In this document: positions 1 to 51,094 of the stretch, in pieces | Layout: every line of letters begins with the position of its first letter | How positions within the stretch are numbered: the first letter of the stretch is position 1 | Source of the DNA: a virus | Length of the DNA stretch: 51,094 nt | Virus record (IMG/VR): IMGVR_UViG_3300009597_000017 | Span: 1-51,094 of that record | Reading direction: 5' to 3' (one strand) | Notes under the pieces: model-generated | Seen by the model: the letters and a program-made list of their open reading frames with translations, nothing else | Told to the model about the DNA's origin: nothing | Databases searched by the model: none | Program-made: the position numbers and the translations under genes

Positions 1-1
1 C

Positions 2-1147
2 CGCGCGTCGGCGAGCGGCGCTCCGCTCGTTTTGTTTATTGCAAGCGGCGGCAAATTCTACACATGGAATGGCACAGCGACGCTTACTCGAATCGACGGT
101 GCTACGCCAGTTTTGCCTCCCGACGCCGATTTGGTGATCGCGTACCACACGCGTTTGTTTGTACGAGATTTAAACTACAAGAAGCACATTTTTTGGAGTA
201 AAGTCGGCGATGGCACTTCATACACGACTGGCAGCAAAGTCGACGGCGGCTCGGCATTCGTCGATGTTTTGAATGGCGAAGAAATCGTCGCTCTTGAAGT
301 AATCGGTTCTTCACTGCTGATGGCGTCAGAAGATTGCGTAATGCGCTTCACCGGCCACGCGACCGATGACATTGTTATTAGCCAAGACACAGAAGGCGTT
401 TCGACCGAAGTTGGCGCGGTTGGCAAACTTGCGCTCAAACGCTTTGAAAACTTGGCCGCCATGCTCAGCGACCGTGGGCCATATGTCGTGACCGAAACAG
501 GCGTAGAGCCGATTGGTGAACAAGTCGCGCCAGACTTCGCTGCTTTGGATTTAAGCGTCATCAGCAAGTCGATCATCGGCTGGAATCGCGGGCGTAAAGA
601 ATTGCTCTACGCCGTTCCACGCACTGTCGATGGTGCACTCAACAAAACGATCTACGCTCAAGCCGCTCGGCTCCAAGCATGGTATGGGCCTTGGATTTAC
701 TCGTTTGGAATCACGTATCTCGCTCGTTACGAAGATGCGAACGGCAACGAGTCAGTAATCAGTGGCGGCGCCGATGGCTGGATTCGCGACATGGATGTTG
801 GTGTACTCGACGATGTGCTCTACAACAGCACTGGCGGAACAAACATTGAAATGCTGGTTGAAATGCCAGTCATTCAGTTTGGCGTCCCCGGCACAACAAA
901 GGCGTTGAGCGGCATGGAGCTTCAGGCCAATCTGCCGAGCGGCTCGGCTTTGGAAATCAACACACTATTCGACGATGAAAGCGCATTCGTCGTCGATGTA
1001 GCAGTGCCAACGCTTGGATTGCAGAATCAGCGCATCGACATGAATGGACAAGGCAAGCGACTGCGTATGCAATTCAAAGATGCCAGCGCCCAAATGGTTG
1101 CCGTCCATGGCTTTAGTCTACACGCGTGGGATTATGAGCGACGTTAA
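2..1147 (+). CDS. Tail nozzle / beta-propeller-like virion protein, 5'-truncated
   Basis: The frame is open from the first bases of the window, so the start lies upstream; a TTG at 32 is in frame, but the residues before it read as the same protein. 381 residues are visible. It is beta-rich with no membrane segment. Blocks such as HIFWSKVGDG, MRFTGHATDD and AAMLSDRGPYVV resemble the propeller proteins that form or close the tail tip of short-tailed phages. That is family resemblance only. The end overlaps the next gene by 14 bases (start at 1134), indicating coupled translation. It sits at the head of a run of plus-strand virion genes. Confidence 0.6.
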   Translation, partial: RASASGAPLVLFIASGGKFYTWNGTATLTRIDGATPVLPPDADLVIAYHTRLFVRDLNYKKHIFWSKVGDGTSYTTGSKVDGGSAFVDVLNGEEIVALEVIGSSLLMASEDCVMRFTGHATDDIVISQDTEGVSTEVGAVGKLALKRFENLAAMLSDRGPYVVTETGVEPIGEQVAPDFAALDLSVISKSIIGWNRGRKELLYAVPRTVDGALNKTIYAQAARLQAWYGPWIYSFGITYLARYEDANGNESVISGGADGWIRDMDVGVLDDVLYNSTGGTNIEMLVEMPVIQFGVPGTTKALSGMELQANLPSGSALEINTLFDDESAFVVDVAVPTLGLQNQRIDMNGQGKRLRMQFKDASAQMVAVHGFSLHAWDYERR

Positions 1148-1712
1148 ACGCATTGATTTGCCTCCCGACCCATACCTTCGACTCACGCGAGAATCTCGCG
1201 TGCGTGAGCCAAAGCGCATGGAGACGATTGCCACAACGAGTAGCGTTGAGCCGATGCCTCGACTCTATGCGCGTGTATTTGACGGCGGCGCGAATCAAAG
1301 CATTCCTAATAATGTAATCACACTAATTACGTGGCCTGACGAGTTCTTTGACCGCGGTGGCATTCACTCGCCAACTGTCAATAACTCGCGCATCACGATT
1401 CCATCCACTGGCCGAGTGAGTGGCCTCTGGATGTTTCACACAGTTATTGGATGGGAAGCCTTAGCGGCAGGCTACCGAGAATTGTTCATCACGCGCAATG
1501 GCATTGGCCAGACGTATACGCAAAACAATTATCCTGCGCCAGCCGTGGCACAGACAATCGACACGCAAGAAAACTTCTTGTACTTCGAAGACCCGAATCC
1601 CGGCGATTACTTTGAAGTCTCAGTGCGTCAAACCAGCGGTGCACCGTTAAACGTCATGAAAGGCGCTTTCACAAGCGGCGCGACCTATTTTGAAGCTGGA
1701 CACATGTGGTAA
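1134..1712 (+). CDS. Hypothetical virion-associated protein (192 aa)
   Basis: ATG at 1134 is chosen because it overlaps the previous stop by 14 bases; an earlier in-frame ATG at 1044 would lie deep inside the upstream gene. The protein is mostly beta, with no signal peptide, membrane segment or catalytic motif that I recognise. The middle (FDGGANQSIPNNVITLITW onward) looks like the small jelly-roll C1q/TNF-like folds common in phage tail and head decoration proteins. Its place between a tail protein and Gly-rich internal proteins supports a virion role. Function is not established. Confidence 0.6.
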   Translation: MSDVKRIDLPPDPYLRLTRESRVREPKRMETIATTSSVEPMPRLYARVFDGGANQSIPNNVITLITWPDEFFDRGGIHSPTVNNSRITIPSTGRVSGLWMFHTVIGWEALAAGYRELFITRNGIGQTYTQNNYPAPAVAQTIDTQENFLYFEDPNPGDYFEVSVRQTSGAPLNVMKGAFTSGATYFEAGHMW

Positions 1713-1714
1713 GC

Positions 1715-1743
1715 TTGACAAATCGGCTCTAAGTCGTTAAGTT
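1715..1743 (+). promoter_or_regulatory. Possible sigma70-type promoter ending in GTTTAAAC
   Basis: TTGACA at 1715-1720, 17-base spacer, TAAGTT at 1738-1743. The -10 runs into a GTTTAAAC copy (1741-1748), and the GTG start of the next gene follows directly at 1749. Transcription from here would give a leaderless message, so the match may be fortuitous. The same TTGACA-17-TAAGTT arrangement occurs on the minus strand at 24729-24757. Confidence 0.3.
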
Positions 1744-1748
1744 TAAAC

Positions 1749-2000
1749 GTGCTTCACATTTGGTTCGAACGTTTAATCGCCGACGATGGTAGTGAGCGAG
1801 TATTTGCGCATATTGCGGCAGACCGCGTTTTTGGCTACGCCGCAGAGATCAAAGCGACGATTCCAAAAGGCGTTTTGGTTTCAGTGCCGCCAAAGCTTAA
1901 GCCGATTGACGAGTGGCTTGTACGCAAGTGCGGATTTAAGCGCATCGGAACGGTCGAATTAGACGGTGAAGAAAACGCAGTTCTGGAGAAAGTCGAATAA
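1749..2000 (+). CDS. Hypothetical small protein, acetyltransferase-like end (83 aa)
   Basis: The frame opens with GTG at 1749, immediately after GTTTAAAC; there is no good ribosome site, so the start is uncertain. The C-terminal third (WLVRKCGFKRIGTVE...NAVLEKV) looks like the last strands of a GNAT acetyltransferase, where a 'GF.R.G.....G......' pattern is usual, but at 83 residues it is too short for a full acetyltransferase and lacks the acetyl-CoA loop. It lies between virion genes. Small GNAT-like proteins next to tail genes occur in podoviruses, so the call is an inference from context. Confidence 0.5.
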   Translation: MLHIWFERLIADDGSERVFAHIAADRVFGYAAEIKATIPKGVLVSVPPKLKPIDEWLVRKCGFKRIGTVELDGEENAVLEKVE

Positions 2001-2001
2001 C

Positions 2002-2520
2002 ATGGGCAAGGGCTTTAAAAAGGCGATCAAAGGCATCGGCAAGGTTGTCGGCAAAGGTTTGAGCATTGCTGCTCCCTTCGCTGGCCTGATTCCCGGCGTC
2101 GGTGTCCCGCTCGGCATGGCCTTGGGCGCGGGCGGCAAGGCTCTTGGTCGCGCTCTAAGTGGCAAGAACACCTTCGGCAACGGCGGCCTTGGCGAAATCG
2201 CTGGCGGCGCTGCAATGGGCGGAGGAGGCGCAGCTTTGGCCGGCGGTCAGGGCTTTAAGGGACTTGGCAATATTGGCGCGAACATTTCCAAAATCGGCAA
2301 GTCGGGCATTGGAAAAGCGGTGGCAAAGCAATTCACAGCCCCCGGTGGCGGTGTCGATCTTGGTCGAGTCGTCGGCGCTGGAACAGCAGTGAGCAGTGTT
2401 CTAGGCGCTCGCCAATCGCGCAAATCGGCCGAGTCCTACAACAATGCAAACACTGACTTGCGCAATCAACTCATGTCCCGAATTCTCTCAAGCTCGTCGT
2501 CCACAGGAGCACCACGTTAA
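2002..2520 (+). CDS. Gly-rich internal virion-like protein (172 aa)
   Basis: ATG at 2002 begins two bases after the previous stop. An in-frame ATG at 1966 would add 12 residues overlapping that gene. The N-terminus is basic (KGFKKAIKGIGKVVGKG), followed by long Gly/Ala stretches of amphipathic or weakly hydrophobic character around residues 16-45 and 60-80, and a Ser-rich tail (SSSSST). Such composition is typical of internal, ejected or membrane-interacting proteins of short-tailed phages. No enzymatic motif. Its stop overlaps the next start (TAATG at 2518-2522). Confidence 0.65.
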   Translation: MGKGFKKAIKGIGKVVGKGLSIAAPFAGLIPGVGVPLGMALGAGGKALGRALSGKNTFGNGGLGEIAGGAAMGGGGAALAGGQGFKGLGNIGANISKIGKSGIGKAVAKQFTAPGGGVDLGRVVGAGTAVSSVLGARQSRKSAESYNNANTDLRNQLMSRILSSSSSTGAPR

Positions 2521-3260
2521 TGGCATACGCTCTCGACAACCGAGGCGGCGGGAACGCGCTGCCGCCATTTCTGCAAGGTCGCACAGGTCAGCCGGGCGCT
2601 TCACAGCCGATGATCGCGCCAAAGGCGTCGATCACTCCCGGCGAAGTGGCGGCGCCGAAGCGTGGCAACTTGTTTAATCAAATGAAGAAACGTCAGCCTG
2701 CACAGAGCATGGGCATGTTTGGCAAGCTGTTTCAGAACAAGAACAATCAAGCGGCGGCAAAGCCAGCGATTACGCCGGGAAGTCATGGGCCGCAGAGTGG
2801 CCAATTGCCGACGCCAGCGGCACAGCCAGCGCAGACGTTGTATGAATTCTTTAAGAAAGATTTAGAGCGTCAGCGAGATTCTTCGCTCGCAGACACTCAG
2901 GCAGATGCGTCGCGCCGCGGCGTCTTCTACGGCACGCCATTGACCACGTCTCAAGGTGACATTCAGACTGAGTATAATCGTGGTTTGGGTTCGTTGCAAT
3001 CCGGCATTCTGCAGAATCAGGAGCAGAACGAAATTCAGCGCCTTGGATTGGCGACAAATCTCTTGGGCAATGGCGGTCAGGCACAAGCGCAAGGCATCGA
3101 CCCATCGGTTTTTAACACGATTGGCTCGTTACTCGCGCCGCGTCAAGGCCCGGCGGCAACTGCCCCGGCGCCACCGCCGATTTCGCCGGCGAAGCCAGCT
3201 TTGCCTCTGCAGAATAACCAAAAGCCGCAAGGTCCGGCCATGCCTTGGCGGAATTATTAA
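2520..3260 (+). CDS. Pro/Gln-rich virion protein (246 aa)
   Basis: The ATG overlaps the upstream TAA by one base (TAATG). Pro/Gln/Ala-rich low-complexity regions (residues 20-105 and 205-246) flank a central helical region (about 106-190; LYEFFKKDLERQRDSSLADTQ). This helix-plus-disordered-linker layout fits an internal or portal-proximal virion protein. No known domain is recognised. The GC-rich, repetitive Pro codons generate many long shadow frames on both strands, which were discarded. Confidence 0.6.
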   Translation: MAYALDNRGGGNALPPFLQGRTGQPGASQPMIAPKASITPGEVAAPKRGNLFNQMKKRQPAQSMGMFGKLFQNKNNQAAAKPAITPGSHGPQSGQLPTPAAQPAQTLYEFFKKDLERQRDSSLADTQADASRRGVFYGTPLTTSQGDIQTEYNRGLGSLQSGILQNQEQNEIQRLGLATNLLGNGGQAQAQGIDPSVFNTIGSLLAPRQGPAATAPAPPPISPAKPALPLQNNQKPQGPAMPWRNY

Positions 3261-3263
3261 TCC

Positions 3264-4349
3264 ATGACTGCTCCAACGCGTTTGCCTCATGTGTCACAAG
3301 GCAATCTTCTAACCGACATCTCGAATGCAGCCGCTGGCATTGCTGGCGGGCTGCAGAACGAGAACACAAAACGGCGCGAAGAAGCTATGCGCGCGGCTGT
3401 CTTGAAGATGCAGCAAGATCAGCAAGCGTCGACGCAGAATTTCCAGCAGGGCACGGCTCGCCGCGCTCAACTCGACGATTTGCGTACTAAAGGTATTGAT
3501 ATTGACCCAAGTCAGCCGGGTGTTCAACTCGCTGGAGACCTAACGCCGGTCATTGCTGAAGCTCAGCGCATTCAGTCGACGATTAGTCAAGACCCGGCTA
3601 AGCCCGGCGCGCCGACCGAAGTCAATGTCGGCGGAATCCGTGCGACTGTTCGACCGTACTACGACCCCATGAACGTGCGCACTTTGACGGCTGAGTCGGG
3701 ACGAGCGGCGGCTGAAGCACGATTTAATGCGCAGCAAAGCGGCATTTCTGGACGGCAGAATCAGCGTTTGCTCGAACCATCTCCTGAACAGACGCAACGC
3801 GCCGGTCTTACTCGCAGCTTGATTCAGTCGGGTAAGCAACTGAACGACATGGCGCAGAAAGACCCCGGTCTTGGACAACGGGCTGGTTTAATCAACATGT
3901 TGGCACAAGTCGGGCCGGGAGTCAAGGCTGAAGACGCGCTTACTGCAATCATGAGTCGAGTCAAGGGAGACCCGCAGGCGCAGGCCTACATCGCCGAGAT
4001 GCTCAGCTTTGTGTCGAGCTTCGCATTCGCGCGCGGCGGAAAAGCCTTGACGACCAATGAGTTGTCGATTCTCTTGCCTCAAGCGTTCGGCTTCGGCTTT
4101 GAAACCGGCCCGGCAGGCAAGCAGCGTCAACTCATTCGTCAGCGCTTGACTGAAGAAGCCTTTACAACGCTTGGCGATGAAGGCTTGGTTTACGCGCTTG
4201 AACGCGGCATGATCGACCCGGCTGATGTTCCTAATTTCGAAGCATTGCGCGCTCGCATCCAACGCTTCTACGGCCGAGACATCTACATTCCACCGTCGTC
4301 AACACAGCCAAAGCCGCATAGTCGATTCCTCACACTGGGCGCTCAGTAA
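3264..4349 (+). CDS. Hypothetical internal virion protein (361 aa)
   Basis: Starts three bases after the upstream stop. Residues about 25-65 are a charged helix or coiled coil (NTKRREEAMRAAVLKMQQDQ); the C-terminal half is alpha-helical and globular. There is no transglycosylase or other catalytic motif. Position and helical nature suggest one of the ejected internal proteins that follow tail genes in podoviruses; this is inference from context. The stop overlaps the following start in a TAATG. Confidence 0.6.
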   Translation: MTAPTRLPHVSQGNLLTDISNAAAGIAGGLQNENTKRREEAMRAAVLKMQQDQQASTQNFQQGTARRAQLDDLRTKGIDIDPSQPGVQLAGDLTPVIAEAQRIQSTISQDPAKPGAPTEVNVGGIRATVRPYYDPMNVRTLTAESGRAAAEARFNAQQSGISGRQNQRLLEPSPEQTQRAGLTRSLIQSGKQLNDMAQKDPGLGQRAGLINMLAQVGPGVKAEDALTAIMSRVKGDPQAQAYIAEMLSFVSSFAFARGGKALTTNELSILLPQAFGFGFETGPAGKQRQLIRQRLTEEAFTTLGDEGLVYALERGMIDPADVPNFEALRARIQRFYGRDIYIPPSSTQPKPHSRFLTLGAQ

Positions 4350-5749
4350 TGACTGGCATTCAACCCGACGTTTATACACCGCAAGAGTGGCAAGACATTT
4401 TGGTCAATGCGCGTAAAGCGTATCATCAAAATCCGAACGACCACGAAGCGCTTCAAGCGATGAAAGACGCGACCGCGGCCTTGAATCTCAACGACCATTC
4501 TGGCGATGACGCGCAGACGGGTGATCGCGGCATTTTGGGAGCAGTGGGCGGTATTGCTCGCGGAATTGCTGACATTCCGCAAGGCATGTACAATTTGGCG
4601 CGTCACCCAATTAAGTCGCTTGGCCAAATGTCTGGCGTTTCAAACATTCCAAACGCCGTTCATACAATCTTCAATGACGACGAGGCGAATTGGGCAGAGA
4701 AGCTGGCATCGGCTGTACAAGCCACGCCGCTCAACATGGGCTATGCGCCTCAGCGTGCATTTCAAGACGCGATGTCAAATCCTGCGACATCGTCGTTTGA
4801 TCGCGCGCGCGCAGGAACAAACGCGGCGAGTCAGGCTTTGCTCGCATTTGGTGGACGCAAAGCGCCGCCGAAACTCGGCGCGTCTCAATTCGGCGGCCCG
4901 CCCGTTGAAGTAATGCCAAGCGGCACTCCACAGCCATTGCGTCCACCAATGCCAGAGCCTACTCCACCAATTGGCGCTGAGCAATTTGGCGGGCCATCTG
5001 TTCAAGCAGCCCCGCCGGGACCTCCGCGACCGCCACTGCCAGAAATGCCAATGGCGCCGCCAACCGCAACTTTGGAGCCAATGCCAGTTGGTGACATGAG
5101 TTTCACGCCTCGGCAGAAGTCGACTCCAACCGCCGACCCGACACTGACGCCAGCGAGTAGTGGCGAAGTGCCGAAGTTTACGAATCCAGAAGTGCTTCCA
5201 GACGCTGGAGTGAACGCAATTGGCCAGCCGCGAGGAATCAGCGTTGAAGGCCCGCCGATGAAGCCAGTCACGCCGGCGATGGAAGCGTTCGGAGAAACAC
5301 GCTCAGGCATTCCACGTACTAAGCCTCGGGGAAGCGGAGGAGTGAAGCAAAAAAGCGTGACGTTTGGCGAGGAATCCCCGCTCAACGCCGGCTCGCGCGG
5401 GAAAGTCAAGGGCATCCTCGGCGAAATGAGTCGAGAACCCGGCTCAATGGGCGAATTAATGGACGGCCTTGGCAAGGGCAATGTTCAAGGAATGCTTGGC
5501 TTTTCGATTGGCCCATTCTTGGCGTGGGAGATTATGCGCCGTACTGTACGGCCATTGATCGACCGAATTGCCGAGCATGGAGTGAATCCCCAAGCGGCGA
5601 TGGAGGCGATTAAGAACAATCCGCATCTTGCCGCTCTTGAAAGCGCCTTGGTCAAGGCTTATGCAGCCGGCAACACGCAGCAGGTCAACCAACTGTCGCA
5701 GGAATTGGCGACGCAATTGATGATGCAAATGCCTCAACAGGAGCAGTAA
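4349..5749 (+). CDS. Pro-rich virion protein with C-terminal hydrophobic helix (466 aa)
   Basis: Coupled to the previous gene by TAATG. The N-terminal 60 residues look like a small folded domain (YTPQEWQDILVNARKAYHQN...), similar to TPR-like or DnaJ-like starts. Residues about 170-330 are a Pro-rich disordered linker with repeated GAEQFGGP / GASQFGGP blocks. A Gly-rich stretch precedes a hydrophobic segment (GMLGFSIGPFLAWEIM, about 383-398), then a helical tail ending in Gln/Met repeats. Probably an internal or ejection protein able to touch membrane; function not established. Confidence 0.6.
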   Translation: MTGIQPDVYTPQEWQDILVNARKAYHQNPNDHEALQAMKDATAALNLNDHSGDDAQTGDRGILGAVGGIARGIADIPQGMYNLARHPIKSLGQMSGVSNIPNAVHTIFNDDEANWAEKLASAVQATPLNMGYAPQRAFQDAMSNPATSSFDRARAGTNAASQALLAFGGRKAPPKLGASQFGGPPVEVMPSGTPQPLRPPMPEPTPPIGAEQFGGPSVQAAPPGPPRPPLPEMPMAPPTATLEPMPVGDMSFTPRQKSTPTADPTLTPASSGEVPKFTNPEVLPDAGVNAIGQPRGISVEGPPMKPVTPAMEAFGETRSGIPRTKPRGSGGVKQKSVTFGEESPLNAGSRGKVKGILGEMSREPGSMGELMDGLGKGNVQGMLGFSIGPFLAWEIMRRTVRPLIDRIAEHGVNPQAAMEAIKNNPHLAALESALVKAYAAGNTQQVNQLSQELATQLMMQMPQQEQ

Positions 5750-5750
5750 C

Positions 5751-6029
5751 ATGAAGGGTGTAGCTGATCGCGATTCGATGATGCAAGACATGTTGGCAAA
5801 AGCTGGCCCACCGGCTCAAGCAGCGCCGGCTCAAGAGCCAAATGACCCAAAGGCGCTGATTGACTCGGCAATTGAGCAAATCGCAGCTTATGCCGAGAAT
5901 CCAGACCAAGTCACGCCTGAGACTATTCAGCAACTCATTGAGATGCTGCAGCAAGCCAGCGCGGCCTTGGGTGGCGGCGAGGAGGCTGAAGCTGCGCCTC
6001 CTATGATGCAAGCGCCGATGGGGCAGTAA
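5751..6029 (+). CDS. Small acidic helical protein (92 aa), last plus-strand virion gene
   Basis: Begins one base after the upstream stop. Highly acidic, Ala/Gln/Met-rich and helical (NDPKALIDSAIEQIAAYAEN, IQQLIEMLQQASAAL), ending PPMMQAPMGQ; the tail composition resembles that of the preceding gene. No motif recognised. It ends the plus-strand run and overlaps the 3' end of a convergent minus-strand gene by 29 bases (6001-6029). Confidence 0.6.
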   Translation: MKGVADRDSMMQDMLAKAGPPAQAAPAQEPNDPKALIDSAIEQIAAYAENPDQVTPETIQQLIEMLQQASAALGGGEEAEAAPPMMQAPMGQ

Positions 6030-6342
6030 ACCGGGTTGTTGCTGGTTTAAACGCCGGGCCGGTATAATGCCCGCGTTCGACCTCAAGGCACCAACGGCGC
6101 AAGTCGGCGGCCGTCACGTATTCGATGTCCCAAGCGTCGAGCGCCGGCCGCCACTTCGGGTCAGCATAGGCTTTGCGACTCGCCTCAGCGCCGTATAGGA
6201 CGGTTAATGGGCATTGGCGAGGCTCTACGCCGAATAGAGCGTCGAATGGCGGCGCTTTAAGACCGTCGATTCGAGCACGGAGACGACGTGCGTTTTCAGC
6301 CGTGCCGATTAAGCAAAGCCATGTGCCTACAATGTTGTACAT
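6001..6342 (-). CDS. Hypothetical protein (113 aa)
   Basis: Translated from ATG at 6342 with no strong ribosome site in front. Composition and length look like a real globular protein (MYNIVGTWLCLIGTAENARR... YGAEASRKAYADPKWRPALD), but I do not recognise the family. It contains one GTTTAAAC copy (6045-6052) encoding Phe-Lys. It lies downstream of a clear minus-strand promoter and a long hairpin (see the ncRNA at 6355-6461), so it is either controlled by that leader or the leader is an independent small RNA. Confidence 0.5.
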   Translation of the reverse strand: MYNIVGTWLCLIGTAENARRLRARIDGLKAPPFDALFGVEPRQCPLTVLYGAEASRKAYADPKWRPALDAWDIEYVTAADLRRWCLEVERGHYTGPAFKPATTRFTAPSALAS

Positions 6343-6354
6343 TTGTGTTCCATG

Positions 6355-6461
6355 GGTAAAAGAGACGACGCCCGAGCCACGCGAAGGGAGGAGAACAGCG
6401 CGGGGAGGAGGAGACCGCGCATCGCGTGTCGGGCGTCGAGGGGGCTGTGGGAGCAGCGCCC
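6355..6461 (-). ncRNA. Candidate small RNA with CU-rich apical loop
   Basis: About 107 nt from the predicted start (near 6461) to a U-rich stretch (TCTCTTTT). A basal stem pairs 6438-6422 with 6384-6366 (17 base pairs, one 2-nt bulge). Inside it a 6-bp GC stem (6420-6415 with 6403-6398) shows an 11-nt loop TCTCCTCCTCC, and a second single-stranded tract TTCTCCTCCC lies at about 6395-6386. Both tracts complement Shine-Dalgarno GGAGG sequences. Alternatively it is simply the structured leader of the gene starting at 6342. There is no sequence family that I recognise. Confidence 0.5.
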
Positions 6462-6467
6462 TATTGT

Positions 6468-6495
6468 AATATACTCAACCGAGTCAAAAAGTCAA
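6468..6495 (-). promoter_or_regulatory. Sigma70-type promoter (TTGACT-16-TATATT)
   Basis: On the minus strand TTGACT (6495-6490), 16-base spacer, TATATT (6473-6468). It overlaps the stop codon of the spanin-like gene and points at the CU-loop hairpin and the 113-aa gene. The layout is the same as the tRNA-array promoters at 42355-42382 and 40400-40427. Confidence 0.6.
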
Positions 6496-7049
6496 GGGCC
6501 AAATTTGCCGATTAAGTACGCACCGGCAATCCAAGGCGCTTCTCGCACTAGGCGAGTGACTAGACTCGGACTAGCTTTACGCTGCCATGCGTCGCGCTGA
6601 TTGCGGTACAAAGTCGCGACTGACATCGCCGAATCGCGCTGTTCTGCGCGCGTCAGCGCGGTCGCCTGCCAGAACAGCAATGCCAACGAGTCTGTATGAT
6701 GTTGATAGTCAAGGGACTTAATCGTCGCCGTTTGGGCGTCTAAAACCTCTTGAACCTCGGCGAGTTGCGGTGGCAAGGCGGCTAGAAGCGAGTCTGAATG
6801 TCGACGAGTAACCACGACGATGTTATTCGCATTGCGCATCTCGGCAGCGTGCCGAGCCGAGTCGACCTTGATTTGAAATTCAAGAGCGACAATCTCGCCT
6901 AGTAGACGACCACGGACCAAATCGGTCGAGTCTCCAGAACTGCGCAATTCGACGTCGGATTGCCCGCGTTTAAACTGACACCACCCCCATACATAGGCGA
7001 GGACAACAGCGCCCAAGATCAGCAAGACTGTGCGCAGTGTTTTATTCAT
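6492..7049 (-). CDS. i-spanin-like protein (185 aa)
   Basis: One N-terminal membrane segment (about residues 6-22, LRTVLLILGAVVLAYVWGW), then a long periplasmic, charged helical region with coiled-coil character (about 40-165) ending in a second weakly hydrophobic patch. This is the layout of inner-membrane spanins (Rz class), which link inner and outer membrane during lysis of Gram-negative hosts; spanins have poor sequence conservation, so the call rests on topology and position. It overlaps the holin-like gene by 8 bases. No separate or embedded outer-membrane partner with a lipobox was found nearby. Confidence 0.55.
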   Translation of the reverse strand: MNKTLRTVLLILGAVVLAYVWGWCQFKRGQSDVELRSSGDSTDLVRGRLLGEIVALEFQIKVDSARHAAEMRNANNIVVVTRRHSDSLLAALPPQLAEVQEVLDAQTATIKSLDYQHHTDSLALLFWQATALTRAEQRDSAMSVATLYRNQRDAWQRKASPSLVTRLVREAPWIAGAYLIGKFGP

Positions 7050-7350
7050 GCGGCACGCCCATTGTTTGCTGACGTACAGTCGGCATAGCCTGCGTTGAGT
7101 CGCTTCCCGGCGTTGCCGGCGTCACTGGCTCGTCATCAACTGCTTGCCGAGTCTGCTCGCGGCTAACCGCCAAAGCGGCCGTCAATTCGTCGACTTTGTC
7201 AATCGTCTCAGTCAATCGACTATTGGCGACTTTATGCGTTGCGCGCGAGACAAGCAATGTCACAATAGAAATTACACCGCTCAACGCCACTGTGGCCATT
7301 GTAATAAAAGCAATGATTACGCTTGTTGAGCTACCCTCTTGCTGAATCAT
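7042..7350 (-). CDS. Holin-like small membrane protein (102 aa)
   Basis: A single hydrophobic segment at about 10-34 (SVIIAFITMATVALSGVISI...) followed by a short helix/coiled coil (ATHKVANSRLTETIDKVDEL) and a Thr/Pro-rich tail. Good ribosome site (GAGGAG, 8 bases upstream of ATG at 7350). Lies between endolysin and spanin-like genes, where holins usually sit. One membrane span fits class III or releasin-type holins. Pure topology-and-neighbour inference. Confidence 0.55.
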   Translation of the reverse strand: MIQQEGSSTSVIIAFITMATVALSGVISIVTLLVSRATHKVANSRLTETIDKVDELTAALAVSREQTRQAVDDEPVTPATPGSDSTQAMPTVRQQTMGVPHE

Positions 7351-7360
7351 CTTACACTCC

Positions 7361-7930
7361 TCAGTTCATTTTCAAAGCTGCTTTGCGTACTCGGTTCAGT
7401 CGGGGAATCCAGACTTGAACAGTAAACCACGGGAAGCGACTTGACTCGCCCTTGTTGCGAGAATCTTTGGCGTATTCCAAAACGCGCTGAAAACAAAGCT
7501 CGTCGATTAGCTTCGGCACGTCGCGCAATTTCGAATTCAGCGCCGTTTGGGTCTTCGGCCCCCAAGCAGCGTCGTCGGGGACGCCGACTGCGCGTTGAAG
7601 AATTTGAATAGCCGTCCCGCTGCCTTGATTTACGCTTGAATCAAACAAGACATAGGCGACTCCTGTAGGAACATAATCGCCCTTAATCGGAACCCAATAC
7701 TCGGCGTTGTAAACCCACTCGGCGTGTTGCCGAGTGAAATCACGAACGTAGCGCGGATACGCATTATACTTCGGCTTGTCGCGCATTGTGCTCCACGCCC
7801 GTTGACTAATGCCCCAATTAGTCTCGCCGCCACCATCGCCGGGGATGTTGGCGTATCCAGACGGATTGCCGGGAAGACCAACCCCCTCGTCGATGAAGAC
7901 GAGATTCATGAGGTCAGTAAAGCGCGGCAT
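7361..7930 (-). CDS. Endolysin, glycoside hydrolase family 108 type (189 aa)
   Basis: The N-terminal half carries the GH108 signature: a Glu in FIDEGVG (residue 15) as likely catalytic acid and the block GDGGGETNWGIS (about 32-43), followed by RQHAEWVYNAEYW. The C-terminal half (about 95-189, FDSSVNQGSGTAIQILQRAVG...) matches the predicted peptidoglycan-binding domain usually paired with GH108. Expected to cleave murein glycan bonds from the cytoplasmic side once a holin opens the membrane. Length is normal for the family (about 170-190). The ATG overlaps the upstream stop (TAATG). Confidence 0.88.
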   Translation of the reverse strand: MPRFTDLMNLVFIDEGVGLPGNPSGYANIPGDGGGETNWGISQRAWSTMRDKPKYNAYPRYVRDFTRQHAEWVYNAEYWVPIKGDYVPTGVAYVLFDSSVNQGSGTAIQILQRAVGVPDDAAWGPKTQTALNSKLRDVPKLIDELCFQRVLEYAKDSRNKGESSRFPWFTVQVWIPRLNRVRKAALKMN

Positions 7931-8316
7931 TAAGTGGCGGCGTTCGTGATTTGATTCGCCGACGTTGGACGCGTGACGGTATACAATTCAACCGTGACCG
8001 TCGCCGTTGTGGCGCCCGCCACAATGATGTCAGCCGTCTCGTTGTCTCCACAAACCAATGGGCGTTTAAACTCGTAGATGACTGGGGCCATTGCACCAAT
8101 TGGCAAATTGCCCTGTCGCATAACGACAGCACCGCCATTGCGGCGAATTTGCCATGTGCCGGCAGCCGTCGACGAAACGCCGAACGAAACTGAGAAGCCA
8201 ATGACGACGAGTTGCTGGCCAGCGCCCGGCGCCGCTTGGGTCGCCGTTGCCGCTGCAGTGCCGCTTGCCGTCTTTGTGTTCTCGGCGAAGCCGCCGAGGA
8301 AATCCTGCTTTTCCAT
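7930..8316 (-). CDS. Small Ala/Thr-rich virion protein (128 aa)
   Basis: Low complexity N-terminus (ASGTAAATATQAAPGAG) then a beta-rich domain with alternating hydrophobics (LVVIGFSVSFGVSS, ATVTVELYTVTR). Similar in style to the 159-aa protein at 45229, and typical of small head or tail decoration beta-sandwiches. Contains GTTTAAAC at 8064 coding Phe-Lys. First of a chain of small minus-strand virion-like genes running to the scaffold. Role inferred from context. Confidence 0.6.
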   Translation of the reverse strand: MEKQDFLGGFAENTKTASGTAAATATQAAPGAGQQLVVIGFSVSFGVSSTAAGTWQIRRNGGAVVMRQGNLPIGAMAPVIYEFKRPLVCGDNETADIIVAGATTATVTVELYTVTRPTSANQITNAAT

Positions 8317-8317
8317 T

Positions 8318-8458
8318 TTACTTCACTCCAAGAAGCAACAGCATGAATGCGTATAGATTAGGCGCGTAACGAAAGTACAACACAGGATTAGGCGTGCCCG
8401 GTGGCGACGAGGCCGGAATGTTGAAATGCTGTCCGCTGCCAACCGCTGCGAGCGACAT
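8318..8458 (-). CDS. 46-aa small protein with hydrophobic C-terminus
   Basis: Short frame starting MSLAAVGSGQHFN with ATG at 8458, preceded by GAGG 9 bases upstream. It fills the gap between two coupled genes exactly: one base after the upstream stop and one base before the downstream start. The C-terminus (YAFMLLLLGVK) is hydrophobic. Function unknown; gene placement and ribosome site are the evidence. Confidence 0.6.
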   Translation of the reverse strand: MSLAAVGSGQHFNIPASSPPGTPNPVLYFRYAPNLYAFMLLLLGVK

Positions 8459-8459
8459 T

Positions 8460-8795
8460 TTACTTCGCCTCAACTTTGCGACTAGCTGTATGACTGCCGC
8501 GAGTCCACAATTCGGCATTGGTTCGCGCTGGCCCAACTGCCTCGTTGTAAACCCGCTTGGCCTTTTGCAGATCGTCGCCTTTGTACAACGATTTAAAGAA
8601 CAACCCATGACTCGATGAGCGAGTCAGTCGTACTTCATACGCAGAGTATGAAACAGGCATGACCGAGCCGTCGGGGACGGCTAGCCATTCCTTGCCGAAT
8701 AGGCGCCAACGCCAGAAAACATAAGCGCCGCCAAATCCGCTTAGAACACTAACGGCTAGAACGACTAAGAGCGACAGCAGGGCTTCAAACAACAT
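8460..8795 (-). CDS. Single-pass membrane protein (111 aa)
   Basis: ATG at 8795 is preferred over a TTG three codons upstream because it forms TAATG with the previous stop. An N-terminal membrane helix (about 3-27, FEALLSLLVVLAVSVLSGFG) is followed by a cytoplasmic or periplasmic domain of about 80 residues with no known motif (YEVRLTRSSSHGLFFKSLY). Sits among virion genes. Function unknown. Confidence 0.6.
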   Translation of the reverse strand: MLFEALLSLLVVLAVSVLSGFGGAYVFWRWRLFGKEWLAVPDGSVMPVSYSAYEVRLTRSSSHGLFFKSLYKGDDLQKAKRVYNEAVGPARTNAELWTRGSHTASRKVEAK

Positions 8796-9055
8796 TACGC
8801 CCAACCGCCCAAGAAGATAATGTCATTGGAACCAACACCAAAAAAGGTCTCAATGTTCGCGAGGACTTTGGCTTTCAGAACCGCAATAGTATCGCCCCAA
8901 ACAACATCAACGCGAGTGCCGTCATTGCTGCAAGGCAGATTCTCAACGGCCAATTGCCCTTCTTCCCAAAGAAGAACGCCGTAACAACACACAACTTGGT
9001 CTGTTCCAACCGGAGCCGAAAGTACAGGCTCTTGAACATAGATTTTCTTAGCCAT
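8795..9055 (-). CDS. Hypothetical protein (86 aa)
   Basis: ATG at 9055 (MAKKIYVQEPVL) forms TAATG with the upstream stop; a GTG 18 bases upstream is less likely. Globular, with strands and a central VVWGDTIAVLKAKVLANIET block. No recognised domain. Part of the tightly coupled string of small virion-like genes downstream of the scaffold gene. Confidence 0.6.
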   Translation of the reverse strand: MAKKIYVQEPVLSAPVGTDQVVCCYGVLLWEEGQLAVENLPCSNDGTRVDVVWGDTIAVLKAKVLANIETFFGVGSNDIIFLGGWA

Positions 9056-9690
9056 TAGGGTTTCTCGAACCAATGTGCAGTGTAGCTAAACCCCCACGTA
9101 GTTGTAGCGGGCATTACGACTTGAGTACGCATGGCAAGACCGTCGCCAGCAGCCAATTTAACCGGCTCGTCGAGTGGCTCGAAAATCCACTCAAAGCCGC
9201 CATTGACTGCTCCACTCGTCAACTCAGGAAACGTTGGCATGATCGAAGCAGCAATGATGTCGCCAAAAACCACGCTGGTAACAGTAAGAGCGGCGTTGTT
9301 GTCGCGCACATCAGTCATGTCGCTCGTCGACGGGTGCGATGCATTCTTCTTCGCGACTGTGCGCGCAGTTCCCGTTGACGGCGTGGCGGTCGTGAAACGT
9401 TGCCAAGCCAAAACGCCGGGGATGCCGCCGTTCGCGCCGGGCGTGATGACTGTAACAGCCAGTCGAATGCGCGTAACGTAGGCAAAGCGCGAAGACGCCG
9501 GCGCGAAGCGTAGAGAGACCAATGTTGTGCTGGCTGCCAAAGTCGCAGCGACTGCGGCGGTCGACCAGCCCGACACGACATATTCGCCGCCGGCGGTATA
9601 ACCTTTAAGTCCTTCGGCAATGAACAGATTTTTGCCGCTGTCGACTTCGGCAAACTGCCCGCCAACTGTAGGTGATTCAAGAACAGCCAT
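9055..9690 (-). CDS. Virion beta-structured protein (211 aa)
   Basis: Beta-rich protein with Thr/Ala/Val-rich strands (AAVAATLAASTTLVSLRF), no membrane segment and no catalytic motif. The second half (WIFEPLDEPVKLAAGDGLAM...TTWGFSYTAHWFE) looks like a C1q/jelly-roll type decoration domain. Coupled to both neighbours by TAATG. Likely head or tail decoration; inferred from composition and context. Confidence 0.6.
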   Translation of the reverse strand: MAVLESPTVGGQFAEVDSGKNLFIAEGLKGYTAGGEYVVSGWSTAAVAATLAASTTLVSLRFAPASSRFAYVTRIRLAVTVITPGANGGIPGVLAWQRFTTATPSTGTARTVAKKNASHPSTSDMTDVRDNNAALTVTSVVFGDIIAASIMPTFPELTSGAVNGGFEWIFEPLDEPVKLAAGDGLAMRTQVVMPATTTWGFSYTAHWFEKP

Positions 9691-10127
9691 TAAGCGCTCA
9701 CCGCGTAATTAAACTTCACATTCCCTTTGAGATTCGACCAATGACCACAATGCCAATAGACTCGAATCGTTGTTGTGTTCAAGACATAGCCAGCGGCGTA
9801 GCATTGATTCATTTCCGCCTCGTCTTTTAAAGTGCCCTTGCCTGTGTAGACGGCGACTGCCTGATTGACTAAAACTTGTTTGTCAGCGGTTAAGCCGCTT
9901 AAACCAGTAATGTCAAACGTGCCGTCTTTGGATGCAAGAGCGCCTAAATCTTTCTCAACAGTTGTCAATGTTAGGCTGCCAGCCGCGCCACCCGGCACAT
10001 TGACTGTTGCGACTCCAGCGGCGACTGTAACACTGACTCCAGCGCCGGTAAAGTCGAGAATGCGCGAAACTCCTTGTTTAATGCCCTCGTCGCGAAATTC
10101 GCAAAACGTCGGGTTTGAAATCGGCAT
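9690..10127 (-). CDS. Virion protein (145 aa)
   Basis: N-terminal 25 residues contain FRDEGIKQGVSRILDFTGAG, followed by VSVTVAAGVATVNVPGG, a pattern commonly seen at the N-termini of phage tail-fibre and head-fibre proteins where it forms a short virion-binding segment. The rest is a small beta domain ending in WHCGHWSNLKGNVKFNY. Coupled to both neighbours. Likely a structural appendage; function inferred. Confidence 0.6.
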   Translation of the reverse strand: MPISNPTFCEFRDEGIKQGVSRILDFTGAGVSVTVAAGVATVNVPGGAAGSLTLTTVEKDLGALASKDGTFDITGLSGLTADKQVLVNQAVAVYTGKGTLKDEAEMNQCYAAGYVLNTTTIRVYWHCGHWSNLKGNVKFNYAVSA

Positions 10128-10958
10128 TTACGCATACTCCTGAATGGCTAGATTAGACGCCGCCGCTGAGGCAATGGCATTCACCGCGCCTAAATCAAAC
10201 ATGAATGAATCCATTTCAAAGCTGCCGCCGGGATATAATGTAATCCCGCGATCAAGCACGGCGGCTGAGCCAAAGCCGAGCGAAATTCGATTATCGCTCG
10301 TGTTGACTAAAGCTAAGCCTTTGCGACTGGCATTTGCAGCAACGGCCTGAGCCGACGCGACGCCGACGGTGGCAAATGTCGGTGCGGCTGGTGCCAAATC
10401 GACTACGGCCTGCGACACTGGGAGCGCTGATTGATCGCTGGCAAGTACAACCGGCAGCGATGACGCCATTACCTTCTGGCCGATCAACGCTGCTGCACCA
10501 TCGGACAAACGAGCAAAGACCGGCGTGGCGACTGGAGCGTCTACTGTCAACGATGCCGCGTTGTCCGTGACTGGAACCGCTACACCGCTGGCGTCAACAC
10601 TTAGACGCCCGCCGACCAAAGCGGCGGGAAGCTGCGCCTTAATCGGCAAGTCAATGAATGTCGCATCAGCGGCGTCTCGAACGCGAACGTCGACTTTGTC
10701 TTGACCAGTTGCCAAATTGCGAATGTCAAGGTCAAGAGCATCAACAGTAAGAGCACCGCCATTGTCCGAAACCGGCTGAACGACGGCAGACGCGTCGACT
10801 TTGAGCGCGCCCGCCGTTACCCCGACCAAATTACCAGCAGAATCGACAATGACGATCTCCTCGGCGTGGACAGTCGTCCCGCCGTGGAGATGCGTTTGAG
10901 ACCCGAGTTGTTTCGTCGGGGCTGCATCTTCCTTAATGTCGATCTGGCCGTCAGCCAA
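10128..10958 (-). CDS. Head-fibre-like virion protein (276 aa)
   Basis: Contains repeats around SDNGGALTVD, TDNAASLTVD and SLPVVLASDQSALPVS; the ASDQSALPV block is widespread in phage head-fibre and baseplate-associated virion proteins. Beta-repeat body (about 30-185) and globular C-terminus (about 190-276). No enzymatic motif. Next to the scaffold-like gene, which favours a head decoration or fibre role. Confidence in virion function is good, exact place unknown. Confidence 0.65.
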   Translation of the reverse strand: MADGQIDIKEDAAPTKQLGSQTHLHGGTTVHAEEIVIVDSAGNLVGVTAGALKVDASAVVQPVSDNGGALTVDALDLDIRNLATGQDKVDVRVRDAADATFIDLPIKAQLPAALVGGRLSVDASGVAVPVTDNAASLTVDAPVATPVFARLSDGAAALIGQKVMASSLPVVLASDQSALPVSQAVVDLAPAAPTFATVGVASAQAVAANASRKGLALVNTSDNRISLGFGSAAVLDRGITLYPGGSFEMDSFMFDLGAVNAIASAAASNLAIQEYA

Positions 10959-10961
10959 AGT

Positions 10962-12140
10962 TTACTCCAATTCGCCGCGCAAATACTGCCGCATCTTCTC
11001 GCGTGTATTTACGTCAGCCGGCATCGTTTCGCCGCCGCCCGGCGTGGAGCCGCCGCCGCTTGGAGGCGCTTTACGCGTTTTTCCCCGAAGACGTTCAGTC
11101 GACGCATTAGTCTTTCCTGCTTCGAGCGCAGTCAAGCGCTTGGTCAAATCGGCGATTGTCTTGTCTCGTGGGTCTCCATCAGCCTGTGGCTGTGCAACGC
11201 TCTTGCCATTCGCCGCGTAGCCGTGCCCTTCAAGAATGGCTGGCATCTCGTATTGCAGAATAGCTTGAATCTTGTCAGGAGTCAGGAAATCGCCCTCTTG
11301 CTCACAGAGGTACAACACGTATTGAGCGATTTCAATTGCATTCGCGCCATATTGGGTTGCCAACTCCTGCGCGCGTGGAACAATGTTCTCGTTGAAGAAT
11401 TGTTGACCAATTTCGTCAAAGCGCGAGTCGTCGGCTGGCGCCGCTTCTCGGCCGTTTGAAGCAGGCGCGCCACCCTGCGCGAGCGCTTGCTGATACGCCA
11501 CGGCCAAACGCTGAATCGGTTCGGGATTGCCATTGACCAATGCGGTCAGTGCAGTGTCCCATACTCGACGCTCGTTATTGAATTGCGCCACTTGTGACTC
11601 GGCCGCAACTGCGCGTTGCATGGCTTGAGCACGTTCAGCGCGCGTGTCGACCAAGACTTTCTCGTTGTAGTGGCCAAGCGACGCGACTCGTGTCAAATCA
11701 CGAAGCGACTTGCGCTGTTCCTTCGAGAGCGCGTTATAGCCAACCTGAACCTTGCCTGTCAAAAGATCAAGAGCCGAAACCTTGGTCGGGTCTTTAATCT
11801 CAGCGCCCTTGGCGTCAAAGAGCTTAAAGCCTTCGAGTTTAAACGGCGCAGTCGTCGGGGCAACGATTGGCGGCGCTTCAGTGCCCGGCGCCGCGTCGTC
11901 GTCTTCCTCAGTCGCAGATTCACGAGCCTTCGCCCATTCGGTCGTCAACTCCTCGTCAGTCATTCCTTCGGAGATTTCGCCCAATTGCTCACGCAACTGT
12001 GCTGGCGTATAATCGTTCTCGCCACCCGCCAAGTCGCCGAGTCGAGCGTCGAATTCAGAATCGGCAAGAGTCTGCGCGACAATGTCGTCGTGGCCACTGC
12101 TTCCAGTGGCGTTCGCCGGCAAAGATTGTTCAAGAGCCAT
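10962..12140 (-). CDS. Scaffold-like head assembly protein (392 aa)
   Basis: Acidic N-terminus (EEDDDAAPGTEA), long helical and coiled-coil stretches (about 130-215 and 325-350) and a C-terminal end rich in Lys/Arg/Gly (RLRGKTRKAPPSGGG) with a final helix (TREKMRQYLRGELE). This layout is typical of scaffolding proteins, and it lies directly downstream of the portal. Scaffolds are poorly conserved, so the call depends on architecture and position. Oddly, the capsid gene is not adjacent but on the other strand at 43582. GTTTAAAC copies sit inside (11837) and just before the start (12142). Confidence 0.65.
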   Translation of the reverse strand: MALEQSLPANATGSSGHDDIVAQTLADSEFDARLGDLAGGENDYTPAQLREQLGEISEGMTDEELTTEWAKARESATEEDDDAAPGTEAPPIVAPTTAPFKLEGFKLFDAKGAEIKDPTKVSALDLLTGKVQVGYNALSKEQRKSLRDLTRVASLGHYNEKVLVDTRAERAQAMQRAVAAESQVAQFNNERRVWDTALTALVNGNPEPIQRLAVAYQQALAQGGAPASNGREAAPADDSRFDEIGQQFFNENIVPRAQELATQYGANAIEIAQYVLYLCEQEGDFLTPDKIQAILQYEMPAILEGHGYAANGKSVAQPQADGDPRDKTIADLTKRLTALEAGKTNASTERLRGKTRKAPPSGGGSTPGGGETMPADVNTREKMRQYLRGELE

Positions 12141-12154
12141 TGTTTAAACGTCCT

Positions 12155-14572
12155 TTAGGCTTGAGTGCCTGCAATTTGCTGCTCTCCACCCGTCAACTCG
12201 GCAGGTGGCAACTGACTAGCTGCTGACGGAACGGCTGAAGATTCGGGATTCGGCGAGGTTTGAGGCCCACCGCCAGTCGGCGCTCCACCCACTGTAGGAG
12301 GCGGCGGCGGCTGACTCGCAGCAGCGACCCCGCCAGTCGGCGTTGGTTGCATAGTGGCCAAGCGGTCGGCCGGGATTCCCGTCGTTTCCATCGGGATTGG
12401 AGTCACGCCAGTCGGGTCATTCATTGCACGTTCCAACTGATCGTAAATGCCCCAACGCTCAAGGGCAAGTTGTCGCATGCCCCAAGGGCGGCGCTCGTTT
12501 AGAATGATTTCGAGCAAAGCTGGCTTATGTACTGTCGTATACGCGGCTGGAACGCCCATTTGAGCAGCGGGTCCAACAGCCCCTTGCTGAGGCATTGGCG
12601 GCGCTTGCTGCACATCCTGCCACAAGACAGGAATGCCGCCATAACCCGCCGAGTAGCGCTGAGACATGTCTAGCTTCTCAATTTCTTCCCACTGTTCTTC
12701 AAGCTGCGTGTTCACAAACTGAGCGCGCTCCCACTGATCTGAGTCGCCCATGCGAATGTCACGAATGTTTGAAAACACGCTACCTTTTTGATACGTTTGC
12801 AGCGTAATCCGGCCCTTGTCGAGTTGCTCCTCAAGCAATTGCTGCTGAAGCGCCCGAGGAAGCGGCATCATGGTCTGTGGGTCAACATAGACCATCGGTC
12901 GATCACCAAGCATTTCTCCATCAATGCGCTTGGCCAAATCACCACGCCCGCCAACTGCTGGAATCAAACGCGGCTCGTCGAATAGCCATTGCGCATATTT
13001 GACGATCAGGATTGCAAATTCCGTCGCGCCTTCAGCACCAGCACGAACGGCTGGCCCAAACGTACGCTCAAGCGCTTGCTGCATAGCCAGAACGGCACGG
13101 CCCGAGATGTCTTGCGCCGAGGCAGACCCGCCGCCTGTAACTTGACCACGCGCAATGTCGTTCCAGCCGGTTTTGTCTTCAAGCTTTTTAATCAACCAGT
13201 CGAGCAAGCGCCAAGCGTCTTGGCCGGCGGAAACCGGCGGAAACTGATCTGGCTTCGCTCCTTGGTATTCAACGAAGCTGCCAGTAATGTTCGAAAACGT
13301 TTCTTCAAGCACTGTGCCCTTCAGTGCCAACATTCGCCCGCCGGTGAACCAGCGCGCGTGCTTAAGCAGCGCCGACAACAAGGCATTAATCGCCATCTGA
13401 TCGCCAATCCAATCCGACATGATTGGACGTGGGAAAATGTCGGTGTCTGCCGAACCGTCTGTAAAGCGGGCGAGCGGAATGACACCACCCGGCAACTCGT
13501 CGCCACGGTCAACGATTTTATCGCCGATTAGACGAATCCACAATCCAGATTCAAGACCCGGCTCGTGCTGATCGGGGGCAATCCAAAGAATGTACTCAGC
13601 CACGCCCTCAGTGATGCGTTGACGACGAGTAGGAAATGGCGGCAATCCGCGCTGCCATCCCATACTACGGTCCAGCGGCAAATCCATCGCGTCGTTCTGC
13701 GACGAAATTTGAGTCTCGGCTTCGAGTTGCGAATTTCCTGTTTCAAGGCGAGCTTGCTCGACAGAACGCACACGTCGAACGAGCGCCCATTTGGCACGGT
13801 CAACCGGCCCGTTGACAGAACGCGCTTCAGGGTCGAAGACAACTTCGTGAGCAAGCAGAATCCGGCAGGCAATCTCGCCCTCGTAGAGAATACGAGGTTC
13901 AGCATCGGGCGGAGCGACTACGCCTTCGTCGGCGTAAGGCAATTCAAGCAAGCCTTGCTCATTAATCATATAGCCTTGCGCCTTCAAGCCGGCGAATCGT
14001 TCGTCGGTCTCAGGAATCAAGTCAACGTCTTCGCGCGTCGGCCCGGCGTTTTTGTCTACAAAGACGTGAAGGAACGAAACGCCGTCTGATTGCGCATGAA
14101 ACCAAGCGTCTTGAAACGCGTTCCACGCGCGCAACATGTAGAAGTAATACTCAGTGACCGACTGTTGCGCTTCAGCCGATTCACGGCCGGCAACGCCGCC
14201 GACCAGTGGCTCGTGACGGAAGCCGGGCTTTTGCTCTGAGATTACGCCTAGACGGAAATCAAGAGCCGGCCCAATAACGTTCAGGACTGAGCGCACATCA
14301 TTGGCATCAGCTTGAGGCTCACGCCACGTCCGACCGTCGCGAGTGGAAATCCACTGATGTCCCGCGCGGAAATGCCGATGCCGAGTCCAGTGCAAGCGCT
14401 TATCGCGCATCACGCCATCTTGCTGCTTGCGCTGAGACTCAATCCAAGTGCGCCACTTCTTTCCATCTTGCTCGTCGAGTAAAGGCATGCCTTCGCCGAA
14501 TTTGCGCGCAAGGCGTTTCTTCGGGTCGGCGACATCCATACTCGTTGTATCAGGCGTCAGTTCACTCGTCAT
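12155..14572 (-). CDS. Portal protein, P22 type (805 aa)
   Basis: Large portal with the P22-like layout: helical N-terminal clip/wing region (residues 40-160, HFRAGHQWIS..., RLGVISEQKPGFR), central crown/wing, and helical stem. The C-terminal 80 residues are Pro/Gly-rich and disordered. It forms the 12-fold ring at one head vertex through which DNA is packaged and ejected. Length (about 700-800) is normal for P22-like portals. Lies downstream of the terminase with one small membrane protein between, and upstream of the scaffold-like gene. The start overlaps the upstream stop (TAATG). Confidence 0.9.
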   Translation of the reverse strand: MTSELTPDTTSMDVADPKKRLARKFGEGMPLLDEQDGKKWRTWIESQRKQQDGVMRDKRLHWTRHRHFRAGHQWISTRDGRTWREPQADANDVRSVLNVIGPALDFRLGVISEQKPGFRHEPLVGGVAGRESAEAQQSVTEYYFYMLRAWNAFQDAWFHAQSDGVSFLHVFVDKNAGPTREDVDLIPETDERFAGLKAQGYMINEQGLLELPYADEGVVAPPDAEPRILYEGEIACRILLAHEVVFDPEARSVNGPVDRAKWALVRRVRSVEQARLETGNSQLEAETQISSQNDAMDLPLDRSMGWQRGLPPFPTRRQRITEGVAEYILWIAPDQHEPGLESGLWIRLIGDKIVDRGDELPGGVIPLARFTDGSADTDIFPRPIMSDWIGDQMAINALLSALLKHARWFTGGRMLALKGTVLEETFSNITGSFVEYQGAKPDQFPPVSAGQDAWRLLDWLIKKLEDKTGWNDIARGQVTGGGSASAQDISGRAVLAMQQALERTFGPAVRAGAEGATEFAILIVKYAQWLFDEPRLIPAVGGRGDLAKRIDGEMLGDRPMVYVDPQTMMPLPRALQQQLLEEQLDKGRITLQTYQKGSVFSNIRDIRMGDSDQWERAQFVNTQLEEQWEEIEKLDMSQRYSAGYGGIPVLWQDVQQAPPMPQQGAVGPAAQMGVPAAYTTVHKPALLEIILNERRPWGMRQLALERWGIYDQLERAMNDPTGVTPIPMETTGIPADRLATMQPTPTGGVAAASQPPPPPTVGGAPTGGGPQTSPNPESSAVPSAASQLPPAELTGGEQQIAGTQA

Positions 14573-14970
14573 TACTCAGGCTTTGGTTCTTCAACAACCC
14601 CATCCTCTCGCTTCAAAGCGGCAAGAACTTGCGTCCAACCGCCGAGATCACTACGCAATGCCCGTGCATGTCGGCGCCGGCTGATTCGCGCCCACTCGTC
14701 CGATTCCGCGTCGATGTAGTCGAGTACGTCAAGCGGCATCGGCTCCTCATTGATCGTCGTCGGAGCGGCGTCTGGCGGCACGGCTTGGACGCGAACGGTC
14801 AGCAAAGCTGGAATGGCTTGCGTGACGTCTAAAGTGCCAATGACATCTGCCCGCACATCGCCGATGTCAACGTGAATGACAGGAGGGTGACGCAGCAGGT
14901 AGAAGAAGGCGCCTAAACCAGCGGCCAGCAACAACATAATCAATGTTACAGCAATTGTCAAGGGGGTCAT
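14572..14970 (-). CDS. Small membrane protein between terminase and portal (132 aa)
   Basis: N-terminal membrane helix (about 4-27, LTIAVTLIMLLLAAGLGAFF) followed by a soluble acidic domain (about 35-132; VIHVDIGDVRADVIGTLDV). No lipobox and no known motif. Its place between the large terminase and portal is unusual for a membrane protein. Stop and start junctions are tight on both sides, supporting a real gene. Confidence 0.65.
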   Translation of the reverse strand: MTPLTIAVTLIMLLLAAGLGAFFYLLRHPPVIHVDIGDVRADVIGTLDVTQAIPALLTVRVQAVPPDAAPTTINEEPMPLDVLDYIDAESDEWARISRRRHARALRSDLGGWTQVLAALKREDGVVEEPKPE

Positions 14971-16431
14971 TTAGTCCCAAGCTCCCAAATCTTGGAAGTA
15001 GTTCTGCTCAGGCCGCTTAGCGTCATCGACGATTTTGTCAAACGTTGTGTCAAACTGACTCGGGTCGCGCTTAGTCGTAGTTGGCATCGTCGATTGCGTC
15101 GCCGGCTGTTCATAAACCGCCATTACTCCATAGCGTAGAGTGTCAGCGGCGTGATCTTCCTGCCGCGGCCGGATGTCATTCGGGTCTTTGCCCGGCCCTG
15201 AATTGCGCTGAAGCTTAGGCAACGTTCGAACGAGGTTTGGAGCACCGTGGCCAAACGCGTCCATTGGCCAGACGCGCAAAGCGGCTTTGCCCTGCAAGTC
15301 GATGATTTTAGACCAGCCGGCAAGACGATCAGTATTTGCCTTCTCGACGGTTACGCCCTTCATCGTGAGCATAGAGGCAATGCTTTGATTGTCTCCACTC
15401 GCGCTTGGCTTGCGATTCATCATTTCAGGCGAGCCAATTGAATACATTACGCCTCGCAGCTTCAACTGTTCTTCGCGCTGTTTAATATAGTGTGCAATGC
15501 CTTCAAGCGTTGTTTCACGCACATACAATTCAGAGACTACGTCGACAACACCAGCGCGGGCGTAGTACAAAAGCCACAAGACGCAGGTATAATCGTCGAT
15601 GCCATAGTCGATTGCTCGAATGACGACGTAGTCAGAGTCGAGCATCGTCGGTTTGTCGAGCACGATCAATGGCTTTTTAAACATGGCGCCAACAAGTTGG
15701 TCCCAACGTCCATGAATGTACGCAGCGACGTCTTCAGGCGGCATTCCGCTGACCATGCCGGCGACATACTCCTCGCGGTTCGGCATAGCAGTATTGTCCC
15801 AAACTGTCGACGGAATGAATTGCCGCGTAATCGTCACATTGGCGTGTCCCTCGCCAATGTCAACGATTTCGTCATAGACCTTATACGCTTCGCGCAACGT
15901 GCCTTGCTGCTCGACGCCGATGAAACGATTTAAGACCCAATCGTGCCCAATGTCGCCGGGGTTCGTGCCTGAGCGAATTTGAAGCGGAAGATCAATCGAC
16001 TTGGTTCGATTACGTGTGAACATGAACGCGTACATTGGCTCTGAGAACGACGTGACTTCGTCGAAGCAGACCAAGTTGTACTCAAACGATTTAAACGAGA
16101 AAATGTCTTTCTCGTGCTCGGCGTAACCCATTTGAACAATGGCGCCGCTTGGGAATCGCCAACGTGACTCAGCTTCTCGCCACTGCGCGCCCGGCACGGC
16201 AAGAGGATACAATTGCAAGCTGCGGTCGATCATTTCTTGCAGATTTGGCCGTGTACGCCGCAGCATCAATGCGCGATGCTTCGGATGCTCAACGTAACGT
16301 AGAGCACAGGCCAGCAAAGCGTCGGTTTTACCGCCTCCTACTGCGCCGCCGTACAAGACTTCACGCGCCTCTGACATTAGGAAAGCCGTTTGAGGTCCGT
16401 CATTAGGCTTCCATAGAATGTCATTGCTCAT
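14971..16431 (-). CDS. terL: Terminase large subunit (486 aa)
   Basis: DNA-packaging motor and headful nuclease. Walker A GGAVGGGKT (residues 28-36), Walker B LVCFDE (120-125), coupling motif in IRSGTNPGD, and RNase H-fold nuclease residues in IRAIDYGIDDY (Asp near 274) and in the C-terminal EDHAADTLRYG. ATG at 16431 is preferred; the upstream TTG at 16449 has its GAGG sequence overlapping it. Length is normal for the family. Overlaps the zinc-ribbon gene upstream by 11 bases, consistent with TerS-TerL order. Confidence 0.95.
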   Translation of the reverse strand: MSNDILWKPNDGPQTAFLMSEAREVLYGGAVGGGKTDALLACALRYVEHPKHRALMLRRTRPNLQEMIDRSLQLYPLAVPGAQWREAESRWRFPSGAIVQMGYAEHEKDIFSFKSFEYNLVCFDEVTSFSEPMYAFMFTRNRTKSIDLPLQIRSGTNPGDIGHDWVLNRFIGVEQQGTLREAYKVYDEIVDIGEGHANVTITRQFIPSTVWDNTAMPNREEYVAGMVSGMPPEDVAAYIHGRWDQLVGAMFKKPLIVLDKPTMLDSDYVVIRAIDYGIDDYTCVLWLLYYARAGVVDVVSELYVRETTLEGIAHYIKQREEQLKLRGVMYSIGSPEMMNRKPSASGDNQSIASMLTMKGVTVEKANTDRLAGWSKIIDLQGKAALRVWPMDAFGHGAPNLVRTLPKLQRNSGPGKDPNDIRPRQEDHAADTLRYGVMAVYEQPATQSTMPTTTKRDPSQFDTTFDKIVDDAKRPEQNYFQDLGAWD

Positions 16432-16849
16432 GCAGTTTATGCGCCTCAATGCACTGCTTGCAGATATGTGCCGATTCGCCGAATCCTAGAGTAGGCAAGA
16501 TAATGATACCTACAGGCCCTCGCTTGTCCTCTTGCGACTTGCTGACTTTTCCATACGCACGATCAAGAATGTGCTTAATAATCGACGTTTGAGCGGCCGT
16601 CGCTTTAGTGACTCCAGAGGCAATGGCCTTAACTGTGTCTTGAAGCGAGTCGGCAAGTTCTTTCCAATCGCCGGTCGCTTCGGCGATTTTAAGCTTTTCT
16701 TGCAAGTCGGCGAATTTTGCCGGCGTAAGTGGCGGCTGTCCTTTGCGCTTAATGTCGTAGCAGCGCCGGCACAAACCATCAGGATATGGCCCTGAAGCCC
16801 GCTTGCCGCACGCCGGGCATAGAATTGCATCAGCCGGGGTTGTTGGCAT
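16421..16849 (-). CDS. Zinc-ribbon protein, probable terminase small subunit (142 aa)
   Basis: An N-terminal zinc ribbon (CPACGK...CRRCYDIKR, residues 11-34), a helical middle (about 45-95), and a C-terminal CKQC. Small terminases bind packaging-site DNA and usually precede the large subunit, as here. The helical middle fits the oligomer core of TerS. TerS proteins diverge greatly, so identity rests on position plus a DNA-binding-like N-terminus. An alternative is an unrelated zinc-finger regulator. Confidence 0.55.
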   Translation of the reverse strand: MPTTPADAILCPACGKRASGPYPDGLCRRCYDIKRKGQPPLTPAKFADLQEKLKIAEATGDWKELADSLQDTVKAIASGVTKATAAQTSIIKHILDRAYGKVSKSQEDKRGPVGIIILPTLGFGESAHICKQCIEAHKLHEQ

Positions 16850-17222
16850 TCTGCGCCTTCATGGTTTCAAACAAGTAGCCCATTGCATTGAACATAATTG
16901 CGCAAAGTGCGTCTTCGAGGAATTTTAAGCGCTCTGGAGTAAGTGGCAATTCAGGCTGCGTTCGATGAATCTCCCACAAATCCATCGCATGCCGCAGCAT
17001 TGACTTCATGTATGAAGTCAGCGGCACGCCTTTTTGCCAATTGTCGCTCGACCGCATTGTTTGGCCGGGGGGAATATTGGCCAAGCGCTTCTCATGCATA
17101 TACTCGGCAAAGCGCCGAAGAACGAGCGGTGACATGAAGCCTTCATAATCCAGCTTCGTCACATCGTTGCCACGAGTCGCGCCTGTCGAGAACAACCGAG
17201 TGTCTACAGAAACGTCGACCAT
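16830..17222 (-). CDS. dATP/dGTP pyrophosphohydrolase-like protein (130 aa)
   Basis: Resembles the all-alpha NTP pyrophosphatase family called dATP/dGTP diphosphohydrolase N-terminal domain (DUF5664): SSDNWQKG, then SYMKSMLRHAMDLWEIHR and EDALCAIMFNAMGYLFE, where Glu/Asp and His of the helices bind metal. Members hydrolyse purine dNTPs and are found in phages that modify or rebalance their nucleotides. Length matches single-domain phage versions. Overlaps the zinc-ribbon gene by 20 bases. The substrate is not predictable from sequence alone. Confidence 0.65.
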   Translation of the reverse strand: MVDVSVDTRLFSTGATRGNDVTKLDYEGFMSPLVLRRFAEYMHEKRLANIPPGQTMRSSDNWQKGVPLTSYMKSMLRHAMDLWEIHRTQPELPLTPERLKFLEDALCAIMFNAMGYLFETMKAQNANNPG

Positions 17223-17429
17223 TCAATCGCCTCCAATGATCTTGAATTGCTGCTCAAGCTCAACCGCCCACGTTGTCAAGTGCATATGCCGCAGTGTATG
17301 CGCCAATGTGACCATGCGCATACGCTCAGCCTCTTGAATCGACTGTCCATTCAAGATCGCGTCAACGTACACTACTGACGTCTGCAGGACGATCTTTCGA
17401 AGCTCGTCGAGGGTTAGCCGTGGCGACAT
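17223..17429 (-). CDS. Hypothetical helical protein (68 aa)
   Basis: Small, mostly helical (LTLDELRKIVLQTSVVYVDA...RMVTLAHTLRHMHLTTW). Its stop abuts the next gene start. The first 68 bases overlap the end of the upstream gene in another frame; both frames have plausible protein composition, so both are kept. No family recognised. Confidence 0.5.
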   Translation of the reverse strand: MSPRLTLDELRKIVLQTSVVYVDAILNGQSIQEAERMRMVTLAHTLRHMHLTTWAVELEQQFKIIGGD

Positions 17430-17613
17430 TTTTAACCTCAGTGTTCTTAATCTCGAAGTAATCAGCGACGACTTCGAATCCCGCTCCGACGTATTTATGC
17501 ACCCAACGCGGGCCGACTAGAAGAATGTGAATCCAGCCATTCTCCATATAGTAGTCCTTGGCCTCGTATTCTTCAGAGACAGTGCCGGTTGGCCCGATTT
17601 TGATGTTATACAC
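17362..17613 (-). CDS. Hypothetical protein (83 aa)
   Basis: Beta-rich first half (EEYEAKDYYMENGWIHILLV), basic tail. ATG at 17613 overlaps the end of the phosphoesterase by 8 bases, which favours a coupled gene. The last third overlaps the 68-aa gene in a different frame. Function unknown. Confidence 0.5.
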   Translation of the reverse strand: MYNIKIGPTGTVSEEYEAKDYYMENGWIHILLVGPRWVHKYVGAGFEVVADYFEIKNTEVKNVATANPRRASKDRPADVSSVR

Positions 17614-18649
17614 TGCTCAATCCTCGCAAGTATTGCACTGCTTTCCACGGCGAATCAAACACGTCGAGGTCTCGCTCAAGAGCGCCAAAGACCAATGTGG
17701 GCACGCCCATAATCCCTTGCGTCCACCAGCGTGTCGAGTAGGGGTCAGGGCCGGTCTTGAATGTGCCATTTTGTACAAACAACGTCTTGCCGCCAATGTT
17801 GTAGCCAAGCTCGCGCAGGTTGTCGTAACGATACGCGACGTGATACGCCGGCTTGTGCAAATGCCCTGAGATCGTAACATCGGCAGGAATCACCATGTCG
17901 TACATCTTCCGCTGCGGGTACGTCTCGTTCAACTGAGATTGCCACTTCTCGCCGTGATTGACGTGGAGCAAATAGTCTTGCTGACCAACCTTTAGACGCA
18001 CCAAGCCTCGGCCGGCGAAGTATGGAACCTTGCGATCAAGTAGACGCTTCACAACGTTTAGACCAACGCGATCTTCAAACCATTTGGCGTCATGATCGCC
18101 CCACGTCCAATACAAGAGCTTGCCAGCGGCGGTTAACTCGTCAACCAAAGAGTCCATGGCATGAAGCTGAGCGCCGATTGAGCCAGCCATTTGATCTGAA
18201 GACGCGGCGCCTTTAACGCCGGGAATAAAGCCTTCAATTGAGTCTCCTGCAATGCCGACGTAGAGATTCGGAGTCTCAAGGATGAAATCCAGCGTTTTGC
18301 GAATGGACTTATGGTTAGTAAAACCGCCGCCCATGTGCAAGTCTGACGCTGAAGCAATGGCAATTGGAATCTCAGTCTGAATGTCAATCGTCAGCTTTGA
18401 AACGATGTTGTCAGCGCGTTTGTGCAATTCCAACATTGCGTCAAACGCGTCCAGCCACTCGCGCCAATTCGGCGTTTCTGGCACCTTCCAATCAGGATAC
18501 TCAGGAGGTACGTGATCGACACGCGCAGCGGCACGAGCAAAGCGTTTCCGTGCTGCCTCGCCACTAGAGAGACTAGTCAAACCGGCGATTTCATCCCAAG
18601 ACTTGCCAGATGCGCGCCACAGTTTTACGTCTTCAAGATCGAACGTCAT
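17606..18649 (-). CDS. Calcineurin-like metallophosphoesterase with N-terminal helix-turn-helix (347 aa)
   Basis: Metal-binding motifs in order: SDLHMGGG (D103, H105), AGDSIEG (D136), WGDHDAKW (a GNHD variant with Asp for Asn, 184-187), LLHVNHGEK (H232), SGHLHKP (H263, H265). The family hydrolyses phosphodiesters; phage members are usually repair exonucleases or small phosphatases. Residues 1-45 (WDEIAGLTSLSSGEAARKRF) look like a small helix-turn-helix, suggesting DNA association. No SbcC partner is nearby. Overlaps the ATPase gene by 4 bases (ATGA). Confidence 0.82.
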   Translation of the reverse strand: MTFDLEDVKLWRASGKSWDEIAGLTSLSSGEAARKRFARAAARVDHVPPEYPDWKVPETPNWREWLDAFDAMLELHKRADNIVSKLTIDIQTEIPIAIASASDLHMGGGFTNHKSIRKTLDFILETPNLYVGIAGDSIEGFIPGVKGAASSDQMAGSIGAQLHAMDSLVDELTAAGKLLYWTWGDHDAKWFEDRVGLNVVKRLLDRKVPYFAGRGLVRLKVGQQDYLLHVNHGEKWQSQLNETYPQRKMYDMVIPADVTISGHLHKPAYHVAYRYDNLRELGYNIGGKTLFVQNGTFKTGPDPYSTRWWTQGIMGVPTLVFGALERDLDVFDSPWKAVQYLRGLSSV

Positions 18650-19404
18650 CGTCCAAGACTCCGTGTAAATCCTTTGTCGTCGCCCAAGTCGTGAATCGCC
18701 ATGGGTGGAAGCGGTGGGAATCGGCCAGCGCGCAGCATTTGAATGCCGTCCTTGCCGATGCGGTCTACATACTGCGCTGTGTCAAGAATGGCTGCCGTGT
18801 CAGTCGACCCGCGGAACCAAGAGGCAATACGTGTCATGTCCGTGTCTGCATTGATCTTCGGCGTGTGATGCACAAGAACAATGCTCAGTCCGTCTCGGTT
18901 ACTCCACTTACGGACATCGTTATAAATAGCTGACATCGCGGTTGAATCGTTTTCATCCGCAGCATGAAGACGCCGAAGGGGGTCGGCAACAAGCATATTG
19001 AAGTCTTCGTCAAGCATTTTCTCCCGAAGCCAGTCGCGTTGTGCACGAAGATCAAGGCGCATAGCTGCCGCCTCAATGAAGTGAATGTTGAACAAGTTAG
19101 AAGCGACGCCTTGAAGCTCAGCGTATTTGGTGATTCGCGAGTTAACAGTCGCAACTGTTTCTTCGCCGCAGAGGTACAAAATCTTTGGCGGCTCAGCGAC
19201 GACTGACTTAAGGCCCAAAACCTCGCCCTTACTCATACCGACGAGAAGCCAGCCAATTAAACGACTTTTGCCCGACTTCTCAGCACCGGCGACGGCGTTG
19301 ATTTTAGACTCCTGCCACAAACCGTCGATCAGCCAATTCACGCGTTGCACTTTCATCAATGGGTCATACCGAACGACTGGGTACAACGAGTCAAGGTTGT
19401 GCAC
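18646..19404 (-). CDS. RecA-fold ATPase, RepA/AAA_25 type (252 aa)
   Basis: Walker A GAEKSGKS (residues 40-47), Walker B in MLVADPLRRL, and a conserved IVLVHHTPK near residue 180. Fold and motif spacing match the RepA-like hexameric helicase/ATPase group (AAA_25). Likely a replicative helicase or loader in this genome, because no DnaB-type helicase is visible here. No primase domain. Lies between the phosphoesterase and the deoxyribosyltransferase-like gene upstream of the polymerase, in the replication block. Confidence 0.78.
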   Translation of the reverse strand: MHNLDSLYPVVRYDPLMKVQRVNWLIDGLWQESKINAVAGAEKSGKSRLIGWLLVGMSKGEVLGLKSVVAEPPKILYLCGEETVATVNSRITKYAELQGVASNLFNIHFIEAAAMRLDLRAQRDWLREKMLDEDFNMLVADPLRRLHAADENDSTAMSAIYNDVRKWSNRDGLSIVLVHHTPKINADTDMTRIASWFRGSTDTAAILDTAQYVDRIGKDGIQMLRAGRFPPLPPMAIHDLGDDKGFTRSLGR

Positions 19405-19407
19405 ACG

Positions 19408-19836
19408 TTAGCGTCGACTTCCTGCCAAGGCGGCAAGCAAATCGTCGAGGGACGCAACGACTTTCGTCGCAAACTTGTACATGACGTCGAAGCGTTCTGG
19501 CTGAGCGTCGAGCAAGATGTAGCCGGGTTTACGCTGCCCAATCAGGTAGCCAAGCTCCAAGTGGCCAGACTTGCCAGCCGGCATGACCAAGACGCCGAGA
19601 TCGGCAGAATCCAAGTGCTCTTTGTCGAAGTCAAAGACATGTCGCGCCGAATAGCCATTGAGCGCCTCAATGAATGAGTGCCCACGGCCGATTTCATACT
19701 CGCGCCACGTGTCATCAGCGGTCGGTCCAGCGGCCATCCAGTCGTCAAAGACGTCGAAGCCGATTGTGCGCAGGGCCTCGCCGACTTTAATGACATTCGG
19801 ATTGCGCAGAGAGCCGATTAGGTAGACTTTCTTCAT
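19408..19836 (-). CDS. Nucleoside 2-deoxyribosyltransferase-like protein (142 aa)
   Basis: N-terminal Rossmann-like start KKVYLIGSLRNPNV, then FDVFDDW and the conserved segment LDSADLGVLVMPAGKSGHLELGY, in which Glu of the GHLELG motif corresponds to the catalytic residue of the family. Length is normal (about 140-160). Family members exchange or hydrolyse the base on deoxynucleosides, or remove bases from dNMPs. Directly coupled to the polymerase gene (one-base overlap). With the nearby pyrophosphohydrolase this hints at nucleotide-pool editing. Confidence 0.72.
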   Translation of the reverse strand: MKKVYLIGSLRNPNVIKVGEALRTIGFDVFDDWMAAGPTADDTWREYEIGRGHSFIEALNGYSARHVFDFDKEHLDSADLGVLVMPAGKSGHLELGYLIGQRKPGYILLDAQPERFDVMYKFATKVVASLDDLLAALAGSRR

Positions 19837-22514
19837 TACCCGCCTCCACTGGCTTCAAACCAGTTCATGCCTGTCTTCATGTCTGCAGGGAATTTAATAC
19901 CCCAAAGCTCTTGTGTCAAGAGCTTGGTGGCCAAAGCCTTGCCTTCTTCCACGCGGTCAAGCGGCGTTTCGATCAAAAGAGCGTCATGTCCGTGCTGCAC
20001 GGGGGTCAACAAACCACCCCACTCGCCGCTTTCGTAGTACATCGCGTTTAAACCAAGAGCAAGGACAAACGCCGCCGTGTCTTGAGGCAAGCGACTCCAA
20101 ACCTGCTTCTTGCTCTCGTACTTCAATTCCTTGGTCTTTTTGTCTCGCAAGTAACCTGCCCATGTGAATTCTCGGCCGGTCAGCGGATTGCGCAGTCGCG
20201 AAGTCCGATATACCTCGTCGACAATGTTCTCTTGCCAGAGTTTAACGCCACTGAACACGCGGAAGAAAACGTCGATCATGTACTGCACTTGCTTAACTGT
20301 CAAGCGCAAATCGTCGCCCATGCGGAATGATTCGGCGTTTAGTTCTTTGACGAGTTGCTCAGCACGTCCACCATACATGACGGCGTAGGTCAAACGTTTG
20401 GCCTGCTGCCGAGTGATCTCTGCGCCGCTGCCAAGCATTAATTGCACAACGCGCGTATGACTGTCGATCTTGCCATCTTGCTTATTGCCCGGCCAATTGA
20501 TTGGCACGTTAAACGCTTCAATCAAGCGCTTGTCTTTAGACAGAACAGCAACGACGCGAGCCTCAATCTGCGACATGTCGGGCTGCAGAAAGATGAACCC
20601 GTCCCGAGGAACGACGAAGCGACGAGCGGGCTTTGGCAGATTCTGCCCATTCGTCCCTGCCTCTAACAGACCTTCCTTAGAAGCGACGCGGCCGGAGCCA
20701 GTGCCGAATGGGTCAAAAATGCAGTGCAGCAAGCCATCACCGCCCGCGTGCAAACGCGCGACTGTGTCATGATCTGCACGTGTCTCGCTGACCTCGACAA
20801 TCTTGGCAATAATCGGATGCTTGTCCTTAATCGGGTCAAGCTGCGCCGCTTTGGTCGTCTCTTTGCCCTTGAATTTACGTGCACGAACGCCTAGACCTCG
20901 AAAGACCACGTCGGCGATTTGCTCTGGCGAGTCGGAATTGAATTCAAGTTTCTTGACAACTTTGCCGCTGCCCCGACACGTCACGCATTCCGGCCATGAG
21001 AGTTTAAACGTCTTAATGGTCTTAAACCCATGATACTCGGCCGTCTTTTTGAGATCAACGGATTGCGTTTCAGCGACCCAACAAACGGTTCGACCTTCAA
21101 GCGCGCACCGCTCGCAGTGAATGCGCTGTGTCTTGCCTCCTCCACAGCAGTCACACTTGCGCATAACACGAAACAAGTGCGGCTTTTCGAAGCTCGCCAA
21201 TTTCTTCTCGACAATTGGTTCAACGAGCTTCTGCAACTCAGCGTCTTGAGCGAGCAGAGACGCGCCGATTTCATCCTCAACCTCTTGGCGCACGACTTCG
21301 TCGATCTTGAATCCAGTCGCTGTCATCTCCATCAATGGCATCAACAAACGATGATCGTGCTCGGCAATCGGCATCAGGCCGCGGTCTTGAAGACTGCGCA
21401 ACTGCGCCCAATACGCGTCGAAGCACACAACTGAGTCCATGCCGCAGTAGATCAGAATGTCGTGATTGGCCAGCCATTTGTGGTATGGCCAATTCGTGAA
21501 GCGACTGGCAATGTGCGGAGACAATTCCTTTTGCAGCGCTGTATTCAGAATGTGCGCGGCGCCCTGCGTGTCAAAGATTGGACGTGCGACTTTAATCTTA
21601 AGACACTTGCGGAAAAACGCAAAATCGTGCGTCCAATTATGCGCAACCTTCATAACACGCGCCGATGTCAGCAAGGCAGTTAAAGGCGCGCGGAATTCCT
21701 CGCTCCATTCAAAAACGTGAACCTCGTCCTCAGTCGCAATGCCGATGACCCAAGGCTCAAGCTCCGAGTCGACCGAGATCAAATCAGGGTCGCTCTTGAC
21801 CAATCGTTTCAGCGCTTCAACGTCTTGAATATACCACTTACGATACACAGTCGGCGTCACGCCGTCCTTGGCGATCTTCGCCGCTTTGGCAATATCCATC
21901 AAGAACCATGGAGACCAATTCATCTGGCGTAGAATCGCCGCTGGATGAAACGTTGGAATGACGACTGAGTTAAGCGGCAAGGCGCCCGGCGGATTGAGAT
22001 TCAACCGGCTCAAATAGTCTTCCGGCGCGCAAGCGGCCGGCAGAGCAAGGCCCTCGACATAGTCGAGTTTAAACGCAGCGGCGGGCAAGACCGAGCCGCG
22101 CCACTGCCCAATGAATCCCTCTTTCCGAGACTCACCGCGCTGTACTACTGGGGGCTTTCCGCCGAGGAGCCATTCAGTGGGATTGGCTCCAAGTGCGACG
22201 AATACACGAGCGTGTTTGAGAGCTTGAAGCTCGTCTCGTAGACGAGCTTTTCCCCATGCCAAATCTTCAAGATCGTGGTCTGCAAAGTGGTCTCCCGGCG
22301 CCCGCACGGGCACCAAATTCATGAGTCGGATTTCAGAACGATCAATGCCAGCGTGGCGCAGCGCAATGTTTAGCTGCTTGCCGGCCTTGCCGACGAATGG
22401 GATTCCTTGCTCAACTTCGTCTTGAGCAGGAGATTCGCCGATGAAAACGAGTTGAGCAGAAAGCGGGCCGCTCGAATCAACGACCCGCTTTCCGCTTGGG
22501 CTTAGATCAGTCAA
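19836..22514 (-). CDS. DNA polymerase A fused to a UDG-like domain with zinc insertion (892 aa)
   Basis: Three domains. Residues about 18-215: family 4/5 uracil-DNA glycosylase-like (IGESPAQDE...GIPFVGKAG at 25-44; HPAAILR at 190-196), without the usual Fe-S cysteines. About 230-390: 3'-5' exonuclease with D249/E251, N293/D297 and Y356/D360. About 570-892: polymerase palm with motif A PDMSQIEAR (D646), motif B R702/K706/Y714/G715, motif C HGHDALL (H843, D844). Between exo and polymerase (454-513) is a Cys-rich insert, CDCC...CERC...C...CVTC, like a DnaJ-type zinc module. Replicative polymerase; the fused UDG may screen template uracil. Confidence 0.9.
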   Translation of the reverse strand: MTDLSPSGKRVVDSSGPLSAQLVFIGESPAQDEVEQGIPFVGKAGKQLNIALRHAGIDRSEIRLMNLVPVRAPGDHFADHDLEDLAWGKARLRDELQALKHARVFVALGANPTEWLLGGKPPVVQRGESRKEGFIGQWRGSVLPAAAFKLDYVEGLALPAACAPEDYLSRLNLNPPGALPLNSVVIPTFHPAAILRQMNWSPWFLMDIAKAAKIAKDGVTPTVYRKWYIQDVEALKRLVKSDPDLISVDSELEPWVIGIATEDEVHVFEWSEEFRAPLTALLTSARVMKVAHNWTHDFAFFRKCLKIKVARPIFDTQGAAHILNTALQKELSPHIASRFTNWPYHKWLANHDILIYCGMDSVVCFDAYWAQLRSLQDRGLMPIAEHDHRLLMPLMEMTATGFKIDEVVRQEVEDEIGASLLAQDAELQKLVEPIVEKKLASFEKPHLFRVMRKCDCCGGGKTQRIHCERCALEGRTVCWVAETQSVDLKKTAEYHGFKTIKTFKLSWPECVTCRGSGKVVKKLEFNSDSPEQIADVVFRGLGVRARKFKGKETTKAAQLDPIKDKHPIIAKIVEVSETRADHDTVARLHAGGDGLLHCIFDPFGTGSGRVASKEGLLEAGTNGQNLPKPARRFVVPRDGFIFLQPDMSQIEARVVAVLSKDKRLIEAFNVPINWPGNKQDGKIDSHTRVVQLMLGSGAEITRQQAKRLTYAVMYGGRAEQLVKELNAESFRMGDDLRLTVKQVQYMIDVFFRVFSGVKLWQENIVDEVYRTSRLRNPLTGREFTWAGYLRDKKTKELKYESKKQVWSRLPQDTAAFVLALGLNAMYYESGEWGGLLTPVQHGHDALLIETPLDRVEEGKALATKLLTQELWGIKFPADMKTGMNWFEASGGG

Positions 22515-22535
22515 GATGACTGACCTCCAGAGTGA

Positions 22536-23726
22536 TTACTGCTGCTCGCCGCGGCGAGTGGTGAGATTCAAGCCAAGATCACGAGCCGTCTTGGCGCTCA
22601 ACATGTCGATCAAGGCGTTCGCGCCATTCGCTGATTGGCCAGAGTTGCCCATGACCACGCCCGGCACCCATGCACCCTGATACTTCGGCGCGTTCTCAGC
22701 CCATGCCGTCATGACATTGACATAAGCTGCGAGCTTAGCTTCAAGCGCATTGTCTGCCTGCATGAGCAAGCGACGACGAGCGGCTTCGCCCTCGCCCCGT
22801 GCGATGTTAGCCGCACGTTCTTGAAGCGCGGCTCGTGCGTCGAGCGACGCGACTTCAAGCTCCTGCTGAGCGACTACAACGGCCGCCGCTTTCTCCGTCT
22901 CTTTCTCCCAACGCGCAGTGGCGGCGTTGGCGCGGCCGGTCTGTTCAGCGGTCAAAGCCTGCTGCTCGGCCTTACGCGCTTCAGCAACCGCCGTGTTGAC
23001 AGCCATGGCGTTGCGCTGCTGAGCGGCAATCTGATCTTCGACGATCTTGTCGTAGGCAATGTCGCTTACGGCAAAGTTGAAGGCTGTGACGCCAAAGGCT
23101 TCAAGCTGCGACTGCTCCTGCCGCTGCGGCTTGCCATCCGTCATGGCAATCTCAGCGACGGTTACAGTCTTGTCCTCGCCGGTAATCGGGTCTTTCATCT
23201 TGAGATCGCGCCGAGTCGTGCGGTAGACTCCGTGAACGATCTGATCTTCAATCCAGAAGATCAGATTCGACCGCTTCTCAGCGTAAGATTCCGTCGAAGA
23301 CAAAAGCGGCCCAGTCATGAAGATCGACTTGTCTGTAATGACAGCCAGCAAGCCGGCCTTAAGAGCATCAGCCGACGTGTACGACTCATACAAGCTGCGT
23401 AGAATCGCCTCGTTCAATGGCAGACGGAACTGAATCGACCCAACGACCTTGCCATGTCCGCCCTCATTGAAGCGAATCGGGCCTTCAAACGGGTATGTCA
23501 AGACCTTGGGATACGACGTGACGCGTCCGAAGCCTTGCCAAACGATGCCCGGCGAGACATGAATGCTGACCTGTCCACGAACGTGCTGGATAATCAGGAT
23601 TTCGTTCGCATCGACTTTTTCAACGAGCATACCGCTCATAATCAAGCCGACGAACAGGACTAAGCCAATGCCAATGGCGGTAATCCGTTTGACCCACGAG
23701 ACCGGCGCTTCAGTGCTTCCGTACAT
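22536..23726 (-). CDS. SPFH/prohibitin-like membrane protein (396 aa)
   Basis: One N-terminal membrane helix (about 13-33), an SPFH/Band 7 domain (about 35-215; VDANEILIIQHVRGQVSIHV, SIQFRLPLNEAILRSLY), then a long Ala/Glu-rich coiled coil (about 225-330; EARKAEQQALTAEQTGRANA). Bacterial SPFH proteins form large membrane rings or cages that organise lipid domains and proteases (HflK/C, stomatins). Phage copies occur mainly in larger genomes; their role is unknown. Two small membrane proteins follow upstream (23754, 23967) and may form a complex with it. Confidence 0.85.
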   Translation of the reverse strand: MYGSTEAPVSWVKRITAIGIGLVLFVGLIMSGMLVEKVDANEILIIQHVRGQVSIHVSPGIVWQGFGRVTSYPKVLTYPFEGPIRFNEGGHGKVVGSIQFRLPLNEAILRSLYESYTSADALKAGLLAVITDKSIFMTGPLLSSTESYAEKRSNLIFWIEDQIVHGVYRTTRRDLKMKDPITGEDKTVTVAEIAMTDGKPQRQEQSQLEAFGVTAFNFAVSDIAYDKIVEDQIAAQQRNAMAVNTAVAEARKAEQQALTAEQTGRANAATARWEKETEKAAAVVVAQQELEVASLDARAALQERAANIARGEGEAARRRLLMQADNALEAKLAAYVNVMTAWAENAPKYQGAWVPGVVMGNSGQSANGANALIDMLSAKTARDLGLNLTTRRGEQQ

Positions 23727-23753
23727 TTGTTCACTCCTCCTAGTGAGTGTAGA

Positions 23754-23963
23754 TTAGCGAGTGCGCAGTTTGCGCATAGCCTTTTGAAGCTCGTTGAGGT
23801 TCTTCGCCTCAACGACTTGGCCGAATTTGTCTTCGACCACACGCCGACGTCGCAGAATCGGCCACGTCGGTTGATTCTTCCACAATGGCCACATGACTTG
23901 CGACACAATGGCCAAGAACAAGAGCGCCATGAGCAAGTATTCAATTAGACGTAGGAAGATCAT
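23754..23963 (-). CDS. Small membrane protein (69 aa)
   Basis: One hydrophobic helix (about 6-27, LIEYLLMALLFLAIVSQVMW) and a basic C-terminal half with RRRRVVEDKFGQVVEAKN. Lies between the 74-aa membrane protein and the SPFH gene, 27 bases from the latter. Likely part of the same membrane module; function unknown. Confidence 0.62.
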   Translation of the reverse strand: MIFLRLIEYLLMALLFLAIVSQVMWPLWKNQPTWPILRRRRVVEDKFGQVVEAKNLNELQKAMRKLRTR

Positions 23964-23966
23964 GGT

Positions 23967-24191
23967 CTAGTCCTTCCCGAAGATTGCAACGCCAAGAGCG
24001 ATTAGCCCCATGACAAGCAAGAGCATGACGACAATGGCGAATGGCATCCAGAACGGCGCCAGCACCCACCACCATGACCAGTCGATTACCTGCGCGAGCT
24101 TAAAGGCGACAAAAACTATGCCTAGTAATATGCATAGTAATCCACTAGTCGGAGTAGCGCGGTACACAACGATTTTCTTGTCGCTTTCCAT
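23967..24191 (-). CDS. Two-span membrane protein (74 aa)
   Basis: Two hydrophobic segments (about 16-33 and 45-70) separated by an aromatic turn IDWSWWW. First gene of a probable three-gene membrane module with the 69-aa protein and the SPFH protein. It begins just downstream of the T-arm-like terminator, so it needs its own promoter or read-through. Function unknown. Confidence 0.62.
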   Translation of the reverse strand: MESDKKIVVYRATPTSGLLCILLGIVFVAFKLAQVIDWSWWWVLAPFWMPFAIVVMLLLVMGLIALGVAIFGKD

Positions 24192-24214
24192 TAAACCCCC
24201 CTTGGGTAAGTGAG

Positions 24215-24253
24215 AAAAAATTCGGCGAGTAGGAGTCGAACCTACTCGCCGAA
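24215..24253 (-). terminator. Intrinsic terminator shaped like a tRNA minihelix
   Basis: On the minus strand a perfect 13-bp stem (24253-24241 with 24233-24221) with 7-nt loop TTCGACT is followed by six T. The stem equals a tRNA acceptor (TCGGCGA/TCGCCGA) stacked on a T-stem (GTAGG/CCTAC), and the loop fits the T-loop consensus TTCRANY. It lies directly downstream of the SSB-like gene and would end its transcript. Confidence 0.85.
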
Positions 24254-24260
24254 GTGCAGA

Positions 24261-24641
24261 TTACAGACTCGGCTGCGACTCAGGCGCCGTGATCTTGGCG
24301 ATCTTGGCGAATCCAGCGTCGTCCTCGCTCACGTCGACCAATACAACGCGTCCCACCAACGACGTGGAGTTGTAAGTCGTACGACCCGTGGCGGCCTTGG
24401 CAATCCGCTTGAGTTGGCCGCGACCCGCCTGAACGGCGCGGGGGTTATCATGCTGGTACCAATAACCCTTCGTGATCGGGAAGCCAAGCCCTTCGATCTG
24501 GAACGTCAACTCGTGCAACGTTCCCGTGTCCTTCTCGACCACGTTGAATTCCGTAATCGTGGCGGCAACGCCCTTCAGCGTCGGTACGCCTGCGTCGCTG
24601 ACATCAAATTCATCAGCGGCGGTCATCAGTTCGTCGTTCAT
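24261..24641 (-). CDS. SSB-like / DUF669-like protein (126 aa)
   Basis: Acidic N-terminus, then a small beta-barrel-like domain (VPTLKGVAATITEFNVVEKDTG..., LHELTFQIEGLGFPITKGYW, VGRVVLVDVSEDD) and a short acidic Pro/Ser tail. This resembles phage single-stranded DNA-binding proteins of the DUF669 or OB type. It is the only gene of its transcript: own promoter upstream (24729-24757) and own terminator downstream, suggesting high expression, as expected of an SSB. Not certain from sequence. Confidence 0.55.
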   Translation of the reverse strand: MNDELMTAADEFDVSDAGVPTLKGVAATITEFNVVEKDTGTLHELTFQIEGLGFPITKGYWYQHDNPRAVQAGRGQLKRIAKAATGRTTYNSTSLVGRVVLVDVSEDDAGFAKIAKITAPESQPSL

Positions 24642-24728
24642 TCTTTGCTCCTAAACAGCGCTTGCAAGTTGGCTGTTTTTACATCCCATCGTTGCTCAGC
24701 CGGCACAACAATGGCGGGGTAGTCTCTA

Positions 24729-24757
24729 AACTTACATCACGATCAACGAATTGTCAA
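24729..24757 (-). promoter_or_regulatory. Promoter of the SSB-like gene (TTGACA-17-TAAGTT)
   Basis: Minus strand: TTGACA at 24757-24752, 17-base spacer, TAAGTT at 24734-24729, with TG one base before the -10 region. It lies in the gap between the 104-aa and the SSB-like gene and directs transcription to the latter. Confidence 0.6.
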
Positions 24758-24761
24758 GCCC

Positions 24762-25076
24762 TTAAGTCGCGGCGGGGCCAGAGTTTAAACACGCCTCAGC
24801 CGTCTCAAGATCACGCGGCGTGTAGTTGCTTCGAGCTTCCGCCTTGACGAAGTTACGGAAATCCTCGACCGAACGAATCTCTGTAAAATCGGTCGGAAAG
24901 CGATGATTCTCAAACGGCGTTGGGCACGAGCAGCCGCTGTCCTGCGCGGCGTAAATTTTGCCATCCCGCGTGTCACAAACAAGGATGACGTCGTCGAAGT
25001 CGTACGACGCGTTTGGGTCATTCAGTGTGAATAAATGCTCCAAGAAATCAGGAGCGTTGTAGAATGGTCGTTCCAT
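24762..25076 (-). CDS. Hypothetical phage protein with DSGCSCPTPFE motif (104 aa)
   Basis: Contains YDFDDVILVCDTRDGKIYAA then the block DSGCSCPTPFENH. The Gly-Cys-Ser-Cys-Pro-x-Pro-Phe-Glu string is shared by a family of small proteins in many actinophages and other phages, of unknown function. The Cys pair may bind metal. GTTTAAAC at 24783 codes Leu-Asn. It ends just before the promoter of the SSB-like gene. Confidence 0.6.
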   Translation of the reverse strand: MERPFYNAPDFLEHLFTLNDPNASYDFDDVILVCDTRDGKIYAAQDSGCSCPTPFENHRFPTDFTEIRSVEDFRNFVKAEARSNYTPRDLETAEACLNSGPAAT

Positions 25077-25907
25077 TTAAGCCTCCAATCGACGTTGAGC
25101 AGCTTGTTCGATTGCCGTCTTGACCGACAGCCAATCGTTCTTAATTCGATCATTAGTCGCCAAATCGCCGAAGCGATTCTTGGTCGGCCGCTTCGGGTCA
25201 GCGCGCCATTGAACATAATGAACGCGCGAGTTGTTGTTGCCCGGCATAACGCCAGCGTACAAGACCGTGCTGAAGAAACTTGGCAGAGCGGCGCGAAATG
25301 CGCCGGGAACCGCCGGCATGTTCATTCGACTCGCACCCTCGGTCACTTTCGCGACGCTAGTATCCTTAACGTCGGTCTCAACCACGTGACTCAATGCGAT
25401 CAAATGAACGCCGAATCCGCGGAATGCACGGGCAAGCCGCAGAAGCTCCTCTTGACGCTGACGCAAGTAGGTGTAAAAAGCTGCGCCATCCGGCGACATC
25501 GCTGCCGGTGGCTCGTTGCGTCCATACTTTGCCATCGCTGTGTTGGTTGCCAAGGTTCCAAACGCCGAGACCGTGTCTAAAACCAAGACGGCATAGCGCG
25601 ACGGCTTCCCGTTCTTGAAGTCTTCGGCGACTTCGGCATAGCGTAGACGTAGCCAACGAATGGCATCTCGCAGCCCAGTCGGTTGGCCAATTAAGTCGGC
25701 CGTAGATTCGCTCGGCAAATACGTCGAGTCTTCAAAATGCCGCATGTTGTACGCCGGCATTTCCAGACCGTAATAAGAGTCAAGCTCGTCCAAGGGGCTG
25801 GCAAGGACAAGGCCGCTACCTTCGGCAACAAGCGCGCCCCGTGCGAACGTCGACTTGCCAGCCCCACTCGGGCCGGTCAACAGGATTGAATGCGTAAGCT
25901 TAGCCAC
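25077..25907 (-). CDS. Sak4-like RecA-fold ATPase (276 aa)
   Basis: GTG at 25907 (VAKLTHSILLTG) is chosen because GAGGA lies 8 bases upstream and the fold begins there; the frame is open further up. Walker A GPSGAGKST (residues 12-20) and Walker B VLVLD (about 107-111). Size and motifs match the short RecA-like 'phage nucleotide-binding' (AAA_24/Sak4) proteins that promote single-strand annealing with an SSB. Gene order with a RecB/Cas4-like nuclease and an SSB-like gene supports a recombination role. Confidence 0.72.
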   Translation of the reverse strand: MAKLTHSILLTGPSGAGKSTFARGALVAEGSGLVLASPLDELDSYYGLEMPAYNMRHFEDSTYLPSESTADLIGQPTGLRDAIRWLRLRYAEVAEDFKNGKPSRYAVLVLDTVSAFGTLATNTAMAKYGRNEPPAAMSPDGAAFYTYLRQRQEELLRLARAFRGFGVHLIALSHVVETDVKDTSVAKVTEGASRMNMPAVPGAFRAALPSFFSTVLYAGVMPGNNNSRVHYVQWRADPKRPTKNRFGDLATNDRIKNDWLSVKTAIEQAAQRRLEA

Positions 25908-26058
25908 CGAAGATTTCCTCGGCAATGCCAACCACTTCACTGATGAACAAGGTTGCGGCGGCAGCCCATAAATCGACCGGCAGCAGCACGTAGCCGGCAA
26001 GACGAATCACCGACTTGATGTATGAAATGCGAGCGTGAATCTGTGCTTTAGTAACCAC
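25900..26058 (-). CDS. Small hydrophobic protein (52 aa)
   Basis: Short gene starting with GTG at 26058 (VVTKAQIHARISYIK), with AGAGGA a few bases upstream. It overlaps the nuclease gene by 11 bases and the Sak4-like gene by 8, so it is translationally coupled to both. Contains a hydrophobic segment LAGYVLLPVDLWAAAATLF. Function unknown. Confidence 0.55.
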   Translation of the reverse strand: MVTKAQIHARISYIKSVIRLAGYVLLPVDLWAAAATLFISEVVGIAEEIFGG

Positions 26059-26980
26059 TGTCTTCCTCTGGAATCTCAAAGTATTCCGATGTGAGCAGAG
26101 CAACACGTTCTTCTGGCTCAGACGTACAGAGTCGACGGAACGGACATTCAACGCCATACTCAAAGCAAGACATGTAATTGATCGACGTCTGATTAACCGC
26201 CGCGTCCATGAGATCAGGAATCCGCATGTCGCGTGCAAGCAAATCAAAGTCGCGCTCAGCAATGAATTGCGCCTGACGCACAGCTTCATTAAGCGTGTCA
26301 ACGCTCCAGTCAGGGCAAGGGATGTACTTAACGTTCGACGGAACGTCTTTCAGAATGCCCTCGACGACCACGTCAATGTTCTCCGGCAACATGTCGTATG
26401 CCCGAGCGGCTCCAGCCTTATACAGCTTCATCTGAAGCGACGTTTCCCATTGCCGCTCCCACCGCTTGTCCATTCGCGCCGCAGTCTTAGAGTCGACTAC
26501 GACCAAATGATTCGTCGTTTTATTGAAGACAACGCGGTCTGTCTGAAAGCTGAGCTTAGCCTTCCGTCCATCAGCAAGAACGAGCGGCACTTCAAGACGA
26601 TCTTCGACTGAAACAAGCTGCCAATCGCCAGTCTCAAGACCGAATGGCCCACTCACTTCAGCAGTCATTGTGTAGGCTTGAATCATAGCCTCGGCGATCT
26701 GCAATGTCAAGTCGCCAGCGTTTAAACTCGGATTGGCGTTAAAGCGTTTCGCCCACTCGGCGTTAACAGCGGCATAAGCAAGTCGACGAGCGACGTCACC
26801 ATCAGCGTTTGACTTCCACCAAGCAGCCGCGCCGGCGTGAATGACACTGCCAAATTCAAGACTCGCGCTGAAGTAACGAGCGCGCTGCAAGATGTCGGCG
26901 ATTACATGTCGCCGATAACACCGCAGCCCAAGCTCGACTCGCGTCGGAGTGACTACAACAGGAAGGCTCAACTTCGACAT
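26048..26980 (-). CDS. PD-(D/E)XK nuclease, Cas4/RecB type with Fe-S cysteines (310 aa)
   Basis: Nuclease core: FGSVIHAG (H48), QTDRV (D148), VVDSKTA (D163, K165) and Q/Y residues of SLQMKLYKAG. Four cysteines placed as in Fe-S Cas4/AddB nucleases: C21, C272, C279, C285. Expected to degrade or trim DNA ends for recombination or host DNA processing. Length is normal for the PDDEXK_1 phage group. One-base overlap with the next gene; forms a recombination block with the Sak4-like and SSB-like genes. Confidence 0.85.
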   Translation of the reverse strand: MSKLSLPVVVTPTRVELGLRCYRRHVIADILQRARYFSASLEFGSVIHAGAAAWWKSNADGDVARRLAYAAVNAEWAKRFNANPSLNAGDLTLQIAEAMIQAYTMTAEVSGPFGLETGDWQLVSVEDRLEVPLVLADGRKAKLSFQTDRVVFNKTTNHLVVVDSKTAARMDKRWERQWETSLQMKLYKAGAARAYDMLPENIDVVVEGILKDVPSNVKYIPCPDWSVDTLNEAVRQAQFIAERDFDLLARDMRIPDLMDAAVNQTSINYMSCFEYGVECPFRRLCTSEPEERVALLTSEYFEIPEEDSGY

Positions 26981-27249
26981 TAGCCGATGACTTTCACCAC
27001 TTCGAATTGTGGCCGTGGAATGACACTGCGTACTTCGACGAGTTGAACATTGCCGGGAAACGGTTGATACCCCTTACTGAACCGATACGCCACCCATGAC
27101 ATGACGTCTTCAAAGGACTGAAACTTCGTCGCTTCGTCGACGGAGCACACCGTCGTGTAGGTGTCCTGAGCGGCGGTTGGCGAGTCTTCGATGTTCCGTC
27201 GAATGTAGCGACCGAGCGGCTTGTCACCTTTCCATTGCAGAACGAACAT
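26980..27249 (-). CDS. Hypothetical protein (89 aa)
   Basis: Soluble small protein (MFVLQWKGDKPLGRYIRRNI... FEDVMSWVAYRFSKGY). Basic and acidic patches, no motif recognised. Stop overlaps the nuclease start. Function unknown. Confidence 0.6.
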   Translation of the reverse strand: MFVLQWKGDKPLGRYIRRNIEDSPTAAQDTYTTVCSVDEATKFQSFEDVMSWVAYRFSKGYQPFPGNVQLVEVRSVIPRPQFEVVKVIG

Positions 27250-27250
27250 T

Positions 27251-27475
27251 TTACAAACCCTTTCCGTAGCGCGCCCAGTAGTAAACTAGCATCGGCCAGA
27301 GCAAGGCATCGAGCGCAATGTCTTGCCCATCAGCAACGTTTGGATGACTCCACCGATACGCAATCGTTGCGAACAGACCAATGTTAAGATACAACGAGAA
27401 CAGCAAGTGCACGGAACCGCCTCTGATTAAATCTACAGCCACTTCGTTGAATGTCAACACTTTGATGAATGTCAA
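27251..27475 (-). CDS. Membrane protein (74 aa)
   Basis: Hydrophobic regions at about 22-42 (VHLLFSLYLNIGLFATIAY) and 55-68 (ALLWPMLVYYWARY). Overlaps the 60-aa gene by 4 bases. Function unknown; it may be a small inner-membrane protein. Confidence 0.6.
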   Translation of the reverse strand: MTFIKVLTFNEVAVDLIRGGSVHLLFSLYLNIGLFATIAYRWSHPNVADGQDIALDALLWPMLVYYWARYGKGL

Positions 27476-27654
27476 CTACGACGTCGCACTTCGAGCTTAA
27501 CCGGCCCGTCGCCGGCGAGACTCGGCGAACTGACAAAATCAGGCGAGCCAAAGACCAAGACCTCGACGAAGTCTGCATTGTCGACGTCGTCAGTAATCAC
27601 GACTTTGCCGCCATCAAATTCGACCTCAATCACTTCAGATCGCTTAGTCTTCAT
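27472..27654 (-). CDS. Hypothetical acidic protein (60 aa)
   Basis: Short beta-rich acidic protein (EVIEVEFDGGKVVITDDVDN) with basic C-terminus. It overlaps both neighbours by 4 bases, the strongest evidence that it is translated. No family recognised. Confidence 0.55.
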   Translation of the reverse strand: MKTKRSEVIEVEFDGGKVVITDDVDNADFVEVLVFGSPDFVSSPSLAGDGPVKLEVRRRS

Positions 27655-28160
27655 TGAACAAACTCCCGCGTAGACGCTGTGACTTGAACAAGCGGCGGCA
27701 CTTCTTGGGTCAACAACGCCAGCCAGCCAACGTAGGCCAAAGCCTCTTTGGCGTAGATTCGTGCGTGCACGCCACTGCCGTTGTAAATACGCAGAGCGTC
27801 AGCCCAAGACAGTGCGCCGTCCCGAGCAGAGCGCAGAATGGCGGCACCGCAACGTAGGTTGGACGCGTAGATTTTCAACGAAGCAACCGCGCACGCTGGA
27901 TGCCGCCACTGGATGCAGGGGTTAATCTGCAAACGACCGATCTCTCGGCAAATGCGCCGACAATTGCCGATTGAGTCGCATTCAAGACGACCGGGGCCGC
28001 GGATTGCAGGATTGACGTTTAAACGTGTCTCTTGCCAAGCGACCGCATACATGACTGCTGCCGGCACGCCGACTGCCTCGCCGACTCGCTTTAATGCCAG
28101 CGAGTCGGGAGGCAGAGCGAATTGAACGAGCAAGAGCGCGATCAACGAACGTCCGGCCAA
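27651..28160 (-). CDS. Exported lytic transglycosylase-like protein (169 aa)
   Basis: Hydrophobic N-terminus (IALLLVQFALPPDSLA) as a signal, then an SLT-type fold: VAWQETRLNV with a catalytic-type Glu, and a later GRLQINP motif typical of the family, interrupted by a Cys-containing loop (CDSIGNCRRIC). Would cleave murein during DNA entry or lysis. The TTG at 28160 is a weak start overlapping the 50-aa gene; the true start may be a few codons later. GTTTAAAC at 28017 codes Leu-Asn. Confidence 0.65.
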   Translation of the reverse strand: MAGRSLIALLLVQFALPPDSLALKRVGEAVGVPAAVMYAVAWQETRLNVNPAIRGPGRLECDSIGNCRRICREIGRLQINPCIQWRHPACAVASLKIYASNLRCGAAILRSARDGALSWADALRIYNGSGVHARIYAKEALAYVGWLALLTQEVPPLVQVTASTREFVQ

Positions 28161-28294
28161 TAGGCCGGCGGTTCAGTCAGCTTAGCAACGCGTCGAAGCC
28201 AGCCGGCGATTTTCTCGCGCGAATGCTGGGCAATGTCATTGCGATCAATAATTTCCGAGGACAGCGTCTGGAATTTCGTTGATTTAGCGCCCAC
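28142..28294 (-). CDS. Small basic protein (50 aa)
   Basis: Starts with GTG at 28294 inside the end of the upstream gene (11-base overlap) and ends 19 bases into the transglycosylase-like gene. Sequence (TKFQTLSSEIIDRNDIAQH...) has normal composition and a helical C-terminus (KIAGWLRRVAKLTEPP). No ribosome site of note. Gap-filling and overlap pattern are the evidence; function unknown. Confidence 0.45.
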   Translation of the reverse strand: MGAKSTKFQTLSSEIIDRNDIAQHSREKIAGWLRRVAKLTEPPAYWPDVR

Positions 28295-28712
28295 GAATCG
28301 AATCCTCCCAAGTTTGAAACGCTGTTTTAAGCGCGGTCATTTCCGCCCGATGCGGAATCGACCCGGCGCTGCCAGTTGCCATAACGTAGACGCCTTTGAC
28401 TCGTGCAACTTGGTCAGTCGCAAAGCCAGAGCCGCGTTGAAGCTTGGCCAAACGCCCAATCGCACCACGCAGCTTTTGCTGATGCTCGACGAATGCGCGA
28501 TTGCGCAGTAAGTCACTAGGCTTATTGCGCAAAACGGCGACGTCAGACTGATTGCCTAAATTGGCAATCGTTTGGAGCAATGTGAATTCGCCCGCACGAA
28601 TGCGCCGCTGCATCGCCGGCCGTGAGTCGATCTTGCGCACCGGCTTCTCATGCTTGAGCCAATAACGATTGCGCGCTGGCCCTGAATTGTCTTTGCCGTT
28701 AGAACTACTCAT
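28284..28712 (-). CDS. Hypothetical basic protein (142 aa)
   Basis: ATG at 28712 is preceded by GGGAG 8 bases upstream; the GTG two codons before is less likely. Basic (KHEKPVRKIDSRPAMQRRIR), helical middle (VEHQQKLRGAIGRLAKLQ) and a Gly/Ser turn. No family recognised. Overlaps the 65-aa gene by 4 bases. Confidence 0.55.
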   Translation of the reverse strand: MSSSNGKDNSGPARNRYWLKHEKPVRKIDSRPAMQRRIRAGEFTLLQTIANLGNQSDVAVLRNKPSDLLRNRAFVEHQQKLRGAIGRLAKLQRGSGFATDQVARVKGVYVMATGSAGSIPHRAEMTALKTAFQTWEDSIRGR

Positions 28713-28906
28713 TTGCACATCTCCCGCGCAAGAGTACCAGCAAGAGCTAGAGCGGTTAACAACAAACCCATGGACATAACGATTGGCTTACGCCAAGCCT
28801 TTGCTTCCCCTTCCATGGCCAGTATCGTTACGAGCGAGCCGCACGCCACGACAACAAAAAGCAAAAGCGTAATCACAAATCCTCCAGCGTGTAACACACC
28901 ACGCAT
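28709..28906 (-). CDS. Two-span membrane protein (65 aa)
   Basis: Hydrophobic segments at about 9-30 (FVITLLLFVVVACGSLVTI) and 42-58 (VMSMGLLLTALALAGTL). Overlaps the next gene by 4 bases (ATGA). Its start lies 34 bases inside the end of the upstream 41-aa gene. Could be holin-like but is far from the lysis genes; function unknown. Confidence 0.55.
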   Translation of the reverse strand: MRGVLHAGGFVITLLLFVVVACGSLVTILAMEGEAKAWRKPIVMSMGLLLTALALAGTLAREMCK

Positions 28907-28998
28907 TCTTTCAGTTTTGTGAATGGTGCCAAATTGCGCCAGAGCGACGGGTCAATTTCATGCTTACATGGAAGCAAAGGCAATTCGCGCTTAGCCAT
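28873..28998 (-). CDS. 41-aa Cys-containing protein
   Basis: ATG at 28998 with GGGGAG 6 bases upstream. MAKRELPLLPCKHEIDPS ... CVVCYTLEDL suggests a treble-clef or zinc-knuckle-like site (Cys, His, Cys, Cys). An in-frame upstream extension exists but overlaps the Cys-rich gene, so the short form is preferred. Function unknown. Confidence 0.5.
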   Translation of the reverse strand: MAKRELPLLPCKHEIDPSLWRNLAPFTKLKECVVCYTLEDL

Positions 28999-29009
28999 TA
29001 TTGACTCCC

Positions 29010-29189
29010 CTAGCAACAACACGCAAAGCGTGCCGTGCCACAAATGCCACAAGGTTGAAACAAGAACGGGTCGCACTGCTTGCAGACTTTACAATGAAAC
29101 GGCCCGCAACGTAATTCCTCCTCGGGATGCTTTGGGCAATTGCCCATCTCTACGCCAGCGTTGCAATGATGCTCATATTGACAAATCAC
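29010..29189 (-). CDS. Cys-rich microprotein (59 aa, 12 Cys)
   Basis: GTG at 29189 overlaps the upstream stop in GTGA, the same 4-base coupling used elsewhere in this operon. Twelve cysteines and four histidines in 59 residues: VIC, HHC, NCPKH, RC, FHCKVCKQC, PCGIC and a final CCC. This looks like one or two zinc-ribbon or treble-clef sites with a distinctive Cys-Cys-Cys end. Function unknown; a DNA, RNA or protein-binding metal protein is plausible. Confidence 0.6.
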   Translation of the reverse strand: MICQYEHHCNAGVEMGNCPKHPEEELRCGPFHCKVCKQCDPFLFQPCGICGTARFACCC

Positions 29190-29449
29190 GACAAGCCTCG
29201 CTTGCTCAATTCACGAGCAGCTTTGCGTTCACGTCGTTGAACGCGTCGAATGACTCGCGATTCACTGACAAGGCGTAGGTTCATGGCAGGAAGACCCGCC
29301 GTCTTAGTGAACGTAACAATGGCGTCAGGCAATTCGGTGCCACTACAGCGCGTATATTCAACGCCGTTTAAATCAGCAAAGACTTCCACATCGCCGAGTC
29401 GGCGAAGTGTCCAGCCTTTTGTGTCCCGTGGCGATTGTAATTCTAGCAC
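29186..29449 (-). CDS. Hypothetical basic protein (87 aa)
   Basis: Starts with GTG at 29449, with GGAGG only 3 bases upstream, so translation may start slightly later. Basic C-terminus (RVIRRVQRRERKAARELSKR). First gene downstream of a promoter-like motif at 29476-29494. Function unknown. Confidence 0.5.
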   Translation of the reverse strand: MLELQSPRDTKGWTLRRLGDVEVFADLNGVEYTRCSGTELPDAIVTFTKTAGLPAMNLRLVSESRVIRRVQRRERKAARELSKRGLS

Positions 29450-29475
29450 AATCCTCCGATCAAGAGCCTATTCTA

Positions 29476-29494
29476 AACTTAACACCCCTGTCAA
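29476..29494 (-). promoter_or_regulatory. Promoter-like motif, TTGACA-N7-TAAGTT class
   Basis: TTGACA (29494-29489), 7 bases, TAAGTT (29481-29476), with TG before the -10-like hexamer (extended -10). Two more copies of this layout lie at 31118-31136 and 33065-33083 on the same strand, each in front of a gene. The short spacing means TTGACA is not a normal -35. Confidence 0.4.
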
Positions 29495-29556
29495 GGCCCG
29501 TGCTCAACGTCCCATACGCGCTTGAGCAATCAAATCGTCATTTCGAATGTACATAA

Positions 29557-29625
29557 TGGACGCCTAGGGAATCGTACCCTAGAGCTTGGGAGTAGGACAT
29601 CCCAGTGCTGAGACCACTCGCGCCC
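29557..29625 (-). tRNA. tRNA-like element, unusual loops
   Basis: 69 nt. Acceptor GGGCGCG/GGCGTCC (last pair broken), D-arm without GG, 5-bp anticodon stem TGGGA/TCCCA with an 8-nt loop TGTCCTAC, T-stem TAGGG/CCCTA with loop TACGATT (A at position 55). If functional the anticodon is uncertain (CCT possible). It may be a decayed tRNA. Lies alone, far from the main array. Confidence 0.4.
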
Positions 29626-29633
29626 GGCCTGGC

Positions 29634-30263
29634 TTAGTCGTGCAAGTCGGGTTGCGACTCTGGCGTCGATGTCACGCCATTTTCCTCGCCATCGTCGATG
29701 CGAGCTTGCCGATGGATGTTGTCGAACTTTGTGACGAACGCGTCGAATGCCGTCTCGTCGACAACGTCGTCGCGCAGCCCGATGTACGCCTCTGTATTCT
29801 CTTGCATCTCGCTCAAGGAATTCGCGGCCTTAATGGCTTCAGCCGCCTTGAGCGCCCAGTGCAGCAAATGAATCTCGTCATGCGTAATCCAGAGCGCATA
29901 ACGCTTCGTACCGATTTCAGCGCCGGCTTTGTCGACATCGGTCACAACTTCTACCGGCTCGACCTCGACGGCGACTCCGCCGTTTTTATCGCCGAGTAGC
30001 AAGCGCGCAATGGCTTGAACGCGCTGCATGTTACTCAGAAAGACATCGGCGCTGCCTACGACGGCTACGCGCACATCCATCCATTCAGACGACCGCGACA
30101 GCGTGGCAATTGCATTGTCGATCAAATCTCGCGCGCGTGAATCCGACTCGCCGACGAAATTCAGCGCTTCACGTCCAGCGCGGCCAGAGCCTACCGTGGC
30201 AAGGGCCAACGCAATCGTGGCACTCAAAACCCGCGCGTCGTGCTGAGACAGCTTTTCAGGCAT
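29634..30263 (-). CDS. Hypothetical protein (209 aa)
   Basis: ATG at 30263 has GGAGG 7 bases upstream. Helical N-terminal domain (ARVLSATIALALATVGSGRA), middle with LHWALKAAEAIKAANSLSEM, acidic C-terminus. No motif recognised. It is the first gene downstream of the 292-bp element at 30264-30555 and probably well translated. Function unknown. Confidence 0.6.
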   Translation of the reverse strand: MPEKLSQHDARVLSATIALALATVGSGRAGREALNFVGESDSRARDLIDNAIATLSRSSEWMDVRVAVVGSADVFLSNMQRVQAIARLLLGDKNGGVAVEVEPVEVVTDVDKAGAEIGTKRYALWITHDEIHLLHWALKAAEAIKAANSLSEMQENTEAYIGLRDDVVDETAFDAFVTKFDNIHRQARIDDGEENGVTSTPESQPDLHD

Positions 30264-30555
30264 ACAACAACCTCCAAGGTTGAAGTGAGTAAGACTACGG
30301 TGGGAAACGTCGACACCGTCGAGTGGGTCTAGGCACTCGCCGCGAAGACTCCTAGCAGTCTATGCGCGGTATAGTGTTGCATGAGATTGCTCATGGCGTT
30401 TCCCTAAGCCTAGGCGGGTCATCGAAGACCCGCGTCGCAGCCTATGCAAGCGCTCGGCGACCTAGGTGGACTTGACTTTAACGCATTCTGTACTTTCGGG
30501 CCTATGCAAAGGCGACAGCAACGCGCGGCGGCAAGTGCGCCGGGGTTTTTAGAAA
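30264..30555. other. Gene-free element A with hairpin and CCTAGG sites
   Basis: About 290 bp without a convincing gene. Contains a 7-bp GC hairpin GCGGGTC-ATCGAA-GACCCGC (30413-30432), preceded by GCCTAGG, a second CCTAGG at about 30460, CTTTAACGC and GCCTATGCAA repeats. A related set of blocks (CCTAGGCGGGT hairpin, CTTTAACGC) occurs at 33112-33222. Probably a 5' leader or regulatory region of the gene at 30263. Confidence 0.4.
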
Positions 30556-30717
30556 CTAGCCAAGGAAAAATGAATGCGTAACCGGGAATCCATCGTCGAT
30601 TACGTCCTTGTCTTCCTCGTCGATTAAGACGCCAGTGGCAAGCTTATAGCCGTCTGACGTGACAATCGGCGGTCCCAAACGCCAGCGTGACCCGTCTCGC
30701 CGCTCAACGATCACCAT
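30556..30717 (-). CDS. 53-aa hypothetical protein
   Basis: ATG at 30717 with GGGAGG as ribosome site and TTTAAAC as the 7-base spacer, so a GTTTAAAC copy forms the whole junction. Sequence MVIVERRDGSRWRLGPPIV... LIDEEDKDVIDDGFPVTHS looks like a small folded beta protein. Follows the zinc-ribbon gene, whose TAA stop lies inside the same GTTTAAAC. Confidence 0.6.
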   Translation of the reverse strand: MVIVERRDGSRWRLGPPIVTSDGYKLATGVLIDEEDKDVIDDGFPVTHSFFLG

Positions 30718-30719
30718 GT

Positions 30720-30902
30720 TTAAACCTCCCGTTGACCGTCAGTGTCAAGGTCAGAATGCGCATGCATGTCAAAATCGTCAGGCTCGACATCCGGCGGCTC
30801 GCCGCCGCCATGTGCAAAGCACATAGGCTCGTCAGTGTCGGCCGTTTCTAGCGTAGCGGCAGCGCCGCATTTAACGCACGGAAACATCGCGCGCCGACTC
30901 AT
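30720..30902 (-). CDS. Zinc-ribbon-like small protein (60 aa)
   Basis: ATG at 30902 (MSRRAMFPCVKCG) overlaps the previous stop in ATGA. CVKCG plus MCFAHGG suggests one zinc site; the tail is acidic with His (DDFDMHAHSDLD). Stop codon TAA is part of GTTTAAAC (30718-30725). Function unknown. Confidence 0.55.
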   Translation of the reverse strand: MSRRAMFPCVKCGAAATLETADTDEPMCFAHGGGEPPDVEPDDFDMHAHSDLDTDGQREV

Positions 30903-31096
30903 GACGCGCTCCAAGCCGGCGACACTTCAGCGACGATGAAACCGCTTGGCCACTCTTGAATGCGACTGCGCCGCCCGCTCAAACGCGCGGCGAATGAATC
31001 TACAGCGGCGGCAAACAACGATTGCAGCTTGAATTCCGCATCTTTCGGACTCCAACGCCCGTCGATGTTCAGGCATTCAACAGTATAGCCCGGCAT
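30899..31096 (-). CDS. Hypothetical protein (65 aa)
   Basis: ATG at 31096 (MPGYTVECLNID) with AGGAGG 9 bases upstream; the GTG at 31105 is too close to that site. Globular, with RLSGRRSRIQEWPSGFIVAE. Directly downstream of the promoter-like motif at 31118-31136. Function unknown. Confidence 0.55.
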   Translation of the reverse strand: MPGYTVECLNIDGRWSPKDAEFKLQSLFAAAVDSFAARLSGRRSRIQEWPSGFIVAEVSPAWSAS

Positions 31097-31117
31097 AGTT
31101 GTCACCCTCCTATTTGA

Positions 31118-31136
31118 AGTATAACATGCCTGTCAA
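31118..31136 (-). promoter_or_regulatory. Promoter-like motif, TTGACA-N7-TATACT
   Basis: TTGACA (31136-31131), 7 bases, TGTTATACT extended -10 (31126-31118). AGGAGG follows about 10 bases later, so the leader would be short. Same layout as 29476-29494 and 33065-33083. The rest of 31137-31288 holds no gene that I can support and one GTTTAAAC (31273-31280). Confidence 0.45.
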
Positions 31137-31288
31137 GAGCACAGCGTCGAATGTGCGTCAATGCCACATCGCGCGACGAATCGGCCGCAAGATTGGCAAA
31201 TGTACCAATCCAATCGCCCCATGCGCTCAAATGGCCAGTAGGCAAAACGTCGAGTGACGATTAAGCGCCAGCGTTTAAACATTTGATT

Positions 31289-31834
31289 TTAATTACTCGC
31301 GCGCTGAATCGTCGTCCAAATGATTGCTTGCGTCTCGCTTACACTGCGCCGAATGTCCTTGGCAACTAGGCGCAAAGCTACAGCCAAATCGCGACTTCGC
31401 CGTTCGGTCGGCCATCCCGACTCACCGCCCGCGCGATACATCCACCGATCAATGACCGCCGCTCGCACATCGCCCATGAGCGCATATGCGAACGGAACAA
31501 CCTTCGGCCCGCTCAATGCCTTGAAGTTTCCGTCTCGCAAAATCTGAACGGCTTTGTCCAAGCAACGCGCATAATGCCCATGCGGGTCAGCGTTCGCCAC
31601 AACACTGAAGCAAACGTGTTGAAGCAATGCGACGTTTTGACTCCACTCCATGTTATTGCTCAAGGCAGCGGCGGCGAATGCCGTGCGCTTTAATGAAAAA
31701 CGAAATTCTCGCGCGACGTCATACAATTCGCCTCGCGCCATGGGATACCAAATTCGCCCGGCTTGAACGTCTTCGGCCGTAGCCGACTCCCAAATACTGC
31801 GCAGATTGCGCGCATACTGACTAATCGCGTCCAT
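31289..31834 (-). CDS. Conserved phage protein, DUF7178-like (181 aa)
   Basis: ATG at 31834 (MDAISQYARNLRSIW) chosen for GGAGG 6 bases upstream; the frame is open 16 codons further. The pattern ARNLRSIWESATAEDVQAG... GELYDVAREFRFSLKRTAF ... GPKVVPFAYALMGD matches a widespread phage family of unknown function found near replication genes. All-helical. Overlaps the PRTase gene by 14 bases. Confidence 0.65.
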   Translation of the reverse strand: MDAISQYARNLRSIWESATAEDVQAGRIWYPMARGELYDVAREFRFSLKRTAFAAAALSNNMEWSQNVALLQHVCFSVVANADPHGHYARCLDKAVQILRDGNFKALSGPKVVPFAYALMGDVRAAVIDRWMYRAGGESGWPTERRSRDLAVALRLVAKDIRRSVSETQAIIWTTIQRASN

Positions 31835-32309
31835 TGAGCGCCTCCAATTTGTCAAATCCGAATCGCGGAATCTCCTCGACATTTAAACGCGTTGCAGCCA
31901 AATCGCAGAACATCGACGAATAGAGCATAATGCCGCTTAGACGCGCATCAGGCATTGTCGACCTAATTGAATCTACAACATGCGTCAATGTCGTGCCGCT
32001 CGCAACTATGTCGTCGATGAACGCATAGCGCATAGCGTCAGGAACAACGCCATGCCATGGCAGTGAGTCATGCGCGCGCGAATCCGGCCCGTTTTTCTTA
32101 CGCACGGCAATGCCGGGAATTCCTGCCTTGAATGCAACAGCGCCAACGATCAATAGACCCGAATGGCCACAGCCTGCGATTGCCTCAAAGCGCTCTCGCT
32201 TAACAATGCACAAGGCCCACGCGACAACGCGGGCAAATTGTGCAACGTCAAACGATTTGCGCGAGTAGCTAGGCGCATGTTCATGCATACCGCGGTCAGT
32301 GTCGACCAT
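31821..32309 (-). CDS. Phosphoribosyltransferase-like protein (162 aa)
   Basis: PRPP-binding motif AFIDDIVASGTTL (Asp-Asp followed by SGTT), typical of type I PRTases, plus upstream IAGCGHSGLLIVGAVAF as the strand-loop that binds the phosphate. ATG at 32309 has GAGGA a few bases upstream. Substrate unclear: purine or pyrimidine salvage, or ComF-type. The frame overlaps the zinc-ribbon gene before it by 160 bases, an odd arrangement (see findings). Confidence 0.75.
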   Translation of the reverse strand: MVDTDRGMHEHAPSYSRKSFDVAQFARVVAWALCIVKRERFEAIAGCGHSGLLIVGAVAFKAGIPGIAVRKKNGPDSRAHDSLPWHGVVPDAMRYAFIDDIVASGTTLTHVVDSIRSTMPDARLSGIMLYSSMFCDLAATRLNVEEIPRFGFDKLEALNGRD

Positions 32310-32431
32310 TTTTCCTCTAACTTGCGGCCGCAATCAAGACACATGCCAAGCTCTTTACGCCAGACAAGCGCGGCGAATGACACGCGCTTAGGCTTGCGCT
32401 TCAAGAGCACGCCACATTTGCAAACGATCAT
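32150..32431 (-). CDS. Zinc-ribbon protein overlapping the PRTase gene (93 aa)
   Basis: ATG at 32431 overlaps the SprT stop (ATGA) and has AGGA 8 bases upstream. The first 45 residues form a zinc ribbon: CKCG ... MCLDCGRKLEEKW. The remaining 48 residues are read out of frame with the PRTase gene and look random, so the protein may be much shorter in effect or joined to the PRTase by frameshift. Confidence 0.5.
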   Translation of the reverse strand: MIVCKCGVLLKRKPKRVSFAALVWRKELGMCLDCGRKLEEKWSTLTAVCMNMRLATRANRLTLHNLPALSRGPCALLSESALRQSQAVAIRVY

Positions 32432-33027
32432 TTCCGCTTTCCTTTCGTCGAAGCCTCGCGCATAGCTTCAGAATTGCACGGGCACAACGGCGCGCCGGAT
32501 TCGTCAAGCCATTTGCGCGTGACGCGCGCAGTATAGCCGCACTCACAGCAAGAGACTTTGAGCAAGCGCGTAGTTTGAGGCTTTTCATTATCGCGCGGCG
32601 ACAGCGCAGCGTGCGGGTAGTCGCCAAGCTTAGACGCAATCTTGACCAATACGGCGCGCAATTCGTCGCCAGCGCCGGCCGACGTTGGCTTACCTTTAGT
32701 CAAGCCAATTGCCTTGCAAGCCGTAATGAATTTGCCATTATGGCCACTATGCGGGTCAATCGCCGCGTGTACCAATTCATGCGCCAGCGTGTCTAAGACT
32801 TCGACCGCGTCAGCCTCAATTGGCGTAATGAAGATTTGCGAAACGCCATCTTTGGCCGCCGATTGCTTCCAACACTGCCCAACAGCTTTGCGCTTCCCGC
32901 GTGGAAAGCCAACGCTTACCCGCACGACAGTAGGGACAGGAAACCCGACAGTGTCGAAGTGAGCGCGCAACGCGTCGACGCCAGAGGCAAGCCAAGCCTC
33001 GCGCGTGACATGCACGACAGTAGCCAT
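32428..33027 (-). CDS. SprT-like zinc metallopeptidase (199 aa)
   Basis: ATG at 33027 (MATVVHVTREAWL) with GGGGAA upstream; a longer frame exists but overlaps the promoter motif. Metallopeptidase motif AHELVHAAI (HExxH) followed by SGHNGKF, and a C-terminal zinc ribbon (CCECGYTARVTRKW ... CPC). SprT/Spartan relatives cleave DNA-protein crosslinks; phage versions are common. Length is right for the family (about 160-200). Confidence 0.8.
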   Translation of the reverse strand: MATVVHVTREAWLASGVDALRAHFDTVGFPVPTVVRVSVGFPRGKRKAVGQCWKQSAAKDGVSQIFITPIEADAVEVLDTLAHELVHAAIDPHSGHNGKFITACKAIGLTKGKPTSAGAGDELRAVLVKIASKLGDYPHAALSPRDNEKPQTTRLLKVSCCECGYTARVTRKWLDESGAPLCPCNSEAMREASTKGKRK

Positions 33028-33064
33028 AGATTCCCCTAGGTTAGGTATGACATCCTCTATCCTA

Positions 33065-33083
33065 AGTTTAAACCCCATGTCAA
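33065..33083 (-). promoter_or_regulatory. Promoter-like motif, TTGACA-N7-TAAACT, overlapping GTTTAAAC
   Basis: TTGACA (33083-33078), 7 bases, TAAACT (33070-33065) that overlaps GTTTAAAC (33066-33073). Lies about 40 bases before the SprT-like start. Third copy of the short-spacing motif. Upstream, 33112-33222 is element B: two CCTAGG sites, then GCCTAGGCGGGT with a GC hairpin and CTTTAACGC, related to 30264-30555. Confidence 0.4.
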
Positions 33084-33222
33084 GTACCTTGCCGCACTGG
33101 CGCCGCGCGTCCCTAGGAGTCCCTAGGCGTATTGCGGCGAACCTCCAAGGCGGCAAGGCTTAGAGCCTAGGCGGGTCGTTGCAACCCGCCCGCGCGCTTT
33201 AACGCGTTAGGCTTTTGTAAAG

Positions 33223-33432
33223 CTAGGACAAGACGGCCGTCACCATGCCATCGGCGACGCGTACGCGTGCATACCATCTATGAGGCTCGGGGAAGTGCGG
33301 CCCCTCGACGAATTCTTCCCCGTCTTGCTTACAGCCAAACGGGCCGGGCGAAAAAACGCTTATTCGCTGGCCGGCCTTGAGCGCTTCCTTGAGCGCTTTC
33401 TTGCTCTTGAAATTCGGGTCAGTGTAGGCCAT
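33223..33432 (-). CDS. Hypothetical protein (69 aa)
   Basis: ATG at 33432 with GGGGAAGCA directly upstream. MAYTDPNFKSKKALKEALKAGQ is helical and basic, then SPGPFGCKQDGEEFVEGPHF, a small beta region. Similar short proteins of the form 'FKSKKALKEAV..G...VF.PGPFG' are common in phages. Function unknown. Confidence 0.65.
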   Translation of the reverse strand: MAYTDPNFKSKKALKEALKAGQRISVFSPGPFGCKQDGEEFVEGPHFPEPHRWYARVRVADGMVTAVLS

Positions 33433-33446
33433 TGCTTCCCCTTGAT

Positions 33447-33752
33447 TTAGGCTTCAGTGAATTGAGGCGCCAACTTGGCTTGCGCCAATGCGAACGCTTC
33501 GCGGCCAGCCTCACTGCGCAAACGATCTAGCGGGCCATAGTACAGTGTGAATTTCGCGTTGTCGCCATACGTCGCCGCATTCCCCTCGACGTAGACATGG
33601 ACATAATCGCCGGGAGTGTCGCCTAGCGGCTCTTGCCACAGTGTGACCCCGACTTGTCCGCCCCAAGCTTGCGCGATTGTCTGAAGACGGCGAGACCCAA
33701 GCCTAGAAGCTTCGCCCCTTGCACCTTGAACGATTCCGCGAAAATGCGCCAT
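33447..33752 (-). CDS. Hypothetical protein (101 aa)
   Basis: ATG at 33752 with GGGGGATTCA upstream. MAHFRGIVQGARGEASRLG is a recognisable beginning of small phage proteins that carry a conserved 'GARGEASRLG' loop. Beta-rich middle (GDYVHVYVEGNAATYG). Function unknown. Confidence 0.65.
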   Translation of the reverse strand: MAHFRGIVQGARGEASRLGSRRLQTIAQAWGGQVGVTLWQEPLGDTPGDYVHVYVEGNAATYGDNAKFTLYYGPLDRLRSEAGREAFALAQAKLAPQFTEA

Positions 33753-33780
33753 TGAATCCCCCTTGCTTCAGGTTTAAAGG

Positions 33781-34029
33781 TCACACTAGCACGCTATTGC
33801 TTGAAACCTCGACGACTAAGACGGCTTGCTGTCCTAGCGCCGTTTTCAATTCGCGCGCGAAGTTGTAGACGCGCTCGCCGTCTTGCGTGTCAATTTCGAA
33901 CATTTGCGAGCGCTCAAACGTGCCGCGCCAGCAACCTACACCCCGCGTCAACGTAAAGCCGTCGAAATGACGCGCGGCAATGTCCCGCGCGTCATTGCTG
34001 AACGTGTCTTCAGTGTAGACCTTGAACAT
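33781..34029 (-). CDS. Hypothetical protein (82 aa)
   Basis: ATG at 34029 (MFKVYTEDTF) with GGAGGG 6 bases upstream; TTG two codons earlier is less likely. Alternating strands and an ARELKTALGQQAVLVVEV end, reminiscent of small metal- or nucleotide-independent phage accessory proteins. Function unknown. Confidence 0.6.
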   Translation of the reverse strand: MFKVYTEDTFSNDARDIAARHFDGFTLTRGVGCWRGTFERSQMFEIDTQDGERVYNFARELKTALGQQAVLVVEVSSNSVLV

Positions 34030-34031
34030 GT

Positions 34032-34172
34032 TCAACCCTCCACACGTGGCGGGTAGTCTCGCGCCGTCTCAATCTTGTCAATCTTGGCGACGATGTCGCA
34101 CGCATGCAAAGCGCTTACGCCAGCGATTGCCGCGTATAACGTGGCGGCAAGGATTCGGCCGATGCGCTCCAT
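34032..34172 (-). CDS. 46-aa exported small protein
   Basis: ATG at 34172 with GGGGGAAGC directly upstream. N-terminus RIGRILAATLYAAIAGVSALHA is a signal or membrane segment; the rest is a short charged tail. The final Cys-containing stretch (HACDIVAKIDKIE) could be a lipid-anchor site only weakly. It ends 2 bases before the next start. Confidence 0.5.
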   Translation of the reverse strand: MERIGRILAATLYAAIAGVSALHACDIVAKIDKIETARDYPPRVEG

Positions 34173-34207
34173 GCTTCCCCCTTAGTGCGAGTGAATGAAG
34201 CAGACAA

Positions 34208-34266
34208 ATGGCCGCCTAGGATTTGAACCTAGGAATGCACGCTGGCGCCTAATCGCCCGGCCCATG
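34208..34266 (-). other. tRNA-like T-arm and acceptor remnant
   Basis: Minus strand: canonical T-arm CTAGG-TTCAAAT-CCTAG (34232-34216) followed by GCGGCCA (34215-34209). Upstream a GGCG-ATTAGG-CGCC hairpin (34257-34244) and TGGGCCG only partly match an acceptor. No complete anticodon arm in place. A decayed tRNA or T-arm mimic; GTTTAAAC follows at 34266. Confidence 0.45.
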
Positions 34267-34292
34267 TTTAAACCTAGCTATGCCGTCAAGTG

Positions 34293-34466
34293 TCAGCGGC
34301 CCGGCTCTAGCGCGCCGTCGAGCGCTCGGCCGTCATTGCTCGACGTTTTAGAGCCGCGCTTGCGCTTATCGCCCCAGTGCTTCACGCGTTGCACGACTTC
34401 AAAACGGTACACTTCGCGCCAATCGTCGTAGCGCTTATCTTTGTCTTGCTGCTCTTGCCGTGTCAT
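34293..34466 (-). CDS. 57-aa hypothetical basic protein
   Basis: ATG at 34466 overlaps the upstream stop in ATGA, with GGGGGAAGC in front. Highly charged helical sequence (MTRQEQQDKDKRYDDWREVY...VKHWGDKRKRG). No family known to me. Overlap and ribosome site make it a good gene despite its length. Confidence 0.6.
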   Translation of the reverse strand: MTRQEQQDKDKRYDDWREVYRFEVVQRVKHWGDKRKRGSKTSSNDGRALDGALEPGR

Positions 34467-34777
34467 GCTTCCCCCAAGTCGGCGGCTAGGCCGCCAGCGA
34501 TTACGTTCACTTTGACAATGTCGCCGAGTGCGTCAAGGCTCTTGCCGCTCGCCAATGCTTCCATATCGGCGAGCGCTTTAACTAAGCCATTACGTGAGCG
34601 CGGGTAAATGCGGCCCGTGAATTCTGTTGCAATTGCGCGCATGTTGCTAGGCGTCGCCATGCGCGACGATTGCATGCGGCCGTTTGTCTGAATGTAAAGC
34701 TTGAGCGAGTGCATGAGCACAACGCCACGGAAACCTAGGATTGCGTTCCCGGTTACTGTCCCGTTATTGATTGGCAT
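34463..34777 (-). CDS. Hypothetical protein (104 aa)
   Basis: Starts ATG at 34777, no strong ribosome site. N-terminus AILGFRGVVLMHSLKLYIQ is strand-like; the middle RMATPSNMRAIATEFTGR resembles small phage proteins of the 'MRAIATEFTGK.Y' family (function unknown). Overlaps the 57-aa gene by 4 bases. First gene after the AT-rich gene-free region. Confidence 0.6.
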   Translation of the reverse strand: MPINNGTVTGNAILGFRGVVLMHSLKLYIQTNGRMQSSRMATPSNMRAIATEFTGRIYPRSRNGLVKALADMEALASGKSLDALGDIVKVNVIAGGLAADLGEA

Positions 34778-35351
34778 TAGTCGGCCGTCTTGGCGACGTG
34801 CGCCGTTGCTTCCGCCAGTGCTTCTACTTCATTGCCTAGCGTGTTGTCATCTCCACTGTACAGCGCGCTCTTGAGTCGGGTAGATGTTCGCTTCCCATTT
34901 TCAAGCTACCTAGACGTCGGCGCTTAGTCAAGTGCGTTGCAAGAGTCGCTGAACACAATTCGAACAAGCGTTCGAATTTGATTATGCAAAGCTAGTGCAA
35001 CAAAGCACTTTATAACGCAAAGTGCTTTGCATGTTTATGCGGCGATTAGGAAAAACGATTGGCCGAATCAGTGCAGTGAGATGAATAATTATACAACTAT
35101 GCGCATATTTATGCATTTGCGAATCGACGAGCGTGCATATTCAAACACGCATATGCGCGCATACGCATATTCATGCATTGATTGAGCATAGAGGCGCTGT
35201 TACAATTGACTATTTATACACTTCACATGCATATTAATACGGTCCTCTGCATAAAAATGCACGGTTCTAATGTGCTCAGGCATTGATCTTCAAAATATCG
35301 GGCTTGGTTTAAACAAAGGCGGGAATTGCAGTTGCGAAGCTTACAACAGGA
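34778..35351. other. 574-bp AT-rich gene-free region, candidate replication origin
   Basis: No supportable ATG, GTG or TTG-started gene. Perfect hairpins: AATTCGAAC-AAGC-GTTCGAATT (34957-34978) and CAAAGCACTTT-ATAACGC-AAAGTGCTTTG (35001-35029). Downstream, 35095-35260 repeats GCATAT/ATGCAT elements many times, with two weak DnaA-like sites (TTATACAAC, TTATACACT). One GTTTAAAC at 35307. Layout fits an origin or a control centre. A 28-codon frame with CTG start ends at 34778 and cannot be excluded. Confidence 0.5.
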
Positions 35352-35615
35352 TTACACGAGGGATTTGACTCGACGAACGCTGAATTCAAAGTTGCAGATG
35401 GCGCATCGAACGCGCGTCGACACGGGCTGTGGCGTCCAGAATGAGACATGGCCGCAGTTTGGACACATTACTCGGTGGGTGGCAAATCGGAGAGAGTCGT
35501 TCGTGATTTCAAACTTGTGCGAATCGGCACAATCAGAAGGCAAGTCGCACAAAAACGGCCCGAACACAACATGTGTCGGGCCGGGGCAGTTGTCGCAGCG
35601 GCGAATGCAAATCAC
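35352..35615 (-). CDS. Zinc-binding protein (87 aa)
   Basis: GTG at 35615 overlaps the upstream stop in GTGA. Several Cys pairs: ICIRRCDNCPGP, VMCPNCGHV, CAICNFEF, suggesting two zinc ribbons. Function unknown; a small nucleic-acid-binding protein is plausible. Confidence 0.6.
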   Translation of the reverse strand: MICIRRCDNCPGPTHVVFGPFLCDLPSDCADSHKFEITNDSLRFATHRVMCPNCGHVSFWTPQPVSTRVRCAICNFEFSVRRVKSLV

Positions 35616-36175
35616 TGCCGGCCACGCCACTTTGTTTTACACGCATAATAGTCGCCGACTCGAACTGGCGTGACTTCAATCTCCCAAATTACACAAGCCG
35701 TTTCGTCGCCGGCGATCACGACTTTGACTGGCGTCAAAACGTCGTTTAGACGGAACCATGACGAACTGCGCCAACCCAAAGGATCGACGAATTCAATCAC
35801 TCGACTGGCGACTTTTACGACCTCACGACATTGCTGACTGACATCGCCGCTTGAAACCACGACGGCATAAGTTTTTAAATCGTCAACATTAATGTCAAAG
35901 CTGGCGTCTGCCACAATTAAAACAACGCGCGTGTCGGCATATGGGAGTTTAAACGTGTGTCGCGAGCATTTCGGCACAATTCCAAGGAAGCGAGAGGCCG
36001 AGTCGACGGCGGGCGCTTGAACAATGGCAGGCAAATCAATTAATGTATTATTGACGATTTCAAGTCGGGCAACAACGCCGACTGGACTAAAGCTGCGCTC
36101 TGGAGGATTTTTGCCGTAGACAATAAAGCCGGCAATGAGCAGGACGGCAGGGAGGGATTTTAGAAATTCTAGCAT
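35612..36175 (-). CDS. Exported or membrane-anchored protein (187 aa)
   Basis: N-terminal hydrophobic segment (LPAVLLIAGFIVYG, about 8-21) then a periplasmic-type beta domain with FKLPYADTRVVLIVADASF and two Cys (KCSRH, QQCRE). No lipobox. Downstream of the tRNA-Gln gene. Function unknown. GTTTAAAC at 35947 codes Phe-Lys. Confidence 0.6.
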   Translation of the reverse strand: MLEFLKSLPAVLLIAGFIVYGKNPPERSFSPVGVVARLEIVNNTLIDLPAIVQAPAVDSASRFLGIVPKCSRHTFKLPYADTRVVLIVADASFDINVDDLKTYAVVVSSGDVSQQCREVVKVASRVIEFVDPLGWRSSSWFRLNDVLTPVKVVIAGDETACVIWEIEVTPVRVGDYYACKTKWRGRQ

Positions 36176-36176
36176 A

Positions 36177-36254
36177 GTTGCAGGTGTAGGAGTCGAACCT
36201 ACGAAGCCACGGATTCAAAGTCCGGGTACAAGTGCCGACATTGTAATCCTGCAA
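36177..36254 (-). tRNA. tRNA-Gln (TTG)
   Basis: Acceptor TTGCAGG/CCTGCAA; D-stem TACA/TGTA; anticodon loop CTTTGAA (TTG); T-arm GTAGG-TTCGACT-CCTAC. CCA not encoded. Confidence 0.85.
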
Positions 36255-36257
36255 TGT

Positions 36258-36284
36258 ACTGACTCGCCGATTCGGCGAATCAGT
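36258..36284. other. Hairpin between tRNA genes
   Basis: Near-perfect 13-bp inverted repeat ACTGACTCGCCGA / TTCGGCGAATCAGT with one mismatch. No T-run follows on either strand, so more likely a processing or stabilising element than a terminator. Confidence 0.5.
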
Positions 36285-36304
36285 GATTAATACTGTATTA
36301 AGAG

Positions 36305-36377
36305 CAGATCGCCAAGGAATCGAACCCTGTGGATACTCGTTTTGGAGACGAGCGCTCGCCCGGTGAGCTTGCGACCT
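36305..36377 (-). tRNA. tRNA-Trp (CCA)
   Basis: Acceptor AGGTCGC/GCGATCT, D-stem GCTC/GAGC, anticodon arm CTCGT-CTCCAAA-ACGAG (CCA), T-arm CAGGG-TTCGATT-CCTTG, discriminator G. Confidence 0.9.
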
Positions 36378-36380
36378 AAG

Positions 36381-36403
36381 ACTCGGCGAGTTAAGCGCCG
36401 AGT
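36381..36403. other. Hairpin downstream of the ice-binding lipoprotein gene
   Basis: Perfect 8-bp ACTCGGCG-AGTTAAG-CGCCGAGT. Lies between the tRNA-Trp gene and the stop at 36412. On the minus strand no U-run follows; it may protect or process the 3' end of the lipoprotein mRNA. Confidence 0.5.
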
Positions 36404-36411
36404 TTAAAAGC

Positions 36412-37098
36412 TTATGGAATCTCTACAACATTGCCAGCACCAAGCGTAACAGCGGCAGTACGCGCAAGAGCGCGACCACACAGCGAGGCACGAGCGTTGA
36501 ACGTAATGCTTGCATATGCCAGAATGTTGCCCTTGATCTTTGAATCAGTGCCGAGAGTCGCTGAACTGCCGACTAGCCAGAATACATTCTTGGCAGAAGC
36601 GCCGTTTTGCAGCTTGACCGAACCAGCAATAGTCAACGACGAGCCAGCCTTGAAGACATAGACTCCATCGCCATCCAGCGTCAAATCGCCGGTTAGACCA
36701 ATCGACGATGGCGCACAATAGACGCCAGAACTCAAGACTTGACCGCCTAGATCAGATGTAATCGTCGCAGAACACGGCAAATCGCCGAGTACGCGCATAG
36801 CAAGTCGCAAGTCGTCTTGGGCCTTTGCAGCAACAGCGTCGCCCAAATGCTTCTCGCCGCTCAATTCGCACGGACCAAAGCCAGTAAGAGCTTCGCCCGG
36901 CGAGATGCCGATTGAACCATCGACTTGACCGCCGGTTACGCAAGTGACTGTCGAACCGGCAAGGATTGCAAAGCCGCTAGACGCTCCAAGGAATTCCTTG
37001 GCCGGCGGCTGTGGCGGCAAAACGTCGTCAGGACCGAGATTATGCTCGCAGCCAAATGCCAGCAAGCACGCGGCGATTAGTGAGTAGAACTTCAACAT
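36412..37098 (-). CDS. Lipoprotein with DUF3494 ice-binding-like fold (228 aa)
   Basis: Signal peptide with lipobox LAFGC (Cys17). From residue about 37 the sequence follows the ice-binding-like (DUF3494) family: LGASSGFAILAGSTVTC, GSIGISPGEALTGF, GGQVLSSGVYCAPSSIGLTG, VYVFKAGSSLTIAG, NVFWLVGSSATLGT, and GRALARTAAVTLGAG. The fold is a discontinuous beta-solenoid; family members bind ice or act as surface adhesins. Cargo on a phage is unusual. One-base overlap with the OmpA-like gene, so co-expressed. Confidence 0.85.
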   Translation of the reverse strand: MLKFYSLIAACLLAFGCEHNLGPDDVLPPQPPAKEFLGASSGFAILAGSTVTCVTGGQVDGSIGISPGEALTGFGPCELSGEKHLGDAVAAKAQDDLRLAMRVLGDLPCSATITSDLGGQVLSSGVYCAPSSIGLTGDLTLDGDGVYVFKAGSSLTIAGSVKLQNGASAKNVFWLVGSSATLGTDSKIKGNILAYASITFNARASLCGRALARTAAVTLGAGNVVEIP

Positions 37099-38132
37099 TA
37101 CGAACCAACCTTTCGCAACTCAACACGACGATTCAATGGATTGTCACCTTCACGCGCTTCAGGGAATCGCGGCTGCGATTCTCCATAGCCAACGGCGTTC
37201 ATTCGACTGGCAGAAACGCCGCGGGACGCCAAGTAATTCTGAACAGATTCAGCACGAGCTTGGCTCAGCGCCTGATTGTACAACGTCGAGCCAATGCTTG
37301 ACGTGTGGCCAGCGATTTCAAACTTGACGCTCAACCACTGACTCTTGTTCAAGGCATCGGCGACACGATCAAGAATGTCCATAGCGGCAGAAGTCAACTC
37401 AGGAGAGTCGAATTCAAAATTCACGCCTTCAAGAACGAGCGTGTCTTTGATCTCAACCGTGGCAGGAGCGCAATCGCATAGAATGCGCACAGTGTCTGGC
37501 TTAGACGGCGCGTACTGAATGGCTGGCTTTTCGCGACCGTTCGTAAAGAGCGACAAACCGACGATCAACGAGTTGTTCCAAGCCGTCTTGGCGTTTGGCA
37601 ATTCGGCGAAGTGTTCAGCCGCGCGTCGAGCCTCGACCTTGAACATCACATACTTGCTCAAAGCAAGACGGAAACCAGCGCCGTAGAACGCGCCCCAAGT
37701 CGGATGCGTAACGTTGCCATTTCCAGTTACGCGAGTGAATTGAGTGCCGCCAGAAACAAATGGCGAGAACCGCGCATTCACATTGGCGGTCAGCGTCAAA
37801 TCGGCCGAAGGAGTCAAGAACTTAACTTCGCTACCATGCAGTGGCTTATAGCCAAAGGCGCCGAAGTTATTAAACGAGCGTCCACCGATTACGCCAACGC
37901 CGAATTGCACGTGCCGATTGACATTATAGCCGACTCGCGCGCCGGCAGCCGGAACGAACTGATTCTTGTTCCCGTTCGCGGCGAAGCTAGTGCTCAAAAA
38001 GTCAATCAAGTGCTTGTCGAAGTAATACGCGCCGACGCCAGCCGAATATTCAAAACTCCCCTCGCTGCGCTGAGCGGCGAGTGGAACGGCTAGACCGAGG
38101 CAAAGCAGGATTGTACAAAAGAGTTTAAACAT
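37098..38132 (-). CDS. OmpA-family outer-membrane protein (344 aa)
   Basis: Signal peptide ending VPLAAQ (about residue 20); an eight-strand type beta-barrel domain (about 25-190; YSAGVGAYYF, FGVGVIGGRSF, FYGAGFRLALSKYVMFKV); linker; C-terminal OmpA/peptidoglycan-binding domain (about 233-344; LEGVNFEFDSPELTSAA, FEIAGHTSS, DNPLNRRVELRKV) with the NRRVEL signature. Anchors the outer membrane to murein. A phage copy could remodel the host surface. GTTTAAAC covers the start region (38123). Own promoter at 38174-38202. Confidence 0.92.
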   Translation of the reverse strand: MFKLFCTILLCLGLAVPLAAQRSEGSFEYSAGVGAYYFDKHLIDFLSTSFAANGNKNQFVPAAGARVGYNVNRHVQFGVGVIGGRSFNNFGAFGYKPLHGSEVKFLTPSADLTLTANVNARFSPFVSGGTQFTRVTGNGNVTHPTWGAFYGAGFRLALSKYVMFKVEARRAAEHFAELPNAKTAWNNSLIVGLSLFTNGREKPAIQYAPSKPDTVRILCDCAPATVEIKDTLVLEGVNFEFDSPELTSAAMDILDRVADALNKSQWLSVKFEIAGHTSSIGSTLYNQALSQARAESVQNYLASRGVSASRMNAVGYGESQPRFPEAREGDNPLNRRVELRKVGS

Positions 38133-38173
38133 TAGAGCCTTTCAGAGCAAACTGCGCCGTCGATTAAGTTTGA

Positions 38174-38202
38174 AGTATAGCGCATTTTGGGCTAAAAGTC
38201 AA
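38174..38202 (-). promoter_or_regulatory. Promoter of the OmpA/lipoprotein pair (TTGACT-17-TATACT)
   Basis: TTGACT at 38202-38197, 17-base spacer, TATACT at 38179-38174. Near-consensus; lies 41 bases before the start of the OmpA-like gene and just downstream of the tRNA-Val gene. Confidence 0.75.
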
Positions 38203-38217
38203 GAGTGGTTAAGCTTA

Positions 38218-38288
38218 TGCAGTGCCTAGGAATCGAACCTAGTCTTCCTGCGTGTCGAACAGGTGTATTCTCCAACCTACGCGCACTG
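38218..38288 (-). tRNA. tRNA-Val (GAC), C33 variant
   Basis: Acceptor GCAGTGC/GCACTGC, anticodon stem CCTGT/GCAGG, loop TCGACAC: C instead of U at position 33, anticodon GAC. T-arm CTAGG-TTCGATT-CCTAG. Confidence 0.7.
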
Positions 38289-38302
38289 CGGCAAATTTAG
38301 AG

Positions 38303-38374
38303 TGGAGTAGAGGGGAGTCGAACCCCCGACTGCGGTTTGCGGGACCGCCGGTTTCCCGGTTAACCTACAACCCC
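38303..38374 (-). tRNA. tRNA-Ala (CGC), C33 variant
   Basis: Acceptor GGGGTTG/CTACTCC with G3:T70, the alanine identity pair. Anticodon arm GCGGT-CCCGCAA-ACCGC with C at position 33. T-arm GGGGG-TTCGACT-CCCCT. Confidence 0.72.
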
Positions 38375-38386
38375 ATATTCAAAAAG

Positions 38387-38457
38387 TGGAGCGTTAGGGA
38401 TTCGAACCCTAGACTTTTGCATGCCATGCAAATGCGTTCCCACTACGCCAATGCCCC
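38387..38457 (-). tRNA. tRNA-Ala (GGC)
   Basis: Acceptor GGGGCAT/ACGCTCC with G3:T70. D-stem GCGT/ACGC, anticodon arm TTTGC-ATGGCAT-GCAAA (GGC), T-arm TAGGG-TTCGAAT-CCCTA. Confidence 0.85.
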
Positions 38458-38694
38458 AATTTGACTCAACGCGTAATAGCCGCGCTTCTGTACCTATTCC
38501 CAACATCTGTCTAAGCCCCAACCCGACGTTCTCTAGGGTCAAGCAATCGTCTGTTTGGGTTGCTGCGTTGCATCGCCTTGGGTCTTGCCGTCTTTCGACA
38601 GCGCGTGTACCATCGCGCAAAGCGACTCCCCATTGCAGGCGCGAACTTCCTCGGAGGGGTGGGCCTCCGCGTTGGGCTGCGCGTTGAATCAAAA
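38458..38694. other. 237-bp spacer without a tRNA
   Basis: No T-loop consensus and no gene with a start and ribosome site. Contains a short hairpin CGGAGG-GGTGGG-CCTCCG (38652-38669). Composition similar to neighbouring structured spacers. Nothing else supported. Confidence 0.3.
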
Positions 38695-38766
38695 CTGAGG
38701 CGCTTGGACTCGAACCAAGATTTCATGGCTTAACAGGCCAGCGAGTTGCCGTTACCCTACACCCCA
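38695..38766 (-). tRNA. tRNA-Asn (GTT)
   Basis: Acceptor TGGGGTG/CGCCTCA, anticodon loop CTGTTAA (GTT), T-arm CTTGG-TTCGAGT-CCAAG, discriminator G. Confidence 0.85.
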
Positions 38767-38859
38767 AGGTTTAATGCCATCATGCTCCACGATGTGACAA
38801 TCGTCGCATATTCTTCGCACGACCGCGCTTCGCCTTCTCAAGATTCGTCAATGGCATAG

Positions 38860-38932
38860 TTGGAACGCAAGGGGTCGAACCTTGACTTTCGTGGTTCAGA
38901 GCCACGCGTGTTGCCGGTTACACCACGTTCCA
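38860..38932 (-). tRNA. tRNA-Gln (CTG)
   Basis: Acceptor TGGAACG/CGTTCCA, D-stem GTGT/ACAC, anticodon arm CGTGG-CTCTGAA-CCACG, T-arm CAAGG-TTCGACC-CCTTG. Confidence 0.9.
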
Positions 38933-38942
38933 AGGAAGAAAG

Positions 38943-39016
38943 ACTCGCCAATGGGATTCGAACCCATAGCCTACGCCTTCGCAGGGCGTTGCTCATTCCA
39001 ATTGAGCTTCGGCGAG
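38943..39016 (-). tRNA. tRNA-Arg (GCG)
   Basis: Acceptor CTCGCCG/TGGCGAG, D-stem GCTC/GAGC, anticodon arm ACGCC-CTGCGAA-GGCGT, T-arm ATGGG-TTCGAAT-CCCAT. Discriminator T, rare. Confidence 0.85.
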
Positions 39017-39087
39017 TTGAATGACATGCAACATTTATCATGGGGTCACAGTAGCTTTCGCCACGCTTAGCGCTTGCATGTCAAGAG

Positions 39088-39159
39088 TCTCGTCGGAGAG
39101 AGTCGAACTCTCACTGCGTGGTTCGAAGCCACGCCGTCTATCCGTTAGCTTACAACGAG
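39088..39159 (-). tRNA. tRNA-Arg (TCG)
   Basis: Acceptor CTCGTTG/CGACGAG, anticodon arm CGTGG-CTTCGAA-CCACG, T-arm GAGAG-TTCGACT-CTCTC. D-stem weak (3 bp). Confidence 0.82.
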
Positions 39160-39163
39160 AAAG

Positions 39164-39236
39164 TCGGAGGGGTTGGATTCGAACCAACAACGCCTTGGGC
39201 TTCAACCAAGCGCTCTACCATTGGAGCTACCCACCG
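39164..39236 (-). tRNA. tRNA-Phe (GAA)
   Basis: Acceptor CGGTGGG/CCCTCCG with one T-T mismatch, D-stem GCTC/GAGC, anticodon arm CTTGG-TTGAAGC-CCAAG, T-arm GTTGG-TTCGAAT-CCAAC. G at position 37 is unusual. Confidence 0.82.
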
Positions 39237-39242
39237 AAGAAG

Positions 39243-39316
39243 CGCGACTTGCCGGATTCGAACCGGCGATGTTCTCCGTGACAGGGAGACGAGGACGGCC
39301 ACTCCTCTAAAATCGC
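39243..39316 (-). tRNA. tRNA-Asp (GTC)
   Basis: Acceptor GCGATTT/AAGTCGC, D-stem GAGG/CCTC, anticodon arm TCTCC-CTGTCAC-GGAGA, T-arm GCCGG-TTCGAAT-CCGGC, discriminator G. Confidence 0.9.
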
Positions 39317-39320
39317 AGAA

Positions 39321-39425
39321 TTACTTGCGCTTAAAAATCTCGTCGATGAAATTGCGAACGAGCCAAAACGCGCAACAAACGACGATTAATAAAATTGCAA
39401 CAGCAACAACGTGTTCCATAGACAT
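39321..39425 (-). CDS. Possible 34-aa membrane microprotein between tRNAs
   Basis: Frame from ATG at 39425: MSMEHVVAVAILLIVVCCAF then WLVRNFIDEIFKRK, one membrane helix and a basic tail. No clear ribosome site. It fits exactly between tRNA-Asp and tRNA-Ser, where a small protein gene would be unexpected. Could be chance. Confidence 0.35.
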   Translation of the reverse strand: MSMEHVVAVAILLIVVCCAFWLVRNFIDEIFKRK

Positions 39426-39431
39426 TAAGAG

Positions 39432-39513
39432 CGGAAACGGAGGGAATCGAACCCTCGACGCGTAAGCGCAACCGTTTTCGAGACGGGTTCCTCGACCAGC
39501 CGGACCATTTTCC
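39432..39513 (-). tRNA. tRNA-Ser (CGA)
   Basis: Acceptor GGAAAAT/CGTTTCC (two weak pairs), anticodon loop CTCGAAA (CGA), long variable arm GCG-CTTA-CGC, T-arm GAGGG-TTCGATT-CCCTC, discriminator G. Confidence 0.82.
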
Positions 39514-39519
39514 AAGCCA

Positions 39520-39591
39520 GGGTTTAAGGAGGGTCTGGTACCTCCAAGTCGCGCTACCCGATTTCAGTCAGGCTATCTAGATCACCCAACC
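39520..39591 (-). tRNA. Degenerate tRNA-like element, Phe (GAA)-like
   Basis: Acceptor GGTTGGG/TTAAACC (one mismatch, two G-T), short D-arm without GG, anticodon stem CCTGA/TCGGG with a 6-nt loop CTGAAA, T-stem GGAGG/CCTCC with an 8-nt loop TACCAGAC. Geometry is tRNA-like but loops are non-standard. Confidence 0.4.
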
Positions 39592-39618
39592 GGCCTTTTG
39601 GCGGGGCCTCGCGTCATA

Positions 39619-39701
39619 CGGATTATGGAGGATTCGAACCTCCGGTGCGTTAGCACGGCGGTTTAGCAAACCGCTGCAATAAGCCTCTCTGCCAACAATC
39701 C
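39619..39701 (-). tRNA. tRNA-Ser (GCT)
   Basis: Acceptor GGATTGT/ATAATCC, anticodon arm GCGGT-TTGCTAA-ACCGC, long variable arm, T-arm GGAGG-TTCGAAT-CCTCC, discriminator G. Confidence 0.9.
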
Positions 39702-39762
39702 ACAGCCCGTTTCACTTTAGCTTTACTCGCATGGAAACGGTTCAGCATAAAGAACGCGATAG

Positions 39763-39845
39763 TGGTGGAAGTACGAGTCGAACGTACAGGGGGATTAACC
39801 GGCGCTTTTACAGAGCGTTGGACCTGCCAATGTACCAATCCCACC
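39763..39845 (-). tRNA. tRNA-Tyr (GTA)
   Basis: Acceptor GGTGGGA/TTCCACC, anticodon arm CGCT-CTGTAAA-AGCG, long variable arm, T-arm GTACG-TTCGACT-CGTAC. Confidence 0.88.
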
Positions 39846-39848
39846 AAG

Positions 39849-39920
39849 AGCCAAGGTTGGGTCTCGAACCCAAGATACCTAGGTACGAACTAGGTAGTTT
39901 ACCAACTAACTTACCGAGGC
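39849..39920 (-). tRNA. tRNA-Thr (CGT)
   Basis: Anticodon arm CCTAG-TTCGTAC-CTAGG, D-stem AGTT/AACT, T-arm TTGGG-TTCGAGA-CCCAA. Acceptor GCCTCGG/CCTTGGC has two mismatches; discriminator T. Confidence 0.75.
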
Positions 39921-39925
39921 ATAAC

Positions 39926-40017
39926 AGACACCTAGCAGAGCATCGCTGCTGTCCCATTGTACCGATGGTTGGGTCAGGGCTCCAAGAACTAGTATCCCAT
40001 CCTGACGTTAAGGTGTC
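39926..40017 (-). ncRNA. Structured RNA with tRNA-like acceptor (about 92 nt)
   Basis: Perfect 7-bp closing stem GACACCT/AGGTGTC, a T-stem-like AGCAG-CGATGCT-CTGCT next to it, a CCAT-CGGTACA-ATGG hairpin and a GTCAGG/CCTGAC stem. No canonical T-loop and no clear anticodon. Either a strongly altered type II tRNA or another RNA. Confidence 0.4.
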
Positions 40018-40020
40018 TAG

Positions 40021-40095
40021 TCCGCCCTGGTGGCTTTGCTCCACCCGCCTCCGGTGTATCAGACCGACGCTCTTGACTGAATGAGCTAAGGGCGA
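40021..40095 (-). tRNA. tRNA-Ile (GAT) with unusual elbow
   Basis: Acceptor TCGCCCT/AGGGCGG, D-stem GCTC/GAGC, anticodon arm TCGGT-CTGATAC-ACCGG (GAT), T-stem GGTGG/CCACC. The D-loop ATTCAGTCAA has no GG and the T-loop is AGCAAAG rather than TTCRANY, so both halves of the usual D/T contact are changed together. Confidence 0.7.
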
Positions 40096-40107
40096 AAAGG
40101 TACTAAG

Positions 40108-40179
40108 TGCATCGCCAGGGTAACGATCCCCGTTCTAGTGGTTAAGAGCCACTTGCTTCACCGTTAAAGCTTGCGGTGC
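40108..40179 (-). tRNA. tRNA-Lys (CTT), altered T-loop
   Basis: Acceptor GCACCGC/GCGATGC (one mismatch), D-loop with GG, anticodon arm AGTGG-CTCTTAA-CCACT, T-stem CGGGG/CCCTG with loop ATCGTTA, lacking T54 and A58. Confidence 0.75.
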
Positions 40180-40182
40180 ATA

Positions 40183-40313
40183 TGCTTTGGCAACGAGCCT
40201 GCCCATCTGACGAATAATAAGAGACCTTCGCTAGGTTACCCCTACTTATTTATCTCTTAGTGGGAGTTGAACCCACAAGGCGTTAGGTAGGTAACACCAA
40301 ACGTGCCAAAGCA
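40183..40313 (-). ncRNA. Candidate circularly permuted type II tRNA
   Basis: 131 nt closed by a perfect 10-bp stem TGCTTTGGCA/TGCCAAAGCA. In transcript order: a variable-arm-like hairpin GGTGTTA/TAACGCC, a canonical T-arm GTGGG-TTCAACT-CCCAC (40276-40260), an acceptor strand TAAGAGA (40259-40253), 28 nt, then its partner TCTCTTA (40224-40218), and a D-arm-like stretch with GATGGG. The 3' half of a tRNA thus precedes its 5' half. Alternatively an unrelated structured RNA. Confidence 0.45.
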
Positions 40314-40315
40314 AG

Positions 40316-40390
40316 TGCCCAACGGGGGATTCGAACCCCCATGCCGCTGTTTCTAAGACAGCGAGGTATACCAATTCCCATCAATCGGGC
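40316..40390 (-). tRNA. tRNA-Leu (TAG) lacking the long variable arm
   Basis: Acceptor GCCCGAT/GTTGGGC, D-loop GAATTGGTATA, anticodon arm GCTGT-CTTAGAA-ACAGC (TAG), T-arm GGGGG-TTCGAAT-CCCCC. Only GGCAT separates anticodon stem and T-stem; bacterial Leu tRNAs normally have a 10-15 nt variable arm. Confidence 0.82.
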
Positions 40391-40399
40391 CTATACTTC

Positions 40400-40427
40400 A
40401 ATATAGTCAATATTACTGTATAGTCAA
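40400..40427 (-). promoter_or_regulatory. Internal tRNA-array promoter (TTGACT-16-TATATT)
   Basis: AT-rich gap with TTGACT (40427-40422), 16 bases, TATATT (40405-40400), plus a direct repeat TATAGTCAATA. Points at tRNA-Leu (TAG) and genes downstream. Confidence 0.6.
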
Positions 40428-40447
40428 TAGTACAATAACAACTATAG

Positions 40448-40519
40448 AGCTAACACCAGGAATCGAACCCAGCCTAGTTGCTTACCAAGCAACCGTGCCA
40501 CCAACAACACTTCACCGAC
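40448..40519 (-). tRNA. tRNA-Thr (GGT), weak acceptor
   Basis: Anticodon arm GTTGC-TTGGTAA-GCAAC (GGT), D-stem GTGT/GCAC, T-arm CTGGG-TTCGATT-CCTGG. Acceptor GTCGGTG/TGTTAGC is mostly G-T pairs with one mismatch. Confidence 0.7.
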
Positions 40520-40540
40520 TTGTTGAATCAATGAGTCAAG

Positions 40541-40614
40541 AGCCGAATGTTGGAATCGAACCAACTCCCATCCGCATTACAAGTGCGGTGCGCGGCCATT
40601 TGCGCCAATCCGAC
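40541..40614 (-). tRNA. tRNA-Thr (TGT)
   Basis: Acceptor GTCGGAT/ATTCGGC, D-stem GCGC/GCGC, anticodon arm CCGCA-CTTGTAA-TGCGG, T-arm GTTGG-TTCGATT-CCAAC. Confidence 0.9.
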
Positions 40615-40618
40615 TAGA

Positions 40619-40688
40619 GTCACCTTGCGGGCCGCTACCCCCGCTCCGCCCCGGCCAGCCCGGCGTGCAGCGATTACACCATCGGTGA
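40619..40688 (-). tRNA. Degenerate tRNA-like element, Ala (GGC)-like
   Basis: Acceptor TCACC/GGTGA, D-stem GTGT/GCAC with loop AATCGCT (no GG), 17-nt GC-rich anticodon region with CTGGCCG, T-stem GCGGG/CCCGC with 8-nt loop GGTAGCGG. Spacing is tRNA-like, but the anticodon stem does not pair. Confidence 0.35.
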
Positions 40689-40694
40689 TTTAAG

Positions 40695-40776
40695 TGCAGC
40701 GAAGGGGATTCGAACCCCCACGTCTTTCGACAGTGGTTTTTGAGACCACCGCGTCTGCCAGTTCCGCCAAAGCTGC
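40695..40776 (-). tRNA. tRNA-Leu (CAA)
   Basis: Acceptor GCAGCTT/TCGCTGC (last two pairs weak), anticodon arm GTGGT-CTCAAAA-ACCAC, variable arm TGTCGAAAGACG, T-arm GGGGG-TTCGAAT-CCCCT. Confidence 0.88.
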
Positions 40777-40781
40777 AAAAA

Positions 40782-40853
40782 TGACGCGGTCGGGAATCGA
40801 ACCCGAGTTGATCGCTTGAGAGGCGACTTTCCGAACCACTAGAAGACGGCGTC
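40782..40853 (-). tRNA. tRNA-Glu (CTC)
   Basis: Acceptor GACGCCG/CCGCGTC, anticodon arm GTCGC-CTCTCAA-GCGAT, T-arm TCGGG-TTCGATT-CCCGA. Confidence 0.85.
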
Positions 40854-40857
40854 AAAA

Positions 40858-40933
40858 TGGCGGGGGTCGGATTCGAACCGACGTCATGTGGCTTATGAGA
40901 CCACCGCTGAAACCACTCCAACACCACCCCGCT
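40858..40933 (-). tRNA. tRNA-Met (CAT), initiator-like
   Basis: Acceptor AGCGGGG/CCCCGCC leaves an A1-C72 mismatch, like the unpaired 1-72 position of bacterial initiator tRNA; the 5' part AGCGGGGTGG also resembles fMet tRNA. Anticodon arm GTGGT-CTCATAA-GCCAC, T-arm GTCGG-TTCGAAT-CCGAC. Confidence 0.8.
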
Positions 40934-40938
40934 ATTTG

Positions 40939-40961
40939 AAAAAAAAAAACAAAAAAAAAAA
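40939..40961 (-). terminator. U11-G-U11 tract directly after a tRNA
   Basis: On the minus strand eleven T, one G, eleven T begin two bases after the tRNA-Lys (TTT) acceptor. The stable tRNA helix plus U-run may end transcription. The tract may be polymorphic in length or affected by sequencing. Confidence 0.45.
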
Positions 40962-40962
40962 G

Positions 40963-41034
40963 TCCAGCCGCTAGGATTCGAACCTAGAACTCGTCGCTTA
41001 AAAGGCGTGTGCGATGCCGTTTCGCCACGACTGG
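40963..41034 (-). tRNA. tRNA-Lys (TTT)
   Basis: Acceptor CCAGTCG/CGGCTGG, D-stem GCGA/TCGC with GG loop, anticodon loop CTTTTAA (TTT) on a 3-bp CGC/GCG stem, T-arm CTAGG-TTCGAAT-CCTAG. Confidence 0.75.
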
Positions 41035-41049
41035 ATATTCAACAACTCA

Positions 41050-41107
41050 ACGCTGTCTATACACTTGGGAATGACCCAACGTTCGTGGCGCCCACAATAG
41101 ACAGCGT
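41050..41107 (-). ncRNA. Small three-way-junction RNA
   Basis: 11-bp closing stem ACGCTGTCTAT/ATAGACAGCGT enclosing two hairpins, GTGG-GCG-CCAC and TTGGG-TCATT-CCCAA. 58 nt; not a tRNA. Lies between tRNA-Val and tRNA-Lys. Function unknown. Confidence 0.5.
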
Positions 41108-41112
41108 CGGAA

Positions 41113-41185
41113 TTGCTCAGCAGGGAATCGAACCCTGATTGTTTCTGTGTGTAGGACAGACGCCATACCACTAGGCGACTGAGCA
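41113..41185 (-). tRNA. tRNA-Val (TAC), C33 variant
   Basis: Acceptor TGCTCAG/CTGAGCA, anticodon arm TCTGT-CCTACAC-ACAGA with C at position 33, T-arm CAGGG-TTCGATT-CCCTG. Confidence 0.82.
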
Positions 41186-41189
41186 AAAG

Positions 41190-41260
41190 TGCGGTAAGCG
41201 AGAATCGGACTCGCCCGTCTGCCTTGGCAAGGCAGCATGCCACCACAACATTTCTACCGC
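41190..41260 (-). tRNA. tRNA-Gly (GCC)
   Basis: Acceptor GCGGTAG/TTACCGC, anticodon arm CTGCC-TTGCCAA-GGCAG, T-stem GCGAG/CTCGC with loop TCCGATT: C replaces the usual T55. Confidence 0.85.
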
Positions 41261-41388
41261 GAGCGCCGTTTATTTAATGTCAACACGGCAAAATGACAGA
41301 GCGACGCGCGTCGGCGTACACTCAAAAATCTGCGCCAAATCGGGGGCACCATTGCGAAGATGTCTTTAAGAGCGTCGCAATCGCTCTA

Positions 41389-41459
41389 AGTCGCAAGCGG
41401 GAATCGAACCCGCCTCGCCAGCTTGGAAGGCTGGAACACAGCCACTATGTCACTGCGAC
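41389..41459 (-). tRNA. tRNA-Gly (TCC)
   Basis: Acceptor GTCGCAG/TTGCGAC, anticodon arm CCAGC-CTTCCAA-GCTGG, T-arm GCGGG-TTCGATT-CCCGC. The spacer 41261-41388 has no supportable gene. Confidence 0.9.
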
Positions 41460-41474
41460 GAGATCAACGAGCAA

Positions 41475-41547
41475 TACCGCTTGACGGTTCCGACCCGTCT
41501 TTTCCGGCTTGAAAGGCCGGCGTCCTAGCCAGTAGACAGAAAGCGGC
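41475..41547 (-). tRNA. tRNA-Glu (TTC), altered T-loop
   Basis: Acceptor GCCGCTT/AAGCGGT, anticodon arm CCGGC-CTTTCAA-GCCGG, T-stem GACGG/CCGTC with loop GTCGGAA (G54, G58). Confidence 0.82.
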
Positions 41548-41649
41548 GTGGAGTGCCTAGAGCAATAAAGCTCACATTTACTGAATTGCCCGTATTTGGC
41601 CTAGGCTTCAACGGATTCAAAGCAACGCGTCTTGGCACATTTTTAAAAG

Positions 41650-41722
41650 GGTGTATGATGGGCCTCGAACCCATTCAACCGGCTTCACAGGCCGGCGCTC
41701 TACCAGTTGAGCTACAAACACC
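41650..41722 (-). tRNA. tRNA-His (GTG)
   Basis: Acceptor GTGTTTG/CATACAC with C at the discriminator and an extra 5' G opposite, the histidine hallmark. D-stem GCTC/GAGC, anticodon arm CCGGC-CTGTGAA-GCCGG, T-arm ATGGG-TTCGAGG-CCCAT. Confidence 0.9.
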
Positions 41723-41740
41723 ATGATGTAAAAAGGAAAG

Positions 41741-41813
41741 ACTGACATGCTGGAATCGAACCAGCCAATCGACGTTTTGCAGACGTCAGCGTTAACCGCT
41801 TCGCCAATGTCAG
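41741..41813 (-). tRNA. tRNA-Cys (GCA)
   Basis: Acceptor CTGACAT/ATGTCAG, anticodon arm GACGT-CTGCAAA-ACGTC, T-arm GCTGG-TTCGATT-CCAGC. Confidence 0.9.
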
Positions 41814-42110
41814 AAATTAAAGGGGGATATGCGCCGGCGACCGAAGTAGAAATAAAGATCACCCGCCATTGCCCAACAGTAGGCCCGCATTGCTGCGTTC
41901 ATGGACACTTCGTCAAACGAGCCACACTGTCATGGACTTTAGTAAGTGTCAAGCAAGAGTGTTAACCCTCCATTGACCGACCGATTCACCCGAAGGCAAA
42001 CCGACTACAAACGCGTTGACTAGACGATCTAAACCCCCGCCTCCAGTGAGCGGCTAACCGCCACCGGCACATACGCCCCCAGTTTTGAAGCAGTTTTAAA
42101 AGAGCAGAAG
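41814..42110. other. 297-bp spacer with a small hairpin RNA-like element
   Basis: No tRNA or gene supported. 41904-41950 folds as GACACTT/AAGTGTC around a TCGT-CAA-ACGA hairpin on either strand; a further GCGG-CTAA-CCGC hairpin lies near 42050. Function unknown. Confidence 0.35.
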
Positions 42111-42184
42111 TCGAGATTGTTGGAATCGAACCAACCCGATGCCCCGGTTCCGAACCGGGTTGCGCACCTTGCGCACGAACCTCG
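42111..42184 (-). tRNA. tRNA-Pro (CGG)
   Basis: Acceptor CGAGGTT/AATCTCG, anticodon arm CCCGG-TTCGGAA-CCGGG, T-arm GTTGG-TTCGATT-CCAAC. D-arm TGCGC-AAGGT-GCGCA has a short loop and long stem. Confidence 0.88.
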
Positions 42185-42189
42185 AATAT

Positions 42190-42257
42190 GTCGCTGCGAC
42201 TGAACGGCCAGTGGCTATAAGCCGTTTAAAGAGTGAGACCGCATCTTGGCCAGCGAC
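42190..42257 (-). ncRNA. Structured spacer RNA (68 nt)
   Basis: Closing stem GTCGCTG/CAGCGAC, inner stem GGCCA/TGGCC and hairpin GGCT-TAT-AGCC. Lies between the two tRNA-Pro genes. No tRNA loops; function unknown. Confidence 0.4.
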
Positions 42258-42262
42258 AAAAG

Positions 42263-42336
42263 TCGGCACTGCTGGAATCGAACCAGCCGGTTGTCCTGTT
42301 TCCAAAACAGGCGGCACACCTTGCGCCCGAGCACCG
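42263..42336 (-). tRNA. tRNA-Pro (TGG)
   Basis: Acceptor CGGTGCT/AGTGCCG, anticodon arm CCTGT-TTTGGAA-ACAGG, T-arm GCTGG-TTCGATT-CCAGC. First tRNA after the array promoter. Confidence 0.9.
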
Positions 42337-42354
42337 ATTGAAGTCTACTTCCTA

Positions 42355-42382
42355 AATATACATCAAGAATCAAATTTGTCAA
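42355..42382 (-). promoter_or_regulatory. Main tRNA-array promoter (TTGACA-16-TATATT)
   Basis: TTGACA (42382-42377), 16 bases, TATATT (42360-42355), close to the sigma70 consensus. Directs transcription into the tRNA array; TTGACC lies 6 bases further upstream. Confidence 0.75.
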
Positions 42383-42657
42383 GGGGTCAAGATCATTGAG
42401 TCTTTGTCTACCAAAACGCCTCCGCACTGGCAAGCAAGATTGCCACGTTTAAACTGCTTGTTAAATTCAGTCCACGTTTGCAGGCTGAACAGCGCTTGGG
42501 TCAAAGCGCCGCATTTTCGACACTTGAGAACGGCGCTTACGGACCAGTTTTGAACCGCCGTCAAGCCGCTTCCACGCAATGCGACTTGGACAAAGGGGTG
42601 ACACACAAGAGCCGATTCCGCCAACAACTGCTGAATCGTCGTCAATGCTGTAGTCAT
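42379..42657 (-). CDS. Zinc-ribbon protein (92 aa)
   Basis: ATG at 42657 with AGGA upstream. CRKCGALTQALF ... CQCGGVLV forms one zinc ribbon. The N-terminus (TTALTTIQQLLAESALVCHPF) is helical. GTTTAAAC at 42447 codes Phe-Lys. Its end overlaps the tRNA-array promoter. Function unknown. Confidence 0.6.
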   Translation of the reverse strand: MTTALTTIQQLLAESALVCHPFVQVALRGSGLTAVQNWSVSAVLKCRKCGALTQALFSLQTWTEFNKQFKRGNLACQCGGVLVDKDSMILTP

Positions 42658-42686
42658 GAAAATGTCCTAGCATGCAAGAGAGTTTT

Positions 42687-43076
42687 TCAATCATCGTTGT
42701 ATTTAGAGCGCAGAAGCGCTCCAGTCATTTGCGTCACGGCTTCTTCCTCGACGAATTCCAACAAACGAGCGTCAGCACCGTTGAACATATTGGCCAGCGT
42801 CCATAGACGCGCATGAACCAATTCGTGCAAGACCAAATCTTCAAGCGCGCGCCGAGTCAAAATTTCACGACTCATGCGTTGAATGTTGAAATTCAATGTC
42901 GCCGTCATATATTGCGGCTGTGCAGAACAAGTGGCAAGATCATCGTCGGCATCGAGATTAACGATTAAGTGCCAATGCTGCAAATCTAGGCGACTTGCCC
43001 ACTCGCGAATCAAGCCTTCAATCTCGTCGCGAAACTCAAGCTGGCTGATCTGTTCGGAAATGGTCATTCCGATCAT
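42687..43076 (-). CDS. Zinc metallopeptidase-like protein (129 aa)
   Basis: HExxH motif in LVLHELVHARL followed 25-30 residues later by EFVEEEAVTQM, the pattern of gluzincin-type or toxin-like small peptidases. ATG at 43076 (MIGMTISEQ) is preferred for its GGAAAG; starts at 43106 or 43067 are possible. Overlaps the ribbon-helix-helix gene by 41 bases, so the two may work together. Substrate unknown. Confidence 0.68.
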   Translation of the reverse strand: MIGMTISEQISQLEFRDEIEGLIREWASRLDLQHWHLIVNLDADDDLATCSAQPQYMTATLNFNIQRMSREILTRRALEDLVLHELVHARLWTLANMFNGADARLLEFVEEEAVTQMTGALLRSKYNDD

Positions 43077-43323
43077 GTCGCTTTCCACAAAGACTGCATG
43101 GTTCATACAACGACTCGTTCTCGCGCGGCGGCGACCATTTGCGCAAATACGCAGAAACGGCGAATTTAATCCAAGCCGGCACAGATACTCCTGCCGACTC
43201 GGCCGCGGCTGCGCAGCGGTCATAAAACGCAACAGGAAGTTGAAGCTCAACACGTCGTTTTGCTTTCTTACTTACTTGGGACATTTTCGTGCTCAATTCG
43301 CCGGGTATCTCTGCAACTTCCAT
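43036..43323 (-). CDS. Ribbon-helix-helix regulator with C-terminal Cys/His knuckle (95 aa)
   Basis: Basic N-terminus then RRVELQLPVAFYDRC (strand) and two helices (AAAAESAGVSVPAWIKFAVSAYLRKW): the ribbon-helix-helix DNA-binding fold. The tail CSLCGKRHDRNDH may bind zinc. ATG could be 43323 or 43284. Its promoter contains a perfect 12-bp palindrome between -35 and -10, a likely self-operator. Confidence 0.7.
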   Translation of the reverse strand: MEVAEIPGELSTKMSQVSKKAKRRVELQLPVAFYDRCAAAAESAGVSVPAWIKFAVSAYLRKWSPPRENESLYEPCSLCGKRHDRNDHFRTDQPA

Positions 43324-43347
43324 GCAAACATTGTGTATGTCTTCTGG

Positions 43348-43376
43348 AATCTAGCCGGGTATACCCGATTTGTCAA
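43348..43376 (-). promoter_or_regulatory. Promoter with embedded operator of the ribbon-helix-helix gene
   Basis: TTGACA (43376-43371), 17-base spacer, TAGATT (43353-43348). The spacer contains CGGGTATACCCG (43356-43367), a perfect palindrome, placed to block RNA polymerase when bound. TTGACA-N7-TATACC also matches the short-spacing motif at 29476. Confidence 0.65.
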
Positions 43377-43409
43377 GCCCCTGCCTCCAACTCTAATCTA
43401 ACCACCCCC

Positions 43410-43443
43410 TTGACAAAAGTCAACTAATCGACTATGTTTAAAC
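43410..43443 (+). promoter_or_regulatory. Promoter of the capsid operon (TTGACA-17-TATGTT), overlapping GTTTAAAC
   Basis: TTGACA (43410-43415), 17 bases, TATGTT (43433-43438) running into GTTTAAAC (43436-43443). Divergent from the regulator promoter 34 bases away. A 130-nt leader without a gene separates it from the capsid start. Confidence 0.72.
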
Positions 43444-43581
43444 CGTCAAAACGCTGCACCCCGCCAACTTGCGGCTGCATCCTGCCAAGACGCCAATCAA
43501 CGCGCGACCTTCCCGCCGAGGAACTCGCTCCAAGACCCCGCTTCGGCAGTGTTTTAATGCAGCATCAAGGAACACCCAAAA

Positions 43582-44865
43582 ATGGCAGACCCAACTAGTC
43601 TACAGGATTTGACACCAATCCTGCAGAACGTGTATTTGCCAATCCGTAAGAAAATCTTCCCGATCAACACGGTGTTGCTCGCTCAAGCGCGTAAGCTCGG
43701 TCCCGAGCACGTGACTTACGCTGGCAACGATTTGTTCTTCGACGTGAAGGTTGACCGACGCGGCGGCTTTACTTCCTCGACCATTGGAGCGTTGCCTGAG
43801 TCCAAGGTTGCGAAGGAAAAGCAGGGCCGTCTCTCGGTCGCTCGTACCTACGCCAAGGCACAGGTCGACGGGTTGGCTTTGAAGGCGAATTCAACCACTC
43901 GTGGCTCGTATATTAGCACGGCCAAGAAAATCACCGAAGACATCATGGAGCAGTGGGAGCTTGAGCAGGAGCGAATCCTGCACGGAGACTCTCTCGGCAT
44001 CCGAGCCGTCTCAGCCTCGGGCGTTGCTTCGGCGACGCAAACCGTAATTAGTCCTTATGGAATCACCGGCGCCGGTCCCGGCAACTTGCATCTCGTCGAA
44101 GGAGACACGATCTCGTTCCGCTCGTCGGACGGCGTGACGCTCCGCGGCAAGCGCAAGATTCTCACGATCACACTGGTTGAAGCCACTGGCGTTGCGACGC
44201 TCGTGCTCGACTCGTCGGTCACAACGACGACGGGCGACATCGTGCTCGCGGCCGTTCCAGTCGCGGTCGACGCCAACGACGACTCGTTCGGCGCCGAACC
44301 TCATGGCATCAAGTCGATCATGGACGTTGAAAATGCGTTCGCCACCTTCGAAGGTCTGAACGATCTTCGCTGGTCGGCAGTTAAGAACACATCGACGACC
44401 GTCGACGAGACCATCGTGATGAAGCTGCTCAACACAATCCGCGCGCGTTCTGGCGTTGATTGGCGTAAGTCGCCGCGCAACATGCTGCTCTTGACCACGA
44501 CTGGCATCTGGCAGGCGTATGGAGAATCGCTGCTCGGTCTCCGTCGCTTCTCGGCCCCAACGATGGAACTCAAGGGTGGCTTCACCGGCGTCATGGTTGC
44601 CAATGCTACACTGATTGACGACCCATGGGCGCCGCGTGGTCGGCTCTACGCGATCTACGGCCCCGACACGGTCTTCATTGACCTCATGGACTTCGGCGAA
44701 GTCAGCTTCCAAGACGCGCCGAAATGGCAACGCGCCAACAACTTTGACCGTTGGGAAGCGGTGTTCGCCAGCTATTGGAACTACGGCGTCACAAGCCGTA
44801 TTTCGCAAGGCGTCATCTCGGGTATCACCGACACGGTCAATTACAGTCCTGTTTTTGGTTCTTAA
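43582..44865 (+). CDS. Major capsid protein, HK97 fold (427 aa)
   Basis: HK97-type features: N-terminal arm (about 1-60, LTPILQNVYLPIRKKIFPINT), a long helix (ISTAKKITEDIMEQWELEQE, about 112-131), beta-rich P- and A-domains, and NMLLLTTTGIWQAYGESLLG and RWSAVKN segments typical of capsids of podovirus-like phages. Length (about 420) and its place first in the plus-strand structural operon support the call. AAGGA precedes the start. An insertion of Thr/Val-rich strands around 160-245 looks like an extra domain. Confidence 0.85.
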   Translation: MADPTSLQDLTPILQNVYLPIRKKIFPINTVLLAQARKLGPEHVTYAGNDLFFDVKVDRRGGFTSSTIGALPESKVAKEKQGRLSVARTYAKAQVDGLALKANSTTRGSYISTAKKITEDIMEQWELEQERILHGDSLGIRAVSASGVASATQTVISPYGITGAGPGNLHLVEGDTISFRSSDGVTLRGKRKILTITLVEATGVATLVLDSSVTTTTGDIVLAAVPVAVDANDDSFGAEPHGIKSIMDVENAFATFEGLNDLRWSAVKNTSTTVDETIVMKLLNTIRARSGVDWRKSPRNMLLLTTTGIWQAYGESLLGLRRFSAPTMELKGGFTGVMVANATLIDDPWAPRGRLYAIYGPDTVFIDLMDFGEVSFQDAPKWQRANNFDRWEAVFASYWNYGVTSRISQGVISGITDTVNYSPVFGS

Positions 44866-44872
44866 TTGACAG

Positions 44873-45214
44873 TTGACTAAATCTCGTAGCGAACTTCGGC
44901 GGTATTGGCGAACACGAAATCGCGAGTATCGCCGAAGTCATCGCGAAGTTATTCGGAAACTGGAAGCTAAATGGTATGCCAATGCAAAAGCTGCGGCGTA
45001 CGTGCTCCTAGGCGGCCGATGTAAGTGGTGTGGATTCAGCGACGTTCGTGCATTGCAAATCGACCATAAAAAGGCGATTGGAGATGCAAAACGTCGACAG
45101 CAGAATGAGCGCGGTGTCGCATTATACCGCCGCATCCTGAAACGTCCAGAGTTGTATCAATTGCTCTGTGCCAACTGCAACTGGATTAAGCGCGTCGAGA
45201 ACGCGGAACACTAA
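44873..45214 (+). CDS. HNH homing-endonuclease-like protein (113 aa)
   Basis: CKWCGFSDVRALQIDHKKAIG (His-Asn-His type ββα-metal core, zinc Cys) and CANCNWIK second Cys pair. Free-standing HNH genes of this size insert between conserved phage genes, as here between capsid and decoration genes. TTG at 44873 is a weak start. It may be mobile. Confidence 0.75.
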   Translation: MTKSRSELRRYWRTRNREYRRSHREVIRKLEAKWYANAKAAAYVLLGGRCKWCGFSDVRALQIDHKKAIGDAKRRQQNERGVALYRRILKRPELYQLLCANCNWIKRVENAEH

Positions 45215-45228
45215 AAGGAACAACAACA

Positions 45229-45708
45229 ATGGCAGACACAATTTTCGGTCGCAATCTTCCTGAAGCGCGGCGCGTTTTGAACGCCGAGTTGGCCGCATTC
45301 CCGGTCAACACCACGTCGATTCAATACGTGCTCGTCCTTCCGGTCGGCGGCGGCAAATTCCGCGTTGAAGCGGTCTATTGGACGGCTTCGGCCGTTCTCA
45401 GCGACGCCGATGGCACTATGCTGATTAACGTCATCAACAGCGATTTGAGCGAAGGCGCCGACGACACACTCGTCGCCTCATTCAGCGTTGAAGGTGGCGT
45501 TGCGCACCGCGTGGCGGCGGCGACTCTGGCTGCCGAAACGTCGGAAAAGGAATTCACGCTCGAAGAAGGCGACAGCCTGCGCGTGACGTTCGTCAACAAC
45601 TCGGCGGCGATTGACACCAACGGCGCGATCAGCGTCTTTGTGGTCGGTTTCCCGCTGCCGTTGCCATATGACCCAACGAGCGGCGTCAAGTACGAGAGCG
45701 GTTACTAA
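45229..45708 (+). CDS. Head decoration-like protein (159 aa)
   Basis: Beta-sandwich-like protein (VLVLPVGGGKFRVEAVYW, SDADGTMLINVINSDL, EEGDSLRVTFVNNSAAI). Directly after the capsid and HNH genes, where decoration proteins are common. Acidic, no membrane segment. AAAGGA upstream of ATG at 45229. Function inferred. Confidence 0.65.
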   Translation: MADTIFGRNLPEARRVLNAELAAFPVNTTSIQYVLVLPVGGGKFRVEAVYWTASAVLSDADGTMLINVINSDLSEGADDTLVASFSVEGGVAHRVAAATLAAETSEKEFTLEEGDSLRVTFVNNSAAIDTNGAISVFVVGFPLPLPYDPTSGVKYESGY

Positions 45709-45805
45709 GACTGAGTTGCGCAGTTACGCAACAAATTGCTGGCTGACGTTGTTTTGGCGGATTCCCGTCTAAGCAAAGAGCGCCAGATCGACAAGGAATT
45801 TAAAC

Positions 45806-46030
45806 ATGGCAAAGGCCCATGATCGAGTCGTAGAACTCGTGTTCGTTGCCGACGATTCGGCAGAGACTGTTATTGTCTCGGCCGTAAACTACTACCGTGT
45901 GCGCGGCGACACCGCGTACCCGCTGAAGTTTACCCAATCGTCGCCGAATACGACAGGAACAGAACTCGCCCTAGGCGATTTGCTGCCGCCTCCGACGCAC
46001 ATCGCTTTGACGTTCACCGTCGTGGCGTAA
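45806..46030 (+). CDS. Hypothetical small virion protein (74 aa)
   Basis: Short beta protein (VVELVFVADDSAETVIVSAV). AAGGA lies upstream. Its stop overlaps the next start in TAATG. Function unknown; a small head protein is plausible. The preceding gap 45709-45805 contains a GTTGCG-CAGTTA-CGCAAC hairpin without a U-run. Confidence 0.6.
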   Translation: MAKAHDRVVELVFVADDSAETVIVSAVNYYRVRGDTAYPLKFTQSSPNTTGTELALGDLLPPPTHIALTFTVVA

Positions 46031-46587
46031 TGGTTCTTTACGGAGCCAATGGCTCGGTGGTGCGCTCTCAACGAGCGCGCCCCGAGCCTAATGCGGAGGC
46101 GGAAGAACGCGTTCGCACTATGCTCAAGAGCATGGACGAATTGCTCGACATTAAGTGGTTTCCCTACGCTGTATTCAACCAAAAATACAACGACTACGAA
46201 GGGCGTTATGCGCTGATTTGCAAATGGCCCCAAGGCGACAAACGCTGGTCGTTGTACCAAAGCGGTGAAATCGAAGACCCGTGCGACATGTTCGGTTGGT
46301 TTTGTGACGACATTCACGACGCCGACACAATGCCTGTCTCGCCAGATTCGATTGAGCGCAAAGTCTTAGAACTCCTCGGCAAGTGTGACTCAAACCGCAT
46401 TCCCCACAGCACGCGAATGAAGCAAGCGATGGAGAAAAACGCCGCTCTGCGCAAATCACGCAAGACGGAAATGGCTGACCAAGCCGGCGAGATCGCTCGC
46501 GACTTGCACTACATCAGCGGTCATGTCGAAGACGTGACGCTTAAACGAATCATGAAGGAAATCATTCAAGAGGCTCAGAACAAATGA
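46030..46587 (+). CDS. Hypothetical protein (185 aa)
   Basis: Helical N-terminus (EERVRTMLKSMDELLDIKW), then WFPYAVFNQKYNDYEGRYAL, typical of small phage head proteins; C-terminal helices (HVEDVTLKRIMKEIIQEAQ). Overlaps the next gene by 4 bases (ATGA). Family not certain. Confidence 0.6.
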   Translation: MVLYGANGSVVRSQRARPEPNAEAEERVRTMLKSMDELLDIKWFPYAVFNQKYNDYEGRYALICKWPQGDKRWSLYQSGEIEDPCDMFGWFCDDIHDADTMPVSPDSIERKVLELLGKCDSNRIPHSTRMKQAMEKNAALRKSRKTEMADQAGEIARDLHYISGHVEDVTLKRIMKEIIQEAQNK

Positions 46588-46928
46588 CTGCTCCAGTCCG
46601 AGAACTCGTACAACTGCCAAACAAGGATTTGTGGCGTGGACGTGCCCAAGACAGCGATTTGCCGCCGGTGCCAGTAATTGCAGCCGCCGACGTTGCCGTT
46701 GTAGCCAATCCCGTCGACAAGGCTATGGCAGCGATTCTCGCATTTTCTGCCGGCGCTCAAGAACTGAGTTGCGTTTGGTGTGGTCTTCAGGGTGACGAGG
46801 CGTTTATGCGCGCGCATTTGAAGAAAGACCATAAATCAGTGGTCGAGCCAGCGGCCGATGCCGCTGTCGCACTTGTTGACGCGCAGATTGCTCGCGACGA
46901 ATTGGCCGCGTTTCAAGCCAAGGAGTAA
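46584..46928 (+). CDS. Protein with a C2H2-like zinc finger (114 aa)
   Basis: CVWCGLQGDEAFMRAHLKKDH: Cys, Cys, His, His spaced like a single C2H2 finger (about residues 63-83), inside an Ala-rich helical protein. Linked by ATGA to the preceding gene. Could bind DNA or portal components; function unknown. Confidence 0.55.
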   Translation: MTAPVRELVQLPNKDLWRGRAQDSDLPPVPVIAAADVAVVANPVDKAMAAILAFSAGAQELSCVWCGLQGDEAFMRAHLKKDHKSVVEPAADAAVALVDAQIARDELAAFQAKE

Positions 46929-46949
46929 AGCCTCGACGGAGTTGACTAA

Positions 46950-47624
46950 ATGCTGACCAAAGCCCAAGCTCGCATGATGACGCGCGAGTGGCTTGACGAC
47001 CCGAATGCAAAACGCTGGTCGGACGCCCGAATCGACTTGGCCATTCAGTTGGCTCTCGACGATTTGTGGACCGACATGCTTGACATGCAATCGAGTTTGA
47101 CGAGTCAGCTTCATACATTTGTAACTTCAACACTGATCTCGCCGGGCTACATTGATTTGCGCCTAACCACAATGGGCGGTCAGCTTACTCAACGGTTCTA
47201 CCGAGTGCAACGCGTGACTGTCGGCGGGCGTGAATGTCACCCCGTCGACGCTCGCGACGTTTTGATCGAAAACAACGTGGCGATTGTCGGCAGCGACGCT
47301 GGCTACTACGTGCTCGGCGATCAACTCTGGCTATTCCCACTGTCGCGCACCGATCAGGTCGAGTTGCGTTACTCGTTTAAACCAACACCATTCACGGCAA
47401 TGACAGAAGGCATGTATATTCCATTCCCCGAAGGCAGTGATTCAGCGTATGTATTGCTGGCGGCTGCGACGACAATGGCCAAAGGCGGCGCTGAAGACAT
47501 TGGACAACTGATGCAACTCGCCCGAGAGTCTCGCGAACGTTGCATGGCGGCCATTCGCCGACAATACCACGGTGCCACCGTTATGTATGGCACAGATCGT
47601 GGCTCTGACTTTGGAGGCGCGTAA
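46950..47624 (+). CDS. Head-tail adaptor-like protein (224 aa)
   Basis: Four-helix start (ARMMTREWLDDPNAKRWSDARIDLAIQLALDDLWTD) followed by beta strands and a C-terminal helix (LLAAATTMAKGGAEDIGQLM), the pattern of podovirus gp4-like adaptor proteins that bind the portal. Length normal for the family. GTTTAAAC at 47375 codes Phe-Lys. Coupled to the spike gene. Confidence 0.68.
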   Translation: MLTKAQARMMTREWLDDPNAKRWSDARIDLAIQLALDDLWTDMLDMQSSLTSQLHTFVTSTLISPGYIDLRLTTMGGQLTQRFYRVQRVTVGGRECHPVDARDVLIENNVAIVGSDAGYYVLGDQLWLFPLSRTDQVELRYSFKPTPFTAMTEGMYIPFPEGSDSAYVLLAAATTMAKGGAEDIGQLMQLARESRERCMAAIRRQYHGATVMYGTDRGSDFGGA

Positions 47625-49288
47625 TGGCTATTCCTAGCGTAGGCTCTGGCGTTCCAGTCGGCGGTGGCGTGCGTCTTGACGCTGGCATTGGCTCGCCCGA
47701 AGGCGTTGTTGCAGCAAGTGTCGGGTCGATTTGGATTCAAATTGACGGAGCTAACGGCCTAATTGTTTGGCAAAAGTCTTCAGGCTCTGGCAGTACTGGT
47801 TGGACTTTCATTAACGCCGGCACGACGAGTACATTCAATGCTGCTGCGTTCTTGGGCGCGACTAAGGAAGCAAAGATCACGGTAGGATTCGCCGCCGCGG
47901 CGGCAGCCGGCGCCAAATACCTGTTCATCCCACAAAGCATGCTGCCGTATAACGCGGCGAACGTCACGTACAATACTGCCGTTCGCCCAATCCGTGAAGG
48001 CAGCGACCCGTCCGAATTCGACGTTGAAGCCTATGGCGCCGGAGACAACTCAACCGCCGCGACAGCCGCTTCTAACACCCTCGCGATTCAAGCAGCGATT
48101 GACGCGCAGAATGTCAAAAAAGTCGGTTGGGTTCGGCTCATCGGCGCGTACAACTACGCCAACACTCTGAGCTACTACGCGCATACGTGTATTCGCGGAG
48201 GCGGCACTGCGCCAGATGGCGTCGGTGGCAGCGGATTGCTTCAAATGAGCGGCGCGGTTCCAATGATGTTGCCCGCCGTCAACCGTGCAAATGGAATGGT
48301 GTTCGAGGATTTTTACCTCTACGGCGGCGGCAACGCTTCAAACACCGGCGGTCTTGATCTAACCGGCGCGCACGACTTCCACATGACGCGCATTGCGGTG
48401 AGTAGTTGCAAAGTCTACAACATTCGCTGCCTTGGCGGAACGACAGGTGGTGACTCTGGCTTCGGCAACTTTACTGAAGTCGAGAACATCAATGCCGTAG
48501 ATGACTACTGGCTAATCGGAAGCTCGGCAAACGATCAGCCAGATCAGCTTAACTTCTCCAAGTGTCGCACAATCGGCAATACTGCGGCCGGTGCATGGAT
48601 TCACTATAGCTGCACAGGGGCTAAAGCTGGTCCCGGCACAAATTCGTGGCGCGGTTGCAGCTTTGAAGGCGCTCCGTTCCGAGCTATCCTTGTCGACGCG
48701 GCTGGTGCCGGCATTAACTGGTTCTTCGGTTGCCGTTGGGAAACGACGACAACACCGGGATTGACGTTCATCCTCTACGGTTTTGGTGTCCAACCTTTCG
48801 GCATGTTCGTCGGCAACACCTATGCTGTAAATGGTGGAACGTTGACATGGACGGACAACGGGCCGAATTGGCGCACTGCTCGAATCGGTGAAAACGTTCC
48901 GGCGACATTGATTAGCGGACAGATGCTATACCGTTTTGAAGCTATTCAAGACGGACAATACGCACTTGTCTCTGGCGTAACGCCGGCGATTGACACGACG
49001 AAAGGCAACTACTACACACTGGCGATTCTCACGAACATTGCCGTTGTGATCGCTGTCCCACTTAACCCGCCATCGGCAGGGTATAGCCAAGAGATCACAA
49101 TTGCAATTCGCAACTCAAGCGGCGGCGCATTGGCGACAGCGCCAACGTTTAACGGCGGTGCGAATGGATTCAAATTCTCTGCCGTGACAAATCCAGCAAA
49201 CGGAACTCAGGTCTTGTACAAATTCCGTTGGGACTCGGTTCAATCCTTTTGGTACGAAGTCGGTACGCATTTGGCTGCAGGCATCTAA
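47624..49288 (+). CDS. Tail spike-like beta-helix protein (554 aa)
   Basis: N-terminal virion-binding region (about 1-120), then EFDVEAYGAGDNSTAATAAS, the entry of a right-handed parallel beta-helix of pectate-lyase type (about 130-420; repeated GG and short strand pattern), then a smaller C-terminal domain. Spikes of this kind bind and often cut cell-surface polysaccharide. No catalytic residues can be named from sequence. Shares the DFDVEAYGA motif with the next spike. Confidence 0.75.
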   Translation: MAIPSVGSGVPVGGGVRLDAGIGSPEGVVAASVGSIWIQIDGANGLIVWQKSSGSGSTGWTFINAGTTSTFNAAAFLGATKEAKITVGFAAAAAAGAKYLFIPQSMLPYNAANVTYNTAVRPIREGSDPSEFDVEAYGAGDNSTAATAASNTLAIQAAIDAQNVKKVGWVRLIGAYNYANTLSYYAHTCIRGGGTAPDGVGGSGLLQMSGAVPMMLPAVNRANGMVFEDFYLYGGGNASNTGGLDLTGAHDFHMTRIAVSSCKVYNIRCLGGTTGGDSGFGNFTEVENINAVDDYWLIGSSANDQPDQLNFSKCRTIGNTAAGAWIHYSCTGAKAGPGTNSWRGCSFEGAPFRAILVDAAGAGINWFFGCRWETTTTPGLTFILYGFGVQPFGMFVGNTYAVNGGTLTWTDNGPNWRTARIGENVPATLISGQMLYRFEAIQDGQYALVSGVTPAIDTTKGNYYTLAILTNIAVVIAVPLNPPSAGYSQEITIAIRNSSGGALATAPTFNGGANGFKFSAVTNPANGTQVLYKFRWDSVQSFWYEVGTHLAAGI

Positions 49289-49299
49289 GGAGTAGTACA

Positions 49300-49980
49300 A
49301 TGACAGACACCATTAAACTCTCAGGTTCGGGCGCACTCTCGGCCGACGTGCTGCGCACGTTGCTTGACGCAGGAGTAATCATGCCGGGGTATCCGCATAT
49401 CAGCACTGCAGCAATGGCTGCTGCAGGATATACTGACGGCGGCGGTGGAATCATTCCTTACTACCCCGGTTTGGTCGGAAGCGGGCAAAGCACATCGGCG
49501 CGACCAATCGACACGCTTTTTGCCCAACCGTTTATTGTGCAAAGTGCTGGCGTAATCGCGCAAATCGGCGGCACTGTCACAGTCGTGGCTGTTGGGTCGA
49601 CTGTGCGCTATGCCATCTATGCATCAGACCCGAGCAATGCGTATTACCCAACGACATTGCTGTTTGACTCGGGCGAAATCGACTCGGCTGGAGCCACAGG
49701 GTTTAAGAGCGCAAACTGCTCAGTGCCTGTTAAAGCCGGCCAACTGCTTTGGTTGGTATACCGTTGTGCAGTTCTGGCTCCAACGGTTATCACAATGTCA
49801 AACACGATTGGCGCCTCGAATACCGCGCTGCCTATTCTCGGCTACTTCCAAACAGCGACAGGTGCCGCTGCGTTTAACGGAATCACCAAAGCGTCGAGTG
49901 GTGCATTGCTCGCTACATTCCCTGCGGCTGCGCAATTGTCAAGCGGAGCAACCGTGCAAGTTATGGTGCGATACGCCTAA
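49300..49980 (+). CDS. Tail-fibre-like protein (226 aa)
   Basis: ATG at 49300 (MTDTIKLSGSGALSAD) with AAGGAG upstream; a longer frame starts inside the previous gene. Beta-rich with Gly/Ser-Thr repeats, and an N-terminal LSADVLRTLLDAGVIMPGYP motif. Between two spikes; likely part of the tail-tip complex. Confidence 0.62.
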   Translation: MTDTIKLSGSGALSADVLRTLLDAGVIMPGYPHISTAAMAAAGYTDGGGGIIPYYPGLVGSGQSTSARPIDTLFAQPFIVQSAGVIAQIGGTVTVVAVGSTVRYAIYASDPSNAYYPTTLLFDSGEIDSAGATGFKSANCSVPVKAGQLLWLVYRCAVLAPTVITMSNTIGASNTALPILGYFQTATGAAAFNGITKASSGALLATFPAAAQLSSGATVQVMVRYA

Positions 49981-51094
49981 ATGCCAATTCCCCAAGTCCC
50001 ATCGCCGCTGACTTCAATCTTGGCTGCTGGAACCTATGATTCAATGTGGTTCCCCGGCAACACGATTGAAGAACAGATTCAAAACGCCATCAACGCTGCT
50101 GCGGCTGATGGTGCGCCGCGCGTTTTGGTTCATTCGCCATATAGCGCCACTCTTATTTCGTTTAATGCCAATGTACAAATGGTGCGTGAAGGCGGCGATT
50201 GGAGCGACTTTGACGTAGAAGCATATGGCGCCACTGGCGACGCTGTGACGGTCGACGCTGTAGCGATTAAAGCGGCAATCACTGCTGCAACGCTGTTTGG
50301 TGGAGGCGATGTTACATTCCCATCGCCAACATACAATCTAGGAAATCGCTCAGGCGGTGAGACAATTTTCGACACTGGCAGTATTAGCAACATTCGATTT
50401 ATTGGTCCGACTACATTACTCGTCAATACGACCGACCAATCGGTCACGCAAATCTTTTATGTTGCTAACCCGCAAAACGTCGAATGGCGTAACATCTACT
50501 TCCGCGACACTGGCACAAGCCTGAGTGTAGATTGGAAGGGGTCAGACTGCATTCGTTGTTACGGCACCGGCGCGGTCGCGACATACAACGGAGTCCGAAT
50601 CATCGGTTGCCGTGCTGACAATGTCGTCAGCTTTGTAATCTTCGGCAACACGCTCGACACCGACGCTCGAATTCGGGACATTCGCGTCGAAGACTGCATT
50701 ATTCGCAATTCGTACTACGGCGTTGTCTGCCAAGAAAATGGTGATGGCCTCCGCGGAAATTGGCGCTGTGAGAATGTCCGGCGCGCATATTTCCCATACG
50801 GCGTGACGGACCACTCGGTTGAAATCTCAATCACGCACGACGGCGTAGCCCTTGGGGCGAATAGCGCTTGTCTTATTAAGCGCTACAAACGAGATACTAA
50901 GAATATCAGTGTCAAACTCCGTTTCTACGGCAGCGTAGTGCAATACGGGACAGGTATTACTCTTGAGCATCAGCCAATTGCAAATGCTCCGAGCACTATT
51001 GAAGACATTGACATCGACTTGCATATCAGCGAGAACATTGTCAACAACAACTCAATGGTCCCGTTCCGATTTCGGTCGTACACAGATGTCGGCG
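49981..51094 (+). CDS. Tail spike-like beta-helix protein, 3'-truncated
   Basis: ATG follows the previous stop directly (TAAATG). 371 residues are visible and the frame is open to the window edge. N-terminal about 70 residues bind the virion; SDFDVEAYGATGD starts a beta-helix with many IRVEDCIIRN-type rungs. Paralogous to the 554-aa spike by the shared motif. Receptor or polysaccharide-degrading function inferred. Confidence 0.75.
   Translation, partial: MPIPQVPSPLTSILAAGTYDSMWFPGNTIEEQIQNAINAAAADGAPRVLVHSPYSATLISFNANVQMVREGGDWSDFDVEAYGATGDAVTVDAVAIKAAITAATLFGGGDVTFPSPTYNLGNRSGGETIFDTGSISNIRFIGPTTLLVNTTDQSVTQIFYVANPQNVEWRNIYFRDTGTSLSVDWKGSDCIRCYGTGAVATYNGVRIIGCRADNVVSFVIFGNTLDTDARIRDIRVEDCIIRNSYYGVVCQENGDGLRGNWRCENVRRAYFPYGVTDHSVEISITHDGVALGANSACLIKRYKRDTKNISVKLRFYGSVVQYGTGITLEHQPIANAPSTIEDIDIDLHISENIVNNNSMVPFRFRSYTDVG

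Follow-up and report, generated by a model that had tools for sequence, protein, structure and literature searches.

A tRNA array of a phage holds a gene pair for an OmpA-type protein and a DUF3494 lipoprotein, probably captured from a Gemmatimonadota-type bacterium

Introduction

Why would a soil phage carry, among its tRNA genes, two genes for proteins expected in the envelope of its host? The question is raised by a locus in an IMG/VR virus record of 51,094 bases, the whole of which we analysed and refer to as the window. A first-pass annotation, made from the sequence alone, had noticed here a gene for an OmpA-family protein next to one for a lipoprotein of the ice-binding-like (DUF3494) family. 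It took the pair to be acquired cargo that could alter phage adsorption, adhesion or cold survival. We consider where the pair lies, what its products resemble, where else such pairs occur, and which role they fit best.

Integrity of the locus and structure of the gene pair

The window carries genes for terminase, portal, major head protein, DNA polymerase, recombination, virion proteins and endolysin, and neither an integrase nor a repressor was found among the scanned window proteins. One open reading frame (ORF; 19836–22514) fuses a uracil-DNA glycosylase superfamily domain (residues 16–201) to a family A DNA polymerase (residues 523–886). A second IMG/VR record, IMGVR_UViG_3300012175_000189, is identical to window positions 26415–40731 (14.3 kb) save for one base, at 32177, and spans both junctions of the pair; the two records are possibly not fully independent samples. 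Because this record matches across them, the borders of the pair are not an artefact of assembly. A host contig join is ruled out by the same junctions, and the description of the locus as phage-borne holds.

Two intact ORFs occupy the minus strand at 36412–38132, sharing a stop/start overlap (TAATG, 37096–37100), as expected of the two-gene unit first described. The OmpA-type gene (37098–38132, minus strand) encodes 344 residues and precedes the DUF3494 lipoprotein gene (36412–37098, minus strand), which encodes 228. Candidate Shine-Dalgarno sequences (AAAGG, minus strand), read from the sequence, lie five nucleotides before the OmpA-type ATG (38138–38142) and, within the OmpA-type gene, 10 nucleotides before the DUF3494 ATG (37109–37113). 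Upstream of the pair is a candidate sigma-70-type promoter (TTGACT-N17-TATACT, 38174–38202, minus strand) that matches the consensus at 10 of 12 positions and is plausible as the promoter of the pair. The surrounding 8-kb region contains 11 promoter-like sites, against 5.5 ± 2.2 in shuffles; four match at 10 or more of the 12 positions, including the one at 38202–38174, and three of these four lie on the tRNA strand. Since comparable sites also stand before other stretches of the tRNA array, on the same strand, the candidate may be the array's own or an internal promoter that serves the array too. The near-consensus promoter announced in the first-pass annotation is thus present, but it may not be private to the pair.

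An empty site in the tRNA array of a relative

The pair lies within a minus-strand array of 30 tRNA genes, which together represent all 20 amino acids, at 36177–42336. ARAGORN places tRNA-Trp (cca; 36304–36377, minus strand) at its downstream border and tRNA-Val (gac; 38218–38289, minus strand) at its upstream border, and the 1,840 bases between them hold the pair. In the related phage locus L201, tRNA-Trp (4816–4890) and tRNA-Val (4892–4963) are one nucleotide apart; this junction is the empty site for the pair.

Related phages, with capsid proteins 73–84% identical, have a tRNA array at the same place, with 28–33 tRNA genes in four of the five lineages for which array sequence was available and three in the fifth, L203 (ARAGORN). 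The fetched loci of these relatives gave no match to either OmpA or DUF3494, and the pair is present in only this phage among about five related lineages. The empty site and the absence from relatives both agree with the proposal that the pair is acquired cargo. Copies of a 9-base direct repeat, AAGCTTATG, stand on either side of the insert, at 36409–36417 and 38211–38219; the repeat may be a trace of the insertion or, at such a length, a product of chance.

Two predicted envelope proteins

The OmpA-type protein comprises a signal peptide, an N-terminal outer-membrane barrel domain (residues 8–194) and a C-terminal OmpA domain (residues 239–334). Both domains score above the Pfam cut-offs (PF13505, OMP_b-brl, E = 1.7e-13, 51.5 bits; PF00691, OmpA, E = 3e-22, 79.2 bits), and by these profiles the protein belongs to the OmpA family, as had been claimed. 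The predicted barrel rests on the PF13505 match; the AlphaFold2 (AF2) model, built on a shallow alignment of six rows, has a pLDDT of 42.6. In OmpA domains, a conserved aspartate and arginine belong to the peptidoglycan pocket, and they are not required for Pfam membership. Here, Arg293 is retained and Ser278 occupies the position of the aspartate found in most relatives. Because of this replacement, peptidoglycan binding may be weak. The OmpA-type protein of the Gemmatimonadota locus L187 (45.6% identity over aligned columns) likewise has serine at this position, and the motif GHTSS is common to both.

The DUF3494 protein was read as a lipobox (LAFGC, with the predicted lipidated position at Cys17), a linker of about 19 residues and a DUF3494 domain spanning residues 37–228. 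Its signal peptide and lipobox, MLKFYSLIAACLLAFGC, have the form of a bacterial lipoprotein and fit the PROSITE lipobox pattern, and the domain matches PF11999 (Ice_binding) with E = 7.1e-46 and 156.9 bits against a cut-off of 28.7. The AF2 model is a confident beta-solenoid with the long helix expected of the family (pLDDT 89.5), whose best Foldseek match is the ice-binding protein structure 6eio (TM 0.83/0.85, 1.5 Å). Four cysteines (Cys53, Cys77, Cys109 and Cys128) are common to it and the Gemmatimonadota proteins compared. The family assignment, the expected solenoid and the predicted export of both proteins to the envelope are all upheld by these results.

The fold invites the question of ice binding. 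The phage protein shares the beta-solenoid (TM 0.83) and about 40% identity with EfcIBP (6eio) and AnpIBP (7bwx), and differs, as far as sequence and model tell, in its predicted lipid anchor and in the make-up of its ice-binding face. We mapped this face by alignment to AnpIBP (chain number = paper number + 6 in our mapping). Small residues predominate in its B-face segments (STVTCV, EALT, SSIGLT, SSL-TI, SSATLG, ASITFN and AAVTLG), and Glu69 is located on it. Column 2 (T50, A70, S132, S154, S179, S197 and A216) is a mixture of Ser, Thr and Ala that resembles the weak EfcIBP rather than SfIBP; such a mixture, as opposed to an all-Ala column, goes with weaker ice binders and less icy habitats, and DUF3494 proteins are common in ice-free habitats (PMC12337378). 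The segment SSATLG is identical to S153–G158 of AnpIBP, where the substitutions S153Y and T156Y reduce activity (PMC7277481). However, this segment is family-wide, with S178, S179 and G183 invariant and A180 and T181 nearly so in our alignment, and it is present in actinobacterial and other DUF3494 homologues too. Taken together, the face is an ambiguous guide to ice binding.

Recurrent DUF3494–OmpA gene pairs in Gemmatimonadota

Among 84,980 species genomes, scanned with short patterns that can miss relatives, the top three DUF3494 loci all belong to Gemmatimonadota, and each has an OmpA gene 63–76 bases downstream on the same strand. The nearest cellular relatives of the phage DUF3494 protein are likewise from this phylum (54–56%). 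A survey of representative genomes, many of them metagenome-assembled (MAGs), found DUF3494 in 32 of 298 Gemmatimonadota genomes, with OmpA directly downstream on the same strand in 13 of the 30 loci examined (L173, L176, L180, L182–L185, L187–L189, L191, L192 and L194). By our estimate, which is based on first-look counts of about 4–13 candidate OmpA genes per listed genome, adjacency by chance is expected in well under 1% of cases. When the OmpA-type protein was searched by itself in the 298 genomes, seven of the eight strongest matches adjoined DUF3494. The pair is rarer in Acidobacteriota (3/30 loci) and in the phylum to which the Deltaproteobacteria MAG L109 belongs (5/30 loci). We know of no description of this recurrent bacterial gene pair.

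In a tree of 251 rows, the phage DUF3494 protein and 15 Gemmatimonadota proteins form a single clade of 16 rows with a support of 97, and 12 of these 15 have OmpA directly downstream. The phage pair and the Gemmatimonadota pairs (such as L187, L087–L089, L176 and L182–L185) thus share the same two adjoining families on one strand, this clade, the four cysteines and, in OmpA-type proteins up to 45.6% identical, the GHTSS motif. They differ in order, stalk and composition. The host order is DUF3494 then OmpA, whereas the phage order is reversed, so that the capture may not have been a simple one-step event; L109 and L120 have OmpA first, as in the phage. Most of the Gemmatimonadota partners are lipoproteins built of several Ig-like repeats, with DUF3494 as a terminal domain; next to their OmpA-type protein they resemble lipoprotein adhesins on a stalk, whereas the phage protein has no stalk. 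The GC content of the phage pair is 53–55%, as in other phage genes, against 65–73% in the host homologues, so that the capture was probably not recent; a recent transfer is also not supported by codon use (GC3), which matches the phage. Together with the intact frames and coupled starts, this composition suggests that the pair has been retained for some time. Separately, the difference in GC content may bear on codon supply by the array of 30 tRNAs.

From these comparisons, the pair is no invention of the phage but a recurrent cellular pair of Gemmatimonadota, scattered also in Acidobacteriota and another phylum, and we regard its capture as a host surface module as highly probable.

DUF3494 and OmpA domains in other phages

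DUF3494 was found in none of 50,697 phage records and in none of the PHROGs, by which we reject the idea that the pair was invented in phages or is common among them. An alignment-based scan of IMG/VR, again with short patterns that can miss relatives, found 75 viral DUF3494 loci, with an OmpA neighbour only in the same phage. Most of these loci encode the domain inside larger, mostly unexported ORFs, and nearly all viral DUF3494 rows are placed elsewhere in the tree than the window's protein. What they share with it is the domain family; the window's protein is a lipoprotein, and theirs are parts of larger proteins. Other OmpA-domain proteins of phages (phrog_7897 and Acinetobacter and Cellulophaga phage records) share the C-terminal OmpA domain, mostly that domain only, at 26–41% identity in the rows listed, and DUF3494 is absent from that collection.

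Among 62 viral DUF3494 ORFs scanned against PHROGs, five matched phrog_2839, five phrog_279 and one phrog_10244 (all tail sheath), and four matched phrog_20658 (head decoration); these memberships may overlap. Pfam sheath domains were found in one viral DUF3494 ORF. Loci with DUF3494 in virion-type ORFs include L034, L036, L040, L041, L043, L046–L053, L064, L069–L074, L080 and L082–L084, where sheath matches were assigned to named loci from their N-termini rather than from a per-locus readout. The presence of DUF3494 in proteins that match tail sheath and head decoration families is a separate observation, and perhaps a more surprising one than the captured pair. On three viral contigs (L022:6090–7034, L042:7536–8609 and L066:7752–8810), signal-peptide-bearing DUF3494 proteins are encoded amid structural or lysis genes; an exported DUF3494 protein is therefore not unique to the window phage.

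In the open-licence literature no paper turned up that deals with DUF3494 in phages, and searches for ice-binding with tail sheath, or for ice-binding protein with OmpA and bacteriophage, returned nothing. The first-pass statement that no such pair had been described therefore stands for phages, across the phage records, PHROGs and literature searched, but the pair itself is recurrent in Gemmatimonadota.

Likely host of the phage

Relatives of the capsid protein occur in contigs of three of 395 Gemmatimonadota genomes and none of 396 Acidobacteriota genomes. Two of these three contigs encode further homologues of window proteins, and binning errors are possible. Both are 42–44 kb and binned with Gemmatimonadota: contig 111 of G116 (L278/L279) has a capsid relative with portal and terminase, and contig 39 of G281 (L280/L281) a capsid relative with other phage homologues. 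They are candidate phages or prophages of Gemmatimonadota. Given these binned contigs and the ancestry of the pair, Gemmatimonadota is probably the host phylum, although this assignment is indirect and the difference in GC content noted above speaks against it. The search term ‘Gemmatimonadetes phage’ returned nothing in the open literature.

Discussion

We propose that a lineage of this phage captured a two-gene envelope module from a Gemmatimonadota-type bacterium into the tRNA-Trp/tRNA-Val gap of its array. During infection the pair would be transcribed from its own or an array promoter, and the OmpA-type protein would insert into the outer membrane. The lipoprotein, held by its N-terminal lipid and lacking the host's long Ig stalk, would lie flat on the membrane beside it, and the two would replace or mask the host's version of the same surface complex. 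Further phages that use the masked surface would then most likely fail to adsorb, which is superinfection exclusion. For this function the chance seems to us slightly below even, and the full account, in which a captured Gemmatimonadota-type module in the tRNA array remodels the outer membrane and most likely blocks further adsorption, is held just as tentatively.

T5 Llp, an outer-membrane lipoprotein that blocks the T5 receptor FhuA, offers a parallel. It resembles the phage DUF3494 protein as a phage-encoded lipoprotein of the infected cell's outer membrane (here predicted from sequence), but the two are unrelated in size and fold, Llp has no OmpA partner, and receptor block is a feature of Llp. 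Llp is described as a superinfection-exclusion lipoprotein of a phage (PMC9586334).

The most serious rival is adhesion to a solid or cellular surface through the DUF3494 domain, with the OmpA-type protein as anchor and display; infected cells would stay attached or clumped, which would help the burst to reach new hosts. The adhesin-like layout of the Gemmatimonadota partners and the DUF3494 domains in virion proteins of other phages favour this, but the phage version has no stalk to carry the domain past the cell surface, and we consider adhesion possible but doubtful. Because a stalkless lipoprotein would lie on the membrane, masking seems a better fit than contact with a distant substrate. 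Alternatively, the lipoprotein might be turned towards the periplasm. The pair might also be a passenger of no present benefit that recombination within the tRNA array brought in and that is not yet lost. Arrays do differ between the relatives, and the pair is confined to one lineage among about five; two intact, coupled frames with conserved motifs and phage-like GC and GC3, unchanged in two IMG/VR records, make a mere passenger unlikely.

Protection of infected cells in freezing soil through inhibition of ice recrystallisation has in its favour the solved ice-binding protein as best fold match and the SSATLG segment. The segment is family-wide, however, column 2 resembles that of a weak binder, Glu69 is on the face, the nearest relatives, from Gemmatimonadota, appear to give no reason to expect ice binding, and the OmpA partner would be left unexplained. 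The cold-survival role raised in the first-pass annotation is accordingly not borne out, and we judge it improbable. More improbable still is a part in envelope maintenance or lysis timing, in which the pair would protect the outer membrane from lysing too early or aid its later rupture. The OmpA C-terminal domain and an endolysin elsewhere in the window are compatible with this, but Ser278 may weaken peptidoglycan binding, the pair does not lie in a lysis cassette, and the lipoprotein is unlike spanins in size and fold. As for known anti-phage defence systems, PADLOC gave no DUF3494 match, the resemblance to ZorB was confined to a generic OmpA/MotB-domain similarity, and we discarded this possibility. 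Superinfection exclusion by surface masking remains our preferred reading.

A wider reading is that phages repeatedly domesticate the DUF3494 fold for surface binding, here as a lipoprotein with OmpA on the infected cell and in many soil phages as virion proteins, some of which match tail sheath or head decoration families. On this view the ‘ice-binding’ family is for the most part a fold for adhesion in general, common to bacterial surfaces and phages. We think this conceivable, with the balance rather against it.

The association of DUF3494 with OmpA is itself not new, since it occurs in cellular genomes; carriage of the pair by a phage appears unmatched in the sources searched. The locus documents how a phage captured, with the high probability judged above, two neighbouring envelope genes of its host; a relative has the empty site, and the donor lineage can be traced. 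The likely host of the phage belongs to a soil phylum for which our open literature search found no phage reports. It also ties a bacterial pair of DUF3494 lipoprotein and OmpA-type protein, so far unexplained, to the interaction of phage and host, and the phage copy offers a concrete route to testing what that pair does.
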